From: Desulfobulbaceae bacterium
Lineage (GTDB): Bacteria > Desulfobacterota > Desulfobulbia > Desulfobulbales > Desulfocapsaceae
Assembly: GCA_009773475.1 (NCBI GenBank)
Contig: WSXV01000004.1
Location: 1-64,000 of the forward strand
Direction: 5' to 3'
DNA length: 64,000 nt
Positions 1-64,000 of the stretch are shown in pieces (within the stretch, counting starts at the first letter, position 1; the number at the start of each line of letters is the position of its first letter). The position numbers and the translations under genes are program-made. Below the pieces are notes generated by a model. That model made no database searches. It was not told the origin of the DNA and saw only the letters and a program-made list of their open reading frames with translations.

Positions 1-24
1 ATGTATTCTTCAATGCCAGGGAAA

Positions 25-64
25 ATTATTTCTGTTTTCATGCATTGAGGATAACAGAAATAAT
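25..64 (-). terminator. terminator-like hairpin 3' of the dcm-vsr unit
   Basis: Arms 25-36 and 53-64 are perfect 12-nt complements around a 16-nt loop. Read on the minus strand the second arm runs into four T residues. It lies just downstream of the vsr remnant and could end that transcript. The T run is short and the left context is outside the window. Confidence 0.45.
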
Positions 65-67
65 CTC

Positions 68-226
68 CTAAATCAATTTATATGTCGGAGTAGTATTAAC
101 CCTGTATCTCAATCCATTTGCATAGAGCAAACGGCGGACAGCCATTTCGGGGCCCGTATCCTTGGTCGGTACTTTCGCCATGTTACGTGAGACTTGAAGG
201 GATGAAGGTACTGGTCGTCTGGACAT
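68..226 (-). pseudogene. vsr: 5' remnant of a very-short-patch repair endonuclease (Vsr)
   Basis: A 52-codon reading frame starts 11 nt after the dcm stop. Its residues 13-42 match the N-terminal signature of Vsr mismatch endonucleases (VSRNMAKVPTKDTGPEM, then RRLLYANGLRYRV). Full Vsr proteins are about 130-150 aa and carry catalytic Asp and His residues further on (for example the FWHGH motif). Here the frame ends at TAG (68-70) and none of that is visible in the remaining 67 nt. Vsr repairs T:G mismatches left by deamination of 5-methylcytosine and is typically encoded beside a Dcm-type enzyme, which fits the position. The protein as written cannot be active. The missing part may lie left of the window if something has inserted here. 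Confidence 0.8.
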
Positions 227-237
227 GATTTCGGCGG

Positions 238-1287
238 CTAAAGATTTACTCTATTATTAGCCGACAGAGCCGAGTAAAGAGTCTTTGCTATACCATGCAT
301 CATCTCGGGCGGGACAGCATTACCGATTTGCTTTGCTATTTGTGACGCGTTGCCCATGAAAACATATTCGTCTGGAAAAGATTGCAAACGGGCCGCTTCA
401 CGTAAAGTAATTGCCCTGTCTTCTTCGGGGTGGGCATAACGCCCTTTTGTCAAATCTGTACATCCGGTGGTCAAGGTGGGGGCTACATCTCGCCATTTCA
501 ACCGGCCATAAGAATCTGGGAATGAATTTTTATTTAAACCTTGATGGCACTTTAATTGTAGTTTCTCCGGCAACTCGCCTCGGCTGCCGCCATCATGCGG
601 AATATGTTGTAGCCGTTCCATCGTGAGTGCAGAATGTCGCCGCGAATAATGTAAAACATCATTTCCGATATTTTTAATCCCCACGGGTGGAGAAGGTAGG
701 TTGCCAATTACGTCAAAAACCGTTTGACGTTGAGAAAAGCTTATTTTACTCGCTTGTTTTAGAAGATCACTATCTCTTGCCCCGACAAGGATCATCCGCT
801 GCCGTCTTTGAGGGACACCCATATCAGCGGCATCAATCTTTTGTAATGGCGCGAGATGGTAGCCCAATGAGGTTAGCCTGCCCGCCAATTCGTAAAAAAC
901 GGGTTGGCGCCCTAGACCGGGCACATTTTCAAAAAAAACCAGTTTCGGTTTCAATTCCTTAACAAAGGATAATGCTTCAAGCACAAGCTTTGATCGTTGA
1001 TCCTTGTAGGATTTATGTCTATTCCGATTGCTGAACGGTTGGCAGGGTGCACATACCGCCAAGAGATCAAGCGAACCTTTCAGGCTTTTTAGAAACCGCT
1101 TAGGGGAGACTGTTTTAATGTCTTCTTCGATAAGATTAACTTCGGGATGATTCGCCCGATATGTGGCACATGCAATTGGATCAAAATCAATGGCACCAAC
1201 TACTTGAAAGCCCGCAGATTTCATTCCAGCGGTAACGGCACCAGACCCGCAGTACAAATCAATTGCTGTTTTAACTGTTGATTCCAT
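238..1287 (-). CDS. dcm: DNA (cytosine-5-)-methyltransferase, Dcm/HhaI type
   Basis: Transfers a methyl group from S-adenosylmethionine to carbon 5 of cytosine in a specific DNA sequence. The 349-aa product has the family motifs in order: motif I (DLYCGSG, near residue 10), motif IV with the catalytic cysteine (PCQPFS, near 81-86), motif VI (ENV, near 120), motif VIII (QRRQRM, near 160) and motif X (GNAVPP, near 325). The stretch 180-290 is the likely target-recognition region. I chose ATG 1287 over GTG 1293 because it avoids a rare start; both lack a clear ribosome-binding site. The next gene is a truncated vsr, and no cognate restriction enzyme is seen in the window, so this is either an orphan methyltransferase or the right half of a larger system. 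The recognition site cannot be read from the sequence. Confidence 0.93.
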   Translation of the reverse strand: MESTVKTAIDLYCGSGAVTAGMKSAGFQVVGAIDFDPIACATYRANHPEVNLIEEDIKTVSPKRFLKSLKGSLDLLAVCAPCQPFSNRNRHKSYKDQRSKLVLEALSFVKELKPKLVFFENVPGLGRQPVFYELAGRLTSLGYHLAPLQKIDAADMGVPQRRQRMILVGARDSDLLKQASKISFSQRQTVFDVIGNLPSPPVGIKNIGNDVLHYSRRHSALTMERLQHIPHDGGSRGELPEKLQLKCHQGLNKNSFPDSYGRLKWRDVAPTLTTGCTDLTKGRYAHPEEDRAITLREAARLQSFPDEYVFMGNASQIAKQIGNAVPPEMMHGIAKTLYSALSANNRVNL

Positions 1288-1330
1288 CAGCACTTATAGT
1301 TAGTGTTTCGTTTTTATTAAGAAAATAGCG

Positions 1331-1426
1331 GACAATCGGGGACAGACCACTTTTAAATTATCTTGATTGGTCATTACTCCATTCCGCACACCAGTTTTTC
1401 AAACAGTGGCTGGCTTCTAAGTTGAC
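1331..1426. repeat. copy 1 of a repeated toxin-tail segment
   Basis: Three blocks here recur near the 3' end of vapC: 1331-1366 resembles 2310-2340, 1382-1398 is identical over 17 nt to 2341-2357, and 1408-1426 matches 2279-2297 at 18 of 19 positions. The order of the blocks differs between the copies. In the first copy they form the 3' half of a 53-codon ORF; in the second they form the vapC tail and its downstream flank. This suggests a shared ancestral toxin 3' end or a mobile flank that was shuffled. Confidence 0.6.
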
Positions 1427-1519
1427 ATGATATTCATGATCAGCCCTCTCTTCCTGCACTGCTTCTTTCGCCGTTCTAATTGTCCAGTCTCGTCGCTGCT
1501 CGCTGGCCTTAGCTTTCAT
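1358..1519 (-). CDS. small orphan ORF, 53 aa, VapC-like C-terminal tail
   Basis: An ATG-to-TAA frame of 53 codons follows higA by 20 nt on the same strand. The product is charged (MKAKASEQRRDW at the start) and ends with a KNWCAEW stretch that resembles the ENWCAEQ end of the VapC toxin at 2329-2742. I do not recognise a family. It lacks the acidic PIN-domain residues, so it is not a working VapC. It may be the surviving tail of a lost toxin fused to a new start, or a third member of the higBA operon. No strong ribosome-binding site precedes it, so expression is doubtful. Confidence 0.4.
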   Translation of the reverse strand: MKAKASEQRRDWTIRTAKEAVQEERADHEYHVNLEASHCLKNWCAEWSNDQSR

Positions 1520-1539
1520 ATCATGTTTGAGAAATGAAA

Positions 1540-1893
1540 TTATACGCCGAGCAATGATTCGTAAGGCACGTTTAGTTCTGCATGCAGGTTCCGTATCATC
1601 GTCAGAGAAAGTTTCCGTTTATGATTAAGGACTTCGGATACTTTTGATCGAGAGCCGATAATAGGTGTCAAATCTCTTGGCTCCATTCCCAGTTGCTCCA
1701 TCCTGAATCGAATTGCTTCGACGGGATCACATCCGGGGATAATAAAGTGTTTGGCCTCATAGCTCTCGACAAGTGTTGTCAGAATATCGAGTTCATCACC
1801 CTCGGGGGTATTCAGCTCCGCATCCATAAGCGAATCAATACGGGCTAACGCGGCCTCGTAATCGGAATCTGACCGGATTGGAAAAATATTCAT
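1540..1893 (-). CDS. higA: HigA-family antitoxin with helix-turn-helix
   Basis: Antitoxin of a type II pair: it binds HigB and represses its own operon. The 117-aa product has an acidic N-terminal half and a Cro/XRE-type helix-turn-helix near residues 70-110, with the recognition stretch GSRSKVSEVLNHKR. In this family the DNA-binding domain is C-terminal, as seen here. ATG 1893 lies one base beyond the higB stop (1895-1897), and a GAGGAG ribosome-binding site sits inside the last codons of higB, so translation is coupled. The frame stays open upstream to 1923, but that start lies inside higB and is unlikely. The toxin-first gene order is typical of HigBA. Confidence 0.85.
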   Translation of the reverse strand: MNIFPIRSDSDYEAALARIDSLMDAELNTPEGDELDILTTLVESYEAKHFIIPGCDPVEAIRFRMEQLGMEPRDLTPIIGSRSKVSEVLNHKRKLSLTMIRNLHAELNVPYESLLGV

Positions 1894-1894
1894 C

Positions 1895-2188
1895 TTATAT
1901 CTCCTCTGCATTGATCTTATCATATTCTGAGTGGGTGCCGACGAATCGAAGATACACCATCCCGTAAGGGTAATTTATCTTGACGATCAGGCGGTATTTG
2001 TTCCCGCCAATATTGAAAACCACACGGTTACCTGTCAGGAAACTGGCGGTTTTATAGTGGGCCTTAATTTCTTGCGGAGTCAGCCATTGCGCCTTTGCCG
2101 CCTCAGAATACCACGCAGCCAAGGGATTTACGGCATCAGGATGTTCACCACCAAACTTGAGTAATGTTCTTTTTGAAATAACTCTCAT
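1895..2188 (-). CDS. higB: HigB-family toxin (ribosome-dependent mRNA interferase)
   Basis: The 97-aa product matches the HigB toxin family: an N-terminal helix with SKRTLLKF, a middle PLAAWY segment, and a C-terminal beta-sheet with NKYRLIVKINY and RFVGTHSEYDKI, the last being the usual family ending. HigB toxins cleave mRNA on the translating ribosome and are held inactive by HigA. It is the first gene of the pair. A TATAAT box ends only 6 nt before the ATG, which would place transcription start at or very near the start codon, so the mRNA may be leaderless. A palindrome upstream of the box is the likely HigA operator. Length and motifs look intact. Confidence 0.88.
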   Translation of the reverse strand: MRVISKRTLLKFGGEHPDAVNPLAAWYSEAAKAQWLTPQEIKAHYKTASFLTGNRVVFNIGGNKYRLIVKINYPYGMVYLRFVGTHSEYDKINAEEI

Positions 2189-2194
2189 ACAGGC

Positions 2195-2222
2195 ATTATA
2201 ATGTTTTTTCCCAAAATGGGAA
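2195..2222 (-). promoter_or_regulatory. higBA promoter and operator palindrome
   Basis: On the minus strand a perfect TATAAT lies at 2200-2195. A perfect inverted repeat (TTCCC, 5-nt spacer, GGGAA; 2208-2222) covers the space between it and a poor -35 region. Such a palindrome across the promoter is what an autorepressing antitoxin needs. The ATG of higB begins at 2188, only 6 nt after the box. Confidence 0.6.
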
Positions 2223-2278
2223 GTTGCTTATTGACAGGTTCAGGAAAATGCTTGGTGTCAAAATATGGAAGAAAAAGG

Positions 2279-2357
2279 GGCTGGCTTCCAAGTTGACGAG
2301 TTGATGTAACAATCAGGGCAAACCACATTTAACTAATCTGTTCCGCACACCAGTTTT
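2279..2357. repeat. copy 2 of the repeated toxin-tail segment
   Basis: Partner of 1331-1426. The segment holds the last codons of vapC (2341-2357) and its downstream flank. It shares a 17-nt identical block, an 18-of-19 block at 2279-2297 and a looser block at 2310-2340 with the first copy. About 0.9 kb separates the copies, with higBA between them. Confidence 0.6.
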
Positions 2358-2742
2358 CTATCAGCAGCCCCTTCACTCGTGCAAACTCTTTCTCATTATT
2401 TGTTACCAGAATCATTCCGGTTGCCCTTGCGTGTCCGGCAATCATCATATCGTAAGGGCCAATTGGTTGGCCAATTCGGTACAGCTCTGAGCGAATCCGG
2501 CCAAAATGGTTTGCTTCGATCATTCCAAACGGGAGAACCTCAAGCTGGGCAATCATCATTTCTATGTCTGCCAGATTCCGTTCAACCTGCAAAGAATGTT
2601 CAGCACCAAAGACCAGCTCTCCGAGGCTTATCGAAGAAATACACATTTGCCCTGCATGTTGATTGAAGCGTTTTTTTACATGGGCTGGCCGGTTTTTCAT
2701 GGCGTAAATAAGGATATTTGTATCCAGCATGTATTTCAACAT
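2329..2742 (-). CDS. vapC: VapC toxin, PIN-domain ribonuclease
   Basis: A 137-aa PIN-domain protein of the VapC type; members often cut initiator tRNA or a loop of 23S rRNA. The acidic Mg-binding residues expected of the fold are present: Asp7 in MLDTNILIY, Glu42 in SLGELVFG and Asp98 in GPYDMMIAGHA, followed by the TNNEKEF stretch near 114-120. The gene overlaps vapB by one base (TAATG), giving translational coupling in the usual antitoxin-toxin order. The length is normal and no catalytic residue is missing, so the toxin is probably functional. Its RNA target cannot be predicted from the sequence. Confidence 0.92.
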   Translation of the reverse strand: MLKYMLDTNILIYAMKNRPAHVKKRFNQHAGQMCISSISLGELVFGAEHSLQVERNLADIEMMIAQLEVLPFGMIEANHFGRIRSELYRIGQPIGPYDMMIAGHARATGMILVTNNEKEFARVKGLLIENWCAEQIS

Positions 2743-2978
2743 TACAGGTTCTCCCTTATTTGATCCTCCGGCTGTAACCGTTCCGCCATAAAGTCATCAG
2801 AAACACCGGGGGAATCAAACCAATCGTCCCATGAATGAGCCGCAGGTGTGATAATGCGTGTATTGCCAATCGCAATAATTTCAACATTTGTTACTGAATC
2901 AGGAAAGGCGATTGCTTTGGGAAGACGAACAGCCTGGCTTTTGTTGCTTTTGAAGAGTTTGGTTTGGACGCAGGGCAT
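2742..2978 (-). CDS. vapB: VapB antitoxin (AbrB/SpoVT-type DNA-binding)
   Basis: The 78-aa product has the swapped-hairpin AbrB-type N-terminus (KLFKSNKSQAVRLPKAIAF, residues about 7-25), which binds DNA, and an acidic C-terminal tail that would wrap around VapC. ATG 2978 is preceded by a strong GGAGG site, and this start gives the usual family length; the longer frame to 3020 would begin upstream of that site. It is the first gene of the vapBC operon and probably represses the promoter at 3019-3048 together with VapC. Confidence 0.88.
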   Translation of the reverse strand: MPCVQTKLFKSNKSQAVRLPKAIAFPDSVTNVEIIAIGNTRIITPAAHSWDDWFDSPGVSDDFMAERLQPEDQIRENL

Positions 2979-3018
2979 AATGGAACCTCCAAAGGATGAA
3001 GTGAGTATGTTTTTCCCC

Positions 3019-3048
3019 ATTATAGAGGGTTCTGTCTGGATATGTCAA
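3019..3048 (-). promoter_or_regulatory. sigma-70-type promoter of vapBC
   Basis: On the minus strand a perfect TTGACA (3048-3043) and a perfect TATAAT (3024-3019) are separated by 18 nt, 40 nt upstream of the vapB start. Two GGATAT copies near the -35 box could be part of a VapB operator. Confidence 0.75.
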
Positions 3049-3130
3049 TGGGATATACTGAGTCCAAAGCGTGTTGGTCTGACATTCCACCGGTCACAAT
3101 GGATTACGAGCCCTGCCTCACCTTCTCCTG

Positions 3131-3159
3131 TTGACAACAGTACTGTAAGGCCGTACTGT
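3131..3159 (+). promoter_or_regulatory. promoter and operator of the YefM/YoeB-type pair
   Basis: TTGACA at 3131-3136 and TACTGT at 3154-3159 are spaced by 17 nt. A perfect palindrome ACAGTACTGT (3137-3146) lies in the spacer and its half-site TACTGT recurs as the -10 box. This fits Phd/YefM-type autorepression with two operator copies. The -10 match is weak. Confidence 0.6.
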
Positions 3160-3191
3160 TGAATGTGTAAATTCTACTCAAGGAGAGAATC

Positions 3192-3443
3192 ATGCTGGAA
3201 ACGACTGCTAATGAATTCAGAAAAACACTCAAAGAGAAAGTGGACACCTGTATTAAAAACCACGAAGTCTTGAAGGTGAAACGGAGAACAGGGGCGAATT
3301 TTGTCATTCTTGGCGAAGATGATTGGCGCGCCATAGAGGACACCATTTATCTCAATCGTGTTCCCGGTCTGGTGGAAAGCATTCATCTTTCCGCCGCAGA
3401 ACCCCTTGCCGAGGGAACAGAGCTGCATGAAATCGAATGGTAA
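3192..3443 (+). CDS. Phd/YefM-family antitoxin
   Basis: The 83-aa product begins with the family-typical MLETTANEFRKTLKE and contains the beta-strand segment FVILGEDDWRAIEDTIYL (residues about 36-53), the hallmark of the Phd/YefM dimer fold. The C-terminal part is acidic and should mask the toxin. A strong AAGGAGAG ribosome-binding site precedes ATG 3192. The gene overlaps the toxin gene by 7 nt. It would repress its own promoter at 3131-3159. Confidence 0.88.
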   Translation: MLETTANEFRKTLKEKVDTCIKNHEVLKVKRRTGANFVILGEDDWRAIEDTIYLNRVPGLVESIHLSAAEPLAEGTELHEIEW

Positions 3444-3703
3444 GCTGGTCGGTCATTCTCTCCAAACAGGCAATCAAAGATATCGAAAAGCTAAAACGAG
3501 CAGGACTGGCTCAATCAGCAAAAGAATTGCTCTTCCTGTTGGCAGCAGACCCTTTCACGACACTGCCGAAGTATGAAAAACTGGTTGGCAATCTCCAGGG
3601 TTTTTATTCACGCAGAATAAATATTCAGCACCGACTCGTCTATTCGATCGACAAAGAAAGCGGTGTAATTCATGTGTTGCGTATGTGGTCGCACTATGAG
3701 TAG
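3437..3703 (+). CDS. yoeB: YoeB/Txe-family toxin (mRNA endoribonuclease)
   Basis: The 88-aa product is a RelE-fold toxin of the YoeB/Txe branch. The expected active-site residues are visible: Glu47, Arg59/60, Arg66 and the C-terminal His86-Tyr87 in RMWSHYE. The YSRRINIQHRLVY segment is diagnostic. YoeB toxins cut mRNA on the ribosome and are neutralised by a YefM-like partner, here the overlapping upstream gene. The protein is full length and looks active. It is the only TA pair of the three on the plus strand. Confidence 0.92.
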   Translation: MVSWSVILSKQAIKDIEKLKRAGLAQSAKELLFLLAADPFTTLPKYEKLVGNLQGFYSRRINIQHRLVYSIDKESGVIHVLRMWSHYE

Positions 3704-3751
3704 CAGCCTTTTTCTGGAAATTTTATAATTATCCAGCTTGGGACGACAAAG

Positions 3752-3865
3752 CCCCCTCTTGAGGTTAAGAGGGGGATGGGGGAGTTACGATTACCACCGT
3801 GCTTGGCTTGTAACATTCAAGCCCGGCGGTAACCCCTCCCGGCCTCCCCTTAACCTAAGGGGAGG
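3752..3865. mobile_element. palindromic MITE/REP-like element
   Basis: Arms 3752-3788 and 3829-3865 form a 37-nt imperfect inverted repeat, each arm itself being a small hairpin (CCCCTCTTGAGG...AAGAGGGG type) followed by a G-rich block and GTTAC. The 40-nt centre is unique. There is no ORF. This layout resembles non-autonomous palindromic repeats, and it marks the right edge of the toxin-antitoxin island. It could also fold in RNA and terminate both flanking convergent genes. Copy number in the genome is unknown. Confidence 0.6.
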
Positions 3866-3926
3866 AGTATAGTGGAATAAACAAATTGCAGATGTGGTGC
3901 TGAATAGTTTAGAAATTTCGTCTGAT

Positions 3927-6056
3927 TCAGGACAAGCCCTGCAAATAATTAAAGGTAAAGGTGTCCGGCAGAGGCTGATCTAAGGCCAGAGCCGCAAGGA
4001 CCTGTCGCCCTTTTGCTGAGGCCGCGCCGCAATGGCTGAGATCGACCATAATTCGGGTGCACCCCATCTCTCGAAGCTCCCCTAGACGTCCCACAAGCGA
4101 AAAATCTTGCCCACTTAGGACCTCGGTAAGCCCACTGTCGTTGACGATACGGTACTCTTCCTCCTTGTCGGAGTGGAGCACATTGCCGGTTCGCAGCCCT
4201 TTGAGCGGAATCCGCGACAAGAGCAGGGTGACGGCGCTGTACACCGTTAGTGTCAGCGGGATTGTCAGCGGTCGATGGATGAGGTCGCTGATATTTTTTT
4301 GCCCATCCTCCAAACTCAGGGTCAGCTCGGTAAGGCCCAGTTCCTTCCAGGCCAGCGCCGCCTGGCTGTTCAGGGTGTAGCAGCGGAAGCCGCCAAGCAG
4401 AACAATATCAGAAAGTCCTGCAAACAAAAGGATATGACCGAGATTGTTAATACTGAATCTCCGGTATCCTGAACCATGCAGCATCTGCACAGCCCGTCTG
4501 TATTCTATCCAGTCGGGACCAAAAAGCATGGTCGGGATTTCCCAGATCAGCCGTTCTTGCTTCTGACTCAACTGTTTTTCTACACCTTTGAGAGCGGTGA
4601 GATTTTTAGAGTTCAGCGGCAGTTCGAGGCGCGTCACCTGTTGGCTATCATCGAGGAGTCCGATATCCTGGATCTCCCGACCTCGTACCGTGACCTCCGA
4701 CATTGCTGCCGGTTCCACCGTCGTCTTCGGCAAAAGAGAAGCCAGGGCCTGACGAATAGTTGTCTCCCGCAGCTCTTCATCGGCCTCACTTCGCGGGACC
4801 GGAACCACCTTGGCCAGGCGCTCCAGGCAGGCCTCCGGGCTGAGAGTGAACAGAGGTTTGCCCCCCACCTTGAATACCGCGTCGCCTATCTGGAAGAAGC
4901 CTTTTTCCGGTCTCTTGACCCAGACAAAATCACCGGCCTTCACCAGTTTCACCTTCTTCTTCTCCGAAATAAGCTCTCGCACCGTAAACCCGGTGCCCGC
5001 CTGATCATTCTTCGGCTGAATCCGCAGCCGGTCGCCCACATGCAGTCTTTCCGCTGTGGTCAAACCGATCATGCCGCCGCGCAGAGAAACCACATCTCCA
5101 AGATGGCGGCCCAGGGTTCCATGCTGGCTGGCATCGGCAATGCCGGTGGGAACAAAGCCGGTCAGAAAGCCCTTGGTGGACTGACGGCCAAAGGAGAGCT
5201 CCAGGTGTTCGTCGGCTTCTTTGAGGGCGGCCTTGCGCTGTTCGAGTGGAGCATCGAGCATCAGTCGGTAGGCCGCCACCACCCGGGCCACATACTCGGC
5301 GCTTTTCATCCGCCCTTCTATCTTGAAGCTGATAATTCCGGCCTGGATGAGTTGGGGCAAGAGTTCAATGGCGCTCAGGTCACTGGTGGAGAAATGATAG
5401 CCGGGTTGCTTGCGATTTTGCAGGCGACGTCGGCAAGGTTGGGCGCAGCGTCCACGATTGCCGCTCAAGCCGGTCAGGGCCGAGGAGAAAAGGCACTGGC
5501 CGGAAATGGAAAAACAGAGGGCCCCATGGACAAAATGTTCAAGCTCGATGGTGGTCTGGCTACGGATTTCAGCAATTTCTGCCAATGAGAGTTCACGGGC
5601 CAGAACCGCCCGCTTGAATCCCATACGTTCAAGCATCTTTACTCCGGCCACATTATGGACGGTCATCTGGGTTGAGGCATGCAGGGATAACTCAGGGAAA
5701 TGCTGCCGCGCCAGCCGCCACAGGCCTAAATCCTGGATTATAATTCCATCCACCTTTATTGACGTCAGAGCTGCCAGAACGTCCACCACCTGCGGTAGCT
5801 CGACCTCCTTGATCAGGGTGTTGAGGGTGATGTAGATTCGCCGGGACTGTTGATGGGCGAGGCTTGACATCCGCTCAATTTCAGTCAGGGTAAAGTTCTT
5901 AGCCTTGGCCCGGGCAGAGAACTCTTTGAGCCCGCAATAAATGGCATCGGCCCCATGATCCAGGGCTGCAAAAAAAGCATCGATGCTGCCGACAGGGGCA
6001 AGAAGCTCTGTTGGGAGCTGTTTTACGGGTGAGGAGGAATTTTTTATTTTTATCAT
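3927..6056 (-). CDS. U32-family protease/RNA hydroxylation protein, RlhA-like
   Basis: A 709-aa protein with an N-terminal TIM-barrel-like U32 domain (residues about 15-300) and a long C-terminal part of the kind found in RlhA (DUF3656). The U32 signature is seen at 171-190 (ELEHFVHGALC then SISGQC), with Cys181, Cys188, Cys204 and Cys208 as candidate iron-sulfur ligands. RlhA makes 5-hydroxycytidine at a 23S rRNA position; other U32 members act in tRNA hydroxylation or ubiquinone synthesis. The length and the C-terminal extension favour the RlhA branch, but the exact substrate is not proven. It lies 24 nt after murJ on the same strand, so it is probably co-transcribed with it. Confidence 0.85.
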   Translation of the reverse strand: MIKIKNSSSPVKQLPTELLAPVGSIDAFFAALDHGADAIYCGLKEFSARAKAKNFTLTEIERMSSLAHQQSRRIYITLNTLIKEVELPQVVDVLAALTSIKVDGIIIQDLGLWRLARQHFPELSLHASTQMTVHNVAGVKMLERMGFKRAVLARELSLAEIAEIRSQTTIELEHFVHGALCFSISGQCLFSSALTGLSGNRGRCAQPCRRRLQNRKQPGYHFSTSDLSAIELLPQLIQAGIISFKIEGRMKSAEYVARVVAAYRLMLDAPLEQRKAALKEADEHLELSFGRQSTKGFLTGFVPTGIADASQHGTLGRHLGDVVSLRGGMIGLTTAERLHVGDRLRIQPKNDQAGTGFTVRELISEKKKVKLVKAGDFVWVKRPEKGFFQIGDAVFKVGGKPLFTLSPEACLERLAKVVPVPRSEADEELRETTIRQALASLLPKTTVEPAAMSEVTVRGREIQDIGLLDDSQQVTRLELPLNSKNLTALKGVEKQLSQKQERLIWEIPTMLFGPDWIEYRRAVQMLHGSGYRRFSINNLGHILLFAGLSDIVLLGGFRCYTLNSQAALAWKELGLTELTLSLEDGQKNISDLIHRPLTIPLTLTVYSAVTLLLSRIPLKGLRTGNVLHSDKEEEYRIVNDSGLTEVLSGQDFSLVGRLGELREMGCTRIMVDLSHCGAASAKGRQVLAALALDQPLPDTFTFNYLQGLS

Positions 6057-6080
6057 CGGAAGAACATACGCAATGTTGCG

Positions 6081-7682
6081 TTATGCCCGGCAGAATTTTG
6101 TTCGTATCTTGGCCACGATCTCGGTCAACTCAGGCAATTTGAGCCAATGTAGAACAACACCATAGACAGTGGAGGCCAGAAGAATCAACAGCAGGACGGC
6201 AAACAGTTGCTGGAGAAGATTTCCGACCAGAAAATCCGCCAGAATTTTGCGACCTAAAAAGAGGAGCAGGCTCATACTAAGGGTGGCGGCGAGAATCTTG
6301 AAGACTCCTGTAAACAGGGGGCGCAGGGGATAACCACCCATTTTTCTGTAGAGCACCACGCTTAAGAATAAGAAATTCAGCAACATGGTACAGGAGGTTG
6401 ACAACGCGATGGCCAGATGCTGAAAAAGATGGATGGTGAGATTGATGATCAAAATATTGGTCAACACCGCCAGGAAACTCGCCAGCACTGGATATTTGGT
6501 ATTATTCAGAGCATAGAAGACCGGCACCAGGAGCTTATTGGCCGAATAGGCCATCAGCCCTGCGGCATAAAGGGTCAGGGTTTGGGCAGTGGCGACGGTA
6601 TCGAGGGCGGTAAAGGCGCCTCGTTCAAAGATCAGGCGAATAATCGGTTCCGCCAGCAGGATAAGCCCGGCGGTGGCGGGAATGGTCAGGCAGAACACCA
6701 TGGTCAGGGAGGAAACCAGGGTATCGCGCATGGCTGGGATATCCTTTCGTGCGGCATGGCGGGCCATCACCGGCATGGCGGCAATGGAAAAGGCGACGCC
6801 GAAGATTCCGATGGGGAGCTGAACCAGACGAAAGGCATAGTTAAGCCAGGAGACGGAGCCCTCCGCGCAGGAGGCGGCAAAGCTGGTGTTGACGAAAATA
6901 TTGATCTGGGTGGCGGAAAGCCCGATGGTGGCCGGGATCATCAGACGGAGGATGCTGTGCAGTCCTGGGTCACGCAGATTGAGATGGGGGGAAAAGCTGA
7001 ATCCGGTCTTCAACAGAGCCGGGATTTGAACGCCAAGCTGGAGGAAGCCGCCAATAAGGGTTCCAATGGCCATCCCGACGATGGCTGGATATCCATAGCG
7101 TGGGAGAATCACGGCTAGACTTACGCCGCCGACAATGGAGCCGAGATTGAAAAAAGAAGAGGCAATGGCCGGCACAAAAAAACGGCCCTTGGTGTTGAGC
7201 ATCCCCATGACCACCGCAGCCAGCGAAATAAACACCAGAAAGGGCAGCATGATCATGGTGAGTGTGGCGGTAAGCTCTGCCTTGCCCGCAACTTTAGCAA
7301 AATCGGGAGCGAGCAGCGAGACCAGCGGCCCGGCCAGGTAGATGCCAAGCAGACACAGGCATGAAAGCAGAATCGCGAAGAAAACAAGGACATTGGAGGC
7401 CAGACGCCAGGTTTCCTCCTGGGTTCTGCTTGTATCATAACGGGAAAAGATTGTAACGAAGGCCGCCGACAGGGCCCCCTCTCCAAAAAGGTCGCGGAGT
7501 AGATTCGGTATCCGAAAGGCAACGACAAAGGCATCATAGGCCATCCCGGCACCGAACATGGCGGCGAAGATCTGCTCTCGCACTAGTCCCAGTACCCGGC
7601 TGCACATCACCGCTATGCCAACGGTGCCGGCGGATTTAGCCATGGAGGTGTTTTGCTGCGCCCTACCCTCTTTTTGTGTCAC
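6081..7682 (-). CDS. murJ: lipid II flippase MurJ (MviN)
   Basis: A 533-aa polytopic inner-membrane protein of the MOP superfamily with about 14 predicted membrane segments. The N-terminal block SRVLGLVREQIFAAMFG and the FRIPNLLRDLFGEGALSAAF segment are strongly conserved in MurJ. It flips the peptidoglycan precursor lipid II across the cytoplasmic membrane. GTG 7682 is chosen as start because an AAGGGA site lies 6 nt upstream; the internal ATG 7643 has no ribosome-binding site. The RlhA-like gene follows closely. Nothing suggests truncation. Confidence 0.93.
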   Translation of the reverse strand: MTQKEGRAQQNTSMAKSAGTVGIAVMCSRVLGLVREQIFAAMFGAGMAYDAFVVAFRIPNLLRDLFGEGALSAAFVTIFSRYDTSRTQEETWRLASNVLVFFAILLSCLCLLGIYLAGPLVSLLAPDFAKVAGKAELTATLTMIMLPFLVFISLAAVVMGMLNTKGRFFVPAIASSFFNLGSIVGGVSLAVILPRYGYPAIVGMAIGTLIGGFLQLGVQIPALLKTGFSFSPHLNLRDPGLHSILRLMIPATIGLSATQINIFVNTSFAASCAEGSVSWLNYAFRLVQLPIGIFGVAFSIAAMPVMARHAARKDIPAMRDTLVSSLTMVFCLTIPATAGLILLAEPIIRLIFERGAFTALDTVATAQTLTLYAAGLMAYSANKLLVPVFYALNNTKYPVLASFLAVLTNILIINLTIHLFQHLAIALSTSCTMLLNFLFLSVVLYRKMGGYPLRPLFTGVFKILAATLSMSLLLFLGRKILADFLVGNLLQQLFAVLLLILLASTVYGVVLHWLKLPELTEIVAKIRTKFCRA

Positions 7683-8190
7683 CTTGATTCCCTTGTTAAA
7701 TGATCCGTTCTTCGGACAGGATAATATCGCCGCTATACATACCTTTTTCGTCCATTTTTTGCCAGAAAATCATTGAGATTAGCGAACTCCAACGCCTTGC
7801 AGGAAGGCCTTAACCGGCCTGAGGCTGTGGGGATCGTTGAGGATGGTGAAATTGTTTCCCCCAGTAGCTCCCAGCACAGAAAATGGCCGAGTGCTGGTTC
7901 GAAAAAACTAAACCGTCGCCGCTATCAATCCTGCTTGACTTTAGAATAGCATATTGAATATATACTTAATTGTTTCGTAATAAATGTTGTTGACCCGTTT
8001 ACAATCTATCAATGAATTTCTTCGTGGAAATTGTCAGCAAACCGCCTTGGAAATAATTTTCCATTGTTGGGATGATGACAACGGCGTGTGGGAAAGACAG
8101 AGGGGAACCTAAACGATCACTTTTGACGTCCTCAGAGCGTATCGTCTGGATTCTTGAATTTTTATGGGGCTTTCATGAAAGGAGACAGGC
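7683..8190. other. intergenic, divergent promoter region murJ / EF-G-like gene
   Basis: This 508-nt gap separates divergent genes and should hold both promoters. The part 7779-7951 is open on both strands without a good start: the minus-strand reading (stop at 7779-7781) has protein-like character over about 38 codons (for example LGATGGNNFTILNDPHS). It may be a gene remnant, but I cannot name it. An AAAGGAGA site just before 8191 serves the EF-G-like gene. The rest is AT-rich with no clear RNA gene. Confidence 0.4.
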
Positions 8191-10257
8191 ATGCAAGACA
8201 TTAATATGATCAGGAATGTTGCGATCCTCGGACATGGACATTGTGGTAAAAGCACCTTGGCCGAGGCCATGCTTTTTACTGCCGGCAAGATCAAAAGGCA
8301 GGGCAAGATCGACGAAGGCAGCTCCACCATGGATTTTGATGAAGAAGAAATCCGCCGCCATCTCTCCATCAACTCCTCCTTTAATAACTGCACCTGGAAC
8401 AAGCATGACATCTTTCTTGTTGATACCCCCGGGGACGACAATTTTCTAAACGAGACCTATCAGGCCGTACAGATCGCTGACAGCACCGTCTTCGTGGTGG
8501 ATGCGGTTATCGGAGTCAAAGGCCAGACCATTAAATTCGCTAATTTCATCGTTGAGAAAAAACTACCCTGCCTTCTTTTTGTCAGTAAGATGGATCGGGA
8601 ACGAGCCAATTTCATAAAAACCATTGATGAAATCAAATCGCTGCTCCCAGTCAAGCCGGTGATTATTCATTTACCCATTGGCAGTGAGGCGGATTTTAAA
8701 GGATTTGTTGACATTACCACGGGTACGGCCTGGCTCTTTGGAAATGGAAATGGAAATGGAAATGGCGCCAAAAAAATTGATATTCCCGAAGATCTTGTTG
8801 ATCAGGTTGCAGAGTACCGTGAGAAACTGATGGAAACCGTCGCGGAATTTGATGATGAGCTTATCGAAAAATTTCTCGAAAACGGCGAATTGACTGACGC
8901 GGAGATTATGACGGGTTTGCAGGCCGGGACGAAGGCTGGAGAGATTGCTCCGGTATGCGTTGGTGCAGCCCTCTTGAATAAAGGGGTCGCCGCCCTCCTC
9001 GATTCCATCAATATCATCCTGCCCTCTCCTGTCATGCGCCCTGCTTTACTTGGCACGCATCCAGTGACCGGGGAGATGGAAGAACGCAAACCTATCGCCG
9101 ATGAACATTTCTCAGCCATGGTTTTCAAGACCATGGCTGATCCCTACGCTGGGCGGTTGACCATCTTCCGGGTTTATTCGGGAACCCTTTCCGGCGATTC
9201 ATTCTATAACGCCAGCAAAAAAGTGAACGAACGATTCGGCCAGCTTTATCTCCTTGAAGGCAAGGAACAGCGGGCCATTGATAAGGTGGGACCGGGCATG
9301 ATTGTGGCCGTTGCCAAACTCAAAGAAACCACCACCGGCGATACCATCTGTGATGCCGGCCACCCCATTATCTATCCTGCCCCTCAGTCATTTGAGCCGG
9401 TGATCTCTTTTGCAGTGCATGCCAAACAGGGAGAAGAAGAGAAGCTCTTTTCCGCCCTCACCAGAATCCTTGATGAAGATCTGACCTTGCGGCTAACTCG
9501 TGATCAGCAGACCGCAGAGGTGCTGCTGGCCGGTATGGGGCAGGTCCATCTGGAGGTTGTCGGGGCCAGAATGAAAAGGAAGTTTGGCGTGGAAATGGAG
9601 CTGACCCTGCCTAAAATCGCCTATAAAGAGACCATCAGGGGAACGGCCAGGGTTCAGGGAAAACATAAGAAACAGAGCGGCGGTCGGGGACAGTTTGGTG
9701 ATTGTACCATTGAGATCATACCTTTGGCCCACGGTGAGGGATTTGTCTTTGAAGACAAGATTGTGGGCGGGGTCATCCCCCAGCAGTATCGTCCGGCCGT
9801 GGAGAAAGGAATCCAGGAGGCCATGGAAAAAGGCGTTCTGGCCGGCTATCCGGTGGTAGACTTGAAAGTCGTGCTGGTTGATGGCTCCTATCACACGGTG
9901 GATTCTTCGGAGATGGCATTTAAGGTGGCAGGATCGCTGGCCTTTAAAAAGGGAGCTCAAGAGGCTGGCTTGGTGTTACTCGAACCCTATACTAAAATGA
10001 CCATCCGGGTCGACAAGGAGCATGTCGGCGATATCATGGGAGACTTAAATTCACGGCGGGGAAAAGTCATGGGCATGGATGCCGATGCCACCCATGAAAT
10101 TATCATCGCCCAGGTTCCCATGGCCGAGGTTCAGAGCTATGCCACTGATTTGACGGCCATGACGGCGGGACTCGGAATTTTTACAGTGTCATTTTCTCAC
10201 TATGAAGTCGCTCCTGCCCATATTGCCGAGAAAATTATTGCCGCAAACGCTCAGTAG
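8191..10257 (+). CDS. elongation factor G-like GTPase (EF-G paralogue)
   Basis: A 688-aa translational GTPase with all EF-G domains: G domain (1-~275), domain II (~300-385), III (~400-470), IV (~475-590) and V (~600-680). G-box motifs are GHGHCGKS (14-21), DTPGD (near 76) and SKMD (132-135). Canonical EF-G has AHIDAGKT and NKMD, so this belongs to the divergent EF-G2-like group often found beside a true fusA. Members of that group have been linked to ribosome rescue or have unknown roles; the main translocase is probably encoded elsewhere. Residues 184-192 are a Gly-Asn repeat encoded by four GGAAAT units. A strong AAAGGAGA ribosome-binding site supports the start. mog follows by 37 nt. Confidence 0.88.
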   Translation: MQDINMIRNVAILGHGHCGKSTLAEAMLFTAGKIKRQGKIDEGSSTMDFDEEEIRRHLSINSSFNNCTWNKHDIFLVDTPGDDNFLNETYQAVQIADSTVFVVDAVIGVKGQTIKFANFIVEKKLPCLLFVSKMDRERANFIKTIDEIKSLLPVKPVIIHLPIGSEADFKGFVDITTGTAWLFGNGNGNGNGAKKIDIPEDLVDQVAEYREKLMETVAEFDDELIEKFLENGELTDAEIMTGLQAGTKAGEIAPVCVGAALLNKGVAALLDSINIILPSPVMRPALLGTHPVTGEMEERKPIADEHFSAMVFKTMADPYAGRLTIFRVYSGTLSGDSFYNASKKVNERFGQLYLLEGKEQRAIDKVGPGMIVAVAKLKETTTGDTICDAGHPIIYPAPQSFEPVISFAVHAKQGEEEKLFSALTRILDEDLTLRLTRDQQTAEVLLAGMGQVHLEVVGARMKRKFGVEMELTLPKIAYKETIRGTARVQGKHKKQSGGRGQFGDCTIEIIPLAHGEGFVFEDKIVGGVIPQQYRPAVEKGIQEAMEKGVLAGYPVVDLKVVLVDGSYHTVDSSEMAFKVAGSLAFKKGAQEAGLVLLEPYTKMTIRVDKEHVGDIMGDLNSRRGKVMGMDADATHEIIIAQVPMAEVQSYATDLTAMTAGLGIFTVSFSHYEVAPAHIAEKIIAANAQ
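8740..8763 (+). repeat. GGAAAT x4 tandem repeat inside the EF-G-like gene
   Basis: Four perfect hexamer units encode alternating Gly-Asn. Unit gain or loss keeps the frame, so it would change only linker length in the G domain insert. Confidence 0.9.
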
Positions 10258-10294
10258 CGTTGAAATCTAAGCGAAAAAGGATACGCAAAGATCC

Positions 10295-10807
10295 ATGAGA
10301 AAGAATGCCGATCATTTCAGTTGTGCCGTTTTAACCATGAGCGACAAGGGGTCCCGGGGAGAGCGTGAAGATGAAAGTGGTCCCATGCTCCAGGAGATGC
10401 TGCGGGATGAAGGGTATCAACTGCGGGCGTACAAAATTGTTCCTGATCAGATTGAGGTGATTGCTGCCACCTTGATGGAATGGGTGGATCAAGACAAAAT
10501 TGATCTAATCCTGACCACCGGCGGTACCGGGGTCTCCCCCACCGACCTGACTCCCGAGGCCATGCGCCAGGTCATAGAAAAAGAAATCCCTGGAATGGCA
10601 GAGGCCATGCGGGCTGCGAGCCTGCTGAAGACTCCCCATGCCGTTCTTTCGCGCAGTATGGCCGGCATTCGCGGAACCAGCCTGATTATCAATCTGCCCG
10701 GCAGCAAACGGGCGGCCATGGAGAATATTACTGTACTCCTCCCTGCCCTGCCCCATGCCCTTGACAAGATCAAGGGCAGCACCTCTGATTGTGCCAATCT
10801 GACTTAA
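10295..10807 (+). CDS. mog: molybdopterin adenylyltransferase MogA/MoaB family
   Basis: A 170-aa MoCF-biosynthesis-fold protein. The nucleotide and molybdopterin site motifs TTGGTGVSPTDLTPEA (near residues 70-85) and INLPGSKRAA (near 130-140) are intact. MogA adenylylates molybdopterin before molybdate insertion; MoaB homologues do the same in some bacteria, so the two names cannot be separated firmly here. It lies 37 nt after the EF-G-like gene and ends at a strong bidirectional terminator. The cofactor would serve molybdenum or tungsten oxidoreductases, common in anaerobes. Confidence 0.9.
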   Translation: MRKNADHFSCAVLTMSDKGSRGEREDESGPMLQEMLRDEGYQLRAYKIVPDQIEVIAATLMEWVDQDKIDLILTTGGTGVSPTDLTPEAMRQVIEKEIPGMAEAMRAASLLKTPHAVLSRSMAGIRGTSLIINLPGSKRAAMENITVLLPALPHALDKIKGSTSDCANLT

Positions 10808-10823
10808 ATTCATCTCTTGACTC

Positions 10824-10871
10824 AAAAAAGAATGGGGCATTTATCGTAAGATAAACGCCCCATTCTTTTTT
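10824..10871. terminator. bidirectional rho-independent terminator between mog and purM
   Basis: Arms 10824-10845 and 10850-10871 form a stem of about 22 bp with a 4-nt loop. The stem begins with an A run and ends with a T run, so it works for mog on the plus strand and purM on the minus strand. Confidence 0.92.
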
Positions 10872-10895
10872 GATCAATACATTTATTTAGGTGAA

Positions 10896-11951
10896 TTATT
10901 CTATCATTTCAACTTGTTCTTCCTCGTCACCTTCTCTGGCCACAATCTCGCCAATAATGACAGCCTTTTCACCAAGGGCTCCAAAGTGATGGATTACATC
11001 ATCGGCTACGGAGTCTTCCACGATGGCCATAAGGCCAATTCCCATATTAAACGTCCGATACATCTCGGCCATGGGAATGTTACCTTTCTCAGAAAGAAAG
11101 GTGAAAATTGGCGGGATCTTCCAAGACGAAGAATTAATGACTGCTTTACAGATTCGTGGCAAAATCCTGGGGACATTGTCGATAAAGCCGCCGCCGGTAT
11201 TATGCACCATGCCATTAATCTTAAAATGTTTGAGGACTCCCAGCACTGACTGAACATAAATGCGGGTTGGCCGAATCAGCTCTTCTCCCAGGGTGCAGCC
11301 AAACTCTTCCATTTGTTGGTCCACTGAAAGCCCAAGCTCTTCGAAGCAGACTTTTCTGACCAGTGAAAAACCATTGGAATGCAGTCCGCTGGCGGCTAAG
11401 CCAATGATTTTGTTACCAACCTTGATCTCAGAGCCGTCGATGATGGCATCGCGATTGACAATTCCCACGACAAAGCCGGCAAGATCGTAGTCGTCGCCAT
11501 GGTATAAGCCTGGCATTTCAGCAGTCTCTCCGCCCACAAGGGAACATTTTGCCTGCCGACATCCCTCGGCAATTCCTTTGACGACGTCGGTTGCGATCTG
11601 CAGATCGAGTTTACCGATGGAAAAATAATCCAGGAAGCAAAGGGGTTTTGCTCCCCCAACAATGATGTCATTGACGCACATGGCCACAAGATCAATGCCA
11701 ATGGTGTCATGCTTGTTACAGAGTTGGGCTACTGCCAGTTTGGTCCCAACTCCATCAGTGGAAGAAACGATTACTGGATTGTGATAGGTATTTGTATCGA
11801 TGGCGAATAAACTTGAAAATCCGCCGATGTCATTGAGCACCCCACGCTGATGTGTTGAGGCGACAATTTCCTTAATTCCTTTAACAAAGGCATTACCCTT
11901 GTCAATATCAACGCCTGCCTGACTGTATCTTGATTTGTGTGAATCGGTCAT
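10896..11951 (-). CDS. purM: phosphoribosylformylglycinamidine cyclo-ligase
   Basis: PurM closes the imidazole ring of FGAM to give AIR in purine synthesis, using ATP. The 351-aa length is standard. Recognisable blocks are the N-terminal SRYSQAGVDIDKGN, the STDGVGTK loop, the MCVNDI segment, the GGETAEMPG loop and SGLHSNGFSLV. The gene stands alone, facing mog across a shared terminator. The purD-purE fusion is 20 kb away, so pur genes are dispersed here. No purine riboswitch is seen upstream. Confidence 0.96.
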   Translation of the reverse strand: MTDSHKSRYSQAGVDIDKGNAFVKGIKEIVASTHQRGVLNDIGGFSSLFAIDTNTYHNPVIVSSTDGVGTKLAVAQLCNKHDTIGIDLVAMCVNDIIVGGAKPLCFLDYFSIGKLDLQIATDVVKGIAEGCRQAKCSLVGGETAEMPGLYHGDDYDLAGFVVGIVNRDAIIDGSEIKVGNKIIGLAASGLHSNGFSLVRKVCFEELGLSVDQQMEEFGCTLGEELIRPTRIYVQSVLGVLKHFKINGMVHNTGGGFIDNVPRILPRICKAVINSSSWKIPPIFTFLSEKGNIPMAEMYRTFNMGIGLMAIVEDSVADDVIHHFGALGEKAVIIGEIVAREGDEEEQVEMIE

Positions 11952-12378
11952 AATAAGCCCTATTTTCAGGGAGTTTAAGGTTGCTAATGTATCTGTAAAG
12001 AATACGTTATATTGGAGTTAGAATTGGATGAAATAATCAGGATACTTTATATTGTGAGCTTAAAAAATGCAATAAACATATCGCCTTCAAGCTCAGTTGA
12101 TGCGTTCGCATTTTTTCTCCTCATTGAAAGAAAAAGGAAAACATGTTACGAGCCCTTACAAATGAGTGGTTGTTTTGTTTCTGCGGCTTTAACCAGATCA
12201 ACATGGTTTAGCATACATGGGGAGATTATCTCAGACAAATAAACATCGTCTAGGGTTGCCATCAACGATGATACGGTTCAGCCTTTGGGAGCATATTTAT
12301 GGGCGTCAGGGGAGCAGGGAACAAATGGAAATTAAGCCTGTCAGCTAGGCAGGAATTATTTTTAACATCCTAATTTGA
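11952..12378. other. intergenic between purM and the DUF2065 gene
   Basis: An AT-rich 427-nt gap between divergent genes. Two interleaved hairpins can be drawn on the plus strand: GAGCTT 12056-12061 with AAGCTC 12089-12094, and AAAAAATGC 12062-12070 with GCATTTTTT 12108-12116. They cannot both form fully, so an attenuator-like switch is possible but unproven. A 76-codon open frame here has no coding character. The rest shows nothing recognisable. Confidence 0.35.
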
Positions 12379-12564
12379 ATGAAATTATTTATTTTATTGA
12401 TCGGTATGGTCCTAATTTTCGAGGGGATTCCCTATGTGGCAGCCCCGGAATCCATGCAGGCCTGGTTGAAGAAAATCAGTGAATTGCCCCCTGGCCAACT
12501 TCGAATCATGGGGCTTGTAGCTATGGCAATCGGGCTTCTTCTCTGCTGGATTATCCAAGGGTAA
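12379..12564 (+). CDS. DUF2065 family small membrane protein
   Basis: The 61-aa product has two hydrophobic segments (residues about 2-20 and 44-58) joined by a short loop containing PESMQAWLKKISELPPGQLR. This is the layout of the DUF2065/YjeT family, small inner-membrane proteins of unknown function, often near hflC or purA in other bacteria. The ribosome-binding site is weak. The gene is isolated: purM lies divergently upstream and mgtE starts about 280 nt downstream. Confidence 0.75.
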   Translation: MKLFILLIGMVLIFEGIPYVAAPESMQAWLKKISELPPGQLRIMGLVAMAIGLLLCWIIQG

Positions 12565-12841
12565 TGTTCCCTCTTTCTTTGAGATCCAACTTGGAGTTTT
12601 TTGTAAATGTGGTTGACGTACTCTTACCAATAAAGGTACTATAAATTACTTTTTTCTGTTCTGTTTCTTTTAATAAATCCCACAGGTAACAATATCTTAG
12701 CAACGTCCGATTTGATTTTACCGCTCTTCAAAAATACTGCACTTTCGTACTCCCGGAACCGCCCTTGAGGGACCGAAATGAATAAGGGATTTAAGCAGTT
12801 TCTTGCAGCTCCCACCCAACCTATTGCATACTGGTAACGCC
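12565..12841 (+). other. leader region of mgtE
   Basis: This 277-nt stretch probably holds the mgtE promoter and 5' leader. The segment 12736-12800 can fold into an interrupted hairpin (ACTGC with GCAGT, TTTCG with CGAAA, TCCC with GGGA). I looked for the M-box Mg riboswitch and did not find its conserved blocks. Regulation of mgtE by the leader is only a possibility. Confidence 0.3.
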
Positions 12842-14224
12842 ATGGAAGAAATGACCAAAAGAGAACTTATCGGCAATGAAGGGTTGGTTATCCTGGACAT
12901 GGTGCAGCGCCTTAATCGGCGTAAGGCTACCGGGAATCTCGTCAAATTGATCACTAAAACCCATCCGGCTGATATGGCCTGGGTTTTTCGTCACCTCTCC
13001 AAAGAAGAGAGGAATGATGTGTTTCAGGTGATTGCCCAGACCTCTCTGGTGGGCGAATTCTTAAGTGAACTTGACAAATCCATCATGCTGGCCCTGGTTG
13101 AAGATCTTTCCAGTGAATTTATGGCCAAGGTCATCAGCAAGATGCCATCTGATGACGCCGTTGATCTGATCGCTGCTCTTCCCGAGGATGTAGCGGATAA
13201 TATCCGCAAGCACATGAACCAGGAAGATCGTGAAGAGGTGGACGAACTTCTTCAATACGATCCCCAGACTGCCGGCGGCCTGATGTCAACGGATTTCATG
13301 TATCTCGACGAAGAACTCAGTGTCGGAGAGGCCATTGCCAAGGTCCAGAAACGCAGTGAAGAAAAAGAGATGGTCTTTTATCTCTATATTACCCATGGTG
13401 AAGGGAAGCTGGCGGGAGTGGTTTCCCTGCGTGAGTTGCTGATGCATCCGCCGCACCGCCTTCTAAAAAATATCATGAAGTCCAATGTGATCTCCGTCAC
13501 CACCGATACCGATCAGGGAGAGGTGGCTCATATGGTCTCGCAGTACAACATCCTGGCTGTGCCGGTGGTAGATTCCAGTTATACCCTGGTGGGTATTGTA
13601 ACCGTGGATGATATTATTGATGTAATCCGGGAAGAGGCCACAGAAGACTTTCTGCAGATGGCCGGTGCCGGTAAAGATCGAGAAATTCTACTGAAATCCG
13701 TCCCTGCCAATGCCATGACCCGAGCGCCATGGCTCCTTGCCTCCTGGCTGGGCGGGGTGTTGGGAATGCTGGTGATAAACTCCTTTACCCAGGAGCTGAA
13801 TCAGGTTCTGGCGCTGGCCTCGTTTATCCCCATTGTTTTGGGTATGGGCGGAAACATTGCCACCCAATCGTCAACCATTATCGTCCGCGGCATTGCCACC
13901 GGCCGCATTCACATGGATCAATTTTTCAAGATTATCTATAAAGAGATGCGGGTTGGCCTGATTCTTGGGGTGAGCTACGGTATTTTACTGGGAATTTTTG
14001 CCTTCTTCGGATATGCAGAGCCGAAGCTCCTGGGCGTCGTTGTGGGAGTATCACTCTTTTTTTCAATGTCCATCGCAGCGGTCGTCGGCAGCTTCATTCC
14101 TCTGGTCCTCAAGCGATTTGATATCGACGCAGCAGTGGCTACCGGCCCTTTTGTTACCACCTCCATTGACGTTCTTGGCGTTTTTGTCTTTTTATGGATT
14201 GCCAAGTTATTTCTCCATCTCTAA
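12842..14224 (+). CDS. mgtE: magnesium transporter MgtE
   Basis: A 460-aa Mg2+ channel-type transporter. Cytoplasmic MgtE_N helical repeats (residues about 25-130) are followed by a pair of CBS domains (about 135-260) that sense Mg2+, then five membrane segments (about 285-455) forming the pore, with the conserved MGGNIATQSSTIIVRG stretch. ATG 12842 is preferred over the in-frame start at 12803 because it gives the usual N-terminus. The ribosome-binding site is weak. The degS-like gene follows by 49 nt and may be co-transcribed. Confidence 0.94.
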   Translation: MEEMTKRELIGNEGLVILDMVQRLNRRKATGNLVKLITKTHPADMAWVFRHLSKEERNDVFQVIAQTSLVGEFLSELDKSIMLALVEDLSSEFMAKVISKMPSDDAVDLIAALPEDVADNIRKHMNQEDREEVDELLQYDPQTAGGLMSTDFMYLDEELSVGEAIAKVQKRSEEKEMVFYLYITHGEGKLAGVVSLRELLMHPPHRLLKNIMKSNVISVTTDTDQGEVAHMVSQYNILAVPVVDSSYTLVGIVTVDDIIDVIREEATEDFLQMAGAGKDREILLKSVPANAMTRAPWLLASWLGGVLGMLVINSFTQELNQVLALASFIPIVLGMGGNIATQSSTIIVRGIATGRIHMDQFFKIIYKEMRVGLILGVSYGILLGIFAFFGYAEPKLLGVVVGVSLFFSMSIAAVVGSFIPLVLKRFDIDAAVATGPFVTTSIDVLGVFVFLWIAKLFLHL

Positions 14225-14273
14225 TTCCCCCCGTGGTTTCTTTATCTTTATGCACCAGTAAGGGAGGTTGACC

Positions 14274-15389
14274 ATGATCACTTCTTCTGGGAAAAAAACT
14301 CTTCCTGTTATTGTTATCGTTGCGCTGTTCCTGGTTGGTTTGTGGTTGGTGGTCGATCCCTTGGGACAACAAGGGCTCGATCCTGACGCCTCCCCCCATG
14401 CTGTGATTGCCCGAGGTGAACTGGCTGCAGACGAGCAGAACACCATTGATATCTTTAAGAATGTTTCTCCGTCGGTGGTCAACATCACCACCATCGCTCT
14501 GCGTCGCGATCTATTTTCACTCAACGCGATAGAGATCCCGCAAGGAACCGGTTCCGGTTTTATCTGGGATGATCAGGGGCGAGTCGTCACCAACTATCAT
14601 GTGATCAGTGATGCCAATCGCATCCAGGTTGCCATGGCTGACAACACCGTCTGGAAAGCGGTTCTGATTGGGGCCGCGCCTGATAAAGATCTGGCTGTCT
14701 TGCAGATCGATGCCCCGAAGCACCTGCTCAGAGCCATCCCAGTGGGGGAATCAAAGAATCTGCTTGTCGGGCAGAAGGTTTTTGCCATCGGGAATCCCTT
14801 TGGTCTGGATCAAACCATGACTTCCGGTATTATCTCGGCGCTTGGGCGTGAGATAAAGGCCATCACCGGACGAATGATTCGGAACATGATCCAAACGGAC
14901 GCTGCCATCAACCCCGGCAACTCCGGCGGCCCTCTCCTCGATAGTGCCGGACGTCTTATCGGGGTCAATACTGCAATTTTCAGCCCATCAGGGGCCTATG
15001 CCGGGATTGGCTTTGCCGTACCGGTGGAGGAAATCAACCAGGTCATCCCCCAGCTTATCCGCCATGGCAAGTTGATTCGACCCGGGATCGGGGCAACTCT
15101 GGCTGACACCCGCCTGGTTAAAAGGCTGGGCTTGCCGGAAGGGGCACTGATTGTGACTATCGAACCGGACGGACCGGCCCATAAGGCTGGGTTGCGCCCC
15201 ACCGAACAGCGGGGAAATGAAATTCACCTGGGGGATATCCTCAGCGCCATCGAAGGAAACAAGGTGCGCTCCTATGATGATGTGCGGACCGAATTGGAAC
15301 GATTTCAGGTCGGGGAAGAAGTGACGATTACGATCATTCGAGAGAACCAGTCCCGACAGGTTCGGCTTCGGCTGGGTGCCCTGGAATAA
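14274..15389 (+). CDS. DegS/HtrA-type periplasmic serine protease
   Basis: A 371-aa trypsin-like protease with one N-terminal membrane anchor (residues about 9-28), a protease domain (about 55-245) and a single PDZ domain (about 255-365). The catalytic triad is intact: His109 (VVTNYHV), Asp139 (DKDLAVLQ) and Ser217 (NPGNSGGPL). One PDZ and an uncleaved anchor resemble DegS, which triggers the envelope stress response by cutting an anti-sigma factor; no rseA or rpoE lies nearby, so the target is open. ATG 14274 sits 6 nt after GGGAGG; the TTG at 14268 would be too close to that site. Confidence 0.9.
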   Translation: MITSSGKKTLPVIVIVALFLVGLWLVVDPLGQQGLDPDASPHAVIARGELAADEQNTIDIFKNVSPSVVNITTIALRRDLFSLNAIEIPQGTGSGFIWDDQGRVVTNYHVISDANRIQVAMADNTVWKAVLIGAAPDKDLAVLQIDAPKHLLRAIPVGESKNLLVGQKVFAIGNPFGLDQTMTSGIISALGREIKAITGRMIRNMIQTDAAINPGNSGGPLLDSAGRLIGVNTAIFSPSGAYAGIGFAVPVEEINQVIPQLIRHGKLIRPGIGATLADTRLVKRLGLPEGALIVTIEPDGPAHKAGLRPTEQRGNEIHLGDILSAIEGNKVRSYDDVRTELERFQVGEEVTITIIRENQSRQVRLRLGALE

Positions 15390-15494
15390 TTTTCAACTCG
15401 CTAGGTATGCACATGCACATGCGTTTGTGTTGAAGTCGCTGATTTCCAGGGGGTTGTGATCAGTAATGAATACAGCCGGCTGCGCAACCAGCCC

Positions 15495-17108
15495 TTAAAA
15501 CGCAGCCATAAACAGCACATTCAAGCCGCCAATCAGAAAGCCAAGGATTGCGCCGAAGAGGTTGATATATTTAAACTGTTCCTCCATAATTCCGAGCAGC
15601 AGTCTTTCCAGGCGCATCAGGTCAAGGGAGTCTACCTTCTCCTTGACGATCTGCCTGAGATTCAGGGAGGTGACCAACCCCGGCACCTCTGCGGCCAACA
15701 TGTCCGAGGCCATTTTTTGAATGGAGCGATAGAGTCCGTCTCGTATCCCGACGGGAAGAAGCGCTGAAAGACGACCGATGGATCGCCCGAGAAGCCCATT
15801 GAGTAGGGTCTGAGCCATGAAATTGATTTTTTTTCTGGTCTCTTCAGATCGCAGAATATCGACCACTTTATTCTTAATCCAGGCTTTACCCCGCTGCATT
15901 CCATCTTCCCCGGTAAAATCCCACAGCACCTCACCAAGGGATAGCCCACCTTCTTCCATATATGTCTCCATATTATCCCGGATCATGGAAGAAAGAGTTG
16001 CGGTGGTTTCCGGTTCACGAAGAATAGCGGCTATTTGAAGACTTACCTGGGAGCAAAAGTGCTCAACCCCTTCTCCCTGGCCTTCTTTGATCATCCGGAC
16101 GATGGGAGTATTAAGAAAGGACTGACTTCTCTCCCGTAAAATGGCTGCCACCCGTTCCTGCACTTCCCCATGCTGGAGCCAGTCGGCGATTGCATCTTCC
16201 TTTTCAATCAAATATTCACGAACCTTCTTCTCAACAGTCTCCATATTGAGAAAGGTTTTGACCATCCCGGCCATGGGGCCCATTGAATTGATAAAATTCT
16301 CAACTCCTGCCCGCACTCCTGTGACGATTTTGTCTCGGATCTCAGGTTCTTTTAAGATAACCGCTAATTTACTGAGCAAGGCCGGGGTCTGTTCGCCAAT
16401 GGTCTGGTGCAGCAACCGTTGCAGCGACTCAGGCAGAATGTCGGCGAGGGATTTCTCCTGACTAAGTGTTGAGTAAACCTTCTGCTGGACAAAGGTCTCA
16501 ATCCACTGTTCCATTGTCGGGCCAGTGAGAATTCTGGTCAGCTTTTTCTCGATAAAGGCATATCCACCCTCTCGCACGTTGCCGGGAAAAATCTCCGACA
16601 CGCGGGTTGCGAGGAGACGCTCCATTTGCTGGTCAACGGTGGTTTCGACAATGGATTCAAAGGCGCTGGAAGCAACAAAGGTATGAAGACCTTCCTGGAT
16701 CTGATAGGTGACGGCCTTTGCTGCCACATCAAAATAGACCTCGTACCCTTTAGGAATCAGGCTTGACAGCGGCCCAAGATCCCGGTTGAGTAGATTGCTG
16801 CCCCTGCTTTCAATCAAACCGTAGAGATGGGCCTGAAAGGACTCATTGGCCAGGGCTTGACCGATTTCTTTGCTGGTCAGCAGATGTTCCCCCACCATCT
16901 CGCCGATATTTGCAGCCAGTTCTTCCCGTTTTCCAGGGATAACCCCCGGGGTAAAGGGGACCCGGATACCCATAACTCGCCAGGCACGAAGGGGGCGAAA
17001 TAGCATTTTAATGGCAACCATATTGGTAAAATAGCCAATAAATGCTCCTACCACTGGTGGACTGGCGTAGTGGAGTGCGGTAAGCAGATCAGCGGTTGCG
17101 ATTGACAT
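15495..17108 (-). CDS. DUF445 family membrane-associated protein
   Basis: A 537-aa protein with the DUF445 signature near its N-terminus: a membrane segment followed by GYFTNMVAIKMLFRP and PFTPGVIPGKREELA. A long amphipathic alpha-helical body follows, and the C-terminus returns to the membrane (FLIGGLNVLFM). Function is not established; homologues include YheB of Bacillus. ATG 17108 is taken as start; it overlaps the end of the phosphatase gene by 20 nt and avoids a 53-residue extension lying entirely within that gene. The two genes form one minus-strand operon. Confidence 0.85.
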   Translation of the reverse strand: MSIATADLLTALHYASPPVVGAFIGYFTNMVAIKMLFRPLRAWRVMGIRVPFTPGVIPGKREELAANIGEMVGEHLLTSKEIGQALANESFQAHLYGLIESRGSNLLNRDLGPLSSLIPKGYEVYFDVAAKAVTYQIQEGLHTFVASSAFESIVETTVDQQMERLLATRVSEIFPGNVREGGYAFIEKKLTRILTGPTMEQWIETFVQQKVYSTLSQEKSLADILPESLQRLLHQTIGEQTPALLSKLAVILKEPEIRDKIVTGVRAGVENFINSMGPMAGMVKTFLNMETVEKKVREYLIEKEDAIADWLQHGEVQERVAAILRERSQSFLNTPIVRMIKEGQGEGVEHFCSQVSLQIAAILREPETTATLSSMIRDNMETYMEEGGLSLGEVLWDFTGEDGMQRGKAWIKNKVVDILRSEETRKKINFMAQTLLNGLLGRSIGRLSALLPVGIRDGLYRSIQKMASDMLAAEVPGLVTSLNLRQIVKEKVDSLDLMRLERLLLGIMEEQFKYINLFGAILGFLIGGLNVLFMAAF

Positions 17109-17751
17109 GGGTAAAAATCTCCGAGGGATGACTGATAATTTTGTTGGCCTTGTTAATTTCAAGTTCCTGACGATCTCGGAATCCCCAGAGGACACCGAGA
17201 GTAAACATTCCTGCCTTGTTTCCTGTCTGCATATCTGTGGCCGTATCCCCAACGTAGACAATCTCATGGGGCTGAAGCTTCATCAGGGCTGCTATTTCCA
17301 ATGCTCCGGCAGGATCGGGTTTTTTAGGAGTTCCCTCACGCTGACCGTAGATAAAGGCAAAGGTGTTTGTTGGAAAATATCGCTGGACACAGAGTTGGGT
17401 GAAGGCATGCGGCTTATTCGAGAGAATTCCCAGTTGCAGACCGACATCCTGCAACTGTTGGAGCATCTCTAAAATCCCGGCATAGGGTTTGCTTTTCACA
17501 TCCCATTTCTTTCCATATACTTGCAGAAAGATGTCCATGCAGGAGGTAATCTCAGCTTGAGAACGATTCTTTTCAGGCAGTATCCGTTCAATCAGGATTG
17601 AAAGCCCTTCACCGACGAAATATCGATAGGCATTGGTCGCATGCCCAGGAAAACCAAAATGGGCCAGGCTCGCATTGGCTGCGTCGGCTAGATCCTCGAG
17701 AGTGTCGAGCAAGGTACCGTCAAGATCAAATATTACACCACGAATATCCAT
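17089..17751 (-). CDS. gph: HAD-superfamily phosphatase, phosphoglycolate phosphatase type
   Basis: The 220-aa product has the HAD motifs: motif I FDLDGTLLDT with nucleophile Asp9 and Asp11, motif II LGILSNKP, the motif III lysine in KKPDPAG, and motif IV VGDTATDMQTG. The helical cap lies between motifs I and II. The arrangement fits phosphoglycolate phosphatase, which recycles 2-phosphoglycolate, but HAD substrates are hard to assign from sequence and pyrophosphatase activity (PpaX) is an alternative. It is the first gene of a pair with the DUF445 gene, which overlaps its end. Confidence 0.85.
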   Translation of the reverse strand: MDIRGVIFDLDGTLLDTLEDLADAANASLAHFGFPGHATNAYRYFVGEGLSILIERILPEKNRSQAEITSCMDIFLQVYGKKWDVKSKPYAGILEMLQQLQDVGLQLGILSNKPHAFTQLCVQRYFPTNTFAFIYGQREGTPKKPDPAGALEIAALMKLQPHEIVYVGDTATDMQTGNKAGMFTLGVLWGFRDRQELEINKANKIISHPSEIFTHVNRNR

Positions 17752-17977
17752 ATGTTACACATTTTTTAGTGATAAGTTCTGGGAAGGAGCCCGTAGACGG
17801 TTGCATGCCAGACAGAAGCTATGATCTGCAAGAGCGGTTGAGATGATTTTTTTCAGGTGAGTTCAATCTGGGGAAAATAAGCACTTTGTTCACTCTTTAA
17901 CACCCTAAGGATTTTATTGCAGGAATGATATCTGACGAATGAGAGGACTTCAGCTTTAATGTCCCCAGATGCAACAA

Positions 17978-18023
17978 CCCAACAGGGCAGGACGTTCCGG
18001 CAAAGCTGTCCTGCCCTGTTGGG
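17978..18023 (-). terminator. strong hairpin after the 34-codon ORF
   Basis: Arms 17978-17993 and 18008-18023 are a perfect 16-bp GC-rich stem with a 14-nt loop. On the minus strand it is followed only by a mixed TTGTTG stretch, so it may be a terminator or an RNA-stabilising 3' end. It lies 30 nt after the stop of the small ORF. The rest of 17752-18053 has no recognisable gene. Confidence 0.65.
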
Positions 18024-18053
18024 CTAAGATTAACGGTTAAAAGTACCAGGAAA

Positions 18054-18158
18054 TCACATCATATGGCGACGCAATAAGTACATAATGCGCTGAAAGGTGT
18101 CCCAATCTTTAATCGCCAACATCATCATTTTAGTTAAAGCCCGTTCTTGCAGAATCAT
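18054..18158 (-). CDS. 34-aa ORF downstream of the cobalamin riboswitch
   Basis: An ATG-to-TGA frame of 34 codons with a near-perfect ribosome-binding site (GGGAGG, 6 nt before the ATG). The predicted peptide is Met-rich and amphipathic with a basic C-terminus (DWDTFQRIMYLLRRHMM). I do not recognise a family, and an in-frame stop prevents N-terminal extension beyond about ten codons. It is the only ORF between the riboswitch aptamer about 200 nt upstream and the GC-rich hairpin 30 nt downstream. It could be a leader peptide, a small regulator, or the surviving part of a lost B12-controlled gene. The ribosome-binding site argues that it is translated. Confidence 0.55.
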   Translation of the reverse strand: MILQERALTKMMMLAIKDWDTFQRIMYLLRRHMM

Positions 18159-18204
18159 GCTAAACCTCCCTGTCCTTGAAAAAGGTTAAGGTTGAGGCAA
18201 AAGG

Positions 18205-18268
18205 CCCCGAACCGAAGAGTTGATGGCTTCGCAAGCAGCACGAAATCATCAAGTTTACCGATCCGGGG
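18205..18268 (-). promoter_or_regulatory. long hairpin between the riboswitch aptamer and the small ORF
   Basis: On the minus strand CCCCGGATCGG (18268-18258) pairs with the segment at 18217-18205 over 11 positions, allowing G-U pairs. Inside, TTGATG pairs with CATCAA and TTCG with CGAA. The total is about 21 paired positions in one arm. It is a plausible expression-platform element or a separate structured RNA. Confidence 0.5.
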
Positions 18269-18361
18269 ATGTCCCTTTGTATCCGCAAGACCACAGCTGC
18301 TCCCGATAATCCACGACGGAGGCGATTTCACAGGGTTCAGCAGAACCGTGTGAACCTTCCA

Positions 18362-18532
18362 GGCAGGTCTTCTGACTTCCGGATCATTCTCTTCGTACGT
18401 CTTCCTATCTTATTCTGCATCAAACAGAAATATGACAGTGACTTTTTGCGCGATTCGTCCCCGGTCACAGCGGCGGGCCCATCTTCGATTTCCACGAAGT
18501 TCCCTTGTTCAGTCCTTTGCAGGACACCTGAA
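18362..18532 (-). promoter_or_regulatory. cobalamin (AdoCbl) riboswitch
   Basis: Read on the minus strand the conserved aptamer blocks appear in order: AGGTG near 18530, GGGAA near 18503, GTGGAAATC, the core CCGCCGCTGTGACCGGGGA followed by CGAA, GTCACTG, GGAAGACG, and finally CCGGAAGTCAGAAGACCTGCC (split here as CCGGAAGTC and AGAAGACCTGCC). The terminal GACCTGCC box and the GCTGTGACCGGGGACG core are diagnostic. A 12-nt-arm hairpin (about 18321-18352) follows directly and may be P13 or the expression platform. Such switches normally shut off B12 synthesis or uptake genes when the coenzyme is abundant. Here no B12 or cobalt gene lies downstream, only a 34-codon ORF. Confidence 0.92.
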
Positions 18533-18657
18533 ATTGAACTTTTATCTCTAATGAATAAATGATGGGCTGTCAACCAACAAAAGCCACAGGGTACTCTATT
18601 TTGTGTGAAACATTTTCGTTAAATACTCGGTGGAGTATATCGAGAAGTTAGCTCAAC

Positions 18658-18702
18658 AAAAAAAGGGTTCATCTAGGTAAATACCCGATGAACCCTTTTT
18701 AT
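18658..18702 (-). terminator. terminator of the Spy/ZraP-like gene
   Basis: On the minus strand an A-rich stem (AAAGGGTTCATC with GATGAACCCTTT) is followed by a run of seven T residues. It lies about 95 nt after the stop of the 18794-19297 gene and separates it from the riboswitch. Confidence 0.85.
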
Positions 18703-18793
18703 TACCAACAGCTACAAGGTAATGAATCTGACTGTTTTACAATTTCTCTAAATTTATTCTTGAATGTGAATTTGTCAGCAAAGAATGGCTTCT

Positions 18794-19297
18794 TTATTGA
18801 GCACCAGCACCAGAAGGAACTGACGAGCCAGGACCAGGGCGGCCAGGCCTATCCTGCATTGCCCTGATGCCGCTGCCGTCACGAGGTCCCATTCCTTGGC
18901 CCGGTCCGTCAAAATTACCGCAATTTAACAATCCTGAGACACCTGCCGCGTCAGCTTTAGTTTCCATCGTCAATCTCAGGTCAAATATTTCGCCAGCTAA
19001 CTTGGCAGCTTTTGAAGGATCAGGATTGTCAGAACGCAACACTGCAAGCTCTTCCGCATGTTTCATTACCATTTGTTTGCGGAGATCTTTAGTTTCATTG
19101 AAATACTTGTCAACCTTTTCTTTAGACGTAGCGTCTAGTTGAGTATAACAAGGCTGTCCTTTAGGGCAACCTTGTCCCATTCCGTAACCTCCCCCCATCC
19201 CGCAACCTCCTCCCATTCCCCTATTGGCAGACGCCTGTTGGAATCCAAAAAATCCTAAACCAGCAACTAAGGCTGTAATAACGAATACTTTTTTCAT
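18794..19297 (-). CDS. Spy/CpxP/ZraP-like periplasmic protein
   Basis: A 167-aa secreted protein. Residues 1-24 are a signal peptide (MKKVFVITALVAG, cleavage after ASA). A Gly-Met-Cys-rich stretch follows (GMGGGCGMGGGYGMGQGC), then a helical region (about 55-125) like the Spy/ZraP chaperone and metal-sensor fold, and a Pro-Gly-rich tail. ZraP binds zinc in the periplasm and chaperones proteins under metal stress; the Cys and Met residues here could bind metal. ATG 19297 has an AAGGAG site; the frame open to 19342 has none. No two-component system lies next to it. A possible FNR-type site is at 19464-19477. Confidence 0.75.
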   Translation of the reverse strand: MKKVFVITALVAGLGFFGFQQASANRGMGGGCGMGGGYGMGQGCPKGQPCYTQLDATSKEKVDKYFNETKDLRKQMVMKHAEELAVLRSDNPDPSKAAKLAGEIFDLRLTMETKADAAGVSGLLNCGNFDGPGQGMGPRDGSGIRAMQDRPGRPGPGSSVPSGAGAQ

Positions 19298-19463
19298 TTT
19301 GCTTCTCCTTGGGGAAAAATTTAATACAATAGCGCTCATCATTGATATTGACCATCAACATCGTTTGACATTTATGAAGCAAACACCATGCCAAAACATC
19401 TAGCTTTATCTTAAGATAATAATATGAAAGGGGAAATGTTGTTGTAATATTTTTTTACAACTT

Positions 19464-19477
19464 TTGAGACAGATCAA
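19464..19477. promoter_or_regulatory. FNR/CRP-family-like binding site
   Basis: TTGAG, 4 nt, ATCAA differs from the FNR consensus (TTGAT-N4-ATCAA) at one position. It lies about 170 nt upstream of the Spy/ZraP-like start. A match this short can occur by chance. Confidence 0.3.
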
Positions 19478-19674
19478 ATAAGCATTTTTTACCCACTTTC
19501 CTCTGTCTAAGGAACAAGTATATGTATAAAAAATCCCATCATATGGGCTAAATCTTGACCTCAACGTCTGGCAGTACTGCAATCAGCACACGGGCCAAAC
19601 CTGATACGCATAGTGATGGGAATTTTTTGAAGCAATTTTGAGAAAAATACTTGATAACTTTGGGAGTAGATTGA

Positions 19675-19709
19675 ACAAAAAAAGCGCCTGCTCGAAAGAG
19701 CAGGCGCTT
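19675..19709 (-). terminator. rho-independent terminator downstream of the DUF4177 gene
   Basis: A perfect 12-bp GC-rich stem (19682-19693 with 19698-19709) around a GAAA loop, followed on the minus strand by seven T residues. The nearest upstream minus-strand gene is the DUF4177 gene 260 nt away, so it may end that transcript or an unannotated small RNA. Confidence 0.88.
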
Positions 19710-19967
19710 AAGGGGGAGGGAGGGGAAAATGAAGTATTTCACTTTGCATTCTATACTACAACAACTGTGCCAAGAAAGAACTAAATGTATAACTACATGA
19801 ATTTGATCACATGTTAAAAGTGTGGTAGGTCATTTACCTCCAACAAGCTGCTACATTATTATCCACGAGGCCGTCTGCGTGTATATTTTTTATCCAGATT
19901 CTTCACCGCCATGTAAGCAACAAATCAGTTTTTAAAAAAGTTGGAATGATCTGTTGATGAACCCACA

Positions 19968-20339
19968 TCATTCTATGCGGATGGAACCTACTCCTTCTTC
20001 CTCTTCTTCGATCCCTTTAGAAGTAGTGGCTTTTCTGGACACTGGTGTCTTTTCTGCCACGAGATCAGGAGCGGGCCGTTCACGGCTGTTAAGGGAAAAC
20101 CGGTGTGGTGAGACTGTCTCTTTCAGGGCTGACTCATGGACTATCTCAGGCTTTGCGTCCAAGGGTTGCTTGAAAACAGCCATCAATCCGTCCTGCAGGC
20201 CGAATAATGTCACCAGTTCCCAACCCGCCGAGCCAAATTCATTTAAGGACTGCTCAACTTCTGCTTCATCCAGAAAAGAGCTACCCAGCAGCCCTTCTTT
20301 TTTCAATCCATATTGTATGGTTTTATATCCCCAACGCAT
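19968..20339 (-). CDS. DUF4177-like protein
   Basis: The 123-aa product has a DUF4177-like N-terminal domain (residues about 1-60): MRWGYKTIQYGLKKEG, then LNEFGSAGWELVTLF, the Gly-Trp-Glu-Leu-Val motif being typical. The remaining half is low-complexity and charged, with an acidic run near the end (IEEEEEGVG), likely disordered. Function is unknown. ATG 20339 follows an AAAGGGAT site and matches the usual family start; an ATG four codons upstream (20351) is also possible. Confidence 0.7.
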   Translation of the reverse strand: MRWGYKTIQYGLKKEGLLGSSFLDEAEVEQSLNEFGSAGWELVTLFGLQDGLMAVFKQPLDAKPEIVHESALKETVSPHRFSLNSRERPAPDLVAEKTPVSRKATTSKGIEEEEEGVGSIRIE

Positions 20340-20415
20340 AATCCCTTTCATGCCTCTAATATTTAAGTTTTATAATTGCTAAACAATGGTTGACAGCACA
20401 AATTTGTATCAGGAG

Positions 20416-20628
20416 TTAAACCGTTCTTTTAGGCGTACGATTCTCAATTTTCTGATCAATATTACTTTTCTTTACATATAGTTGACATTCCATTCCAGAC
20501 GAAGCATAGACCACCCTGGCCGGGTTTTGAGCAGACTTGAAATGCATGGCCCGGCAGCCATAAGGTGTCTCTGGTTCATGTGTAACGTAATAGTGGATAC
20601 AAAATTGACAAACAGGGTGCTGAGACAT
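20416..20628 (-). CDS. small conserved Cys-rich protein, possible zinc-binding
   Basis: A 70-aa protein with CQFCIHYYVTHEPETPYGC (residues 8-26; Cys8, Cys11, His13, Cys26) and a later Cys in GMECQLY. Small proteins with a C-x2-C-x-HYY-V-T pattern followed by a PYGCRAM-like block recur in many proteobacteria; some carry a doubtful uracil-DNA glycosylase label that the sequence does not support. The cysteines and histidine could hold one metal ion. It lies between the MFS transporter and DUF4177 genes on the same strand. Confidence 0.65.
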   Translation of the reverse strand: MSQHPVCQFCIHYYVTHEPETPYGCRAMHFKSAQNPARVVYASSGMECQLYVKKSNIDQKIENRTPKRTV

Positions 20629-20711
20629 TTGTAAAAATACCCTTTGAATCTGGTGAAGAATGATAAACGGTGAATCGTTCTATGGGGAGAAAACATTACG
20701 CGAAATCACCG

Positions 20712-21920
20712 TTAGCCTTTATTTGTTACAGCCTCATTGTTTGATAATATAGCATTTTTTTCAAAAGAGACAAAGAAAGAGAGGGCCGCCCCACTCATAA
20801 TGGCCGTTCCGGTAACTAAAAATCCAACCCCAATGGAGGCAAAATCGCCAATACTTCCAATCAATGCCGGCAATAAGCCACCCCCTCCTAAAAAAGCCAC
20901 CGGGATACAGAGGGAGACCGCAAGTCCCTTTTTACCTTCGGGACCCATTGCTGACAAGACGGCAAATCCAGAGGGGAAAAAGCAGACAGCAACCATGGGC
21001 TGTAAGACCACAAAGGTCATGACCCACGGTAAAGCTCTGCTCAATCCCAGAGATACTGTGAAAATCCCTGCAAGCATCAGCGCACACCCCATGATGGCTT
21101 TATTTCCAATCCTGTCTCCAAGCCAGCCTGCGGCTAGAGGCATCATGAGAGCGGCAATCCTTGAATAGGCAAGCACGCGGCTGGCTTGTTCTGTGGATAG
21201 GCCTTGATCAGAGACCAGATAGAGAGGGAGCATGGCATAAATTCCAAGACTCGAACAGATGGCCAAGGAAAAAAACAGGGTCATCAACCAAAACTTTGTT
21301 TGTGACAAGACTGCATATACATCTGAAAAATTGGGTGCGTCAGTGAGCTCATTGCTTTTGTCTGCCATGGGAGCATATAAAACTCCGGCACTTATCATAA
21401 AAAGTCCAAACCACATTAACCCCTGCTGCCAGGTGCAATACCTCAATAATATATCAGCAAGAACAGGGGCTGCGATAAATCCAAAATTCGGTGCCAGCTC
21501 ATGGACAGCCATCCCTCGTGCTAGATAGGACGGTGGAACCAGTCGGCCTATGGAGTAAAGGCCGGAAGGTAGATAAAGACCTGCTGCCAGCCCCAGACAA
21601 AAAAGACCCAGGCGCATGGACCACAGGGAAGAGCACAAGCTCAAAATCAACAACACCGTGCCAGTGGCCACGGTGGAGAGAACAATGGTCTTTTTGTGAT
21701 TGATTCGGGAAGAGATACATCCAGAGCTAAGAATGGAGATGAAATAGCCGACAGAGATCAGCAGAAAAAGAGACCCCGAAGCTGCATGGTCGAGATCAAA
21801 TTCCCTTTCGAGAATTGGCAGAAGTGGTGAAAAAATGACACGAGCTGTGAAGTTTAAAAAAAACAGGCCTGTCAAAAGCAACAAGCCGCCATATATCCTA
21901 CTGGCAGATCTATCTTTCAT
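20712..21920 (-). CDS. major facilitator superfamily transporter
   Basis: A 402-aa inner-membrane protein with about 12 membrane segments. The MFS loop 2-3 motif is degenerate but visible (SGCISSRINHKKTIVLS near residue 70), and the matching loop 8-9 motif is AAGWLGDRIGNKAIMG. MFS proteins move small solutes using ion gradients. The substrate cannot be assigned: no biosynthetic or resistance gene is adjacent. It ends about 80 nt before the small Cys-rich gene, which may be in the same operon. Confidence 0.85.
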   Translation of the reverse strand: MKDRSASRIYGGLLLLTGLFFLNFTARVIFSPLLPILEREFDLDHAASGSLFLLISVGYFISILSSGCISSRINHKKTIVLSTVATGTVLLILSLCSSLWSMRLGLFCLGLAAGLYLPSGLYSIGRLVPPSYLARGMAVHELAPNFGFIAAPVLADILLRYCTWQQGLMWFGLFMISAGVLYAPMADKSNELTDAPNFSDVYAVLSQTKFWLMTLFFSLAICSSLGIYAMLPLYLVSDQGLSTEQASRVLAYSRIAALMMPLAAGWLGDRIGNKAIMGCALMLAGIFTVSLGLSRALPWVMTFVVLQPMVAVCFFPSGFAVLSAMGPEGKKGLAVSLCIPVAFLGGGGLLPALIGSIGDFASIGVGFLVTGTAIMSGAALSFFVSFEKNAILSNNEAVTNKG

Positions 21921-22116
21921 GCTTTGATTTTAATAAAAAAAATTCATTTGGAAGAGATCAGGAAGGTCAAAAGAGACGAAATTGGATATGTGTCATGGAC
22001 AATATTAAAATAAATAAAATCAACATATTAAGTTGCTTGGTAAATAAAAATCTGCCTCAGCTTGAGGGTAGCAGCTAATGAAATGCGAAGTATACAAATT
22101 CAGGTAAGGTCGTTTT

Positions 22117-22626
22117 TCAGGGAGAGCTTTTTTTAGGGTAATCAAAAAAGATTAAATGAGCAGTGTTGTATTTTATTTGTTGCCAGGAAGAACATTGAAA
22201 CTCCAACGCAACAATTCCGCATGTAGGAATCTGAATGATTTCAGGGGCGTGGTGATGATCGATGAGGAGGTCTGCAAAATCAGTAATGACGGGATTGTGT
22301 CCAATGACCAACAAGGCTTTAATTTTATCAGAACAGGTAGTAACCTCTGAGAAAAGGTCTTCGATGGAGCTGGTATACAGTCGCTCATGTTGCTCAATTA
22401 ATTTCCTGGAGACTTTAAGGGGTGGCGCCAGGAGCTCCGCCGTCTGCACCGCTCGCAGTGCCGTACTGCTCCAGATAGCATCAATTTTAATTTTTCTGCC
22501 AGCAAGTCTTTGCCCCATGGCCGGAGCGTCTCGCTGGCCCCGTTTATTCAATGGGCGTTCATGGTCAGCCAGAGAGGAATCCGTCCAACTGGATTTAGCA
22601 TGCCGGACTAGATAGAGTGTTCTCAT
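22117..22626 (-). CDS. sixA: SixA-type phosphohistidine phosphatase
   Basis: A 169-aa histidine phosphatase. The catalytic RHG-type motif is LVRHAKSS, with His9 as nucleophile, and the second histidine is in VIGHNPVI. SixA removes phosphate from phosphohistidine, for example on HPt or PTS proteins. ATG 22626 overlaps the parA stop (ATGA), so the two are translationally coupled; the longer frame to 22659 would lie inside parA. SixA genes often sit beside CHAD-domain genes, as here, hinting at a shared phosphate or polyphosphate role. A stand-alone HPt gene is 8 kb away and could be a partner. Confidence 0.88.
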   Translation of the reverse strand: MRTLYLVRHAKSSWTDSSLADHERPLNKRGQRDAPAMGQRLAGRKIKIDAIWSSTALRAVQTAELLAPPLKVSRKLIEQHERLYTSSIEDLFSEVTTCSDKIKALLVIGHNPVITDFADLLIDHHHAPEIIQIPTCGIVALEFQCSSWQQIKYNTAHLIFFDYPKKSSP

Positions 22627-23363
22627 GACAAAACTCCTCGTCGCCAGACTTCCTGCCATAACTGTTTATAGGCAGTAGCAGCAGAAGAGGCGGACGCTGA
22701 TACCGCCACTGGTTGCCGATAGATACCCATTTTTTCGACATCTGCAAGATAGGCAATCTCACTCTCCAAAAAGAGTTTTTTCTTGCCAAATTTTGCAATA
22801 ATATCAGTGTGCATTTTTTTCCGTTTATCGACCATGGAGAAAAAAGCCGCCAGTTTTTTTCGATTCACCTCCAGCTTGTCAGCCAGTTTTATCAATTGAG
22901 CGAAAGAGAGAATGGAAAGGGTTGTGGGGATAACCGGAGTCACAACCAGATCTGCGGCCATGATAATGTTTTCAGAAAGCAAGGTAATATTGGGCGGACA
23001 ATCAAGAATCAAGACATCATACTCATCCTTGAGGCCGGCAAAGATTCTCTTCAGCTCTTTTGCCGATCCGCCGCGATCATCTAAAGCTATATCGAGATTA
23101 CGAAATGAAAAGTGGGCCGGCAGCAGGTCAAGATTTTCAAAATCCGTGCCTCTGATAAATGGCTCCAAGTCTCCTTTAAGAAACTGCTTCCGATTAAAAC
23201 TCTCTTTAGCGCGAATCCGGTAATAATATCCTGCGGCTCCCTGGGGATCCATATCACAGAGCAGAGTTTTTTTCCCGCTATGAGCACTGTCGTAGGAAAG
23301 ATTTACTGCCGTTGCAGTCTTCCCCACACCACCCTTGCTTGAGTAGATAGCGATAATTTTCAT
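22623..23363 (-). CDS. ParA-family ATPase
   Basis: A 246-aa deviant-Walker ATPase. The Walker A box is KGGVGKTA (residues 10-17) with the signature lysine, Walker A' is CDMDPQGAA (near 37-45) and Walker B is VLILDCPP (near 120). Such proteins position plasmids, chromosomes, or protein cargo such as chemoreceptors. There is no parB partner and no centromere-like repeat, so this is an orphan ParA. It is coupled to sixA and follows the CHAD gene by 85 nt; the CHAD product or a polyphosphate granule could be its cargo (inference). Confidence 0.88.
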   Translation of the reverse strand: MKIIAIYSSKGGVGKTATAVNLSYDSAHSGKKTLLCDMDPQGAAGYYYRIRAKESFNRKQFLKGDLEPFIRGTDFENLDLLPAHFSFRNLDIALDDRGGSAKELKRIFAGLKDEYDVLILDCPPNITLLSENIIMAADLVVTPVIPTTLSILSFAQLIKLADKLEVNRKKLAAFFSMVDKRKKMHTDIIAKFGKKKLFLESEIAYLADVEKMGIYRQPVAVSASASSAATAYKQLWQEVWRRGVLS

Positions 23364-23448
23364 TGGATGTCGGAAATGAAAAAGCTGAATTTTTCAGGTT
23401 TTGTACAGCCTGTCGGGCAAATAATCTGAATCAAGGGGGCTAAAAAAA

Positions 23449-25008
23449 TTATTTAAAAAGTAATGTAAATAATTTGCTGTTTTCGACAGTGGTAAACTGT
23501 TCAAATGTTTGTTCAAACTTATTGCGTACGTCAATCTGTTCTTCGTATAAATGGGTAATCAGGCCGCCCAGTGCAGCTGCCACCTTAATTGCATTTTTCT
23601 GTTCTTTCAGGGCAAGTGCATTCTGATATTCTCCTAACATCTTCTGTTGCACGGAAAGATCGTTGAAATTCCCCAGATTGTCCTGTAGCTTTTTAAGGGA
23701 TTTAACCAGGATATCCATTTCGGTTTCAGGAAATAACGAGCGGTAAAATTCCAGCAGATAGCGAAGTTTTTTTGCTTGAATTCGCAAGCAATGCAATTCA
23801 GTATCAGGGCTCTGAGGCCCTATCTGGGACCCAGACTCAAGAATAGAGCGCAATCGTTTTCTGATGGACTTGCTGGCCACCTCTTTGCATGATTTTTGGC
23901 CGGAAATAAGTGAGGATAAGAGAATGGAATTTTCCAGATACTCCTGCCATTGGGCCATGAAAGAGTGAAACTTTCGCGATTGCAAGGCCTTTCTCAGCCG
24001 TTGAAGTTCTTTCAACCGTTGCTTGGCAAGTCCTTGAAAAAAAAGAGTCAACCCCTCCTGCAACCCTTCCGGCAACATGGATTGATAGTCTTTCTTAGCT
24101 AAAAGATAGACATCCAGATCACGAACAGGACCGGTGAATGTACCAATATCCTTCAATCCTTGTTGAAATCGTACAATATCATCAGGATGCACTATTTTTT
24201 TAATGCTTCCTAATAAAGATCTGGTCCTGCGCAAGGCTACCCGGAAATCATGAAGAAATTCCGTGTCAAAATCTTCTATGATGCCGAAAACATTTCGCTC
24301 CATCCCTTTAAGTAACTGGAAAAAGATCTTTTGTGCGGCAAGGATAACGGATTCTGCGGGATCAAGGATGATGGAAAACTGAGAGCTGTAGTGGTGGGAA
24401 TTTTCCCCAAGCTCCGTAAGGGCGAGTCGCAAGGTTCTTTCTTCCGAATATCCTGCCTCCAAGCCTTGGAGCTTGAGACCTTCTGTGACCTTCTCCAGTA
24501 TCTTGTCATAGCCGCGAACTCCGAGTAGTCGCAACGATCCGCCAAGGGAAACTGGCTGGCATCCTTCTTCATTATCGGGGGGTATCAGTTGATTTAACTC
24601 AAGGGAACCGGAAAAGACTATTTTTTGATCCCGATTCATAACCTGAAAACATTGTGACTTTCGGGTAATCTCTGCACGAGGAAGTAATGCCCGGATGCCA
24701 GCCACAGTCATGAGTTTTTCACCCAGTGCTCCATCGGAGAAATGAAGGGGAAGGGGTTTTTCATGAGTAGGCCCTTCTTCCTGAAGTTTGAATTCACCGG
24801 CAAAACTGGTCAACACAAAGCTAGTCTTCCCAATCCGAAAACAGAGTAATTCCTTATTGTTGAGTCGCCAATCAAAGGTGTCCAGATAACAGATGGTATC
24901 AACCGATATCCCGCACTCACGAATATGGTACTTCTCTGGAAGTCCGGATAACAGTGATGCAAGCTCAACTGGGCCGGGAAGAATATAGGCGAGGCAGTTT
25001 TCGTTCAT
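23449..25008 (-). CDS. CYTH-like and CHAD domain protein (polyphosphate-binding)
   Basis: A 519-aa protein. The N-terminal part (about 1-200) has CYTH-like features (YLDTFDWRLNNKELLCFR near residue 42). The C-terminal part (about 220-505) is a CHAD domain, with the signature HDFRVALRRTRSLLGS and the matching LRIQAKKLRYLLEFY, whose conserved histidines and basic residues bind polyphosphate. CYTH domains hydrolyse triphosphates, but several CYTH acidic and basic residues are not obvious here, so catalysis is uncertain. It starts 15 nt after argJ and precedes parA and sixA in the same direction. CHAD proteins have been found on polyphosphate granules in other bacteria. Confidence 0.85.
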   Translation of the reverse strand: MNENCLAYILPGPVELASLLSGLPEKYHIRECGISVDTICYLDTFDWRLNNKELLCFRIGKTSFVLTSFAGEFKLQEEGPTHEKPLPLHFSDGALGEKLMTVAGIRALLPRAEITRKSQCFQVMNRDQKIVFSGSLELNQLIPPDNEEGCQPVSLGGSLRLLGVRGYDKILEKVTEGLKLQGLEAGYSEERTLRLALTELGENSHHYSSQFSIILDPAESVILAAQKIFFQLLKGMERNVFGIIEDFDTEFLHDFRVALRRTRSLLGSIKKIVHPDDIVRFQQGLKDIGTFTGPVRDLDVYLLAKKDYQSMLPEGLQEGLTLFFQGLAKQRLKELQRLRKALQSRKFHSFMAQWQEYLENSILLSSLISGQKSCKEVASKSIRKRLRSILESGSQIGPQSPDTELHCLRIQAKKLRYLLEFYRSLFPETEMDILVKSLKKLQDNLGNFNDLSVQQKMLGEYQNALALKEQKNAIKVAAALGGLITHLYEEQIDVRNKFEQTFEQFTTVENSKLFTLLFK

Positions 25009-25023
25009 TTCTTAGCCGACCCT

Positions 25024-26208
25024 TCAGCTCCGGTAATCAGCATTGATCTTGACATAGTCGATGGAAAAATCACAAGTATATACCTCGGCGCATGCACTTC
25101 CATCTTTCATATCGATGGTCACAAGGATATTTTTTTCTTTCAGGATGGCAGTGGCCGATTTTTCCGCCTCTTTCCCCAGACCCAGCCCATTTTTTACAAT
25201 GACAACATCACCAAAAGCGATATCAACACGTTCCGGGTTAATACGCACCCCAGAGCGGCCCATAGCAGCGATGATTCGGCCCCAGTTGGCATCTTCACCA
25301 AAAAAAGCAGTTTTTACCAGACTGGAATTGGCCACGGTCCTGGCAATCTGCTCAGCATCCATCTCTTCGCGAGCGCCACAAACACGAATGGTTATAAATT
25401 TGGTAGCCCCCTCTCCATCTGCAACGATCTGCAAGGCAAGATCCTTCAACAGGTCTTCCAGGGTCTGTTGAAAGAGCTCCTGGTAATGTAAAGCGCCTTC
25501 ATCAATCCAGGGATTATCGGCGGCACCATTGGCCATCACCAGAATCATATCATTGGTGCTGGTGTCGCCGTCAATGGTGATTCGGTTAAAGGTACGCACC
25601 ACCCCTTTGAGTAGGGCACCATGGAGTTGCGGAAAGCCGATTTGCGCATCAGTCAGCACAAAGGCAAGCATGGTTGCCATATTGGGCATGATCATGCCGG
25701 CCCCTTTGGCCATGCCTATCAAATGAACCTCCTGTTCTCCAATCATAACAGTTCGGCAGGCTGTTTTTGAAACGGTATCCGTGGTCATGATTGCCTTGGC
25801 AACCTGATCAAAATTGTCAGCAGAAAGTTTGCCGACAAGCTCCGGCATGGCCTTGACTATGGCATCAACGTTAAGCTGTTCACCGATAACACCAGTGGAA
25901 GAGATTTGAACCATTTCTGGAGCTATACCAAGAGCCGCTGCTGCACAATCTCCGGTAGCGATGGCGGCCAACATGCCATTCTCACCGGTGCAGGCATTGG
26001 CACACCCGCTATTAATCAAAATTGCCTGAGCTTTCCCCTGTTTTAGACGCTCAATATCAAGGACAACGGGGGCCGCCTTCACCTGATTTGTGGTAAATGC
26101 TCCGGCAGTAACGACCGGCGTTTCGCTAAAGATTAGGCCAAGATCCAATCTATCCGCATATCTGATACCAGCAGCAACGGCTGCTGTTTTAAATCCTTTA
26201 ATTTTCAT
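25024..26208 (-). CDS. argJ: glutamate N-acetyltransferase / N-acetylglutamate synthase ArgJ
   Basis: ArgJ moves the acetyl group from N-acetylornithine to glutamate in the cyclic arginine pathway, and bifunctional forms also use acetyl-CoA. The 394-aa precursor shows the self-cleavage site NMATMLAF, where the Thr after Ala becomes the nucleophile of the beta chain, along with NSGCANACTG and FNRITIDGDTSTND. ATG 26208 (MKIKGFKTA) is the conserved start; the open frame to 26301 is not needed. It heads a probable operon with the CHAD gene 15 nt downstream, an unusual association. Confidence 0.95.
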   Translation of the reverse strand: MKIKGFKTAAVAAGIRYADRLDLGLIFSETPVVTAGAFTTNQVKAAPVVLDIERLKQGKAQAILINSGCANACTGENGMLAAIATGDCAAAALGIAPEMVQISSTGVIGEQLNVDAIVKAMPELVGKLSADNFDQVAKAIMTTDTVSKTACRTVMIGEQEVHLIGMAKGAGMIMPNMATMLAFVLTDAQIGFPQLHGALLKGVVRTFNRITIDGDTSTNDMILVMANGAADNPWIDEGALHYQELFQQTLEDLLKDLALQIVADGEGATKFITIRVCGAREEMDAEQIARTVANSSLVKTAFFGEDANWGRIIAAMGRSGVRINPERVDIAFGDVVIVKNGLGLGKEAEKSATAILKEKNILVTIDMKDGSACAEVYTCDFSIDYVKINADYRS

Positions 26209-26795
26209 TTGTCTTTCTTCAAGCCTCATTGGAGAAATCAGTGAGTAAAAATGTTGGCCATTAAACAGCACATAAGGGGAGCTGGAGTTTTTTAGAAACA
26301 AACGTTAAATGCTTTATACAAACAATACTACAATGCTAACCGTGCCTCTGAAAGTATACTATTTCACAATAGTTCAAAGATTATACTGAACAAGGCCTAA
26401 CGATTCAAGTCTTCATTGACAAACGGCTGTGCCATCTGAAGTGAAAAAAATGTAAATGTGAGGTTGGTCAGGTCTTTCACTCTCTCCCTACCCCACATTC
26501 TCCACGCCAAAAGTTGACGGATACGTGAAGATAGAATAACATTTTGTATTATCTCTAATAATTTCATACTCTCATAAAGGCATCTTCTTCGTGTGCTGAT
26601 TTTTTTGTCATTTGTACCGGACGGCGATTTCGGGGAAATCATCTCTTGCTGCTTGAATTGCTTTAAATTGCATGGCAGGGGCTGCAATCTCGTGGCTCTT
26701 TCGACCAAAAAAACTCATTTATTATTAAGGAGGTACGAAAAAGAAAAAACCAGAAAAATAGTCATCAATTTCAACAATCAAAAATGGAGATGGAA
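26209..26795. other. intergenic, divergent argJ / cytochrome promoter region
   Basis: A 587-nt gap that must hold both promoters. A strong Shine-Dalgarno sequence (AAGGAGGT, 26728-26735) stands alone with no start codon within 20 nt; the cytochrome ATG is 60 nt further on. A 103-codon minus-strand frame (26397-26708) lacks coding character and a ribosome-binding site. Nothing else is recognised. Confidence 0.4.
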
Positions 26796-28109
26796 ATGAA
26801 ACTATTAAAAAAATCTTTCGCCTTACTTGGTCTCACGGTGGTGCCGCTGATGATGTCCGGCACTCATGTACAGGCTGAGGATATAAAAAAAGCGAAAACC
26901 ATTGCAGAACTAGTGGCCATGTACGACTCGACGTCTTGCCATGAATGTCACCCTGAAGCCCATGAACAATGGCAAAAATCACTCCATGCCCGCTCTATTT
27001 TCGGCCCGGAGAACACTGCTAGAACAGCAGCAACATTTAAAACTACCATTGAAAACGGTTTAAAAGAATGGCCCTATTCCGGGGTAAAAAAGAATGAGGA
27101 CATTGGCGTCAAGCATCTGAGGATTTGTACAAAATGTCATTTGCCCCAATTGGAAGATGCAGAAGACAGTGTTGCTCAGGAGATTGTCAAAAATATTTAT
27201 GCCTTTGCCGATGAAGGCAATGAAGCAGCGAAAAAAACTTTGCAAAGTTTGAATATTGATTGCCTGATCTGTCATAACAGAAATGCCATTGTCCACAAAT
27301 GGACTGATGGAATGCCTCAGAAAGATGCCGTTTATGGCACCACTGACGGCAAGCATGATGATCCAGACCGCCCAGTGATGAAGCAGAGTAAGATTATGAA
27401 GGAATCAATTCTCTGCGGACAGTGCCATGGACTGGGGCCAAATTTTGAGCTCGAGAATCCGAGCCAATGCGCAACACTCTACGGTGCCCATCTGTATACA
27501 TACATTCCTGAAGGCGGTGGGGAAACTTGTCAAAACTGTCATATGGAAAAGAGTGGCCTGGGGCACAACATGCAGAGCTATCGTTCACCGGAAATGGCAA
27601 AGATGGCCCTTGATGTCGAGGTTGAGGCCAAGGCTTACCAGTGGCGTGATGGATCTATCATGACCCCTGCCGCCACGGTTATTGTGGATATCAAAAATAA
27701 AGCCGGTCATCCCATACCCGACGGCTGACCGACCCCCAACCGGGTGGTCCTGGATGTGACCGCGAAGACAACTGATGGAAAGGAATTTTACAAGAACCAG
27801 GTCATTTATATGCCGACTCCGCAACAGATGGGACGTGGAGATAAAATGGGTAGAGGCCCATATGAAAAGAGTGGCTTGATCCATGATTCAAGCCTGCCTC
27901 CTCTCAAGACTACCCAGGAAAAGTTTGAGATTCCTGTGTATATTGAATCGACGAAAGATGGAAAAACAGTGCGAAACATTATCGCCAATGATTTTATTGT
28001 CGATGTTGAGATATCGTATCTGCCTTACGGTAAAAAAGAAGATCCCGGTAATAATCAAAAATGGGTAAGCATTTCAAAAAAACTGAGCATTCAAAAAGGC
28101 GGGAAATAA
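26796..28109 (+). CDS. pentahaem c-type cytochrome, predicted selenoprotein (ExtKL-like)
   Basis: A secreted cytochrome of 437 aa when UGA 27726-27728 is read as selenocysteine (residue 311). Residues 1-27 are a signal peptide. Five CXXCH haem sites lie at about 48-52 (CHECH), 111-115 (CTKCH), 156-160 (CLICH), 207-211 (CGQCH) and 245-249 (CQNCH). The frame continues after the UGA in phase, from GHPIPDG to PTPNRVVLDV, and stays protein-like for 126 more codons. A SECIS-like hairpin starts at the UGA. I recall similar (seleno)cytochromes labelled ExtKL in metal-reducing Desulfobacterota, where they are thought to act in extracellular electron transfer; that match is from memory. ATG 26796 follows GGAG by 6 nt. 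A plain stop mutation is the alternative. Confidence 0.82.
27726..27749 (+). promoter_or_regulatory. UGA-Sec codon with SECIS-like hairpin
   Basis: Starting within the UGA, GACC (27727-27730) pairs with GGTC (27746-27749), one G bulges, and ACCC (27732-27735) pairs with GGGT (27742-27745) around the 6-nt loop CCAACC. Bacterial SECIS elements sit immediately after the UGA like this. The loop lacks the G-U of the E. coli fdhF element, but loops vary between groups. Confidence 0.65.
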
Positions 28110-28125
28110 TCTAGAAGTTTTCATG

Positions 28126-28162
28126 CAGGGCCGAGCCTGGAAGCAGGATCGGCCCTGTTTTT
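28126..28162 (+). terminator. rho-independent terminator of the cytochrome gene
   Basis: A strong stem (CAGGGCCGA with TCGGCCCTG plus CCTG with CAGG around GAAG), then TTTTT. It lies 17 nt after the stop at 28107-28109, which supports the longer read-through gene as the true transcription unit. Confidence 0.92.
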
Positions 28163-28200
28163 AACTTAAAAAAAGCAACGTCTCCAACAACTTGCAAAGA

Positions 28201-28462
28201 TTAAGAATAAATAAAAACAAAACGATCATCATCAATGTTTATCCGCAAACGGCCCTCATGTTTTCGGCCATAAACCTCCCAGCCTGGCTCCCCTTTGATC
28301 TCACACTGGAGACATTGTGGCGAGTGAACGCCATTATCCCGATCGCCACACGAAATCAACAACGCTAAATCATTCTCTTGCTCCGCTAGAAGCCTGGCAA
28401 CGTTTTTTTGCCTGTTCAAATGATATCAAACCCCCTGTAAATCGACACTCAATTCTCTTCAT
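28201..28462 (-). pseudogene. small gene interrupted by a one-base frameshift at an A7 run
   Basis: From ATG 28462, preceded by GAGGAG, the frame reads MKRIECRFTGGLISFEQAKK and then hits TGA. The next frame continues from the same point with NVARLLAEQENDLALLISC, then CLQCEIKG, and ends at 28201. The two halves meet at seven T (28403-28409, A7 on the coding strand). One base fewer would give an uninterrupted 86-aa protein with four cysteines, a GWEVYGRKHEGRLRI middle and an acidic end (INIDDDRFVFIYS). I do not recognise the family. It may be a mutation, a phase-variable tract, or a sequencing error. Confidence 0.5.
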
Positions 28463-28728
28463 TTGTCATTCTCTCCTCGTGATTTATCACCACGAACAAA
28501 ACAGGGTTACATTTGGCTGGTCGTTGTTGATCACCGTTGATCTCCCCAGCCCTGCCTTTGCACATTGCATATAATTTTCTTCAGTAATTTGTAAAGCTCA
28601 TTTGTAATGGTATTCCCGCTCTCCTGCGCTGACATCCTCTTCCAATTTCAGAGAATTCAGAGTAATGTGCCCGTGATTTTCAGAGTAACAACCCGTCTTC
28701 TTCTCCTTCAATTTCAAAGGTATTATTC

Positions 28729-30414
28729 ATGAGCACAGATGATAAAAAGATTATCTATTCGATGATCAAGGTAAGTAAATATTATGATAGTAAGCCCATC
28801 CTGAAAGATATCTCCCTTTCCTATTTTTATGGCGCCAAGATCGGGGTGCTGGGATTGAACGGTTCCGGGAAGTCCACCTTGCTGCGCATCCTGGCGGGCA
28901 TTGACACTGAGTTTAACGGCGAGACTATTCTTTCGCCGGGGCTCACCGTCGATTATCTCGAGCAGGAACCCAGGCTTGATCCGGATAAAACCGTGCGCCA
29001 GATTGTTGAAGAAGGCGTACAGGGAACGGTGGATCTTCTCAATGAGTTTAACGTCATCAATGAAAAATTTGCCGAGCCCATGACTGACGATGAAATGCAG
29101 GCACTCATTGACCGCCAGGGCGAGGTGCAGGATAAGCTGGACACCTTAAACGCCTGGGATCTGGACAGCAAACTGGAGATGGCCATGGACGCCCTGCGCT
29201 GCCCGTCTCCTGAAGCCCGCTGCGAGATTCTTTCGGGAGGTGAAAAACGACGGGTTGCCCTCTGTCGTATCCTCCTCAAGCAACCCGACATCCTGCTTCT
29301 TGACGAGCCAACCAACCATCTGGATGCTGAATCCGTGGCCTGGCTGGAGCACCATCTCCAGCAATACGCTGGAACCATCATTGCCGTGACCCATGACCGT
29401 TATTTTCTCGATAATGTAGCTGGCTGGATACTTGAGCTTGATCGTGGGGTCGGCATCCCATGGAAGGGAAATTATTCCTCCTGGCTGGAACAGAAAGAAA
29501 AACGATTGGCGACGGAAGAAAAATCAGAGAATGACCGCCGGCGAACCCTGCAGCGAGAGCTGGAATGGATTCGAATGTCTGCCAAGGGGCGCCAGACAAA
29601 ATCCAAGGCAAGGATCAACGCCTATGAGCAACTGCTCAGTCAGGAAACCGAAAAACTGGCACAGGAGTTACAGATCTTTATCCCGCCCGGTCCGCGACTT
29701 GGCAAGGTGGTGATTGAGGCAGATCATATCCGCAAAGCCCTGGGAGATAAGCTGCTGGTGGAAGATCTCAACTTCAAGCTCCCTGCTGGTGGTATTGTCG
29801 GGGTTATCGGCCCCAATGGCGCCGGCAAATCCACTCTTTTCAAGATGATCACCGGCCAGGAAACACCTGATGGCGGCACGATCCGCCTGGGTGAAACCGT
29901 CAAGCTGGCCTATGTCGATCAAAGTCGTGATGTCCTGAACCCGGAGCATACAATATGGGAGGCGGTCTCTGAAGGTCAGGAAACCGTTTGGCTGGGCACA
30001 AAGGAAATCAATTCCAGGGCCTATGTCGGCAAGTTCAATTTTTCCGGCTCGGCCCAGCAAAAAAAGGTGGGACTTCTTTCAGGAGGACAGCGGAACCGGG
30101 TTCATCTGGCACGGATGCTCAAGGAGGGAGGGAATGTTCTGCTCCTTGATGAGCCGACCAATGATCTGGATATCAACACCATGCGGGCGCTGGAAGAGGC
30201 GTTGGTGAATTTTTGCGGATGCGCTGTGGTTATCAGCCATGACCGCTGGTTTCTTGACCGCATCGCCACCCATATGCTGGCCTTTGAGGGCGACTCACAG
30301 GTTGTCTGGTTTGAGGGGAACTACTCGGATTATGAAAAAGATCGAAAAGCGAGACTGGGGGCTGCAGCTGACCAGCCGCATCGCATCAAATATCGACAAC
30401 TGACCAGGCAATAA
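28729..30414 (+). CDS. ettA: energy-dependent translational throttle EttA (ABC-F)
   Basis: A 561-aa ABC-F protein without membrane segments. It has two ATPase domains: Walker A GLNGSGKST (near residue 42) and GPNGAGKST (near 362), signatures LSGGEKRR and LSGGQRNR, and Walker B LLLDEPTNHLD and LLLDEPTNDLD. The linker (about 245-320) carries the basic helical region ending in KGRQTKSKARINAYEQLL. EttA binds the ribosomal E site and gates the first elongation steps according to ATP/ADP ratio. The length and the strong match make EttA more likely than other ABC-F types. It is monocistronic. Confidence 0.93.
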   Translation: MSTDDKKIIYSMIKVSKYYDSKPILKDISLSYFYGAKIGVLGLNGSGKSTLLRILAGIDTEFNGETILSPGLTVDYLEQEPRLDPDKTVRQIVEEGVQGTVDLLNEFNVINEKFAEPMTDDEMQALIDRQGEVQDKLDTLNAWDLDSKLEMAMDALRCPSPEARCEILSGGEKRRVALCRILLKQPDILLLDEPTNHLDAESVAWLEHHLQQYAGTIIAVTHDRYFLDNVAGWILELDRGVGIPWKGNYSSWLEQKEKRLATEEKSENDRRRTLQRELEWIRMSAKGRQTKSKARINAYEQLLSQETEKLAQELQIFIPPGPRLGKVVIEADHIRKALGDKLLVEDLNFKLPAGGIVGVIGPNGAGKSTLFKMITGQETPDGGTIRLGETVKLAYVDQSRDVLNPEHTIWEAVSEGQETVWLGTKEINSRAYVGKFNFSGSAQQKKVGLLSGGQRNRVHLARMLKEGGNVLLLDEPTNDLDINTMRALEEALVNFCGCAVVISHDRWFLDRIATHMLAFEGDSQVVWFEGNYSDYEKDRKARLGAAADQPHRIKYRQLTRQ

Positions 30415-30447
30415 AGCTTTTTTGCTGTTTCTTCTTCGTTTGAAATT

Positions 30448-30493
30448 AAAAAAGCATTCAGGTTTGCACCGAGAATGATGCCTACCTGAATGC
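30448..30493 (-). terminator. terminator of the HPt-tsaC-purDE unit
   Basis: GCATTCAGGT (30454-30463) pairs perfectly with ACCTGAATGC (30484-30493), and on the minus strand six T residues follow. It lies 36 nt after the HPt stop. Confidence 0.85.
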
Positions 30494-30528
30494 GAATTTG
30501 AAAAAACAAGAATATAATCTGTAAGTCC

Positions 30529-30849
30529 CTAAAGCTCAGCCGCCATTTTCAACAAGATCTGAAGCTGAGGAAGCTTTTCCCTGGCGACAGCCACAGAACC
30601 TTCCCGACAGTCTTTTTCGATGGCAGCGGTCACATCTCGGATTGCCTCCAATCCAAGACTGGCCGCTGCACCTTTAATTGAATGGGCTGGCCCTCTGGCC
30701 GCGACCGGGTCTCCCTTTTCCACAGCCTGTGCCAGAACAGCCAGATCTGATGCCGAAGAATCCTTGAATATGATCAATAATTCCTGGAGCAGCTCTTCGT
30801 CATCATCCACTTGGCCCATGGCAAATTCTTTATTCCAACATAGATCCAT
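30529..30849 (-). CDS. stand-alone HPt domain protein
   Basis: A 106-aa histidine phosphotransfer domain. The phosphorylatable His56 lies in ARGPAHSIKGAAASLG, the standard HPt motif, inside a four-helix bundle. Such proteins shuttle phosphate between response regulators and hybrid kinases. No kinase or regulator lies nearby, so its partners are encoded elsewhere; SixA (22117-22626) could dephosphorylate it (inference). It is the last gene of a unit with tsaC 33 nt upstream. Confidence 0.88.
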   Translation of the reverse strand: MDLCWNKEFAMGQVDDDEELLQELLIIFKDSSASDLAVLAQAVEKGDPVAARGPAHSIKGAAASLGLEAIRDVTAAIEKDCREGSVAVAREKLPQLQILLKMAAEL

Positions 30850-30882
30850 ATCCTGCCTCTCTCCTGTGCCAACTTTTTGATT

Positions 30883-31527
30883 TTATTGACCTATTGCCTG
30901 ATTTAACGCAGAAAAATCAATAGCGCCTTCCCTAAGTAACTGTAATTTTCCATCCATAAATCCGACAACAGTCGAACTCATCCCGCCAGGCGTCTGACCG
31001 CCATCGAGGATACAGGCTACCTCGTCTCCAAAAAAGTGCAGAACGTCCTCAGCAGTCCGGGCAGCAGCACATCCTGAGAGGTTTGCGCTGGTTGCAGTCA
31101 TCGGCCTTTTCCAAAACCGTCCAAATTTGCATGCTACCGGATGAGGCGAAATTCGAATCCCGATGCCACCACTCTTTCCGGTAAGCATTGATGATAGCCC
31201 CTCTACAGCGGGAAAGACCAGGGTCAAAGGACCAGGCCAGAATGATTTCATCAAGAGTTTATAGGCACCAGGAATTTCACTGGCCAAATCAGCGAGCTGC
31301 GCTTCATTCTGGATAAGAATTGGAAAAGGCTTGTGTAAGGCACGACGCTTCAAGCTAAACAAAGCTGTCAAAGCCTTCTCATTAAAGGGGTCAACGGCTA
31401 GTCCATAAAAAGTCTCGGTGGGAAAAGCGACAATCTTCCCCTGAGCGAGACATGTCACTGCCTTTTGGAAATCCTGCTCCAAAGGGCAGTGAGTTGAATT
31501 CGTCAGCCCGGTACTGGAAATAATCAA
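30883..31527 (-). CDS. tsaC: threonylcarbamoyl-AMP synthase, Sua5/YrdC family
   Basis: A 214-aa YrdC-fold enzyme that makes threonylcarbamoyl-AMP from threonine, bicarbonate and ATP, the first step in the t6A37 tRNA modification. Typical segments are KIVAFPTETFYGLAVDP, the LKRRALHKPFPILI block with basic residues for nucleotide binding, and TSANLSG. The start is TTG 31527, overlapping the purD-purE stop (TTGA) for coupled translation; no ATG is available nearby. The Sua5 C-terminal domain is absent, so TsaC is the better name. Confidence 0.92.
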   Translation of the reverse strand: MIISSTGLTNSTHCPLEQDFQKAVTCLAQGKIVAFPTETFYGLAVDPFNEKALTALFSLKRRALHKPFPILIQNEAQLADLASEIPGAYKLLMKSFWPGPLTLVFPAVEGLSSMLTGKSGGIGIRISPHPVACKFGRFWKRPMTATSANLSGCAAARTAEDVLHFFGDEVACILDGGQTPGGMSSTVVGFMDGKLQLLREGAIDFSALNQAIGQ

Positions 31528-33347
31528 CCCTCAACCTTTTTGGCTTTATCCTCAACGTCTTTGATCATCTCCATCCTGAATGCCTGTAATCTGGCGGCAA
31601 TCCCTTTGTCTTCAAGGGCAAGAATGCGCGCAGCAAGCACTGCTGCATTCTTCGCTCCTGGCTTACCGATAGCCATGGTCGCAACAGGGATTCCAGGGGG
31701 CATCTGCACCGTGGCCAGCAAGGCATCCATGCCGTTCAGAGGCGAGGAATCGAGAGGAACGCCAATAACCGGTAAATCGGTATGGGCGGCAAGGACTCCA
31801 GCTAGATGGGCAGCCATTCCGGCCCCGGCGATAATGATTTTGAGTCCACGTTGATCAGCTGTTTTGGCCCAGCGGACAGCCCGCTCTGGAGTTCTGTGCG
31901 CGGACGCCACTGTCATCTCATAGGGAATCTGCATCTTTTTTAAAAAAGCAGCGGCCTCTTCCATAACCGGTAAGTCAGAGTCACTGCCCATGACGATCCC
32001 CACCAAAGCTGATGTAGATCTGGGGGCTTGCGGTTTACTAGCTCTCCCGTCCGCTTGATATTCCATTTGCTTTTCATGACTTCGCAAGGCCTTCGCTCCA
32101 ATATCATGACGATAATGAGCTCCCGTCCACTGGATATGGTTGACGGCCTTATAAGCCTGCTCAATGGCTTTTTCCAGGGTCTTGCTCACGGCCGTTATCC
32201 CTAAAACCCGACCGCCGGCCGTGACTGTCCGTTCATTTTTGATTGCAGTTCCGGCATGAAAAATCTGAACTCCATCGACTAGAGATGCCGCCGTAAGTCC
32301 CTTGATCACCTTTCCTGTCTCATACTGACCGGGATAACCACCGGAAGACATCACTACACAAACCGTAGGCCGAGGATCAATCTTCATCTCGATGGTATCA
32401 AGTCGGCCATCAATCACGGCCTCGAAGATATCCACCACATCACTTTTCAGGCGCATCAGTAAGGGCTGGGCCTCAGGGTCGCCAAAGCGGCAGTTGAACT
32501 CAAGTACCTTCACATTATCCCCGTCAATCATCAGGCCGGCATAAAGCATTCCTTTGAAAGGGCGTCCTTCTGCTGCCATTCCGTTAATAACCGGCAGCAT
32601 AACCTTATTCATAACAAAATCAGCAATGGCCTCAGTAACAACCGGAGCGGGCGAATAGGCGCCCATCCCACCAGTGTTGGGCCCCTTATCTCCATCAAAA
32701 ACGGCCTTATGATCCTGAGATGTGGGAAGGGGCAGGATGGTTTTTCCATCGGTGAAAGCAATATAGGACGCCTCTTCTCCTTTCAGGCAATCCTCAATCA
32801 CCACCTTGCTTCCAGCATCCCCAAAGGCCTTGTCCTGCATGATCAGGGTGACCGCATCTTTGGCCTCTTTGAGGGTGGTCGCGACAATCACGCCCTTGCC
32901 TGCTGCCAACCCGTCAGCCTTAATAACAAGCGGTACGCCTGCTTGTGTTATGTGTTTTTTCGCCTTTTTTAAATCATCAAAGACCTTGAAAGGGGCCGAT
33001 GGGATATCGTACTTAGCCATAAACTCTTTGGCAAATACCTTGCTTCCTTCTAGGATGGCCGCACTTTTGCGTGGTCCGAAGATCCGTAGTCCCTCTTCTT
33101 CAAAACGGTCAACAATGCCACAGGCCAGTGAAGATTCCGGGCCGACTATGGTTAAGTCGATCTTTTCTTTTTTGGCAAATTGGCACAGTCTTTCGATGTC
33201 AGTTGCTGCGATATCAACACATTCAGCCATCTTTTTAATCCCGGCATTGCCGGGGGCGCAGTAAATCTTTATGACTCTGGGGCTTTGAGATATTTTCCAG
33301 ACCAGCGCATGCTCACGCCCTCCCGAACCAACCACCAATATTTTCAT
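31524..33347 (-). CDS. purD-purE: PurD-PurE fusion: GAR synthetase and N5-CAIR mutase
   Basis: A 607-aa fusion of two purine enzymes. Residues 1-~425 are phosphoribosylamine-glycine ligase: MKILVVGSGGREHALVW, an ATP-grasp core with GLAAGKGVIVA and the EFNCRFGDPEAQ end of the site. A linker of about 20 residues rich in Ala, Pro and Ser follows. Residues ~445-607 are a class I PurE with GSDSDLPVMEEA and ASAHRTPERAVRW. The two steps are not consecutive, so this is not simple channelling. ATG 33347 has a GGGAG site 8-9 nt upstream and gives the canonical PurD start. tsaC overlaps its stop. Confidence 0.94.
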   Translation of the reverse strand: MKILVVGSGGREHALVWKISQSPRVIKIYCAPGNAGIKKMAECVDIAATDIERLCQFAKKEKIDLTIVGPESSLACGIVDRFEEEGLRIFGPRKSAAILEGSKVFAKEFMAKYDIPSAPFKVFDDLKKAKKHITQAGVPLVIKADGLAAGKGVIVATTLKEAKDAVTLIMQDKAFGDAGSKVVIEDCLKGEEASYIAFTDGKTILPLPTSQDHKAVFDGDKGPNTGGMGAYSPAPVVTEAIADFVMNKVMLPVINGMAAEGRPFKGMLYAGLMIDGDNVKVLEFNCRFGDPEAQPLLMRLKSDVVDIFEAVIDGRLDTIEMKIDPRPTVCVVMSSGGYPGQYETGKVIKGLTAASLVDGVQIFHAGTAIKNERTVTAGGRVLGITAVSKTLEKAIEQAYKAVNHIQWTGAHYRHDIGAKALRSHEKQMEYQADGRASKPQAPRSTSALVGIVMGSDSDLPVMEEAAAFLKKMQIPYEMTVASAHRTPERAVRWAKTADQRGLKIIIAGAGMAAHLAGVLAAHTDLPVIGVPLDSSPLNGMDALLATVQMPPGIPVATMAIGKPGAKNAAVLAARILALEDKGIAARLQAFRMEMIKDVEDKAKKVEG

Positions 33348-33502
33348 GCATGGACTCCCGTGAAAAATTAAATTCTGTTTAATTAACCTGTAATGTATCA
33401 ACGTTGGAGACGAAGGAATGCTAAATCATAAATGATATTTTTTATCATAAAAGAATTAGGAAACCTCGCCTCACCATTGACAATTTCGTTGTAATGGATA
33501 AA

Positions 33503-33524
33503 ATTGAATGAATAACCATTCAAT
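33503..33524. promoter_or_regulatory. palindromic operator upstream of the TetR-family gene
   Basis: ATTGAATG and CATTCAAT are perfect 8-nt inverted arms around AATAAC. Operators of this GAATG-N-CATTC type are common for TetR regulators of the FadR/AcrR kind. It lies 52 nt upstream of the regulator start, in the divergent gap with purD-purE, so it probably mediates autorepression and might also affect purD-purE. Confidence 0.65.
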
Positions 33525-33575
33525 ACCGGTCACGTTTTTTCAATCTCTTAATTCTATATCGTTCTAATAAAGTTA

Positions 33576-34175
33576 ATGAAAGCTCAAGATAAGCACATAA
33601 AAATAATCAATGCGGCCACAAAAGTTTTTGCAAAGAAAGGATTCTTTAACGCAAGAATATCCGATATTGCCAAAGAAGCCAAGGTTGCTGATGGGACTAT
33701 TTACCTTTACTTCAACAATAAGTTTGACATCCTGATATCTGTCTTTGAAGAAGAAATCAGCAATCTGATCGAACAGGTAAACAAATCACTGCTTCTTGAG
33801 CCAGATCCTAGGAATCAGCTGAGAATTTTTGCCACTAAACATCTGACGATGATGAAAAAGAATAAAAACCTGGCAGAAGTGATTCAGATCGAACTGAGGC
33901 AGAGTACTAAGCTCATAAAAGATTACAGAAACAACAAGTTCAGTGAATATATTGATATCATTTCTACAATTATTAAAAACGGCCAGGCACAGAATATCTA
34001 TCGTACGGACATCAAACCAGGCATTGCCAAGCGTGCTTTTTTTGGAGCCCTAGATGAGATCTCACGAGTCTGGAGTCTTTCGCTGGAGACGGAATACACC
34101 GTTGAGGAGACGATCAATCAGATTATGGATATTTTTCTTATTGGAGTTCTGGTTCCAACTGCGCGGACTGAGTAA
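33576..34175 (+). CDS. TetR/AcrR-family transcriptional regulator
   Basis: The 199-aa product has a TetR helix-turn-helix at residues about 10-56 (INAATKVFAKKGFFNARISD, then DGTIYLYFNNKFDIL) and a helical ligand-binding C-terminal half. The C-terminal layout is like the FadR-type repressors of fatty acid degradation genes, but the ligand is not certain. A perfect palindrome at 33503-33524 is its likely own operator. The last 38 nt overlap the 3' end of the convergent capD-like gene. No fatty-acid gene is adjacent. Confidence 0.85.
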   Translation: MKAQDKHIKIINAATKVFAKKGFFNARISDIAKEAKVADGTIYLYFNNKFDILISVFEEEISNLIEQVNKSLLLEPDPRNQLRIFATKHLTMMKKNKNLAEVIQIELRQSTKLIKDYRNNKFSEYIDIISTIIKNGQAQNIYRTDIKPGIAKRAFFGALDEISRVWSLSLETEYTVEETINQIMDIFLIGVLVPTARTE

Positions 34176-36081
34176 CTAAGTCAGGACTGGAAGCCTTGTA
34201 CTCAGGAACAAGGCCGTGCATAATCGTCAGAATCTTTTCATCATCTCGCATGAGAGCAACACGCTGCAGTTCAATCAACTGATTCTCAAGCCACCCCCAC
34301 TCCACATCCCGACTCCTGGCCAGAAGCAATTTCACATGGCTGGTCTTTTGTAAAGCCTCACTTTTGTGCAATAATTCCTCAAATAACTTTTCTCCAGGCC
34401 GCAATCCGCTGTAAATAATCTTTATATCTTTCTCCACCTTGTAACCGGAAAGCTCAATCATCTGCCGTGCCAGGTCATCAATCCGTACCGGTTCCCCCAT
34501 GTCGAGCACAAAAATCTCGCCACCTTGACCCATGGCGCCAGCCTGGAGAATCAGACTGACTGACTCAGGGATAGTCATGAAATAACGGGTAATCTCCTTA
34601 TGGGTCACGGTAACCGGTCCACCATCTGCAATCTGCTTTTGAAACAGGGGGATCACCGAGCCTGATGACCCCAGGACATTGCCAAATCTGGTAGTTATAT
34701 ATTTCGTCTTGGAGCGATTATTCAGATTCTGGCAATAAATTTCGGCAATCCGCTTCGTGGTGCCCATCACATTGGCAGGATTAACGGCCTTATCCGTTGA
34801 AATCATAACAAAACGACTGGTGCCGAATCGATCGGCAGCGTCTGCGACAACCTTGGTGCCAAAGACATTATTGCAAACCCCTTCTGCAGGATTCGCTTCG
34901 AGCATTGGAACATGTTTGTAGGCCGCTGCGTGATAGACCACATTTGGCTTATAGGTAGTGAAAAGCCAATGTACCCGTTCAGCATTTTTCACATCACCAA
35001 GAACGGCTGCAAACTGAAGGTCGGGAAATTTGTGCCGCAGTTCAAACTCAATGGCGTAAAGGTTAAACTCGCCGTGTTCAAAAATGATGAGTTGAGCCGG
35101 ATTCTGAGCCGCAATTTGACGACATAACTCGGAACCGATGGAACCACCACCACCGGTAACCAGCACCACTTTGCCAGCAAGATATCCGGTGATGGCATCA
35201 TGATCGAGTTCCACCACCTCTCTCCCCAACAGATCTTCAACCGTGACTGATCGTAATTTTTCGACATCAACTTGACGCCCGGCCATTTCAAAGACGGAAG
35301 GAAGAGTCTGACACCGTACCCCGATCCGATTGCACTCCAAAACCAGTCGTTGTAACAGGGATTTATGCGCGGAAGGAATGGCGAGAAGAACAAGCTCAAT
35401 AGACAATTCCCTGATACATTTTTCTAACTGATCAGTCCCTCCACGTACTGGAATACCATGGATCTCACGATTAACCATAGCAGTATTGTCATCAAGAAGG
35501 GCAAGTGGGTGATAGGCATCTCGGTGCAGCAGATCCCTGACCAGCATTTCCCCTGCCCTGCCCGCCCCTATAATCAACGTACGTTTTCCCTCTTGAGAAG
35601 ATAACCCAAGACGATGATCTTTATACCATCGGTATGCAATACGGGAGGCAGACAGACCGGCAACAAGCAACAAGGGATACAACAGGAGTACAGAACGGGG
35701 TATTCCCTGCAGACGGTTCAATAAGAAGGATATTGCTACAATCGCAAGACTGCCAAACCCGGCTACCTTGAAGATTCGAACCAGGTCAGGAATAGACGCA
35801 AACCGCCAGACACCGCGATAGAGACCTGAGTACCAGAAAAATACACCCTGCACAGGTATTGCAATAAGAATTAAATCATACAGAGAACGTTGAAATTCCG
35901 GGGGGATAGGGCCAAGGTTAAAACGCATCCAGTATGCCAGAATAAATGCCAGCGGCACACATAGCAAATCATGCAGAAGAGCTGACCAGCGGTTTAAAAG
36001 GATAAATTTAAAAAATTTCTTTGTCATAAAGTTAGCGGAAATATCCTTTTGCCATTCTGTCTGGCTAAAAATCGGAAACAA
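34138..36081 (-). CDS. CapD/WbpM-type UDP-sugar 4,6-dehydratase, membrane-bound
   Basis: A 647-aa protein. Four to five N-terminal membrane segments (about 25-140) precede a nucleotide-binding region (GAGRAGEMLVRDL near 170) and a C-terminal SDR domain (about 300-600) with VLVTGGGGSIGSELCRQI and the inverting-dehydratase active site TDKAVNPANVMGTTKR, where Met replaces the usual Tyr. WbpM-like enzymes make UDP-4-keto-6-deoxy-GlcNAc for QuiNAc or FucNAc. The gene ends the polysaccharide cluster, after the WecA-like gene. The start is probably TTG 36081, with ATG 36027 as an alternative; neither has a good ribosome-binding site. Confidence 0.9.
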   Translation of the reverse strand: MFPIFSQTEWQKDISANFMTKKFFKFILLNRWSALLHDLLCVPLAFILAYWMRFNLGPIPPEFQRSLYDLILIAIPVQGVFFWYSGLYRGVWRFASIPDLVRIFKVAGFGSLAIVAISFLLNRLQGIPRSVLLLYPLLLVAGLSASRIAYRWYKDHRLGLSSQEGKRTLIIGAGRAGEMLVRDLLHRDAYHPLALLDDNTAMVNREIHGIPVRGGTDQLEKCIRELSIELVLLAIPSAHKSLLQRLVLECNRIGVRCQTLPSVFEMAGRQVDVEKLRSVTVEDLLGREVVELDHDAITGYLAGKVVLVTGGGGSIGSELCRQIAAQNPAQLIIFEHGEFNLYAIEFELRHKFPDLQFAAVLGDVKNAERVHWLFTTYKPNVVYHAAAYKHVPMLEANPAEGVCNNVFGTKVVADAADRFGTSRFVMISTDKAVNPANVMGTTKRIAEIYCQNLNNRSKTKYITTRFGNVLGSSGSVIPLFQKQIADGGPVTVTHKEITRYFMTIPESVSLILQAGAMGQGGEIFVLDMGEPVRIDDLARQMIELSGYKVEKDIKIIYSGLRPGEKLFEELLHKSEALQKTSHVKLLLARSRDVEWGWLENQLIELQRVALMRDDEKILTIMHGLVPEYKASSPDLVTQSAQLEPELQ

Positions 36082-36086
36082 GCTTT

Positions 36087-37142
36087 CTATTCATTGATTG
36101 TTCCAGCCCCGACCATCACACTTGCAAGGACTAAAGGCATATATGATACAATGGTACATAATAGACCATAGCTAGGCCAGGAAATAGAAATAAATGCACA
36201 TGGCAAAAGCCAGAGCACATTAACAGCCAGAACGGCTAATGTCACTTTTTTATGGGAATGCAGGCGTCGTGCAAGAATCTGATAGGTATGACTGCGATGG
36301 GCCTCATAGAATTTTTCTCCCTGACAGACACGCGTTATCAAGGTAACAGTGGAATCCACCACAAAGACGCCAAGAAGTATGAACCATGCCCAAAGAGTCA
36401 TCCTGGTTGCTTGTGCAGTAAATAAAGCAATCGTTCCAAAAAAAAATCCGAGAAATCCGCTGCATGCATCTCCCATGAATATCTTGGCGGGTGGCCAGTT
36501 CAACATGAGAAAGCCAAGAACGGAGGCGCCAAGAAGCAGGAGCAGGATAAAATAGCTTCCCATTTCCCCTGAGTAATAAAGAAGAAAGCCTGCCCCTAAG
36601 GCAACAGATACTGCTTCGGCACCGGCAAGCCCGTCGATGCCATCCATAAAATTGTAAAGATTTATAAACCACACAACCCCTACGGCAAGGAGTACCAGCA
36701 TGACAGCGGAAAAGCTCCCATTTCCTAAGTGCACCAGTGTATTACTACCGTATGGTAGAAAGTTCAACGCAAGCAGTGCACATCCAAAATGAACAATGAT
36801 TCGTCTGGTGGCGGTAAGATGAAAAAGATCATCCAGAAGACCAATTATGGCAATACCAAGGCCGCAGCCACCCAAGGCAACTATATGAGAAATCGCGATT
36901 TTACCTGCAAACAGGAGATATGCCCCACCCAGGTAGCAGGCAAGGAGAATGGCAAGCCCGCCTCCTCGCGGTGTGGGCTGACTGTGTGAGCTGCGCAAAT
37001 TAGGGATATCGAGAAGACTGTGCCGAAGAGCAATTCTTCTCATATAGCAGGTCAGGCCCCAGGAAGAAAGGAAGATGAAGAAAAAAAAGAAAAATAAAGG
37101 TATTGCCGCGGCAACATTTCGATAATACAACATATTTTTCAC
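36087..37142 (-). CDS. WecA/WbpL-type sugar-1-phosphate transferase (GT4-MraY superfamily)
   Basis: A 351-aa integral membrane enzyme with about ten segments. The catalytic loops are present: PTPRGGG, GLLDD (Asp-Asp), NLYNFMDGIDG, MGDACSGFLG and the HRSH histidines. These enzymes transfer an N-acetylhexosamine-1-phosphate to undecaprenyl phosphate and so start O-antigen or similar repeat units. WbpL uses UDP-FucNAc or QuiNAc, WecA uses UDP-GlcNAc; the CapD-like partner 5 nt downstream favours the WbpL type (inference). Confidence 0.9.
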   Translation of the reverse strand: MKNMLYYRNVAAAIPLFFFFFFIFLSSWGLTCYMRRIALRHSLLDIPNLRSSHSQPTPRGGGLAILLACYLGGAYLLFAGKIAISHIVALGGCGLGIAIIGLLDDLFHLTATRRIIVHFGCALLALNFLPYGSNTLVHLGNGSFSAVMLVLLAVGVVWFINLYNFMDGIDGLAGAEAVSVALGAGFLLYYSGEMGSYFILLLLLGASVLGFLMLNWPPAKIFMGDACSGFLGFFFGTIALFTAQATRMTLWAWFILLGVFVVDSTVTLITRVCQGEKFYEAHRSHTYQILARRLHSHKKVTLAVLAVNVLWLLPCAFISISWPSYGLLCTIVSYMPLVLASVMVGAGTINE

Positions 37143-37232
37143 GTAATCTTAGTTGCTTTTTTGCCATTGAATACCTCTGGCGGTGATCTAACCAACTCTT
37201 GAGAAAGTGTCTATTATATTCATGCAATTTCA

Positions 37233-38447
37233 CTAGTTACGGATACGTTCTAACTCTCTCATCCACCCATTAAGCCTGTCAAGCAAAACATCGCGGCTAA
37301 AGTTTTTTTCACAGTACTCTTGTCCTCGCTTACCCATTGATTCCCGTTCTTCCTTCGACATTCGGTACATGCTCAGGATCGCATTGGACAATTGTTCAAC
37401 ATCTTCTGATGGAACCGATAAGCCTGAACCGGACTCAGTAATCAGCCGCCCACCTTCACCATCAAGTGCAGCCACAATCGGCCTTCCACAGGCCATGTAT
37501 GACTGTATCTTTCCAGGTACTGTCAAAGCGAATAACGGGTCACGTTTCAATGTAACAAGCAAAACATCTGCCTGTGCAAAAAAAACGGGCATCATATCTG
37601 CCGGATAACGCCCTTTCAAATGGAATGATGCAGATAGTTTGCGCAGCTCTATTTGTTTTGTTAACCAGTCTAAACGACGACCATCTCCTAGAATAATCCA
37701 TTGAATATCTTTACATCCCTTTAAGTTAACGGCCACAGACAGTATTGTATCAAAATCTTGCGCGACACCAATATTACCAGCAAAGACAATGCGGAAGCCT
37801 TCAGGAAGAGATTTAGTAATAGTGGCGGTGCCAATATACTCGGGCTCTTGCCAGTTAGGAAAATAAGAAATGTGTCCTGAGCCTTCATCAAGTTTTTTTG
37901 CAACGCTCGGAATAAATCCTTTTGAAGAAACTACAATTTTGTCGCAGCCTCTATAAATAAAACGAACCAACACATCTACCATTTTTAAAATAAATGGTGA
38001 TTTGATGGCTCCAGTTGCTGACAGACTTTCAGGCCACAAGTCGAGTATCCAAAAGATGATCGGTATCCGTTTAATTTTTTTCAAGAGCAGAGCTGGCAGT
38101 CCAACAGTTACCGGAGAAAGTTGGCAAACAAAAATCAAATCAAATTGACCTCTACATAAAAAAGGGCCTAAAAGGCAGGCCATTAGAGCAAAAGAAATAT
38201 AATTTGCAATTAACCGTGAACTTCTACCGTTACCACGTGATACTAGCGGCACCCGGATTATTTCAACCCCCTTATATTCTTCTCGCCGAATAAAAAAACC
38301 ATAGCCAGGAAAAAGCTTACCTTCAGGATAGTTAGGCATGCCAGTAAGTACTGTCACCTTATATCCTCGTTCAATAAGCCCAGTAGCAAGGTCGTTGATA
38401 CGAAAATTTTCTGGCCAGAAATATTGGGAAACAATCAGAACTTTCAT
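37233..38447 (-). CDS. GT4 glycosyltransferase, WbuB-like (L-FucNAc transferase)
   Basis: A 404-aa GT-B enzyme with the N-terminal acceptor domain opening MKVLIVSQYFWPENFRIND and the donor-binding C-terminal domain with VFAGNIGVAQDFDT, a YMACGRPIVAALDGEGG block and SGSGLSVPSED. WbuB-type enzymes transfer L-FucNAc in E. coli O26-like antigens. The ATG directly abuts the fnlC stop, and the UDP-L-FucNAc genes lie just upstream, so the assignment is supported by both sequence and context. Confidence 0.8.
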   Translation of the reverse strand: MKVLIVSQYFWPENFRINDLATGLIERGYKVTVLTGMPNYPEGKLFPGYGFFIRREEYKGVEIIRVPLVSRGNGRSSRLIANYISFALMACLLGPFLCRGQFDLIFVCQLSPVTVGLPALLLKKIKRIPIIFWILDLWPESLSATGAIKSPFILKMVDVLVRFIYRGCDKIVVSSKGFIPSVAKKLDEGSGHISYFPNWQEPEYIGTATITKSLPEGFRIVFAGNIGVAQDFDTILSVAVNLKGCKDIQWIILGDGRRLDWLTKQIELRKLSASFHLKGRYPADMMPVFFAQADVLLVTLKRDPLFALTVPGKIQSYMACGRPIVAALDGEGGRLITESGSGLSVPSEDVEQLSNAILSMYRMSKEERESMGKRGQEYCEKNFSRDVLLDRLNGWMRELERIRN

Positions 38448-39581
38448 TTATACTTGCTTCTTCCACACTACACGATTCACGTAGTCGGTATAGCTAAGTA
38501 TAATGCGTAACACCTTGTCTGATACGTTCGGCATAGAATAGTCATTAACCTGCAGCAGAGTGCGGTCGGTTCCCCTCTTTTGATCAGCCAGGATCGCTAA
38601 ACCTTGAAGGACCCTATCCCGATCCAGTCCAGTCATCATGACACTGGCTTCTTCCATCCCCTCAGGACGTTCATGTGCTTCTCGCAGATTAAGAGCCGGG
38701 AAGTTAAGAATGGATGATTCCTCATTGAGGGTACCACTATCGGAAAGAACAGCTCGTGCGTTCATTTGCAAATGAACATAATCGGTTAACCCGAGGGGCT
38801 TCATCAATTCGACATTATTGTGAAAACATACTCCTAGACTTTCAACCCGTTTGCGAGTGCGAGGATGAGTCGAAACAACTACCCGTTTGTCAAAGGTTTC
38901 TGCCAGGTAATTCAGGATTGCAACCAGCTTACGGAAATTGATTTCGGAATCCACATTCTCTTCGCGGTGAGCACTTACTAAAAAATAGTCAAAATGACCA
39001 AGCCCCAATACATTAAGGATAGTGGAATTTGCAATTTTTGATTGATAATGGTTCAACACCTCAAACATAGGCGAACCGGTCTTGATGACCCGATCAGGTG
39101 GCAACCCCTCACGCAGCAAGTATTCACGGGCAATGTCACTGTATGTTAGATTAATATCGCTGATATGATCAACAATCTTCCGGTTGGTTTCTTCTGGTAC
39201 CCGCTGATCAAAGCAACGATTACCAGCTTCCATATGAAAGATAGGAATCTTGCGTCGCTTAGCCGGAATTGCCGCCAGGCAGCTATTGGTGTCACCAAGC
39301 ACCAAAATTGCATCCGGCTGAATTTCAGCTAGTAGCGGGTCTATCTTGATAATCATCTTCCCAATCGTCTCAGCGGCAGTGGAACCAGCAGCTCCCAAAA
39401 AATAATCCGGCGTACGGATATCCAGATCATTGAAAAATATTTCGTTCAGTTCGAAATCATAATTTTGACCAGTATGGACGAGAATGTGTTCCATATACTG
39501 GTCAAGCTTAGGGAGTACACGAGAGAGACGGATAATCTCCGGACGGGTACCCACTACAGTCAGAACTTTCATCTTTTTCAA
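38448..39581 (-). CDS. fnlC: UDP-sugar 2-epimerase, FnlC/WbjD/CapG type
   Basis: A 377-aa non-hydrolysing 2-epimerase of the WecB fold, with [57 protein letters not shown] and [13 protein letters not shown]. In the FucNAc pathway it performs the last step to UDP-L-FucNAc. It lies 2 nt after fnlB. The context distinguishes it from a WecB that would make UDP-ManNAc. ATG 39572, three codons in, is an alternative start. Confidence 0.88.
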
Positions 39582-39583
39582 AA

Positions 39584-40702
39584 TTAACTCTCCACTTGTT
39601 CAAAAAAAGTATCCGGTCTTTCAGGATCAAACACCTCATTGCACCACATCACTGTTACCAGGTTTGTTGCACCCGTATTGGAGATGTTATGGGTATAACC
39701 TGTAGGGATATCAACAACTTCAAGCCTTTCACCGGAAACAGGATATTCAATAACATCCGTGGAGCCAATTTTTCTGAAACGGATCACCCCATTGCCGCTG
39801 ACCACCAAAAATTTCTCATTTTTAGTATTGTGCCAGTGGTTTCCTTTGGTGATACCGGGTTTTGAAATATTAACCGATACCTGTCCCCGATCAATAGTTT
39901 TGATGAACTCGGTAAAAGAACCTCGCTCGTCAGCGTTCATTTTTAATGGATAACTGAACTGGTCTGCGGGTAGATAACTCAAATATGTACTGTAGAGTTT
40001 TTTTACGAAAGGATTTGACATATCCGGTATGTTTCTGGAAAAACGACTTTCCTTAAAGGATCGAATCCGTTCAACTATATCACCTAGCTTTTCTGTATGC
40101 ACTGGCTGAACCTGACAAAAAATGCCATCCATATTTGTAATGCCGTCAAGAAGAGCGACAAACGAATTGACCACATCATCAATATAGACCAGAGTCATCA
40201 CCACCTCAGGATCGTTAACCTTAATCGGGAGATCATGGGCTATATTGTGGCAAAATGTTGCTACTCCTGAATTGTAATTGGGTCGGCACCACTTTCCAAA
40301 AACATTGGGAAAACGAAAAACATATACTTGAGCACCGCTTGTCCGTCCATACTCAAAAACTGAATCCTCTGCTCTACACTTGCTGGTGCCGTAAGGATTA
40401 TCCTGTAATGCCTGGATGGAGGACGAAAGTGCAATGGGCACCTGCCTGCTTCCAGCTGCGAGGTAGCTACAAATCTGCTCCGTAAGACCGACATTACCAG
40501 TTTCAAACTCCTCAAGCTTCAGTGGCCGGTTAACGCCGGCTAAATGAAATACGAAATCTGCCTGCTCAAGCAGACTAGGCAGATTTGCGGGATCGTCCTG
40601 CGAGTTGAAACAGAGCACGCGAAAATCCTCACGGCATTGCAAGGTTACGAATAGATTCTTACCTATGAACCCTCGACAACCAGTTATCAGAATTGTTTTC
40701 AT
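39584..40702 (-). CDS. fnlB: bifunctional reductase FnlB/WbjC/CapF with C-terminal cupin
   Basis: The 372-aa product has an N-terminal SDR domain ([17 protein letters not shown]; Tyr-Lys pair in YGTSKCRAE) and a C-terminal cupin (about 265-370) with the metal-site segment [12 protein letters not shown]. CapF-type enzymes epimerise at C3 with the cupin and reduce C4 with the SDR part on the way to UDP-L-FucNAc. ATG 40702 gives the normal N-terminus. A 155-nt gap with a small hairpin (40723-40740) separates it from fnlA. Confidence 0.9.
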
Positions 40703-40857
40703 GTCCAAAACCTTTTTTGCTACATCCTTTCACAAGGATGCCGACTTTCTCAGTAAATCCCAGTTCATTTTATTTACTTTTATACTTATAAAGTATAATT
40801 TTATTCGTTTGTATTTGCGTACATTCGTGGCTAGCATCTAAAATTTAGATATCATGT

Positions 40858-41862
40858 TTACAACTCTTGCTTAATGAACTCCAGCTTCAGCAACAGCTCT
40901 TTTATCTCTTCAATGTTTAGCCGCCTTGTATTGTGTGAATTGTAATCTTCTATCTCCGAAATTTTTTCTTCTCCTTCGGTAAAATATTTTCCGTAATTGA
41001 GGTCCCTGTCATCCGGCGCTATCCGAAAATATCCACCCAGATCTTCAGCCTTGGCAAGCTCTTCACGGGTAAGAAGTGTCTCAAATAGTTTTTCACCGTG
41101 GCGGGTACCAATCACTCGAATTTCGTTATCGGCGTTAAAAAGTTCTCTCAGTGCCAGCGCCAAATCCTTAATGGTGGAAGCCGGTGCTTTTTGTACAAAG
41201 ATGTCACCTTGATGTGCGTTGCTAAAGGCATATAGCACTAGGTCTACAGCATCGTCAACGGACATGAGGAAACGGGTCATACTCGGGTCGGTAACCGTAA
41301 GTGGTTTACCCTCCTTAATCTGTTTGACAAACAACGGAATAACTGAACCCCTGGATGCCATAACGTTGCCATAACGAGTACCAGAAAATACGGTTTTATC
41401 TTCATTTGCCATTCGAGCTTTTGCCACCATAAGCTTTTCCATCATTGCCTTGGAAATACCCATGGCATTTATGGGATAGACTGCTTTATCAGTACTTAGG
41501 GTAATAACCTTCTTGACCCCTGTGGCTAAGGCAGCATTCAACACATTCTCAGTACCAAGGATATTTGTGCGAACAGCCTCCATTGGGTAAAATTCACAAG
41601 ATGGAACTTGCTTCAAGGCGGCGGCATGGAAAATGAAATCCACACCGTCCAATGCAGAATGGATGCTGTCATAAATACGGACATCACCGATATAGAATTT
41701 CACCTTGCTATTATTCAGCTCAATCCGCATATCCTCCTGTTTTTTTTCATCACGGCTGAAAACGCGAATCTCTTCGATACCTGTGTTAAGAAAACGTTGC
41801 AGAACAGCATTCCCGAACGAACCTGTGCCGCCGGTGATAAGAAGTGTTTTGCCATTGAACAT
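40858..41862 (-). CDS. fnlA: UDP-GlcNAc 4,6-dehydratase/5-epimerase FnlA/WbjB/CapE
   Basis: A 334-aa SDR enzyme that begins UDP-L-FucNAc synthesis. The Rossmann motif is TGGTGSFGNA and the inverting active site TDKAVYPINAMGISKAMMEK carries Met in place of the SDR tyrosine, as in CapE and PseB. The presence of fnlB and fnlC right after it picks CapE/FnlA over PseB. ATG 41862 (MFNGKTLLITGG) is preferred to the start four codons upstream. Confidence 0.92.
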   Translation of the reverse strand: MFNGKTLLITGGTGSFGNAVLQRFLNTGIEEIRVFSRDEKKQEDMRIELNNSKVKFYIGDVRIYDSIHSALDGVDFIFHAAALKQVPSCEFYPMEAVRTNILGTENVLNAALATGVKKVITLSTDKAVYPINAMGISKAMMEKLMVAKARMANEDKTVFSGTRYGNVMASRGSVIPLFVKQIKEGKPLTVTDPSMTRFLMSVDDAVDLVLYAFSNAHQGDIFVQKAPASTIKDLALALRELFNADNEIRVIGTRHGEKLFETLLTREELAKAEDLGGYFRIAPDDRDLNYGKYFTEGEEKISEIEDYNSHNTRRLNIEEIKELLLKLEFIKQEL

Positions 41863-41919
41863 AGCACTCTCCAATGAAAAGATTTGTATTATTTATCTTC
41901 TTGCCAATCAGAAGACAGA

Positions 41920-43083
41920 TTATTTTGACCAAACGCGTACGGTTTCGGCAATAAACGAGAAGGTGTCTTTAGCACAAAGTTCCCAAGAAAAATTATGTGC
42001 CGTAGCAAAGGCCTTAGAGGCAATCTGCTGACGAAGCTCCTGCTTTTCAAAAAGAGCACGTAATACATCTTCAATTGTATCTGAGCACTCCGGGTCAAAG
42101 TAGACTCCAGCTTCACCAAGTACTTCAGGCATAGGCCCACGGCTCGAACAGGCAATAGGAAGACCGGCCGCCATTGCTTCCAGAAGAATGTTTGGCAGAT
42201 TTTCACAACTGGATGCAAATACGAACGCATCCGCGTGCCGATATGCATCATGGAGAGAGTCAAACGATAGAGCACCTCGATAACGAAGGAAATTACCTCC
42301 GGGATCCAGTCTGTTTAATGTTTTTTCAAAACGTTTAAGAGCTGGCAGGTAAGCTGGCCCGATGAACTCGATCTCTACAGGGATCCCTTTGGATCTCATA
42401 GATGCAACCGCTTCAGCAACATGCCACTGATGCTTGTAGACATCTATTATTGAGACATACAGCAATTTGAAAGGTCGCAACTGTGAGTAATCCACAGGGG
42501 GCAATACTGATTTCGGTTCGTAAAAGAACCGCTTCTCGATACCATGAGGAATTACGGTACATCGTTTGCTGCTAATGCACAGCTCCTCAAAGATCTTGGT
42601 CCGAGCATACTCTGTAAGAAAGATAACAGCATCAGCGTTGGTAATCGATCGCCCCTGGCTTTGGCGCAACAATAGCATCTTAAGTCGCATTGGATTTATT
42701 AATAGACCAAATCGTTTAGACTCTTGTGGCTCAAACGGGAGGAGATTTTGGGACATGGTGATGCCGGGCAGATCCAGATGTCGGGGGAGCGTACCACCAG
42801 GTGAAAACAGAACGGAAGAACCGGTGCGAAGAAGACATCTGCGGAGCATATATTGCTGCCAAAAAAAACGTAACGGCAGGGACTTGTCCAATATCTTGAG
42901 ATGTATTTTCTCCAACCATTCCCGATCCGGCAGTCTGTCGAGAGTCTTTCTTCCGCTCCATACAAATATCTTCTCGAAGCCATGTGCTTTTGGGTCGGCT
43001 GCTGATAATAACTGCCCAAGGTGCGTCACTCCGCCACCGGCACGAATATTTGAGGCATCAATACCGAGACGTATTTTTTTCAT
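41920..43083 (-). CDS. GT4-family glycosyltransferase
   Basis: A 387-aa GT-B enzyme. The donor domain has VIPHGIEKRFF, a YVSIIDVYKHQWHV block, and ADAFVFASSCENLPNILLEA followed by MAAGLPIACSSRGPMPEVLG, the E-x7-E retaining motif. The N-terminus KIRLGIDASNIRAGGGVTHL is typical of such enzymes. Acceptor and sugar are unknown. ATG 43083 is chosen because it begins the conserved block; the frame to 43125 adds a non-conserved tail. It precedes fnlA by 57 nt. Confidence 0.85.
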   Translation of the reverse strand: MKKIRLGIDASNIRAGGGVTHLGQLLSAADPKAHGFEKIFVWSGRKTLDRLPDREWLEKIHLKILDKSLPLRFFWQQYMLRRCLLRTGSSVLFSPGGTLPRHLDLPGITMSQNLLPFEPQESKRFGLLINPMRLKMLLLRQSQGRSITNADAVIFLTEYARTKIFEELCISSKRCTVIPHGIEKRFFYEPKSVLPPVDYSQLRPFKLLYVSIIDVYKHQWHVAEAVASMRSKGIPVEIEFIGPAYLPALKRFEKTLNRLDPGGNFLRYRGALSFDSLHDAYRHADAFVFASSCENLPNILLEAMAAGLPIACSSRGPMPEVLGEAGVYFDPECSDTIEDVLRALFEKQELRQQIASKAFATAHNFSWELCAKDTFSFIAETVRVWSK

Positions 43084-43226
43084 ATGTGGGTATGTGTCCT
43101 GTTCGTTAACCGGAAAAACCTCCAAGCACTGGAAGTATTCGAATCTATAGAATTATCGTACTGTCATTGCCGAGCATAACAAAATGTGTGAACCCTGTTG
43201 AAATTAATGGAAGACGAGTGCATGAT

Positions 43227-44138
43227 TTATTTACCATGTGGCACCGTTGCGTCCTTGGCTTTCGAAAACATCACGGGGATGCCATTGCGAATCGGGAAGC
43301 TTAAGGCGCACTTATTGCAACGGATAGATTCCTGGCCAGACTCTAAGTCGGTGCTACGGCAGGCAGGGCATGCCAGCAACTCGCTCAACCGAATATTCCG
43401 GTTGCGAACCCTTTGCGAGAATATGGATCGCACCATCGACAATACCACCGCATTTATTCGTGCACGCAATCCCTGAGCAGGAATTTTATTAGTATTCACA
43501 GGTTCAAGCCAACTCGCATCGATTTCGGGATTGAGTACCTGAAATGAAATCCGATCTTTCCAATAATACCGAACATGAAAGGCGAATGGATGATGCGGAA
43601 TAGTTTCACCCGTTATAATTTTTTGAGCTTGCGTCTCGTATAACTCAACCAATTCTGAATCAACCTTCCAGAACGGTTTCTTTCTGATAATAAGAGTATT
43701 ATCTCGAGCTGTAATTTCCAGGCGATGGTCATGATAAGGATTCAACCGCTCCATTATCGCATCAGGCACTTCAATATAGCCTGCACGTGCAACACGCTGG
43801 AGCTCTAAAAGAAATGCTTCGGGATCCGAAGAGTGTTCAAGTACGTGTGAAGCTATTACAAAGTCAAACGCTTTATCACTAAATGGCAAGTGTTCAACTT
43901 CACCCAAAACGGTTGGTCGATCTGTCACTAATGGCGCCCAGTGCCTCTGTCGAGTTGCTTCAAAAGCATCTAAAAGAACATTTGCACGAAAATATGGATT
44001 TCCGCCCGAGCCAACTTCAAGTACCAGCGCGCTATGCTCAACCGGACAATAAAGTCTCCGCAAAGACCAAGCAAGACGTTCAAAACCGATTGTACGACAA
44101 AAACCCATCATCATTGATTCTTTGATACAGTTTTTCAA
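43227..44138 (-). CDS. SAM-dependent methyltransferase with C-terminal Trm112-like zinc ribbon
   Basis: A 303-aa protein. Residues about 35-180 are a class I methyltransferase core (VLEVGSGGNPYFRANVLLDA; later FDFVIASHVLEHSSDPEAFL). The last 50 residues form a Trm112/UPF0434-like zinc ribbon with CPACRS and CNKCALSFPIRNGIPVM. The target may be a sugar of the repeat unit. TTG 44138 overlaps the upstream stop (TTGA) and has a GAGG site; ATG 44114 is an alternative. Confidence 0.8.
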   Translation of the reverse strand: MKNCIKESMMMGFCRTIGFERLAWSLRRLYCPVEHSALVLEVGSGGNPYFRANVLLDAFEATRQRHWAPLVTDRPTVLGEVEHLPFSDKAFDFVIASHVLEHSSDPEAFLLELQRVARAGYIEVPDAIMERLNPYHDHRLEITARDNTLIIRKKPFWKVDSELVELYETQAQKIITGETIPHHPFAFHVRYYWKDRISFQVLNPEIDASWLEPVNTNKIPAQGLRARINAVVLSMVRSIFSQRVRNRNIRLSELLACPACRSTDLESGQESIRCNKCALSFPIRNGIPVMFSKAKDATVPHGK

Positions 44139-45217
44139 TTACTACCTCGAATTTCCTCTATCCAGCCAACAACCTGTTGCATCCGTGAGACGACATCATG
44201 TTTATCTTGGAGCAACCGCTTCTGCCCAGCGTTTGCAACGCTTATTCGTTTTTGTTCATTGTGCAGATAATAATCCAATTTTTCACCAAGTTCTTGGGGG
44301 GATCTGAAATAGTCCGTTTCCACACCGGCGGCAAACATGGAAGCGAGATCATCAGAATATTCGGAAAGCATGAGAGTTCCGCTAGCTGGGATTTCAAAAC
44401 AACGCCTTGTGTATGTATCCTGATTCAGCTTCGAAAGAAAACATAGTGCTACACGTGCACCACAAAGCGCACGATTGTAATCATCATTCCACATAGGATA
44501 TACCGGATTGATGTGACGTAAGATTGGCGATGACTCTAGGGCCTGTTTCCACCCTTCCGTATGGCCAAATATCCGTAGCCGCCATCCGCGGCGCACCACC
44601 TCTTCAAGACAGGCAAGCCGCATGTCCGGCTCATAATGCCCGGCAAAAACAACATCGGAGCTGAATTGTTCAAGCTCTTCATTTGACAGCCGCACGTACC
44701 GGTTACGTTCTGGGACATACCAAGATCGCAACAGTTCTGTCCGTTGGGCCCCGGCATTGGAAAAATCATTTAAATTGGCATGACGATATGCAAGAGCAAG
44801 ATCCAAAGCAGGTAATCCTGCGATAAAATGGCGCCATAGTCCAATCGTGTGACCGACTGTAAAGGGATTATCATTATTATACCCCACCAAAACGGTATCA
44901 GGTGCAACTTTACGCAGGGCATACAATGTCTTAGAAAAAATATGTGTACCGCGATAAACAAATACAACCTTTGGTTGATCCCTACGGACAATGTCTATCA
45001 GATCAGAGTTCAGTCGGGTAAGATTGGGGCCCCATAAATACTTGTTCTGTACCCTGCGCCATAAATGCACGACATGAGAGAAAATAGAACCTGTGGAAAA
45101 CGTAAAATACTTGTGCCAAGGGAAACGCTCCACACTGTGTCCCAATTCCACCAAAGCACGCGAAACAGCTTCTTCATGCAACTCGGAATGCCAATCTCCC
45201 ACGATAAGAATCTTCAT
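44135..45217 (-). CDS. CgeB-like glycosyltransferase
   Basis: A 360-aa GT-B protein of the CgeB type: an N-terminal domain opening MKILIVGDWHSELHEEAVS, and a C-terminal Glyco_trans_1_2 domain with ALCFLSKLNQDTYTRRCFEI, PASGTLMLSEYSDDLASMF and the LGEKLDYYLHNEQKR end. The family is named for a Bacillus spore protein; many members are surface-polysaccharide transferases. It overlaps both neighbours by 4 nt. Its sugar is unknown. Confidence 0.8.
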   Translation of the reverse strand: MKILIVGDWHSELHEEAVSRALVELGHSVERFPWHKYFTFSTGSIFSHVVHLWRRVQNKYLWGPNLTRLNSDLIDIVRRDQPKVVFVYRGTHIFSKTLYALRKVAPDTVLVGYNNDNPFTVGHTIGLWRHFIAGLPALDLALAYRHANLNDFSNAGAQRTELLRSWYVPERNRYVRLSNEELEQFSSDVVFAGHYEPDMRLACLEEVVRRGWRLRIFGHTEGWKQALESSPILRHINPVYPMWNDDYNRALCGARVALCFLSKLNQDTYTRRCFEIPASGTLMLSEYSDDLASMFAAGVETDYFRSPQELGEKLDYYLHNEQKRISVANAGQKRLLQDKHDVVSRMQQVVGWIEEIRGSN

Positions 45218-46263
45218 GGCTGGCCCGAATAGACTTGGCCAATTACTGGTGCACGGCCAAGGCGTTTTTTTATTTCAGCAATTAAATAATCGCAGTTCTG
45301 TTTACCAAAAATCAAGAGTCCTACTGCATACACATGGAACAAAGGAATCCGCCACAAACCAAGATCTGCTAAATCAAGCACATATTTCAGCAAGACACGT
45401 CGGGATTGATTCGCTTGAATGGATAAAACCGGATATGCATAGTTGCCAATATCACGTAATATTGGTTTGAGAAGCTCCAAATTTAACGTGTGTTGCAAAT
45501 CGGCAGCAATTAAGAGCATTCCCCTCATGAAGTACACTGAGGATTCCGGAGTCTGTTCTCGCGGCACAAACCTCCCCTGCTCTGCAACGCTGTTACCAAA
45601 ATCTGGGGTACCTCCCAAGCGATGATGCGAGAGAATTTGTGGAAGGTAGACGCCATTTTCGTACGCCAAGATCTGACCGACCAAGTGCTGCTGATAAAGA
45701 AGGGTCCCATCAAAACGATCCGTAGAGTGCCGTAAAGCACTTTCACGCCGAATTACCATCCCGGAAATAAACACACAACGGCGGAAAAAAGTCACAATGG
45801 TTTGTGGGCCTGCAGGAAAAAAACACTCATTATCGAAGTAACGGAATGTCTGCAACGACTTTTTGGGGTCTTCCACAAATGAATCGTAACTTCGGAGCAC
45901 CACACCCACATCAGGATGGGTCTGAACGGCAGTTGCAATTGTTGCCAATGCACCTTCAGCAAGCAAGTCATCATTACCCATAAAGAGAACGTACTCTCCA
46001 CTGGCCAGTTCAAACAAACGTCTCAGATTTCCGTCGTAGCCGCGGTTGACAGTGTTTTCGAAATATGTGACACGATCGGGGAACGCTGATGAATATCGCT
46101 CTGCAACAGCCCTAATCTGAGCACGTTCAGGTGATGAGTCTTCGCATATTACAACATCAAAATTCGTTCCCTGCTGAGACAAGATCGAATCAAGGAGTTC
46201 TGGGAGAAGTGCGGCTCGGTTATACGCCGGAATGCAGACGGAAATAAGTGGGACTGTGAGCAC
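45214..46263 (-). CDS. GT2-family glycosyltransferase
   Basis: A 349-aa GT-A enzyme with the N-terminal SVCIPAYNRAALLPELLDSI, VVICEDSSP and GEYVLFMGNDDLLAEGAL, where NDD stands for the DxD metal site. GTG 46263 follows the asnB stop by one base and has a GGAG site 8 nt upstream; the ATG at 46302 would force a 38-nt overlap. There are no clear membrane segments at the end. Its donor sugar is unknown. Confidence 0.85.
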   Translation of the reverse strand: MLTVPLISVCIPAYNRAALLPELLDSILSQQGTNFDVVICEDSSPERAQIRAVAERYSSAFPDRVTYFENTVNRGYDGNLRRLFELASGEYVLFMGNDDLLAEGALATIATAVQTHPDVGVVLRSYDSFVEDPKKSLQTFRYFDNECFFPAGPQTIVTFFRRCVFISGMVIRRESALRHSTDRFDGTLLYQQHLVGQILAYENGVYLPQILSHHRLGGTPDFGNSVAEQGRFVPREQTPESSVYFMRGMLLIAADLQHTLNLELLKPILRDIGNYAYPVLSIQANQSRRVLLKYVLDLADLGLWRIPLFHVYAVGLLIFGKQNCDYLIAEIKKRLGRAPVIGQVYSGQP

Positions 46264-46264
46264 T

Positions 46265-48133
46265 TTAAAAACTCCAACCAAGATTTTTTGAGGCCAATGC
46301 AAGCATCAGTAATGCAAAGAGACGTCCGCCGTTTGCACGACCAGCTGCATGGCCAGTAAGCAATGAATCGATTTCACGCTGATTAATGCAGGAGGGTAGA
46401 TACTGCCTTACGCGCCTGACCTCTTCCCCTCCGGAAACACGTAACCATTCATTAAGTGGTATTGAAAACCCCTGTTTACGATCCAGATCCAGCTCGGGTG
46501 GTAACATCTTTCGTGCCAGCCGTTTTTGCAGCCTGCGCGATATGTTTCCTTGGACCTTCCATTCGGAGGGGATCTTTGCAAAGGCAAACTCCACCATCCG
46601 CACATCAAGTAATGGTGCCCGTAACTCAAGACTGACGGCCATACTGGTACGATCAACTTTGACCAGAAAATCGTCGGGCAAAATACTGCCAAAGTGAGTT
46701 CTTGTCATACTGTTAATCGGATTTGCACCGGCTTTAAATAGTGACAATTTCCGCAGTTCAGGCGCATCATATAAGCTCCCCAGTGCTGACAAGCACTCTT
46801 TGTCAAGAATACGATCCCGTAATCCCGTATCAAAGTAGGGCGTTCCCCATACTATTGATTGAAACGGTCCACAGCGTAACGCAGCAATACGGTTTCGTCC
46901 CGGAACACCCGCAGGTAGTTGGCGAGCAAGAGCGGAGGCTGCTTTAAAAATATGCCCGGGTACCCAACTTAAGAGTTGCATATCCCGAACCGCACGAAGA
47001 TAGTCCGAATACCCTCCAAACAACTCGTCGCCCCCGTCACCGCCCAAAGCAACCTTGACATGTTGCGCTGTCAGACGGGATACCAAAAACGAAGGAATAA
47101 TTGACGAGTCAGCCAAAGGTTCGTCAATATACTGTGCAAATTCATCAAGAGTCGACAGAGAGGGTGTTGGCAATTCGAGCACGTGATGCTCAGTTGAGAA
47201 ATGCCGCGCGACAATGTTAGCATACGTTGACTCATCGTAACGAGTGCCTGGAAACGAAATGGTGAAAGTTTTGATCGGTTCACTCGAAGCACCGGCAGCA
47301 CATGCTGCAACAAGGCTTGAATCGAGCCCCCCAGAGAGCAAAACTCCTATCGGCACATCGCTGCGCAAACGCAGAAGTACCGAATCCTGCAGAAGAGCTT
47401 CTGCCGTATGCACTAGCTCTTCAACTTCAACACCTGCATCAGGGGCATAGTCCGGCAAAGACCAGTAACGCCAGATATGGCATGTACCGTTATCAAGAAC
47501 ATACTCGCCAGCATGGGCTGGCGGCAGTTTTGCTATACCCTTGGCTATGCACAGTTCGGCCGGGACATAGCCAAGTGCCAGATAATGATTTAATGCAAAC
47601 AGATCCACCCCTTCACGTGCATCAAGCGCCTTGAGTTCGGACGCAAAGGAAAATCCAGCAACATCATGCTGGTAATAGAACGGTTTCTTTCCTACCCGAT
47701 CACGTGCAAAAAAAAGACGTTGAGGATCAGAGGGTGTCCCACGATCGTAAATTACAAATGAGAACATGCCGTTGAATCGTAACAGGCAGTGCTCTCCCCA
47801 GAACATAAAGGCCTCAAGGACAACCTCGGTATCTCCAGTACCGAGGAACTGTATTCCTTCACGTACCAGCTCCGAACGAAGCTCAAGGTAATTGTATACT
47901 TCCCCGTTGAATACAATTACATATCGGCCGCACCGACTTTGCATCGGTTGGTTACCCGTTGTTGACAAGTCAAGAATGGAAAGACGCCTGTGCCCCAGAA
48001 CAACCCGACCGTCATGACTCGACCAAAGTCCGGCATCATCTGGACCGCGATGGGCTAAACGGTCACGCATTGCAGTGACCAGTCTGCAATCAGTTTGGGT
48101 ATTACGTCCTACCTTGCCGACGATACCGCACAT
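46265..48133 (-). CDS. asnB: glutamine-hydrolysing asparagine synthetase-type amidotransferase
   Basis: A 622-aa AsnB-type enzyme. The N-terminal glutaminase uses Cys2 (MCGIVGKVG) and includes RGPDDAG and FNGEVYNY; the synthetase domain has the PP-loop LLSGGLDSSLVAACA and GDGGDELFGGYSDY. ATG 48133 exposes Cys2 after Met removal; the frame to 48184 would bury it. Inside an O-antigen cluster such genes (WbpS-like) are thought to amidate uronic acids rather than make asparagine. No uronic acid dehydrogenase is seen here, so that role is tentative. Confidence 0.92.
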   Translation of the reverse strand: MCGIVGKVGRNTQTDCRLVTAMRDRLAHRGPDDAGLWSSHDGRVVLGHRRLSILDLSTTGNQPMQSRCGRYVIVFNGEVYNYLELRSELVREGIQFLGTGDTEVVLEAFMFWGEHCLLRFNGMFSFVIYDRGTPSDPQRLFFARDRVGKKPFYYQHDVAGFSFASELKALDAREGVDLFALNHYLALGYVPAELCIAKGIAKLPPAHAGEYVLDNGTCHIWRYWSLPDYAPDAGVEVEELVHTAEALLQDSVLLRLRSDVPIGVLLSGGLDSSLVAACAAGASSEPIKTFTISFPGTRYDESTYANIVARHFSTEHHVLELPTPSLSTLDEFAQYIDEPLADSSIIPSFLVSRLTAQHVKVALGGDGGDELFGGYSDYLRAVRDMQLLSWVPGHIFKAASALARQLPAGVPGRNRIAALRCGPFQSIVWGTPYFDTGLRDRILDKECLSALGSLYDAPELRKLSLFKAGANPINSMTRTHFGSILPDDFLVKVDRTSMAVSLELRAPLLDVRMVEFAFAKIPSEWKVQGNISRRLQKRLARKMLPPELDLDRKQGFSIPLNEWLRVSGGEEVRRVRQYLPSCINQREIDSLLTGHAAGRANGGRLFALLMLALASKNLGWSF

Positions 48134-48135
48134 AA

Positions 48136-49326
48136 TCAGCTGCCACCCAATAGAGAGAACAGATTCGAAAAGCGGTGATCCCAAGTATGCTCACTTAGTG
48201 CCCGGATTCTGCCGGCACGAGCAATTTCTTCCCGCTTCTCATCATGGGCGAGATAGTACTTAACTTTAGAGATACAATCATCAATGTCTCTGTAGGTATC
48301 GATCTCCTGGCCTACAGCAAAAAGATCGTGCAAGTCTTTGTTATCATTCGTAAGATACATGCTTCCTGACATTGGTCCATCAAAATCACGTAGCTTTAAA
48401 GCATAGAAATCATCGCAATATCCAATCGTTCCCACGCCTAGAATAATTTTTGACTGGGCAAAAAGTCGAGGAACTTCTGCGACACCGATACGACCTTCCT
48501 CCCAGCCTGAACCATATGTGGAAACTCGGACACCAGCCTTCCGCAGAGCCTTGACAAGCTTTTCACGGATTCCATACCGGGCGCCGACAAAGCTTATATC
48601 ATGGATTTTCGGCAGCTCCGGCATCGGGCAAAAAATATCAGGGTCACTCGCTTCAGGAAAAAACAATGCCGGACATCCTTCCTTCTCGTACCATTCAACA
48701 CACTCGGGCGCTGCTGTCAAAACCAAGTCTATATAAGGGATAAGCGCACGTGTTCCAGTCCCGTAGCCATCAACTCGACCTCCCCAGTACTGGTGACGGT
48801 CATCCATTGAAATATTAATAACTGTCAGCCCCCAGCGTTCTCGAGCATTCCTGAAGACCATGGGGTCGATCAGGTTTGGCCATGTCTGTGTTAGCACTAC
48901 GTCTGGCACCCATCCGGCATGTGCAAAGTCATCAAGAAGTTCCCATAAACGAGCTGCATTGGCTGCTGCCCTGACCGATGGCTCACGCGAATCATTATGC
49001 CCGTAATCTCCAGCAGCATTTGTAAACCAGCGAGTATCAGCGTGCCTGCAAACTGACTGGAGTAATCCGCTCTTGTCCTGATATTCATCCGTACCAACAA
49101 AAAAGACCCGTACCGGATCCGATGCGGCTATGTGTTTACCTGCTCTCATAGTAGCTAAAAGCTCATCGTGAGATTTCGACATAGCAAGCCGCGAGTAATA
49201 GCCACACGTCTGCTGATATTCGGCCAGTACCTGCCTAGCTTTAAGTTTATTATTGACAAATACAGCTGCGGGTACCTTCTTCAAGAATCCCTGAAGCCAT
49301 GATATAATGCCACTATCCAGTTTCAT
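48136..49326 (-). CDS. CgeB-like glycosyltransferase (second copy)
   Basis: A 396-aa protein of the same broad type as 44135-45217. It includes FFVGTDEYQDKSGLLQSV, VLTQTWPNLIDPMVF, a middle FVGARYGIREKLVKAL and the C-terminal RDFDGPMSGSMYLTNDNKDL with YYLAHDEKREEIARAG. ATG 49326 overlaps the upstream stop (ATGA), which fixes the start. The two CgeB-like genes flank asnB and the GT2 gene. They are not close duplicates in sequence. Confidence 0.78.
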   Translation of the reverse strand: MKLDSGIISWLQGFLKKVPAAVFVNNKLKARQVLAEYQQTCGYYSRLAMSKSHDELLATMRAGKHIAASDPVRVFFVGTDEYQDKSGLLQSVCRHADTRWFTNAAGDYGHNDSREPSVRAAANAARLWELLDDFAHAGWVPDVVLTQTWPNLIDPMVFRNARERWGLTVINISMDDRHQYWGGRVDGYGTGTRALIPYIDLVLTAAPECVEWYEKEGCPALFFPEASDPDIFCPMPELPKIHDISFVGARYGIREKLVKALRKAGVRVSTYGSGWEEGRIGVAEVPRLFAQSKIILGVGTIGYCDDFYALKLRDFDGPMSGSMYLTNDNKDLHDLFAVGQEIDTYRDIDDCISKVKYYLAHDEKREEIARAGRIRALSEHTWDHRFSNLFSLLGGS

Positions 49327-50555
49327 TCGTGCCAGCGTTCTATGGCTGAAAAATAAAGGCACTCATATCTGGATGCCAATGATTTCCATGAAAAATTTGC
49401 ATTAATCAATTTGGCCGCAGCGCGACCTAACTGCTCACATTTCTCCTGATCCAGCAGTAGTTGTGTTACAGCTCCTGCAATTGCTGATGGGGTTTCAACA
49501 ATGACACAATGAGTCTCGCTTTGCACAAAGTCACTTATCCCTTCAAACGCTGCCTGCGTACCCACAACAGCGGCACCGCATGCCATCGCCTGTAGTGCTC
49601 TTGTCTTAACACCAGTTCCTGATTTGTCGGGCAGTACCACAACATCCACAGAACGAATCAATTCGTTGAGATCATCAACCCAGGACAAGACTTTAATACG
49701 GTTATTTCTGGCAAGAGGATGACCCGTAATAGCCTTCTGAGTACCCTTCCCATGCAACTGAATGTTTAACCTGTCAAACTGTTTTAACAATTCTGGTGCA
49801 GCCTCATTCAAAAAATCTATCAGCCCGGCAGAAACATGTTGCAAGTTGGATTCTCCTAGCACAAGAACCACCTCCCCGGCCAAACTGTTCCTTCTTGGTG
49901 GATGTGCGGCCACAACACCTGCAATACCTAATGGAATATATTCCACACAACCAACTGGAAGGTTTGCATTCAGATATTCAGCATCATGTTTTGAAACCAC
50001 ATGAATCTTTGAAAAAGATCCATAATTCCGTTTCTCATATCGTTCAAGCAATTTTGCAGCAATTATTAATTTAAGCTTTTGCCAGGGTGTTATTGCAGAT
50101 TCTAATCTTCGGTAACTACAAAGTGAAGTTGCATCATTTGGAGAGTGCACGGCAGGAATAGTTGGTAGGAATCTTTGGAACTGGGCCATATTTATAATGT
50201 CATAATGCACAACATCATATTTTTTTCTTTCAGTTGCATGGATTATATTCGCCAGAAACGCTTGGCTCTGGAATCTTGCGAAAGATGGTGGGAGCATCTG
50301 CAACAAATTCAAAGCAGATCGAATAGATCGAACAAGTCCGTTCTCCATCGAAACTGCTGCCAAAAAATTTACATGAGGCAATGCTTTTTGAGTAGCTTCA
50401 AGTTGTCCCTGGCCCTCTGAATAAAAGCTGATTACGTCACATGAATGATGCTCAGACAGCATTTCAAGCAAATAAAAGGTCTTCTGCCGCATTCCGTCAC
50501 TTATTGGATATGGTAGATCTGGCAGCAAAAATAATATATTGAGATGTGGTCTCAT
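49323..50555 (-). CDS. GT4-family glycosyltransferase
   Basis: A 410-aa GT-B enzyme with an N-terminal NILFLLPDLPYPISDGMRQ block and the C-terminal VDVVVLPDKSGTGVKTRALQ, AMACGAAVVGTQAAFEGI. The layout resembles the sugar transferase/PEP-CTERM-associated group but no further assignment is safe. ATG 50555 has a GGAAG site 8 nt upstream; the ATG at 50576 is an alternative. It follows the polymerase-like gene by about 30 nt. Confidence 0.83.
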   Translation of the reverse strand: MRPHLNILFLLPDLPYPISDGMRQKTFYLLEMLSEHHSCDVISFYSEGQGQLEATQKALPHVNFLAAVSMENGLVRSIRSALNLLQMLPPSFARFQSQAFLANIIHATERKKYDVVHYDIINMAQFQRFLPTIPAVHSPNDATSLCSYRRLESAITPWQKLKLIIAAKLLERYEKRNYGSFSKIHVVSKHDAEYLNANLPVGCVEYIPLGIAGVVAAHPPRRNSLAGEVVLVLGESNLQHVSAGLIDFLNEAAPELLKQFDRLNIQLHGKGTQKAITGHPLARNNRIKVLSWVDDLNELIRSVDVVVLPDKSGTGVKTRALQAMACGAAVVGTQAAFEGISDFVQSETHCVIVETPSAIAGAVTQLLLDQEKCEQLGRAAAKLINANFSWKSLASRYECLYFSAIERWHE

Positions 50556-50586
50556 ATATTGAGCTTCCAATCCCATGACAATAATT

Positions 50587-52155
50587 TCACGATACTCTCC
50601 GTTCGTAAAGTTTCATAAATCCGGTCATCAGCCGAGCCCCCAACTCAAGTGACACAAGAGTAAACAACATTACAAAAAACATTTTTCTAAGTGTATCAAC
50701 CGTCCCATCTGTTATTATAAGAAATACTATTAGTAAAAAAAATACGCGTGAAACAACAATAGTAGGTGTATCAATTTTAAGCAGTCGTCCCCAAACATAC
50801 CAAACAGTAAGGGCTAAGAAAGCGCCTCCAAACAGGACTCCCGGCACTCCTCCCACAAGATAGCTCCATCCTACAAAACCCGGTGCACTTGCTCCCGGAT
50901 AGTCTGCCGGAGTCCCAAACACTGATGTTGACAGATATCCTGACACTCCCCGTTCTGACCGAAGGACATCGAATATAAAACTGCCAATCGGCAGAGCCTC
51001 ATGTCCAAGCATTGAAGCAAGGACATCAACGCCGGTAAAACGATAAATAACAAAAACAAGCCCCTTACCAATGTGTATCAATGGATTATAACCCATCTCA
51101 ATAATCGATTTTACCAATGCATCCCATGCATCCAATTGTATTCGATTAACACGATAAGAACTAACGTAAGGAATACTCATAAAAACAGGTAACATCCCTA
51201 CAAAACTCCACATCAAAGTACGTAAGCGTATCTTCACTTCAGCAGAAAAGGCTAATAAAAACAATCCCAGCAATGGATAAAGCAAGGCACTTCGACTGGA
51301 ACGAAAGACAACGTCCAACCCTCCATTACCAAGGAGTAATGCTAATCCGGCAACCATTGTAATGAATGATTTGCTCCGATAGGAAATATAAATTGACAGG
51401 TACAGCATTCCCGGCAAACAAATAGTACGAAGAAAATAAACAACACCCCTGAATTTATAAGGCAAATCAATTTTAACTACACTACCCATCAGGCCAATAT
51501 TATATTGGTAAAATATTATTGCTGTGGCAATACTTAAACATGCGGCAAATATTAAAAGGACTTTCGCATAGGCAACTTCAGCCCTGGTTGTCTGCCTGAG
51601 ACTAACACGGAATTCTGAATAGGTGCCAATCGAGGCAGCAAGACAAAACCCTGCAATGCAAATTGCCGACAATGCAATCGCTCGAGCTTCTGCTGGAATT
51701 GTTGTCCAGTCATAGGGAGATAAACTGTGTACATAGGTATTTTGACACTTAAACTCCACTGGCAGACATAATGGCCCTACAGTCCCCACTTCCGCTGGTG
51801 ATGCCGGCAGCAACAGTATAAGAAAAAATTTAAGGCAATAAGAAACAAGAAAATAGCCCAAGCATAACCACAGCGGTGCCGTTACCATTGAGGGAGGGCC
51901 TAAGCGCCTCAACATCAGAATAGTCGCCAAAAGGATTAATAAAAGATTGCAGAAGTATGATAAAGCATAACCCTCAAGTTTTGATGCTGTCAGCAAATAC
52001 CCAATTGAAAATACCAGGGCAAGCACAATACTGCCGCAACGGGTAAATTTATCAGGCATGAGACAATGTTGCAGTAGCCTATGCAGCTTACCTAAAAACA
52101 CAGATTCTCCTTGGCCCCTTGAATATGTCATTACAATTTGCGGTGACGTGCTCAA
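50587..52155 (-). CDS. wzy: Wzy-like oligosaccharide repeat unit polymerase
   Basis: A 522-aa hydrophobic protein with about 10-12 membrane segments and a longer periplasmic loop near residues 115-150. Wzy proteins share little sequence, so the call rests on topology, size and its place between the flippase and transferase genes. Two short conserved-type segments, FRSSRSALLYPLLGLFLL and a Gly-rich VGGVPGVLFGGAF near the end, fit O-antigen polymerase-like proteins. It would join repeat units on the periplasmic side. The start is uncertain (52155 or 52131). Confidence 0.7.
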   Translation of the reverse strand: MSTSPQIVMTYSRGQGESVFLGKLHRLLQHCLMPDKFTRCGSIVLALVFSIGYLLTASKLEGYALSYFCNLLLILLATILMLRRLGPPSMVTAPLWLCLGYFLVSYCLKFFLILLLPASPAEVGTVGPLCLPVEFKCQNTYVHSLSPYDWTTIPAEARAIALSAICIAGFCLAASIGTYSEFRVSLRQTTRAEVAYAKVLLIFAACLSIATAIIFYQYNIGLMGSVVKIDLPYKFRGVVYFLRTICLPGMLYLSIYISYRSKSFITMVAGLALLLGNGGLDVVFRSSRSALLYPLLGLFLLAFSAEVKIRLRTLMWSFVGMLPVFMSIPYVSSYRVNRIQLDAWDALVKSIIEMGYNPLIHIGKGLVFVIYRFTGVDVLASMLGHEALPIGSFIFDVLRSERGVSGYLSTSVFGTPADYPGASAPGFVGWSYLVGGVPGVLFGGAFLALTVWYVWGRLLKIDTPTIVVSRVFFLLIVFLIITDGTVDTLRKMFFVMLFTLVSLELGARLMTGFMKLYERRVS

Positions 52156-52165
52156 AGGCTAAACA

Positions 52166-52693
52166 TTAATGAGCAATTTTTCGTCTATTTTTCTTGCGTG
52201 CGCGATTGCTCACTTTTAACTGTGTAATCGTACATTTACGATACCAAAACAGGGACTGCTTTTCATCTTCAGGCACACCAAGGCCATACTTATACATAAT
52301 TGCTAAAGAATGTTGTGCGCCGATGTCGCCACGCTCCGCACTCTCACGCAATGCAGGAAGTCCTTTAGAAAATTCCTGTGAAATCACAGTGAGGCGCTGT
52401 TTCGCAGGAAGGTATCCAGATTCAGCTGATGCTCGATACCATGTTTGGGACTGATAAATATCAGGTGACACGCCAAAACCGTACTCATACATGATGCCCA
52501 GTTGGAATTGAGCAGCAGCATCACCCTTTTCACCTATTTTAGTTAACGTATGTATTCCCAACGGGTAGTTATTTTGGTGGATTAAAGCCATTGCATAATT
52601 ATACTCTTTAGTCATACCGTTATCCCAGTTATGGAATGAGGCAGACAGAATTATTAGTGCTAATATCGCAATGACAAGAACATTTGTTCGCAT
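52166..52693 (-). CDS. Sel1-like repeat protein with N-terminal membrane anchor
   Basis: A 175-aa protein. Residues 1-20 form a signal anchor. Sel1 repeats follow: GDAAAQFQLGIMYEYGFGV with QSQTWYRASAESGYLPAK, and GDIGAQHSLAIMYKYGLGV with KQSLFWYRK. The C-terminus is strongly basic (RARKKNRRK). Sel1/TPR-like proteins act as scaffolds. It lies between wzy and a flippase gene, so it could organise the assembly machinery, but this is only positional inference. Confidence 0.82.
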   Translation of the reverse strand: MRTNVLVIAILALIILSASFHNWDNGMTKEYNYAMALIHQNNYPLGIHTLTKIGEKGDAAAQFQLGIMYEYGFGVSPDIYQSQTWYRASAESGYLPAKQRLTVISQEFSKGLPALRESAERGDIGAQHSLAIMYKYGLGVPEDEKQSLFWYRKCTITQLKVSNRARKKNRRKIAH

Positions 52694-52732
52694 TTATAAG
52701 AGTTCAATCTGGCTGCAATCGTCACATTAACT

Positions 52733-54232
52733 TTAACTAGAGAGATTACTAATTTTTTTTTGCAATTCTGCTCTTACTACAGGGGTAATCAAACATACAA
52801 CAGTCAAGATGATAATTGAGATGATACATAGGCTGGCAAGTTGCCACCCCACACCTAAATGATGCGGCATTAGCCAGCGGCAAATTCCGGCAACGGTAAC
52901 TGATGCGGCCAACGGAAATGCGACATCACTTCTATAGAAGTTCCATTTTTCAGCAATCAATAGACGTTTAAACATAAAGTGAGTACTGAACGTAAAATAT
53001 CCTATATTCAGTGCCACCCAAATCCAGGCCACTCCCATTGCCCCATACCTTGGTGCTACCACAAAAATAGCAGGAACCAGAATTATGACAGCAACAGCAT
53101 TAACGCGAATGGTCAAGCTTGTCCAGCCGTGGGCAATCTGCATTTGATAGGGGATCCACGTTAGCCCATTGAGCAAGGTTCCTAGCGCCAGAACCGTTAC
53201 CAATGGAGCGATTTCATGGGCAAGCAGGGAGTTATGGGTCCAGCAAAAGAGTACTGTTTCGCTAAAAAAAATCAGCACCATAGATGCGGTACCCATGAGA
53301 ATAACAATCAACTGCATGCTGCTATGAAATGCAGTAATTAAAGCAGACTCATCTCTACCTGATGACAATTCAGCAAATCTTGGATAATAAGCCTGCCCAA
53401 TAGGCCCGGTAAAAAAGCAGAGCGCACCAGTTAAGGCTATCGCCAGGGAGTAATAACCAAAATGTTCTAATGTTAGTATGCGCGATAAAAGGATCTTGTC
53501 AATCTGTGTTAGCAAGAGCACAAGAAAAGTGCTTCCAGAGATACCAGCAGCAAATCGCCAAACGCTTTTTAACTCGACTAATGAAAAGTGGGTGGTAGTT
53601 GGTAAATGCGGCAGGGTTTTGTATAAGACCATAGCAAATAGGGCTAAAGTAACTATTGAGATCAGGCCTTGCCAAACAAAAAAAGCTTCAACCGTTGGAG
53701 CCACCCAAATCATGACACCGACAGCGCCAAAGCCTCGCAACGTTGCCATTGCACTGGAGATTAAACTTAACAGCACCTGCCGTTGCAGGCCAATAATAGC
53801 ACTTCGATAAATGTTTTCAATAAAACGCAGAGCGGTAACCACACCCATAACTGAGAACGTCTGTGCCACAAGGCTCAAGGGCAATTTCTCAGCTTTCAAC
53901 CAATCAGATGCCAGCCAACCGGAGGCTAGCCAGATGCCTATTGCCGTCAAAAAGGCAATTACCATAGCAATCGTTTCAATCGTTCGCAATAAATCTCGAA
54001 TTGACTGTGCGCTACGCTGGCCATCTGTAAAACGTGCCATTTCACGGCCAAGCACTGGAGTCATACCCATGTCAAGGAGAGTAAGCCAGCCTTGCAAGGC
54101 AGCAAAAATTCCTATCAGCCCATAGGCTTCTATTCCGAGATACTTGATGTATGTCGGCAAAAAAACCAGCCCCATTAGGGCCGTCCAGCCTTGGCTCAAA
54201 TAATTTGCAATAACGTTTTTTTTAAGAGACAA
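52733..54232 (-). CDS. wzx: Wzx-like polysaccharide flippase (copy 1)
   Basis: A 499-aa protein with about 14 membrane segments of the MOP/MATE-like flippase superfamily. The N-terminus NVIANYLSQGWTALMGLVFLP with YLGIEAYGLIGIFAALQ is typical of RfbX/Wzx. It would flip lipid-linked repeat units to the periplasm. A second flippase gene is at 58276-59586. It precedes the Sel1 and wzy genes in the transcription direction. Confidence 0.88.
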   Translation of the reverse strand: MSLKKNVIANYLSQGWTALMGLVFLPTYIKYLGIEAYGLIGIFAALQGWLTLLDMGMTPVLGREMARFTDGQRSAQSIRDLLRTIETIAMVIAFLTAIGIWLASGWLASDWLKAEKLPLSLVAQTFSVMGVVTALRFIENIYRSAIIGLQRQVLLSLISSAMATLRGFGAVGVMIWVAPTVEAFFVWQGLISIVTLALFAMVLYKTLPHLPTTTHFSLVELKSVWRFAAGISGSTFLVLLLTQIDKILLSRILTLEHFGYYSLAIALTGALCFFTGPIGQAYYPRFAELSSGRDESALITAFHSSMQLIVILMGTASMVLIFFSETVLFCWTHNSLLAHEIAPLVTVLALGTLLNGLTWIPYQMQIAHGWTSLTIRVNAVAVIILVPAIFVVAPRYGAMGVAWIWVALNIGYFTFSTHFMFKRLLIAEKWNFYRSDVAFPLAASVTVAGICRWLMPHHLGVGWQLASLCIISIIILTVVCLITPVVRAELQKKISNLSS

Positions 54233-54282
54233 AAGAGTGAATTCTTTCTTCTTGTGAAATTGGACAGGGCTGCACCATCTCC

Positions 54283-55062
54283 CTACCGGTAATAGTATGC
54301 CATAGAAATTTCTTTATTGGAGTACAGCACAACCACATTAAACCCTAGCTCTTTAAGCAGCCTGTCGCACTTCTGCGTGTCACACATTTTATGATGGAAT
54401 TCAAAGACAATGCGAGGGTGCCGCCTGAGCAGATTGTAGTATGTCTCGATAAAAACTTCCTCTGCCCCTTCAATGTCACATTTGATCAGATCATACGTGA
54501 CTGAGGAAAGCTTCTCTTCCAGATTATAATATGCTGTTTTTACGGTCGAACTACCGCTCATTTTACCTATGACAGTGTTATACCCATAATTATATTCACT
54601 GGAGATATAGTCAAAACAGTCTTTTTTCCCCACCAATCCATGGATTACTTCACACCTCCCCAGTTTGCCCAGGTTATTCTCAAGTCTGAACATAGATTCA
54701 TCAGCTACAGCTTTTATTCCTTCAACCATAGTAATGCCGACCTGTTTCTGTGCCACCAGTTCGGGATACTGCCCCCTCAGAATATCAGCAAAGCGGTGAG
54801 CAAAAAAACCGACATTGGAACCCAGGTCAAGCAGATTGATTTGATCAGACGAGTTCACAATTGTGTCTTTTATCGCCTTATCATAGAAACCATCTACAAA
54901 TATCTCTGCAAAGGTTGAAAAATCGGCTGGCCGTCGTAACGTAACAAAAATACCTGAAGACAAGGTGTGGTTAAAACGGAAAAAGTCCCCAATTAATGCT
55001 CTAAGTCTGCTTTTAATACTTACGGGCATAAACTTTGTAAATTTTTCACTAATTGCATGCAT
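54283..55062 (-). CDS. FkbM-family methyltransferase
   Basis: A 259-aa class I methyltransferase with LLDLGSNVGFFAHRFADIL as SAM loop and the FkbM motif YDLIKCDIEGAEEVFIETY, ending with FEFHHKMCDTQKCDRLLKEL. FkbM-type enzymes O-methylate sugars or polyketides; in polysaccharide clusters they are presumed to cap or decorate the chain. It is the first of five methyltransferase-like genes in the 54283-58276 block. Confidence 0.85.
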   Translation of the reverse strand: MHAISEKFTKFMPVSIKSRLRALIGDFFRFNHTLSSGIFVTLRRPADFSTFAEIFVDGFYDKAIKDTIVNSSDQINLLDLGSNVGFFAHRFADILRGQYPELVAQKQVGITMVEGIKAVADESMFRLENNLGKLGRCEVIHGLVGKKDCFDYISSEYNYGYNTVIGKMSGSSTVKTAYYNLEEKLSSVTYDLIKCDIEGAEEVFIETYYNLLRRHPRIVFEFHHKMCDTQKCDRLLKELGFNVVVLYSNKEISMAYYYR

Positions 55063-55102
55063 TTTGCGCCCTTGTAGTATGAAATTAATTACAGATTATT
55101 CT

Positions 55103-55981
55103 CTATTCAGAGACTACTTTGACAGCCTTCAGATAAAGCACTTCCTTATCTTGCCAATACTCCGTTACAACTTCAAAACCGCATAGTTTGATAAGCGTAG
55201 TTAGTCCTTCGTAACTTGGGTGCCAAACGTGGTGATCTATGAATTTTGTAAGCCCCAAGGCCCCTAGACCTTTTCTCGCTAACACGCGAAGTCGCCTCCA
55301 TAAAGACAGTGAACCTGAAAGTCCACCTTCGATATGCAACCCCACCACCAGATAGCCAGATTTCCTAAGAACACGGTAGGATTCATGGAGTGACAGTTCG
55401 GGATTCAGGAAATGATCCATAACCGAGCGCATATGCGCCACATCGAATGTCTCGGATGCAAAAGGTAAGAATTCGGCATTACAGCATACAAAATTTACTG
55501 GCTCACGCAGAAATGGATATGCCTCAAGTAATTTAGGCTGAGATTCTAGATCATCGAAAACCCCAACAAATGGGTCACATGAGGCATACTCCTGGTCAGG
55601 AGCCAGAAAATGGCGGAGACGTCCTTGATGGCCACCAATATCCAAACACCTACCCACAATGGGGATCGCTTCATAAACTGGACGCATTCCATCAATCTCA
55701 GCTTTATAATCAACGATTCCATCATGCTTAGCAATATCAAGGGATAAAGCTTCATATGCTACCTGCCCCTCCTGCCAACGCTTCTGATCGGGCGTCGAAC
55801 TTGAGAGCAATACCTTGAAGTCATAGATGCCCCTGTTTGTGTCACAAAAATAGCGCCTACCGTAGGATGAGTGTGGCGCTGTTTTTGAATTCCAAATGAG
55901 GTTTTCTTTGCTTAAGGGGTCGACGATGATATCTTTGAACCATTTATCAATTACAACTGCAGGTGACATGCTGGAATCCAA
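55103..55981 (-). CDS. class I SAM-dependent methyltransferase
   Basis: A 292-aa protein with a Methyltransf_11 core: GRCLDIGGHQGRLRHFL (SAM loop near residue 112), FASETFDVAHMRSVMDHFLN and LHESYRVLRKSGYLVVGLHI. The N-terminal 90 residues (WFKDIIVDPLSKENLIW, then YFCDTNRGIYDF) resemble a degenerate Trm112-like domain without its cysteines. The substrate is unknown, probably a sugar. It lies in the block between the two flippases. Confidence 0.8.
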   Translation of the reverse strand: MDSSMSPAVVIDKWFKDIIVDPLSKENLIWNSKTAPHSSYGRRYFCDTNRGIYDFKVLLSSSTPDQKRWQEGQVAYEALSLDIAKHDGIVDYKAEIDGMRPVYEAIPIVGRCLDIGGHQGRLRHFLAPDQEYASCDPFVGVFDDLESQPKLLEAYPFLREPVNFVCCNAEFLPFASETFDVAHMRSVMDHFLNPELSLHESYRVLRKSGYLVVGLHIEGGLSGSLSLWRRLRVLARKGLGALGLTKFIDHHVWHPSYEGLTTLIKLCGFEVVTEYWQDKEVLYLKAVKVVSE

Positions 55982-56051
55982 TATTCGTCAAAATTAATTT
56001 CTAAATCATTTTCAACACAAATTGTCCGATCAAAATATTAATCAGATAATT

Positions 56052-56711
56052 TCAGATGCCCTTACGTAGCCAGTTTTCCCAAACAAATTTGTATTTATAG
56101 GTGGGGCTATGTGTTTTTGATAAATCGCTGCAAATCATATCCATATGTGTTGTAGCGTCAATTCCAATATCATGAAATTGAATTTGTAAATTATCAATAT
56201 TGTTTATTATGCCAGTTTCTACTAATCGAGTTAGGAGTTCATATTCGCCTCCTTCTATGTTAACCTTCATTAAATCAATGTGTTTTATTTCATTCCTGAC
56301 AAAAAAAGTTTCAACATCTTCGAATTGAATAGATTCTTTAGTATTTGTCTTTATGTGTACTGATGAGCCATCAGCATTTAATGATATAGTTTCAATCCTA
56401 CTTGTTGCGCCTAGTGCAAGATTAAAAACTTCTATATTTTGATTATTTTTGAATCGCTCATTTATGTTACAAGCAAATAATTTTACAGGTTCAAAAATTA
56501 ATATACGACAATTGTAACGGGAGTAAATATCTGATGCCCATTGGCCTTTAAATCCACCTAAATCCAGAACCAATGAACTCTGATTCAAATCATATTCATA
56601 TCTTAATTTATCATCACAATCTTCTGAGAGAAACCTCTTTAATTCTTTGTCAATCTCTTTTGGAAAAAGCAACGTAGCTCGCCTGATTATCCTTCTAATA
56701 ATTGAATCCAC
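56052..56711 (-). CDS. FkbM-family methyltransferase
   Basis: A 219-aa protein with LVLDLGGFKGQWASDIYSRY and the FkbM segment HIDLMKVNIEGGEYELL. The DNA here is clearly more AT-rich than the flanking transferase genes, which suggests separate acquisition. It lacks any N- or C-terminal extra domain. It follows the 56754-57596 gene by 42 nt. Confidence 0.82.
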   Translation of the reverse strand: MDSIIRRIIRRATLLFPKEIDKELKRFLSEDCDDKLRYEYDLNQSSLVLDLGGFKGQWASDIYSRYNCRILIFEPVKLFACNINERFKNNQNIEVFNLALGATSRIETISLNADGSSVHIKTNTKESIQFEDVETFFVRNEIKHIDLMKVNIEGGEYELLTRLVETGIINNIDNLQIQFHDIGIDATTHMDMICSDLSKTHSPTYKYKFVWENWLRKGI

Positions 56712-56753
56712 TTGAGTTAACCCTTTTCGCTGACCTCTATGAAAAAACTTTAA

Positions 56754-57596
56754 TTATAAAAACAAACGAAAGAGCTTGAATATCATTCTTTGCACTAGAT
56801 TGTAGTTTCCAGGATAACTTCTCAAAAAACTTGGTATTTGTTGACACCTTGACTCTTTTAATGAAATACCATGCCACAGCATGGTCGAGTTCCCTCGCAA
56901 AAATACGGTTCCGTCATAGCCTGCAAAAATATGCGTTACATGGTCAGTATCTATTCGAAGATTTATCGGACTGTTATCTGAGATTTGGAATAAATCAAAA
57001 AAATCTCTGTGGATAAAAATGGCGTTTAAAGGCAAGACACAAATCAATTCATAGTTTTTTTCTTTTCCAAGCCGGACTAAAGCGGACAATGACGCACCAT
57101 GATTGATGCTGGGGTCTGGCCTCTGAACAAAATCGATGTCGGTATGAATAGTCGGATTGAACTCGATGCATACAAGTTTTGGCGCATATCGATGCATTGC
57201 CTTCCACGCATGATAATCATTTCCGTCAATATCTATACTCAAAAAATCGAAATTTTCAGGAATCGACGTCCCTGCCAAGATGGTATCTAATCCGTCTGAT
57301 TCAGAGAAACCAACAAATGCATTAATTCCAATTACTTGTTTATTCTCTTCATAATTTTTCTTTAAGATATTGTATCTTTCTGAATTTCCCTCAATTGCCA
57401 CAGCATTATACCCATAATTCTCAATCAAATTTCGGGTATTGCTTAAGTGTAAACCATCCCAAGCTCCAAATTCAACGCACCACTTATCATTGGTTGGCAG
57501 GGTATCAAGTGCTTTTTTAATGATTCCATCTTCGCCTCCTTGAGAATAAATATTAGATTTAAAATCTTGAAGCCAATTTGAAGAGTCATGCATCAT
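56754..57596 (-). CDS. methyltransferase-like protein (FkbM-related)
   Basis: A 280-aa protein with a conserved opening NIYSQGGEDGIIKKAL, CVEFGAWDGLHLSNTRNLIE (SAM-loop-like) and FDFLSIDIDGNDYHAWKAM, a variant of the FkbM motif, then VCIEFNPTI. Such proteins occur in surface-polysaccharide clusters; activity has not been shown to my knowledge. AT-rich like its neighbour. The C-terminus ends in a short hydrophobic helix (MIFKLFRLFL). Confidence 0.72.
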   Translation of the reverse strand: MMHDSSNWLQDFKSNIYSQGGEDGIIKKALDTLPTNDKWCVEFGAWDGLHLSNTRNLIENYGYNAVAIEGNSERYNILKKNYEENKQVIGINAFVGFSESDGLDTILAGTSIPENFDFLSIDIDGNDYHAWKAMHRYAPKLVCIEFNPTIHTDIDFVQRPDPSINHGASLSALVRLGKEKNYELICVLPLNAIFIHRDFFDLFQISDNSPINLRIDTDHVTHIFAGYDGTVFLRGNSTMLWHGISLKESRCQQIPSFLRSYPGNYNLVQRMIFKLFRLFL

Positions 57597-57631
57597 ATCA
57601 CCTTAAATTAGTGTCTCGTTCTACAAAATGA

Positions 57632-58276
57632 TCAGGAAATGGTAATTGGAATAAGTCGAATTATGTCAGCCGAAACATCCGCACGGTAATTCCCATCCTC
57701 ACGTATCATCCTGAGCAGAACATCGAGATGAGGATAATCATTGGTACCATTAAAACAGCGAGCATCGTCGATCAAAATAATATGTTTTTTTATGTGATGT
57801 TTTAGAATAGCCTGTAATTCTAAACTGATAGGAGTATGAGCATCAGATTGATGTATAGGACCGAAACTGTAATGACCATCCAACCAGAACAATACTGGAC
57901 TATTAATTCCATTTATTAATTTAGGTAATTCTTGCCCACTATCGCCGTTAATCAATTTTACATTATGATAACGATTAAACCTAACACACGCTGTACTGTA
58001 AAGTGACTCAGACAACTCAATGCTTATGCATTTAATTCCTTTGTGAGCAATATATTCTAAGGTGTCTCCTAGATAAGTGCCTGTTTCTATAAAGCTGTCT
58101 ATAGAATATCGCGACAAATACGAGTTCACAATCCTCATTTTAATCGGACTTGGGGCAACACCGCTACAGCCAGTAGCGAACCATCGCAGAACATCCTCGG
58201 ACTTTCTTAATAAATTTATACTGTTCCAAAGACCTATCCTGAAAAGGAAATATTTAATTTGAGCTTTAGTGTCCAT
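57632..58276 (-). CDS. SAM-dependent methyltransferase-like protein
   Basis: A 214-aa protein with FIETGTYLGDTLEYIAHKG, CISIELSESLYSTACVRF and PVLFWLDGHYSFGPIHQSD. This pattern fits a group of class I methyltransferase-fold proteins in glycan clusters. ATG 58276 overlaps the second flippase stop by one base (TAATG), so the two are coupled. AT-rich. Function unproven. Confidence 0.72.
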   Translation of the reverse strand: MDTKAQIKYFLFRIGLWNSINLLRKSEDVLRWFATGCSGVAPSPIKMRIVNSYLSRYSIDSFIETGTYLGDTLEYIAHKGIKCISIELSESLYSTACVRFNRYHNVKLINGDSGQELPKLINGINSPVLFWLDGHYSFGPIHQSDAHTPISLELQAILKHHIKKHIILIDDARCFNGTNDYPHLDVLLRMIREDGNYRADVSADIIRLIPITIS

Positions 58277-59586
58277 TAATGTTCTCCTAAAATATTGCCC
58301 ACACCACTATTGGACAATGCAACCATCCATAAGAAATAGGAAATAGAGAATAAAACGCTTGCTGCCGCAATTCCTGCGGTTCCATACCAGTAGGCACCGA
58401 CAAAGTTAAATAGAAGTCCCATGAGAGCAGTAGCTATTTTCGCCGTCATCATCAAACGTGTCTTCATTTGGCTCTGCAGGTAAAGTGCAATTGTCTGTCC
58501 AGCGGCAAAAATTCCACCGGACAAAAGTATCCAAGGCAGCAGAGGGGAAACCGAAACATACTCGCTGGCAACTATAAGGCGAAACACTTGTTCATGAAGC
58601 AGCAAGGCTGCAAGAAAAACGGTTCCTGTCAATCCCAGAGTCAGCCATGTGATCCGAGTGCTCAGACTGAGGACATTGGCGTTTCTTGTTTGATCGCTTG
58701 CGTCGCCTGCCCGCTGGTAAAATATGGGAACTAGCAGTTGCATAACCATGCCGCTGGCCATTGCCATAGGGTAATATCCCAGTTGGAAGAGCACAGCATA
58801 CAATCCGACTTCGTGTGTTGTTGTAAAAAGTTTTAGAGCCCAGCGGTCAGAAACCAGCTGCAGCCATGTAAACATCCCGAAAACGGAAATCGGCCATGAA
58901 AAAGCAAAAATCTTCTCCTGCCAATTTGCAGCCTGCCTGGATGCATGTGCACCAGTTGAAATGATCTTCCTCAAAAAGAAAGATTGAGACACAAACACGA
59001 GCATGGCTGCAATGGCGTAACCAGCCATGGCTGCGGCACTTGAAGCTCCCAGCCATACAATCAGGCCAGCGGCACCCAAAAAACGTGCCCATGATTCTAA
59101 CCCCTGATGAAGAGCCACAGTGGAGCGCTGACGAGCAGCATTTTGAATCCCGCTGAGTATTGCATTGTAGCCACTGAGTGCTGCAAACACCAAAGCTGCT
59201 ATAGTAATGCCTATATATGTTATGTATCCAGCTGTCAGCAATCCTGCGCTTAACAAAAAGACTAATAGAATAATAACGGCGGTCGCTAATACCACCAACC
59301 GGCGGACAGCATACAGATATCCACCGATATCCGATTGCTCAACGGCTGGCGCATAATACCGGGTAACCCCATTACTCAGTGGCCCAAGAATAATCTGATT
59401 CACCAGTGCCGCTACAGTCATGCCCAGTGCCAGTTCTCCATATGCTTCAGGAGACATCAGGCCAGTCAGTATTCTCACACCAACCAAAGAGCCAAAAACT
59501 GCCGTCAACTGACCAATCACAATCCAAGAACCTTCCTTTGACAGCCGACGAAATTTTTCAGCGCGAGAAGCTCTTAAGCTAACCAC
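58276..59586 (-). CDS. Wzx-like polysaccharide flippase (copy 2)
   Basis: A 436-aa polytopic protein of the oligosaccharide flippase family, with about 12-13 membrane segments. The N-terminal KEGSWIVIGQLTAVFGSLVG and LMSPEAYGELALGMTVAALV are characteristic. It is shorter than and not a close copy of the 52733-54232 flippase. Two flippases in one cluster could serve two repeat types or reflect a merger of two clusters. Confidence 0.85.
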   Translation of the reverse strand: MVSLRASRAEKFRRLSKEGSWIVIGQLTAVFGSLVGVRILTGLMSPEAYGELALGMTVAALVNQIILGPLSNGVTRYYAPAVEQSDIGGYLYAVRRLVVLATAVIILLVFLLSAGLLTAGYITYIGITIAALVFAALSGYNAILSGIQNAARQRSTVALHQGLESWARFLGAAGLIVWLGASSAAAMAGYAIAAMLVFVSQSFFLRKIISTGAHASRQAANWQEKIFAFSWPISVFGMFTWLQLVSDRWALKLFTTTHEVGLYAVLFQLGYYPMAMASGMVMQLLVPIFYQRAGDASDQTRNANVLSLSTRITWLTLGLTGTVFLAALLLHEQVFRLIVASEYVSVSPLLPWILLSGGIFAAGQTIALYLQSQMKTRLMMTAKIATALMGLLFNFVGAYWYGTAGIAAASVLFSISYFLWMVALSNSGVGNILGEH

Positions 59587-59657
59587 AAGAAAACCAGGAG
59601 ATTAGCTTTGTATGGGTTGTTATTATCTGCTGTGGATGTAACATTGTTAAGGACGAC

Positions 59658-60635
59658 TTAGAAAAGATGATCAAACTTTCTCTGTTGTTCCGCATCAATC
59701 ATGATTCGGACAATTTCTCTCATACGGTTTTCAGCCCGCCAGCCCAGATCTTTGCATGCTTTCTCTGGGTTCCCTCTACTAATCATTATTTCTGCTGGTC
59801 TCAGCAGTGAAGAATCGGTATTTACATACTCCCGCCAGTTAAGACCAAGTAACGCAAAGGCTTCCGCCACAAAAGCTTCCAAGGAATTGGTTTCCCCAGT
59901 AGCAATCACATAATCACTAGGGGTTTCTTGCTGCAACATTCTCCACATAGCATCAACGTATTCCGAGGCTAAACCCCAGTCTCTGGAAATTAAAATATTC
60001 CCGAGCTGCAGCTTTTCTCCACTGCCAGAAGCGATCCGACAGGCGGCAGAAATTATTTTACGAGTAACAAAGCGCTCAGGCCGCAATGGCGATTCATGGT
60101 TAAAGAGAATGCCTGTACATGCAAAGAGATTATAAGCTTCACGATAGTTGGCAACTTCCCAGAAAGCGGTTGCCTTGGCTACAGCATAAGGACTCCGTGG
60201 ATGAAAAGGAGTATTTTCATCCGCAGGCAATCCTCCAGTGTTACCAAAACACTCGCTGGATCCCGCACTGTAGAATTTAAACGGTTGCCCTATGAAGCGC
60301 ATAACCTCCAACAAATTAAGTGTCCCTATACTTATACTTTCGAGTGTTTCCACCGGTTGTTCAAAAGAAAGCCCAACAGAACTCTGGCCAGCCAAATTAT
60401 AAATCTCATTTGGCTGTACTTTTGCCAACACCTGCAAAACACTGCGAAAATCGTTAAGTGACATGGAGTGGTATGTAATCCGCTCTTTAACGCCAAGTTT
60501 GTCAAGATTGCTAAAAGTGGAGACCTGTGCGTCCCGTGCAGTTCCGTGGACTTGATAGCCCTTATCGAGTAAGAGTCGCGCAAGATAGGATCCATCTTGT
60601 CCTGATATGCCACAGATTAAAGCTATTTTAGACAA
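59658..60635 (-). CDS. GDP-mannose 4,6-dehydratase-like SDR (second copy)
   Basis: A 325-aa extended SDR with IALICGISGQDGSYLARLLL, SSECFGNTGG, SPYAVAKATAFWEVANYREA (Tyr-Lys pair), LFNHESPLRPERFVTRKI and DYVIATGETNSLEAFV. All are GMD-type features. It is about 36 residues shorter than the canonical gmd at 62143-63228 and diverges from it in the first 60 residues. It may reduce or dehydrate another GDP-hexose (an Rmd-like role) or be a functional duplicate. Confidence 0.82.
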   Translation of the reverse strand: MSKIALICGISGQDGSYLARLLLDKGYQVHGTARDAQVSTFSNLDKLGVKERITYHSMSLNDFRSVLQVLAKVQPNEIYNLAGQSSVGLSFEQPVETLESISIGTLNLLEVMRFIGQPFKFYSAGSSECFGNTGGLPADENTPFHPRSPYAVAKATAFWEVANYREAYNLFACTGILFNHESPLRPERFVTRKIISAACRIASGSGEKLQLGNILISRDWGLASEYVDAMWRMLQQETPSDYVIATGETNSLEAFVAEAFALLGLNWREYVNTDSSLLRPAEIMISRGNPEKACKDLGWRAENRMREIVRIMIDAEQQRKFDHLF

Positions 60636-60894
60636 TATTCAGGCCCCCTGTGCTAAAATTTCCAGATAATTGGAGGTATTATGAACATCTCATAAATCTA
60701 AACAAAAAAAAATAACTGCCCAACTTGCTGATAAAAGCAGGAAAAGCAAACATTACAAAAAAAACGTCTGTATTCCTTCATACTCGACGACAGATTAAAG
60801 CTTTGCAAGGGAAGACTTAGTCATTTTGCTGTTAAGTCACCATTACAACATCACATTTTCACTAATGCCGAGGTTATCTGGCATCTTCCAGTGC

Positions 60895-61950
60895 TCATCC
60901 CTGGCAACATGAAAAATCGCCCTTGCTGCCAGTAACAGATTTAAGCCCGTTGCATGAAATTAATTCTTTCAAATATGCTTGATATGTAAATCTAATGCCA
61001 TCCCGCAAAGGAGTCGTCGGCTTCCAGCCCATTTGATTTAAAATGCTTACATCCAGCAACTTCCGCATCGTCCCCTCCGGTTTGGAAGGATCAAAACTAA
61101 GGTTGCCAGTAAAGCCAACCACATCCTTGACCGACTCCGCTAACTCGAGGATACTCAAGTCTTCGCCGCTACCAATATTTACCAGCGGCGGTTGTTTGTC
61201 GTTGAAGAGCAGCTGCAAATTTTCTTCCGACTGTTCCAGTAAAAAGAGGCCCGCTTCCGCCATGTCGTCGCTGTACAGGAATTCGCGCCTCGGCGCGCCT
61301 GTTCCCCACACCACCACTTCCGTATCACCTCGTTGTTTCGCTTCGTGCATCTTGCGAATCAGCGCAGGCAGAACGTGGGAGCTATTGAGATCGTAGTTGT
61401 CGGATGGACCATATAGATTTGTCGGCATGACCGCTAAAAACTGGGTGTCATATTGCCGATTATAACTCCAGCACATTTCAATACCCGCGATCTTGGCCAG
61501 AGCGTAAGGACGATTGGTCGGTTCCAATGGGCCGGTGAGAAGATATTCCTCTTTTATCGGCTGAGGACAGTCGCGTGGATAGATACAGCTTGAGCCTAGA
61601 AACAATAAACGTTTGACCTGGTTTTTGTATGCGGCATGAATGATGTTTGTCTGTATAGCCAGGTTTTGGTAAATGAAATCGGCTGGAAAAGTATTATTGG
61701 CAAGAATACCGCCTACCTTGGCAGCAGCCAGAAAGACGTACTCCGGTTTTTCCTGCGCGAAAAAGTACTCAACGGCAGCCTGATTAGTCAGGTCGAGTTC
61801 GGTATGCGTGCGGGTAATGATATTTGTATAGGGAACACACTTCTTCTCGCCCCGGCCATCTCCCCTTGAAAATGCTTGCAGACGGCGCAGAAGGGCAGAA
61901 CCAACCAGTCCGCGATGACCGGCAAGATAAATTTTGGAATCAGCTTGCAT
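60895..61950 (-). CDS. fcl: GDP-L-fucose synthase
   Basis: A 351-aa SDR that converts GDP-4-keto-6-deoxymannose to GDP-L-fucose by epimerisation and reduction. Features are IYLAGHRGLVGSALLRRL, SSCIYPRDCPQPIKEE, the NRPYALAKIAG Tyr-Lys pair, MPTNLYGPSDNYDL and GTGAPRREFLYSDDMAEA. The protein is about 30 residues longer than usual, with an extra tail rich in Ser, Gly and Cys. It pairs with gmd 190 nt upstream. Confidence 0.94.
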   Translation of the reverse strand: MQADSKIYLAGHRGLVGSALLRRLQAFSRGDGRGEKKCVPYTNIITRTHTELDLTNQAAVEYFFAQEKPEYVFLAAAKVGGILANNTFPADFIYQNLAIQTNIIHAAYKNQVKRLLFLGSSCIYPRDCPQPIKEEYLLTGPLEPTNRPYALAKIAGIEMCWSYNRQYDTQFLAVMPTNLYGPSDNYDLNSSHVLPALIRKMHEAKQRGDTEVVVWGTGAPRREFLYSDDMAEAGLFLLEQSEENLQLLFNDKQPPLVNIGSGEDLSILELAESVKDVVGFTGNLSFDPSKPEGTMRKLLDVSILNQMGWKPTTPLRDGIRFTYQAYLKELISCNGLKSVTGSKGDFSCCQG

Positions 61951-62142
61951 GACAAACCTCGATATTACAATAACTCGAACAATCCAGACAGGAGGCTTTC
62001 CAGTCGACCTCTCGGAAAAAAATCTGGTGAAAGATCAAAGCCGAATGTTCATGCCAGCGGAGGCCATTCAGCAAGATCAAAGTCAAAATATACACACTGA
62101 TGTCAATGCAAGTAAAACAATAAATTACAGGCACCTGAAACA

Positions 62143-63228
62143 CTATTCATGACATTTCAATATCGAATATCCATGTTTTTTGACCAGTTCATCCCGTTCG
62201 GCAGTTTTCAGGTCTTCGCGTACCATCTCAGCAACTAATTCATCGAAGGTGATTTTTGGCGTCCAGCCCAGTTTCTCTTTGGCCTTGGAGGGATCACCGA
62301 GCAATGTTTCCACCTCCGTTGGGCGAAAGTAGCGCGGATCAACGGCGATGATGCACTTTCCGGCATGGTTATAGCCTTTCTCATCTTTCCCACTGCCTTC
62401 CCAGCGAATTTTCATGCCAAGTTCAACGGCGGCGGCATTGACAAAATCACGTACACTGTATTGTACGCCGGTCGCAATAACAAAATCTTCGGGCTTGTCC
62501 TGTTGCAACATAAGCCACTGCATTTCAACGTAATCCTTAGCGTGTCCCCAGTCACGCTTGGCATCCATATTGCCGAGATATAGAGCATCTTGCAACCCAA
62601 GCTTGATCCTCGCCAAAGCACGGGTGATTTTGCGAGTGACAAAAGTTTCACCCCGAACTGGCGATTCATGATTAAAGAGTATACCATTGCAGGCATACAT
62701 ACCATACGCCTCACGATAATTAACCGTAATCCAGTATGCGTAAAGTTTGGCCACTGCGTAAGGCGATCGGGGATAAAAAGGCGTGGTTTCCTTTTGCGGT
62801 GTCTCCTGTACCATGCCAAAGAGTTCAGAAGTGGATGCCTGATAAAAGCGGGTCTTCTTCTCAAGCCCCAGAATGCGGACCGCTTCTAATACCCGTAAGG
62901 TCCCGAGAGCATCAGAGTTGGCGGTATATTCAGGTTCTTCAAACGATACCGCGACATGACTTTGCGCGGCCAGATTGTAAATTTCATCGGGCTGCACCTG
63001 TTGAATTATGCGAACCAGGCTGCTGGAGTCGGTCATATCACCATGGTGCAGGACAAAATGTCGATTCTTCTCATGCGGATCCTGATACAGGTGATCTATA
63101 CGGTCCGTGTTAAACAAAGATGTGCGGCGCTTAATGCCATGCACATGGTAACCTTTTTTTAATAGGAATTCAGCAAGATAAGCCCCATCCTGCCCGGTGA
63201 TACCGGTAATTAACGCGTTCTTTTTCAT
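62143..63228 (-). CDS. gmd: GDP-mannose 4,6-dehydratase
   Basis: The 361-aa product has standard GMD length and motifs: [72 protein letters not shown], the [19 protein letters not shown] block and [17 protein letters not shown]. It makes GDP-4-keto-6-deoxy-D-mannose, the fucose precursor. ATG 63228 (MKKNALITG) is the conserved start. It is the first gene of the minus-strand polysaccharide cluster. Confidence 0.96.
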
Positions 63229-63593
63229 TTCATTATCACGATTGTAAAGTCGGCAATCCAAAGTCCTGGATATGTATTATTTGATTTCACATTACTTCCA
63301 AGGCTCTTTATATATAAAAAGTTAGTTATTCAATATAAAGGCGAAAACTAATATCAAGTTTACATCAAAGAATCAATTCTATTAAAGTCCATGCTATGTA
63401 TTCATTTTCCTTTCGCAACACAGGATGAGTAAAATATCAACGAAATAAAACTTTCGAATTTCCTTCGAGTGAAGTAAAGATATTTGCTCCTTTCATCACA
63501 GTATCTTATTAATCCAGATCCCTTGTGGAATTTTACTATCGTAAGCAAATTGCTTATTTTCTCCAGATCCGTACTCCATCTTCTTTACATACC
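63229..63593. other. intergenic, divergent gmd / msbA promoter region
   Basis: A 365-nt AT-rich gap between divergent genes. It must hold the promoter of the large polysaccharide cluster and that of msbA. A palindrome (TAAGCAA, A, TTGCTTA; 63542-63556) lies 38 nt before the msbA ATG and could be an operator. No JUMPstart or other cluster-wide antitermination element is obvious. Confidence 0.4.
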
Positions 63594-64000
63594 ATGCCAA
63601 CGAGTCTCTTTTCCAACAAACAACTCATCTATCGCCTTTTTCAACTGATCAAGCCCTACAAAGCCAAATTTTTTTTAGCGATGTTTGCAGCCCTTGCGGT
63701 TGCCGGCTTAAGTGGTGCCCAGGCCTATATGGTTAAACCCTTGCTGGACAAGATCTTTTTTGAGAAAGATACTTTTTTCCTGGCCGTTCTTCCCTTTGCC
63801 ATGGTGGCTCTGTTTTTGACCAAGGCCATTTTTTATGGTCTGAATTTTTATCTGCTGGAACAGGTTGGCCAAACGGTCATCCGCGACATGCGTGTGCGGT
63901 TGTTTGACCATATCCACCGGCAGTCCCTCTCCTTTTTTCATAAAACTCCCACCGGCGAGATTATTTCGCGCATTCTTTCAGACATCACCCTTATGCAAGG
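63594..64000 (+). CDS. msbA: MsbA-like lipid A exporter ABC transporter, 5' part only
   Basis: An open frame of 135 codons runs off the right end. The visible part is the transmembrane domain of a type IV ABC exporter: MPTSLFSNKQLIYRLFQLIK, AAYMVKPLLDKIFF-like (AQAYMVKPLLDKIFFEKD), VIRDMRVRLFDHIHRQSL and SFFHKTPTGEIISRI, which match MsbA-type proteins. MsbA flips lipid A-core across the inner membrane. The nucleotide-binding domain is outside the window. ATG 63594 has only a weak ribosome-binding site. Confidence 0.85.
   Translation, partial: MPTSLFSNKQLIYRLFQLIKPYKAKFFLAMFAALAVAGLSGAQAYMVKPLLDKIFFEKDTFFLAVLPFAMVALFLTKAIFYGLNFYLLEQVGQTVIRDMRVRLFDHIHRQSLSFFHKTPTGEIISRILSDITLMQ

Follow-up and report, generated by a model that had tools for sequence, protein, structure and literature searches.

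An extKL gene and its relatives

The window analysed is a stretch of 64,000 nucleotides from contig WSXV01000004.1 of a Desulfobulbaceae bacterium. On its forward strand, as the first-pass annotation had pointed out, two open reading frames stand in phase over a lone TGA, and translation with this codon as selenocysteine (Sec, U) gives 437 residues (Table 1). All five CXXCH motifs precede the UGA, followed by GHxxPDG-U, and a further 126 codons lie 3' of it. Coding character does continue through these codons: identity to 12 relatives is 62 to 94% downstream of the UGA (70 to 96% upstream), and 34 of the 41 downstream differences from one relative (L018) fall at codon position 3. A standard gene finder calls the locus as two genes. 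The first-pass annotation had seen a terminator after the second half only, and a strong terminator-like hairpin was found there; none of 200 shuffles was equally stable, and the hairpin was not among the hits of a generic terminator scan.

Table 1. Features of the extKL locus (positions in the window)
Feature	Position	Strand	Remarks
Possible ribosome-binding site, GGAG	26786..26789	+	by eye; serves ATG at 26796
extKL gene	26796..28109	+	437 codons with UGA as Sec; TAA stop 28107-28109
Likely signal peptide, residues 1-27, ending VQA	26796..26876	+	by eye
Haem motif 1, C48HECH52	26937..26951	+	C48, C51 in 57/59 homologues; H52 in 58/59
Haem motif 2, C111TKCH115	27126..27140	+	59/59
Haem motif 3, C156LICH160	27261..27275	+	59/59
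Haem motif 4, C207GQCH211	27414..27428	+	59/59
Haem motif 5, C245QNCH249	27528..27542	+	59/59
GHPIPDG, residues 304-310, including H305	27705..27725	+	H305, P308, D309 in 59/59, partly by choice, since the member filter requires His, Pro and Asp
UGA codon, predicted Sec311	27726..27728	+	UGA 53/59, Cys 4/59; aligns with MccSep position 325
SECIS-like hairpin, GUGGUC-CU-GGAU-GU-GACCGC	27744..27763	+	apical G 27752; 22-23 nt 3' of UGA
Intrinsic terminator and T-run	28125..28158	+	3' of second half only; -27.7 kcal/mol, z -5.9

The window gene is a new member of a family that is already known (NF040886; PMC1914089; PDB 9wt8-9wtc). The NCBIfam model NF040886, "multiheme c-type cytochrome (seleno)protein ExtKL", covers residues 12 to 432 (E 1.3e-171; 570.8 bits against a curated cut-off of 250), and Cytochrome_C7 was the sole Pfam family above its cut-off. 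ExtKL of Geobacter sulfurreducens (GSU2937 and GSU2936) is described, in the available text of three papers, with five haems and a UGA between the halves (PMC5877670, PMC6148476, PMC1914089). The family was proposed by Fujita et al. in 2007, the accessible part of whose paper gives the two halves separate locus tags, records no SECIS and no homologue without Sec, and leaves a two-gene operon possible (PMC1914089). A later text says of the halves that they "may be a single protein" (PMC6148476, in the portion available), and a 2026 review counts ExtKL among the selenoproteins (PMC13188914, available excerpt).

In the PDB the family is represented by MccSep ("Multiheme cytochrome c selenoprotein"), a single chain of 450 residues. 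It resembles the window protein over residues 31 to 437 (E about 1e-154), differing in sequence, and the UGA residue falls on its position 325. Entries 9wt8, 9wta and 9wtb hold one sequence, with X at the aligned site; 9wt9 and 9wtc hold a second, with Ala there, and it bears two names, MccSep and MccSep U325A. The literature search turned up no paper that describes these structures.

The small pentahaem cytochromes (sPHC) of cable bacteria are ExtKL-like and encoded outside an ext cluster, one of them with a two-gene structure (PMC11976967, available text); the same text makes no mention of selenocysteine for them, 'selen' occurring solely in a cited title. Pentahaem cytochrome c552 of Thermochromatium tepidum (PDB 5ze8) is a weak sequence match with Ala in place of Sec (HAMPTG-A-P). 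Plasmid records contained one distant relative (24.8% identity), and none was found in the viral contigs searched.

The genome (3.03 Mb in 26 contigs, 91.48% complete) encodes the selenocysteine machinery that the first-pass annotation had proposed looking for: selA (622 bits), selB (392 bits) and selD (375 bits), and a tRNA-Sec (selC; 69.1 bits, anticodon UCA) that ARAGORN also finds. A second tRNA-Sec match (47.9 bits) is barely above cut-off and absent from the ARAGORN output. The selD frame (L031, on contig C1 of this genome) itself holds an in-frame UGA, KAAG-U-AAKL, which makes the selenium-donor enzyme a probable selenoprotein as well.

The residue at the UGA site and the hairpin behind it

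Homologues were surveyed in an even sample of 395 genomes across the phylum. The family model matched at E 0.001 or better in 174 and above its cut-off in 40, which together hold 50 genes: 43 with one TGA, six free of stops (one of them truncated by a contig end) and one with a TAA. Nine genes from named genomes and one member below the cut-off (from genome G035) were added. Filtering by the motif [NS].[ATIL][GP]H..PD[GS], through which the contig-end gene falls out, left 59 distinct homologues. At the site these have UGA in 53, Cys in four (all UGU), Val in one and Ile in one, and the part downstream is conserved, an outcome in favour of Sec in the comparison of homologues that the first-pass annotation had proposed.

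A tree built with the site masked (58 rows; L084, on a very long branch, left out) places Cys at three separate points. Three changes are needed, all forced by well-supported branches, and Val and Ile need one; two of the Cys rows (L065 and one in L066) sit on long branches and are placed less surely. Every genome with a Cys copy (4/4) also holds a UGA copy. Within ExtKL, then, predicted Sec is the common state and Cys is scattered. The earlier idea that Sec replaces a Cys needs correction: with Sec common, Cys scattered and Ala in T. tepidum c552, there is no simple replacement of a Cys shared by the whole family.

In loci L066 and L067 (genomes G027 and G203) a tandem pair of extKL genes lacks the UGA altogether; the first gene has Ile or Val at the site, and the second has Cys in L066 and is truncated by the contig end in L067. 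In L069 the Cys-form copy of genome G289 has an in-frame TAA in its first half, reflecting either a decaying copy or a sequencing error.

Synonymous codon use near the UGA was compared, codon by codon, with that in the rest of the same genes. Among the Sec forms, counting members that keep the residue, five codons are locked: +6 (GUG 39/39, 12.3 expected), +7 (GUC 42/47, 13.6 expected), +8 (CUG 50/52, 18.1 expected), +10 (GUG 44/47, 13.7 expected) and +11 (ACC 42/46, 24.4 expected). In none of 20,000 simulations was the lock at these positions as high. The codon preceding the UGA is also biased (GGC 41/52, 22.0 expected), and weaker bias occurs at others, among them -5, +3, +5 and +14. No lock was seen in the six non-Sec forms, a small number.

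The locked codons coincide with the hairpin at 27744-27763. Over 49 distinct Sec homologues 93.9% of its cells pair, compared with 22 to 69% in versions slid along the alignment, and its energy is about -9.3 to -9.4 kcal/mol (26 nt; z -1.64, 8 of 200 shuffles as good). It also fits the bacterial SECIS rules given in the available part of a review (PMC13188914), namely an apical loop of 3 to 9 nt with G in the first two positions, a stem of at least 4 pairs, a distance of 16 to 37 nt from the UGA and an energy of -7.5 kcal/mol or lower; its loop is UGGAU and its distance 22 nt. With the energy limit, 50 of the 53 Sec forms pass, compared with 59 of 318 control sites; geometry without that limit is a weak test, which all 53 pass and 185 of the 318 control sites as well. 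In six of the 53 (L037, L038, L042, L050, L073 and L078) the best hairpin abiding by the rules differs from the conserved one.

The first-pass annotation had placed the SECIS-like hairpin earlier, starting inside the UGA. That structure is the minimum-energy fold of the window's 45 nt, at z -0.15 with 81 of 200 shuffles as good, and 77.6% of its cells pair in the 49 homologues: the four lower pairs, of GACC (from the UGA and the next codon) with GGUC, are kept in 43 to 49 of them and the four upper pairs in 25 to 35. It was set aside as the SECIS because the codon lock misses at least half of it and because shuffled sequences fold equally well.

On covariation the earlier hairpin comes out slightly ahead. 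The score is 0.136 for 27744-27763 (none of 500 shuffles as high), with two-sided changes at three pairs in 5 cells where the version slid by -3 has 7; the earlier hairpin scores 0.153 with 17 two-sided cells, and RNAalifold on the 45-nt alignment returned no pair and no consensus structure. It is therefore the codon lock, and not covariation, that speaks for 27744-27763. A SECIS-like hairpin probably does exist here, as had been claimed, and it is probably 27744-27763, while one starting inside the UGA is doubtful.

The window gene most likely encodes one five-haem electron-carrying protein whose apparent stop codes for selenocysteine. ExtKL (MccSep) would be a selenium-containing cytochrome, probably located in the periplasm, which has five haem-binding motifs and ends in a beta-sandwich. 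Its UGA would be read as Sec under the direction of 27744-27763 and of the SelA, SelB, SelD and tRNA-Sec encoded elsewhere in the genome, and the product would be a single precursor of 437 residues with Sec311 in the loop after GHxIPDG. We give this explanation as a whole a probability of roughly 93%. The family, the frame, the sel genes, the codon lock and the exchange of Sec for Cys can be read directly from the sequences; it is very highly probable that this organism makes a selenium-containing product. Counting against the explanation are the Val and Ile forms, the empty RNAalifold result and the higher covariation of the earlier hairpin. The predicted seleno-cytochrome of the first-pass annotation, with five haem motifs and Sec in GHPIPDG-U-PTPNR, is supported by NF040886, the homologues and the sel genes.

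What is added to the known family is a likely place for the SECIS, the exchanges to Cys and the link to arsenic islands described below, and these family-level results weigh more than the window gene itself. The codon-locked hairpin and the three separate Cys exchanges supply, at the level of sequence, pieces missing in the 2007 paper. Since a standard gene finder splits extKL, a pentahaem product with selenium easily goes unnoticed in Desulfobulbales.

Fold and possible roles of Sec311

Structure prediction (13 sequences) gave a poor haem domain, with a mean pLDDT of 49.9, so fold searches speak for about residues 253 to 435 only; MccSep was not among the best 50 matches listed in either search. 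The predicted C-terminal beta-sandwich has strands on both sides of the UGA, two of them preceding it.

We lean towards a redox-active over a structural Sec311, through which electrons would move between the chain of haems and a soluble partner or substrate. Candidates for that partner or substrate would be a thiol or an oxyanion of selenium, tellurium or arsenic. It is less likely, though still worth weighing, that Sec311 serves chiefly as a ligand of haem iron and not as a reaction site. It lies six residues past the invariant H305, and only three His outside CXXCH motifs are near-invariant (H64, H257 and H305), so that among five haems some need another ligand or are five-coordinate.

One Cys outside the haem motifs, C225 (27468-27470), is present in all 59 ExtKL sequences, the Val and Ile forms included, so pairing with residue 311 cannot be its sole function. 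A selenenylsulfide between Sec311 and C225 was considered as a possibility.

Partial reading of the UGA as Sec could give two products, the shorter a five-haem form of 310 residues with its own function at low selenium. Incomplete decoding of UGA is common and all the haem motifs precede the codon; against this, no more than two strands of the modelled sandwich would be left in the short form, and such a dual output seems improbable.

Far less probable still is that extK and extL are two genes with an ordinary UGA stop between them, as the separate locus tags in G. sulfurreducens and the lack of a SECIS in the 2007 paper (PMC1914089, available text) might suggest. The codon at the site is never UAA or UAG, and the six homologues without UGA have a sense codon and an open frame. 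Moreover, the codon lock lies downstream of the UGA, the predicted beta-sandwich spans it, and MccSep is a single chain in the PDB. A pseudogene or sequencing error, to which a lone in-frame stop in an assembly of 26 contigs might be put down, can be dismissed as the least probable reading of all, contradicted by relatives with the identical UGA in independent genomes and by downstream differences that fall mostly at codon position 3.

Gene neighbourhoods and the link to arsenic

In Geobacter, extKL sits in the cluster extHIJKLMNOPQS (PMC5877670, available text). The window copy differs: ArgJ and CHAD genes lie upstream of it and a gene for an ABC-type ATPase downstream, the upstream order being common to loci L017 and L018 and the downstream order found also in L018. 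No ext neighbours were evident among the open reading frames of window positions 19001-36000 (family scans on three neighbours), nor were ars neighbours evident at the locus. An ext neighbourhood is typical of Geobacter but does not define the family. Arguments on function from neighbours therefore come from other genomes. Reduction of selenite and tellurite is impaired when extI, from the ext cluster of Geobacter, is deleted (PMC5877670, PMC6148476, in the text available), a result that concerns another gene than extKL.

Fifty-nine loci were fetched with their flanks (57 places, two seen twice, some truncated by contig ends), and 11 of them have relatives of ACR3, ArsC, ArsP, thioredoxin and/or CcdA nearby. 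Eight of these (L074, L075, L078, L079, L080, L098, L105 and L109) have a CXXC thioredoxin and a CcdA-like gene on the strand of extKL within about 1.7 kb; the others are L019, L073 and L102. In L074, L075, L078, L079 and L080 the CcdA match ends 47 to 131 bp before the ExtKL match. The neighbour queries were taken from L019, L074 and L075, so distant versions may be missed.

Among 25 genomes with both acr3, the arsenite-pump gene, and extKL above cut-off, the two lie within 6 kb of each other in eight, from five families other than that of the window; about 0.14 would be expected, a figure that treats genomes as independent when three of the eight belong to one family. This count omits G035, which has acr3 and an ExtKL below cut-off. 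No report of extKL in ars islands was found in the literature searched, whose coverage excludes subscription journals. Operons of ars genes with CcdA and thioredoxin have been reported (PMC2963123), and the word cytochrome is absent from the available text of that paper. The two proteins may therefore belong to the ars system (arsenate reduction) and not to ExtKL.

A tentative proposal, which we consider unlikely as it stands, gives ExtKL the part of a thiol-to-haem electron transducer in the handling of metalloids: Sec311 would take electrons from, or give them to, the thioredoxin of the island, and the haems would follow. In several families the arsenic islands carry ExtKL beside a periplasmic thioredoxin as well as a membrane thiol carrier of the CcdA type; orphan copies like that of the window would use a shared periplasmic thioredoxin. 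The link with acr3, thioredoxin and CcdA offers a starting point for testing what the selenium is for.

Two loci from Desulfobulbus (L020, at 7485-7916, and L021, 137 amino acids) have a small open reading frame with four CXXCH motifs immediately before extKL and in the same orientation, possibly encoding an electron partner of ExtKL. Elsewhere in the window, a Cobalamin riboswitch lies on the reverse strand at 18345-18546 (94.1 bits; gathering score 31.5).
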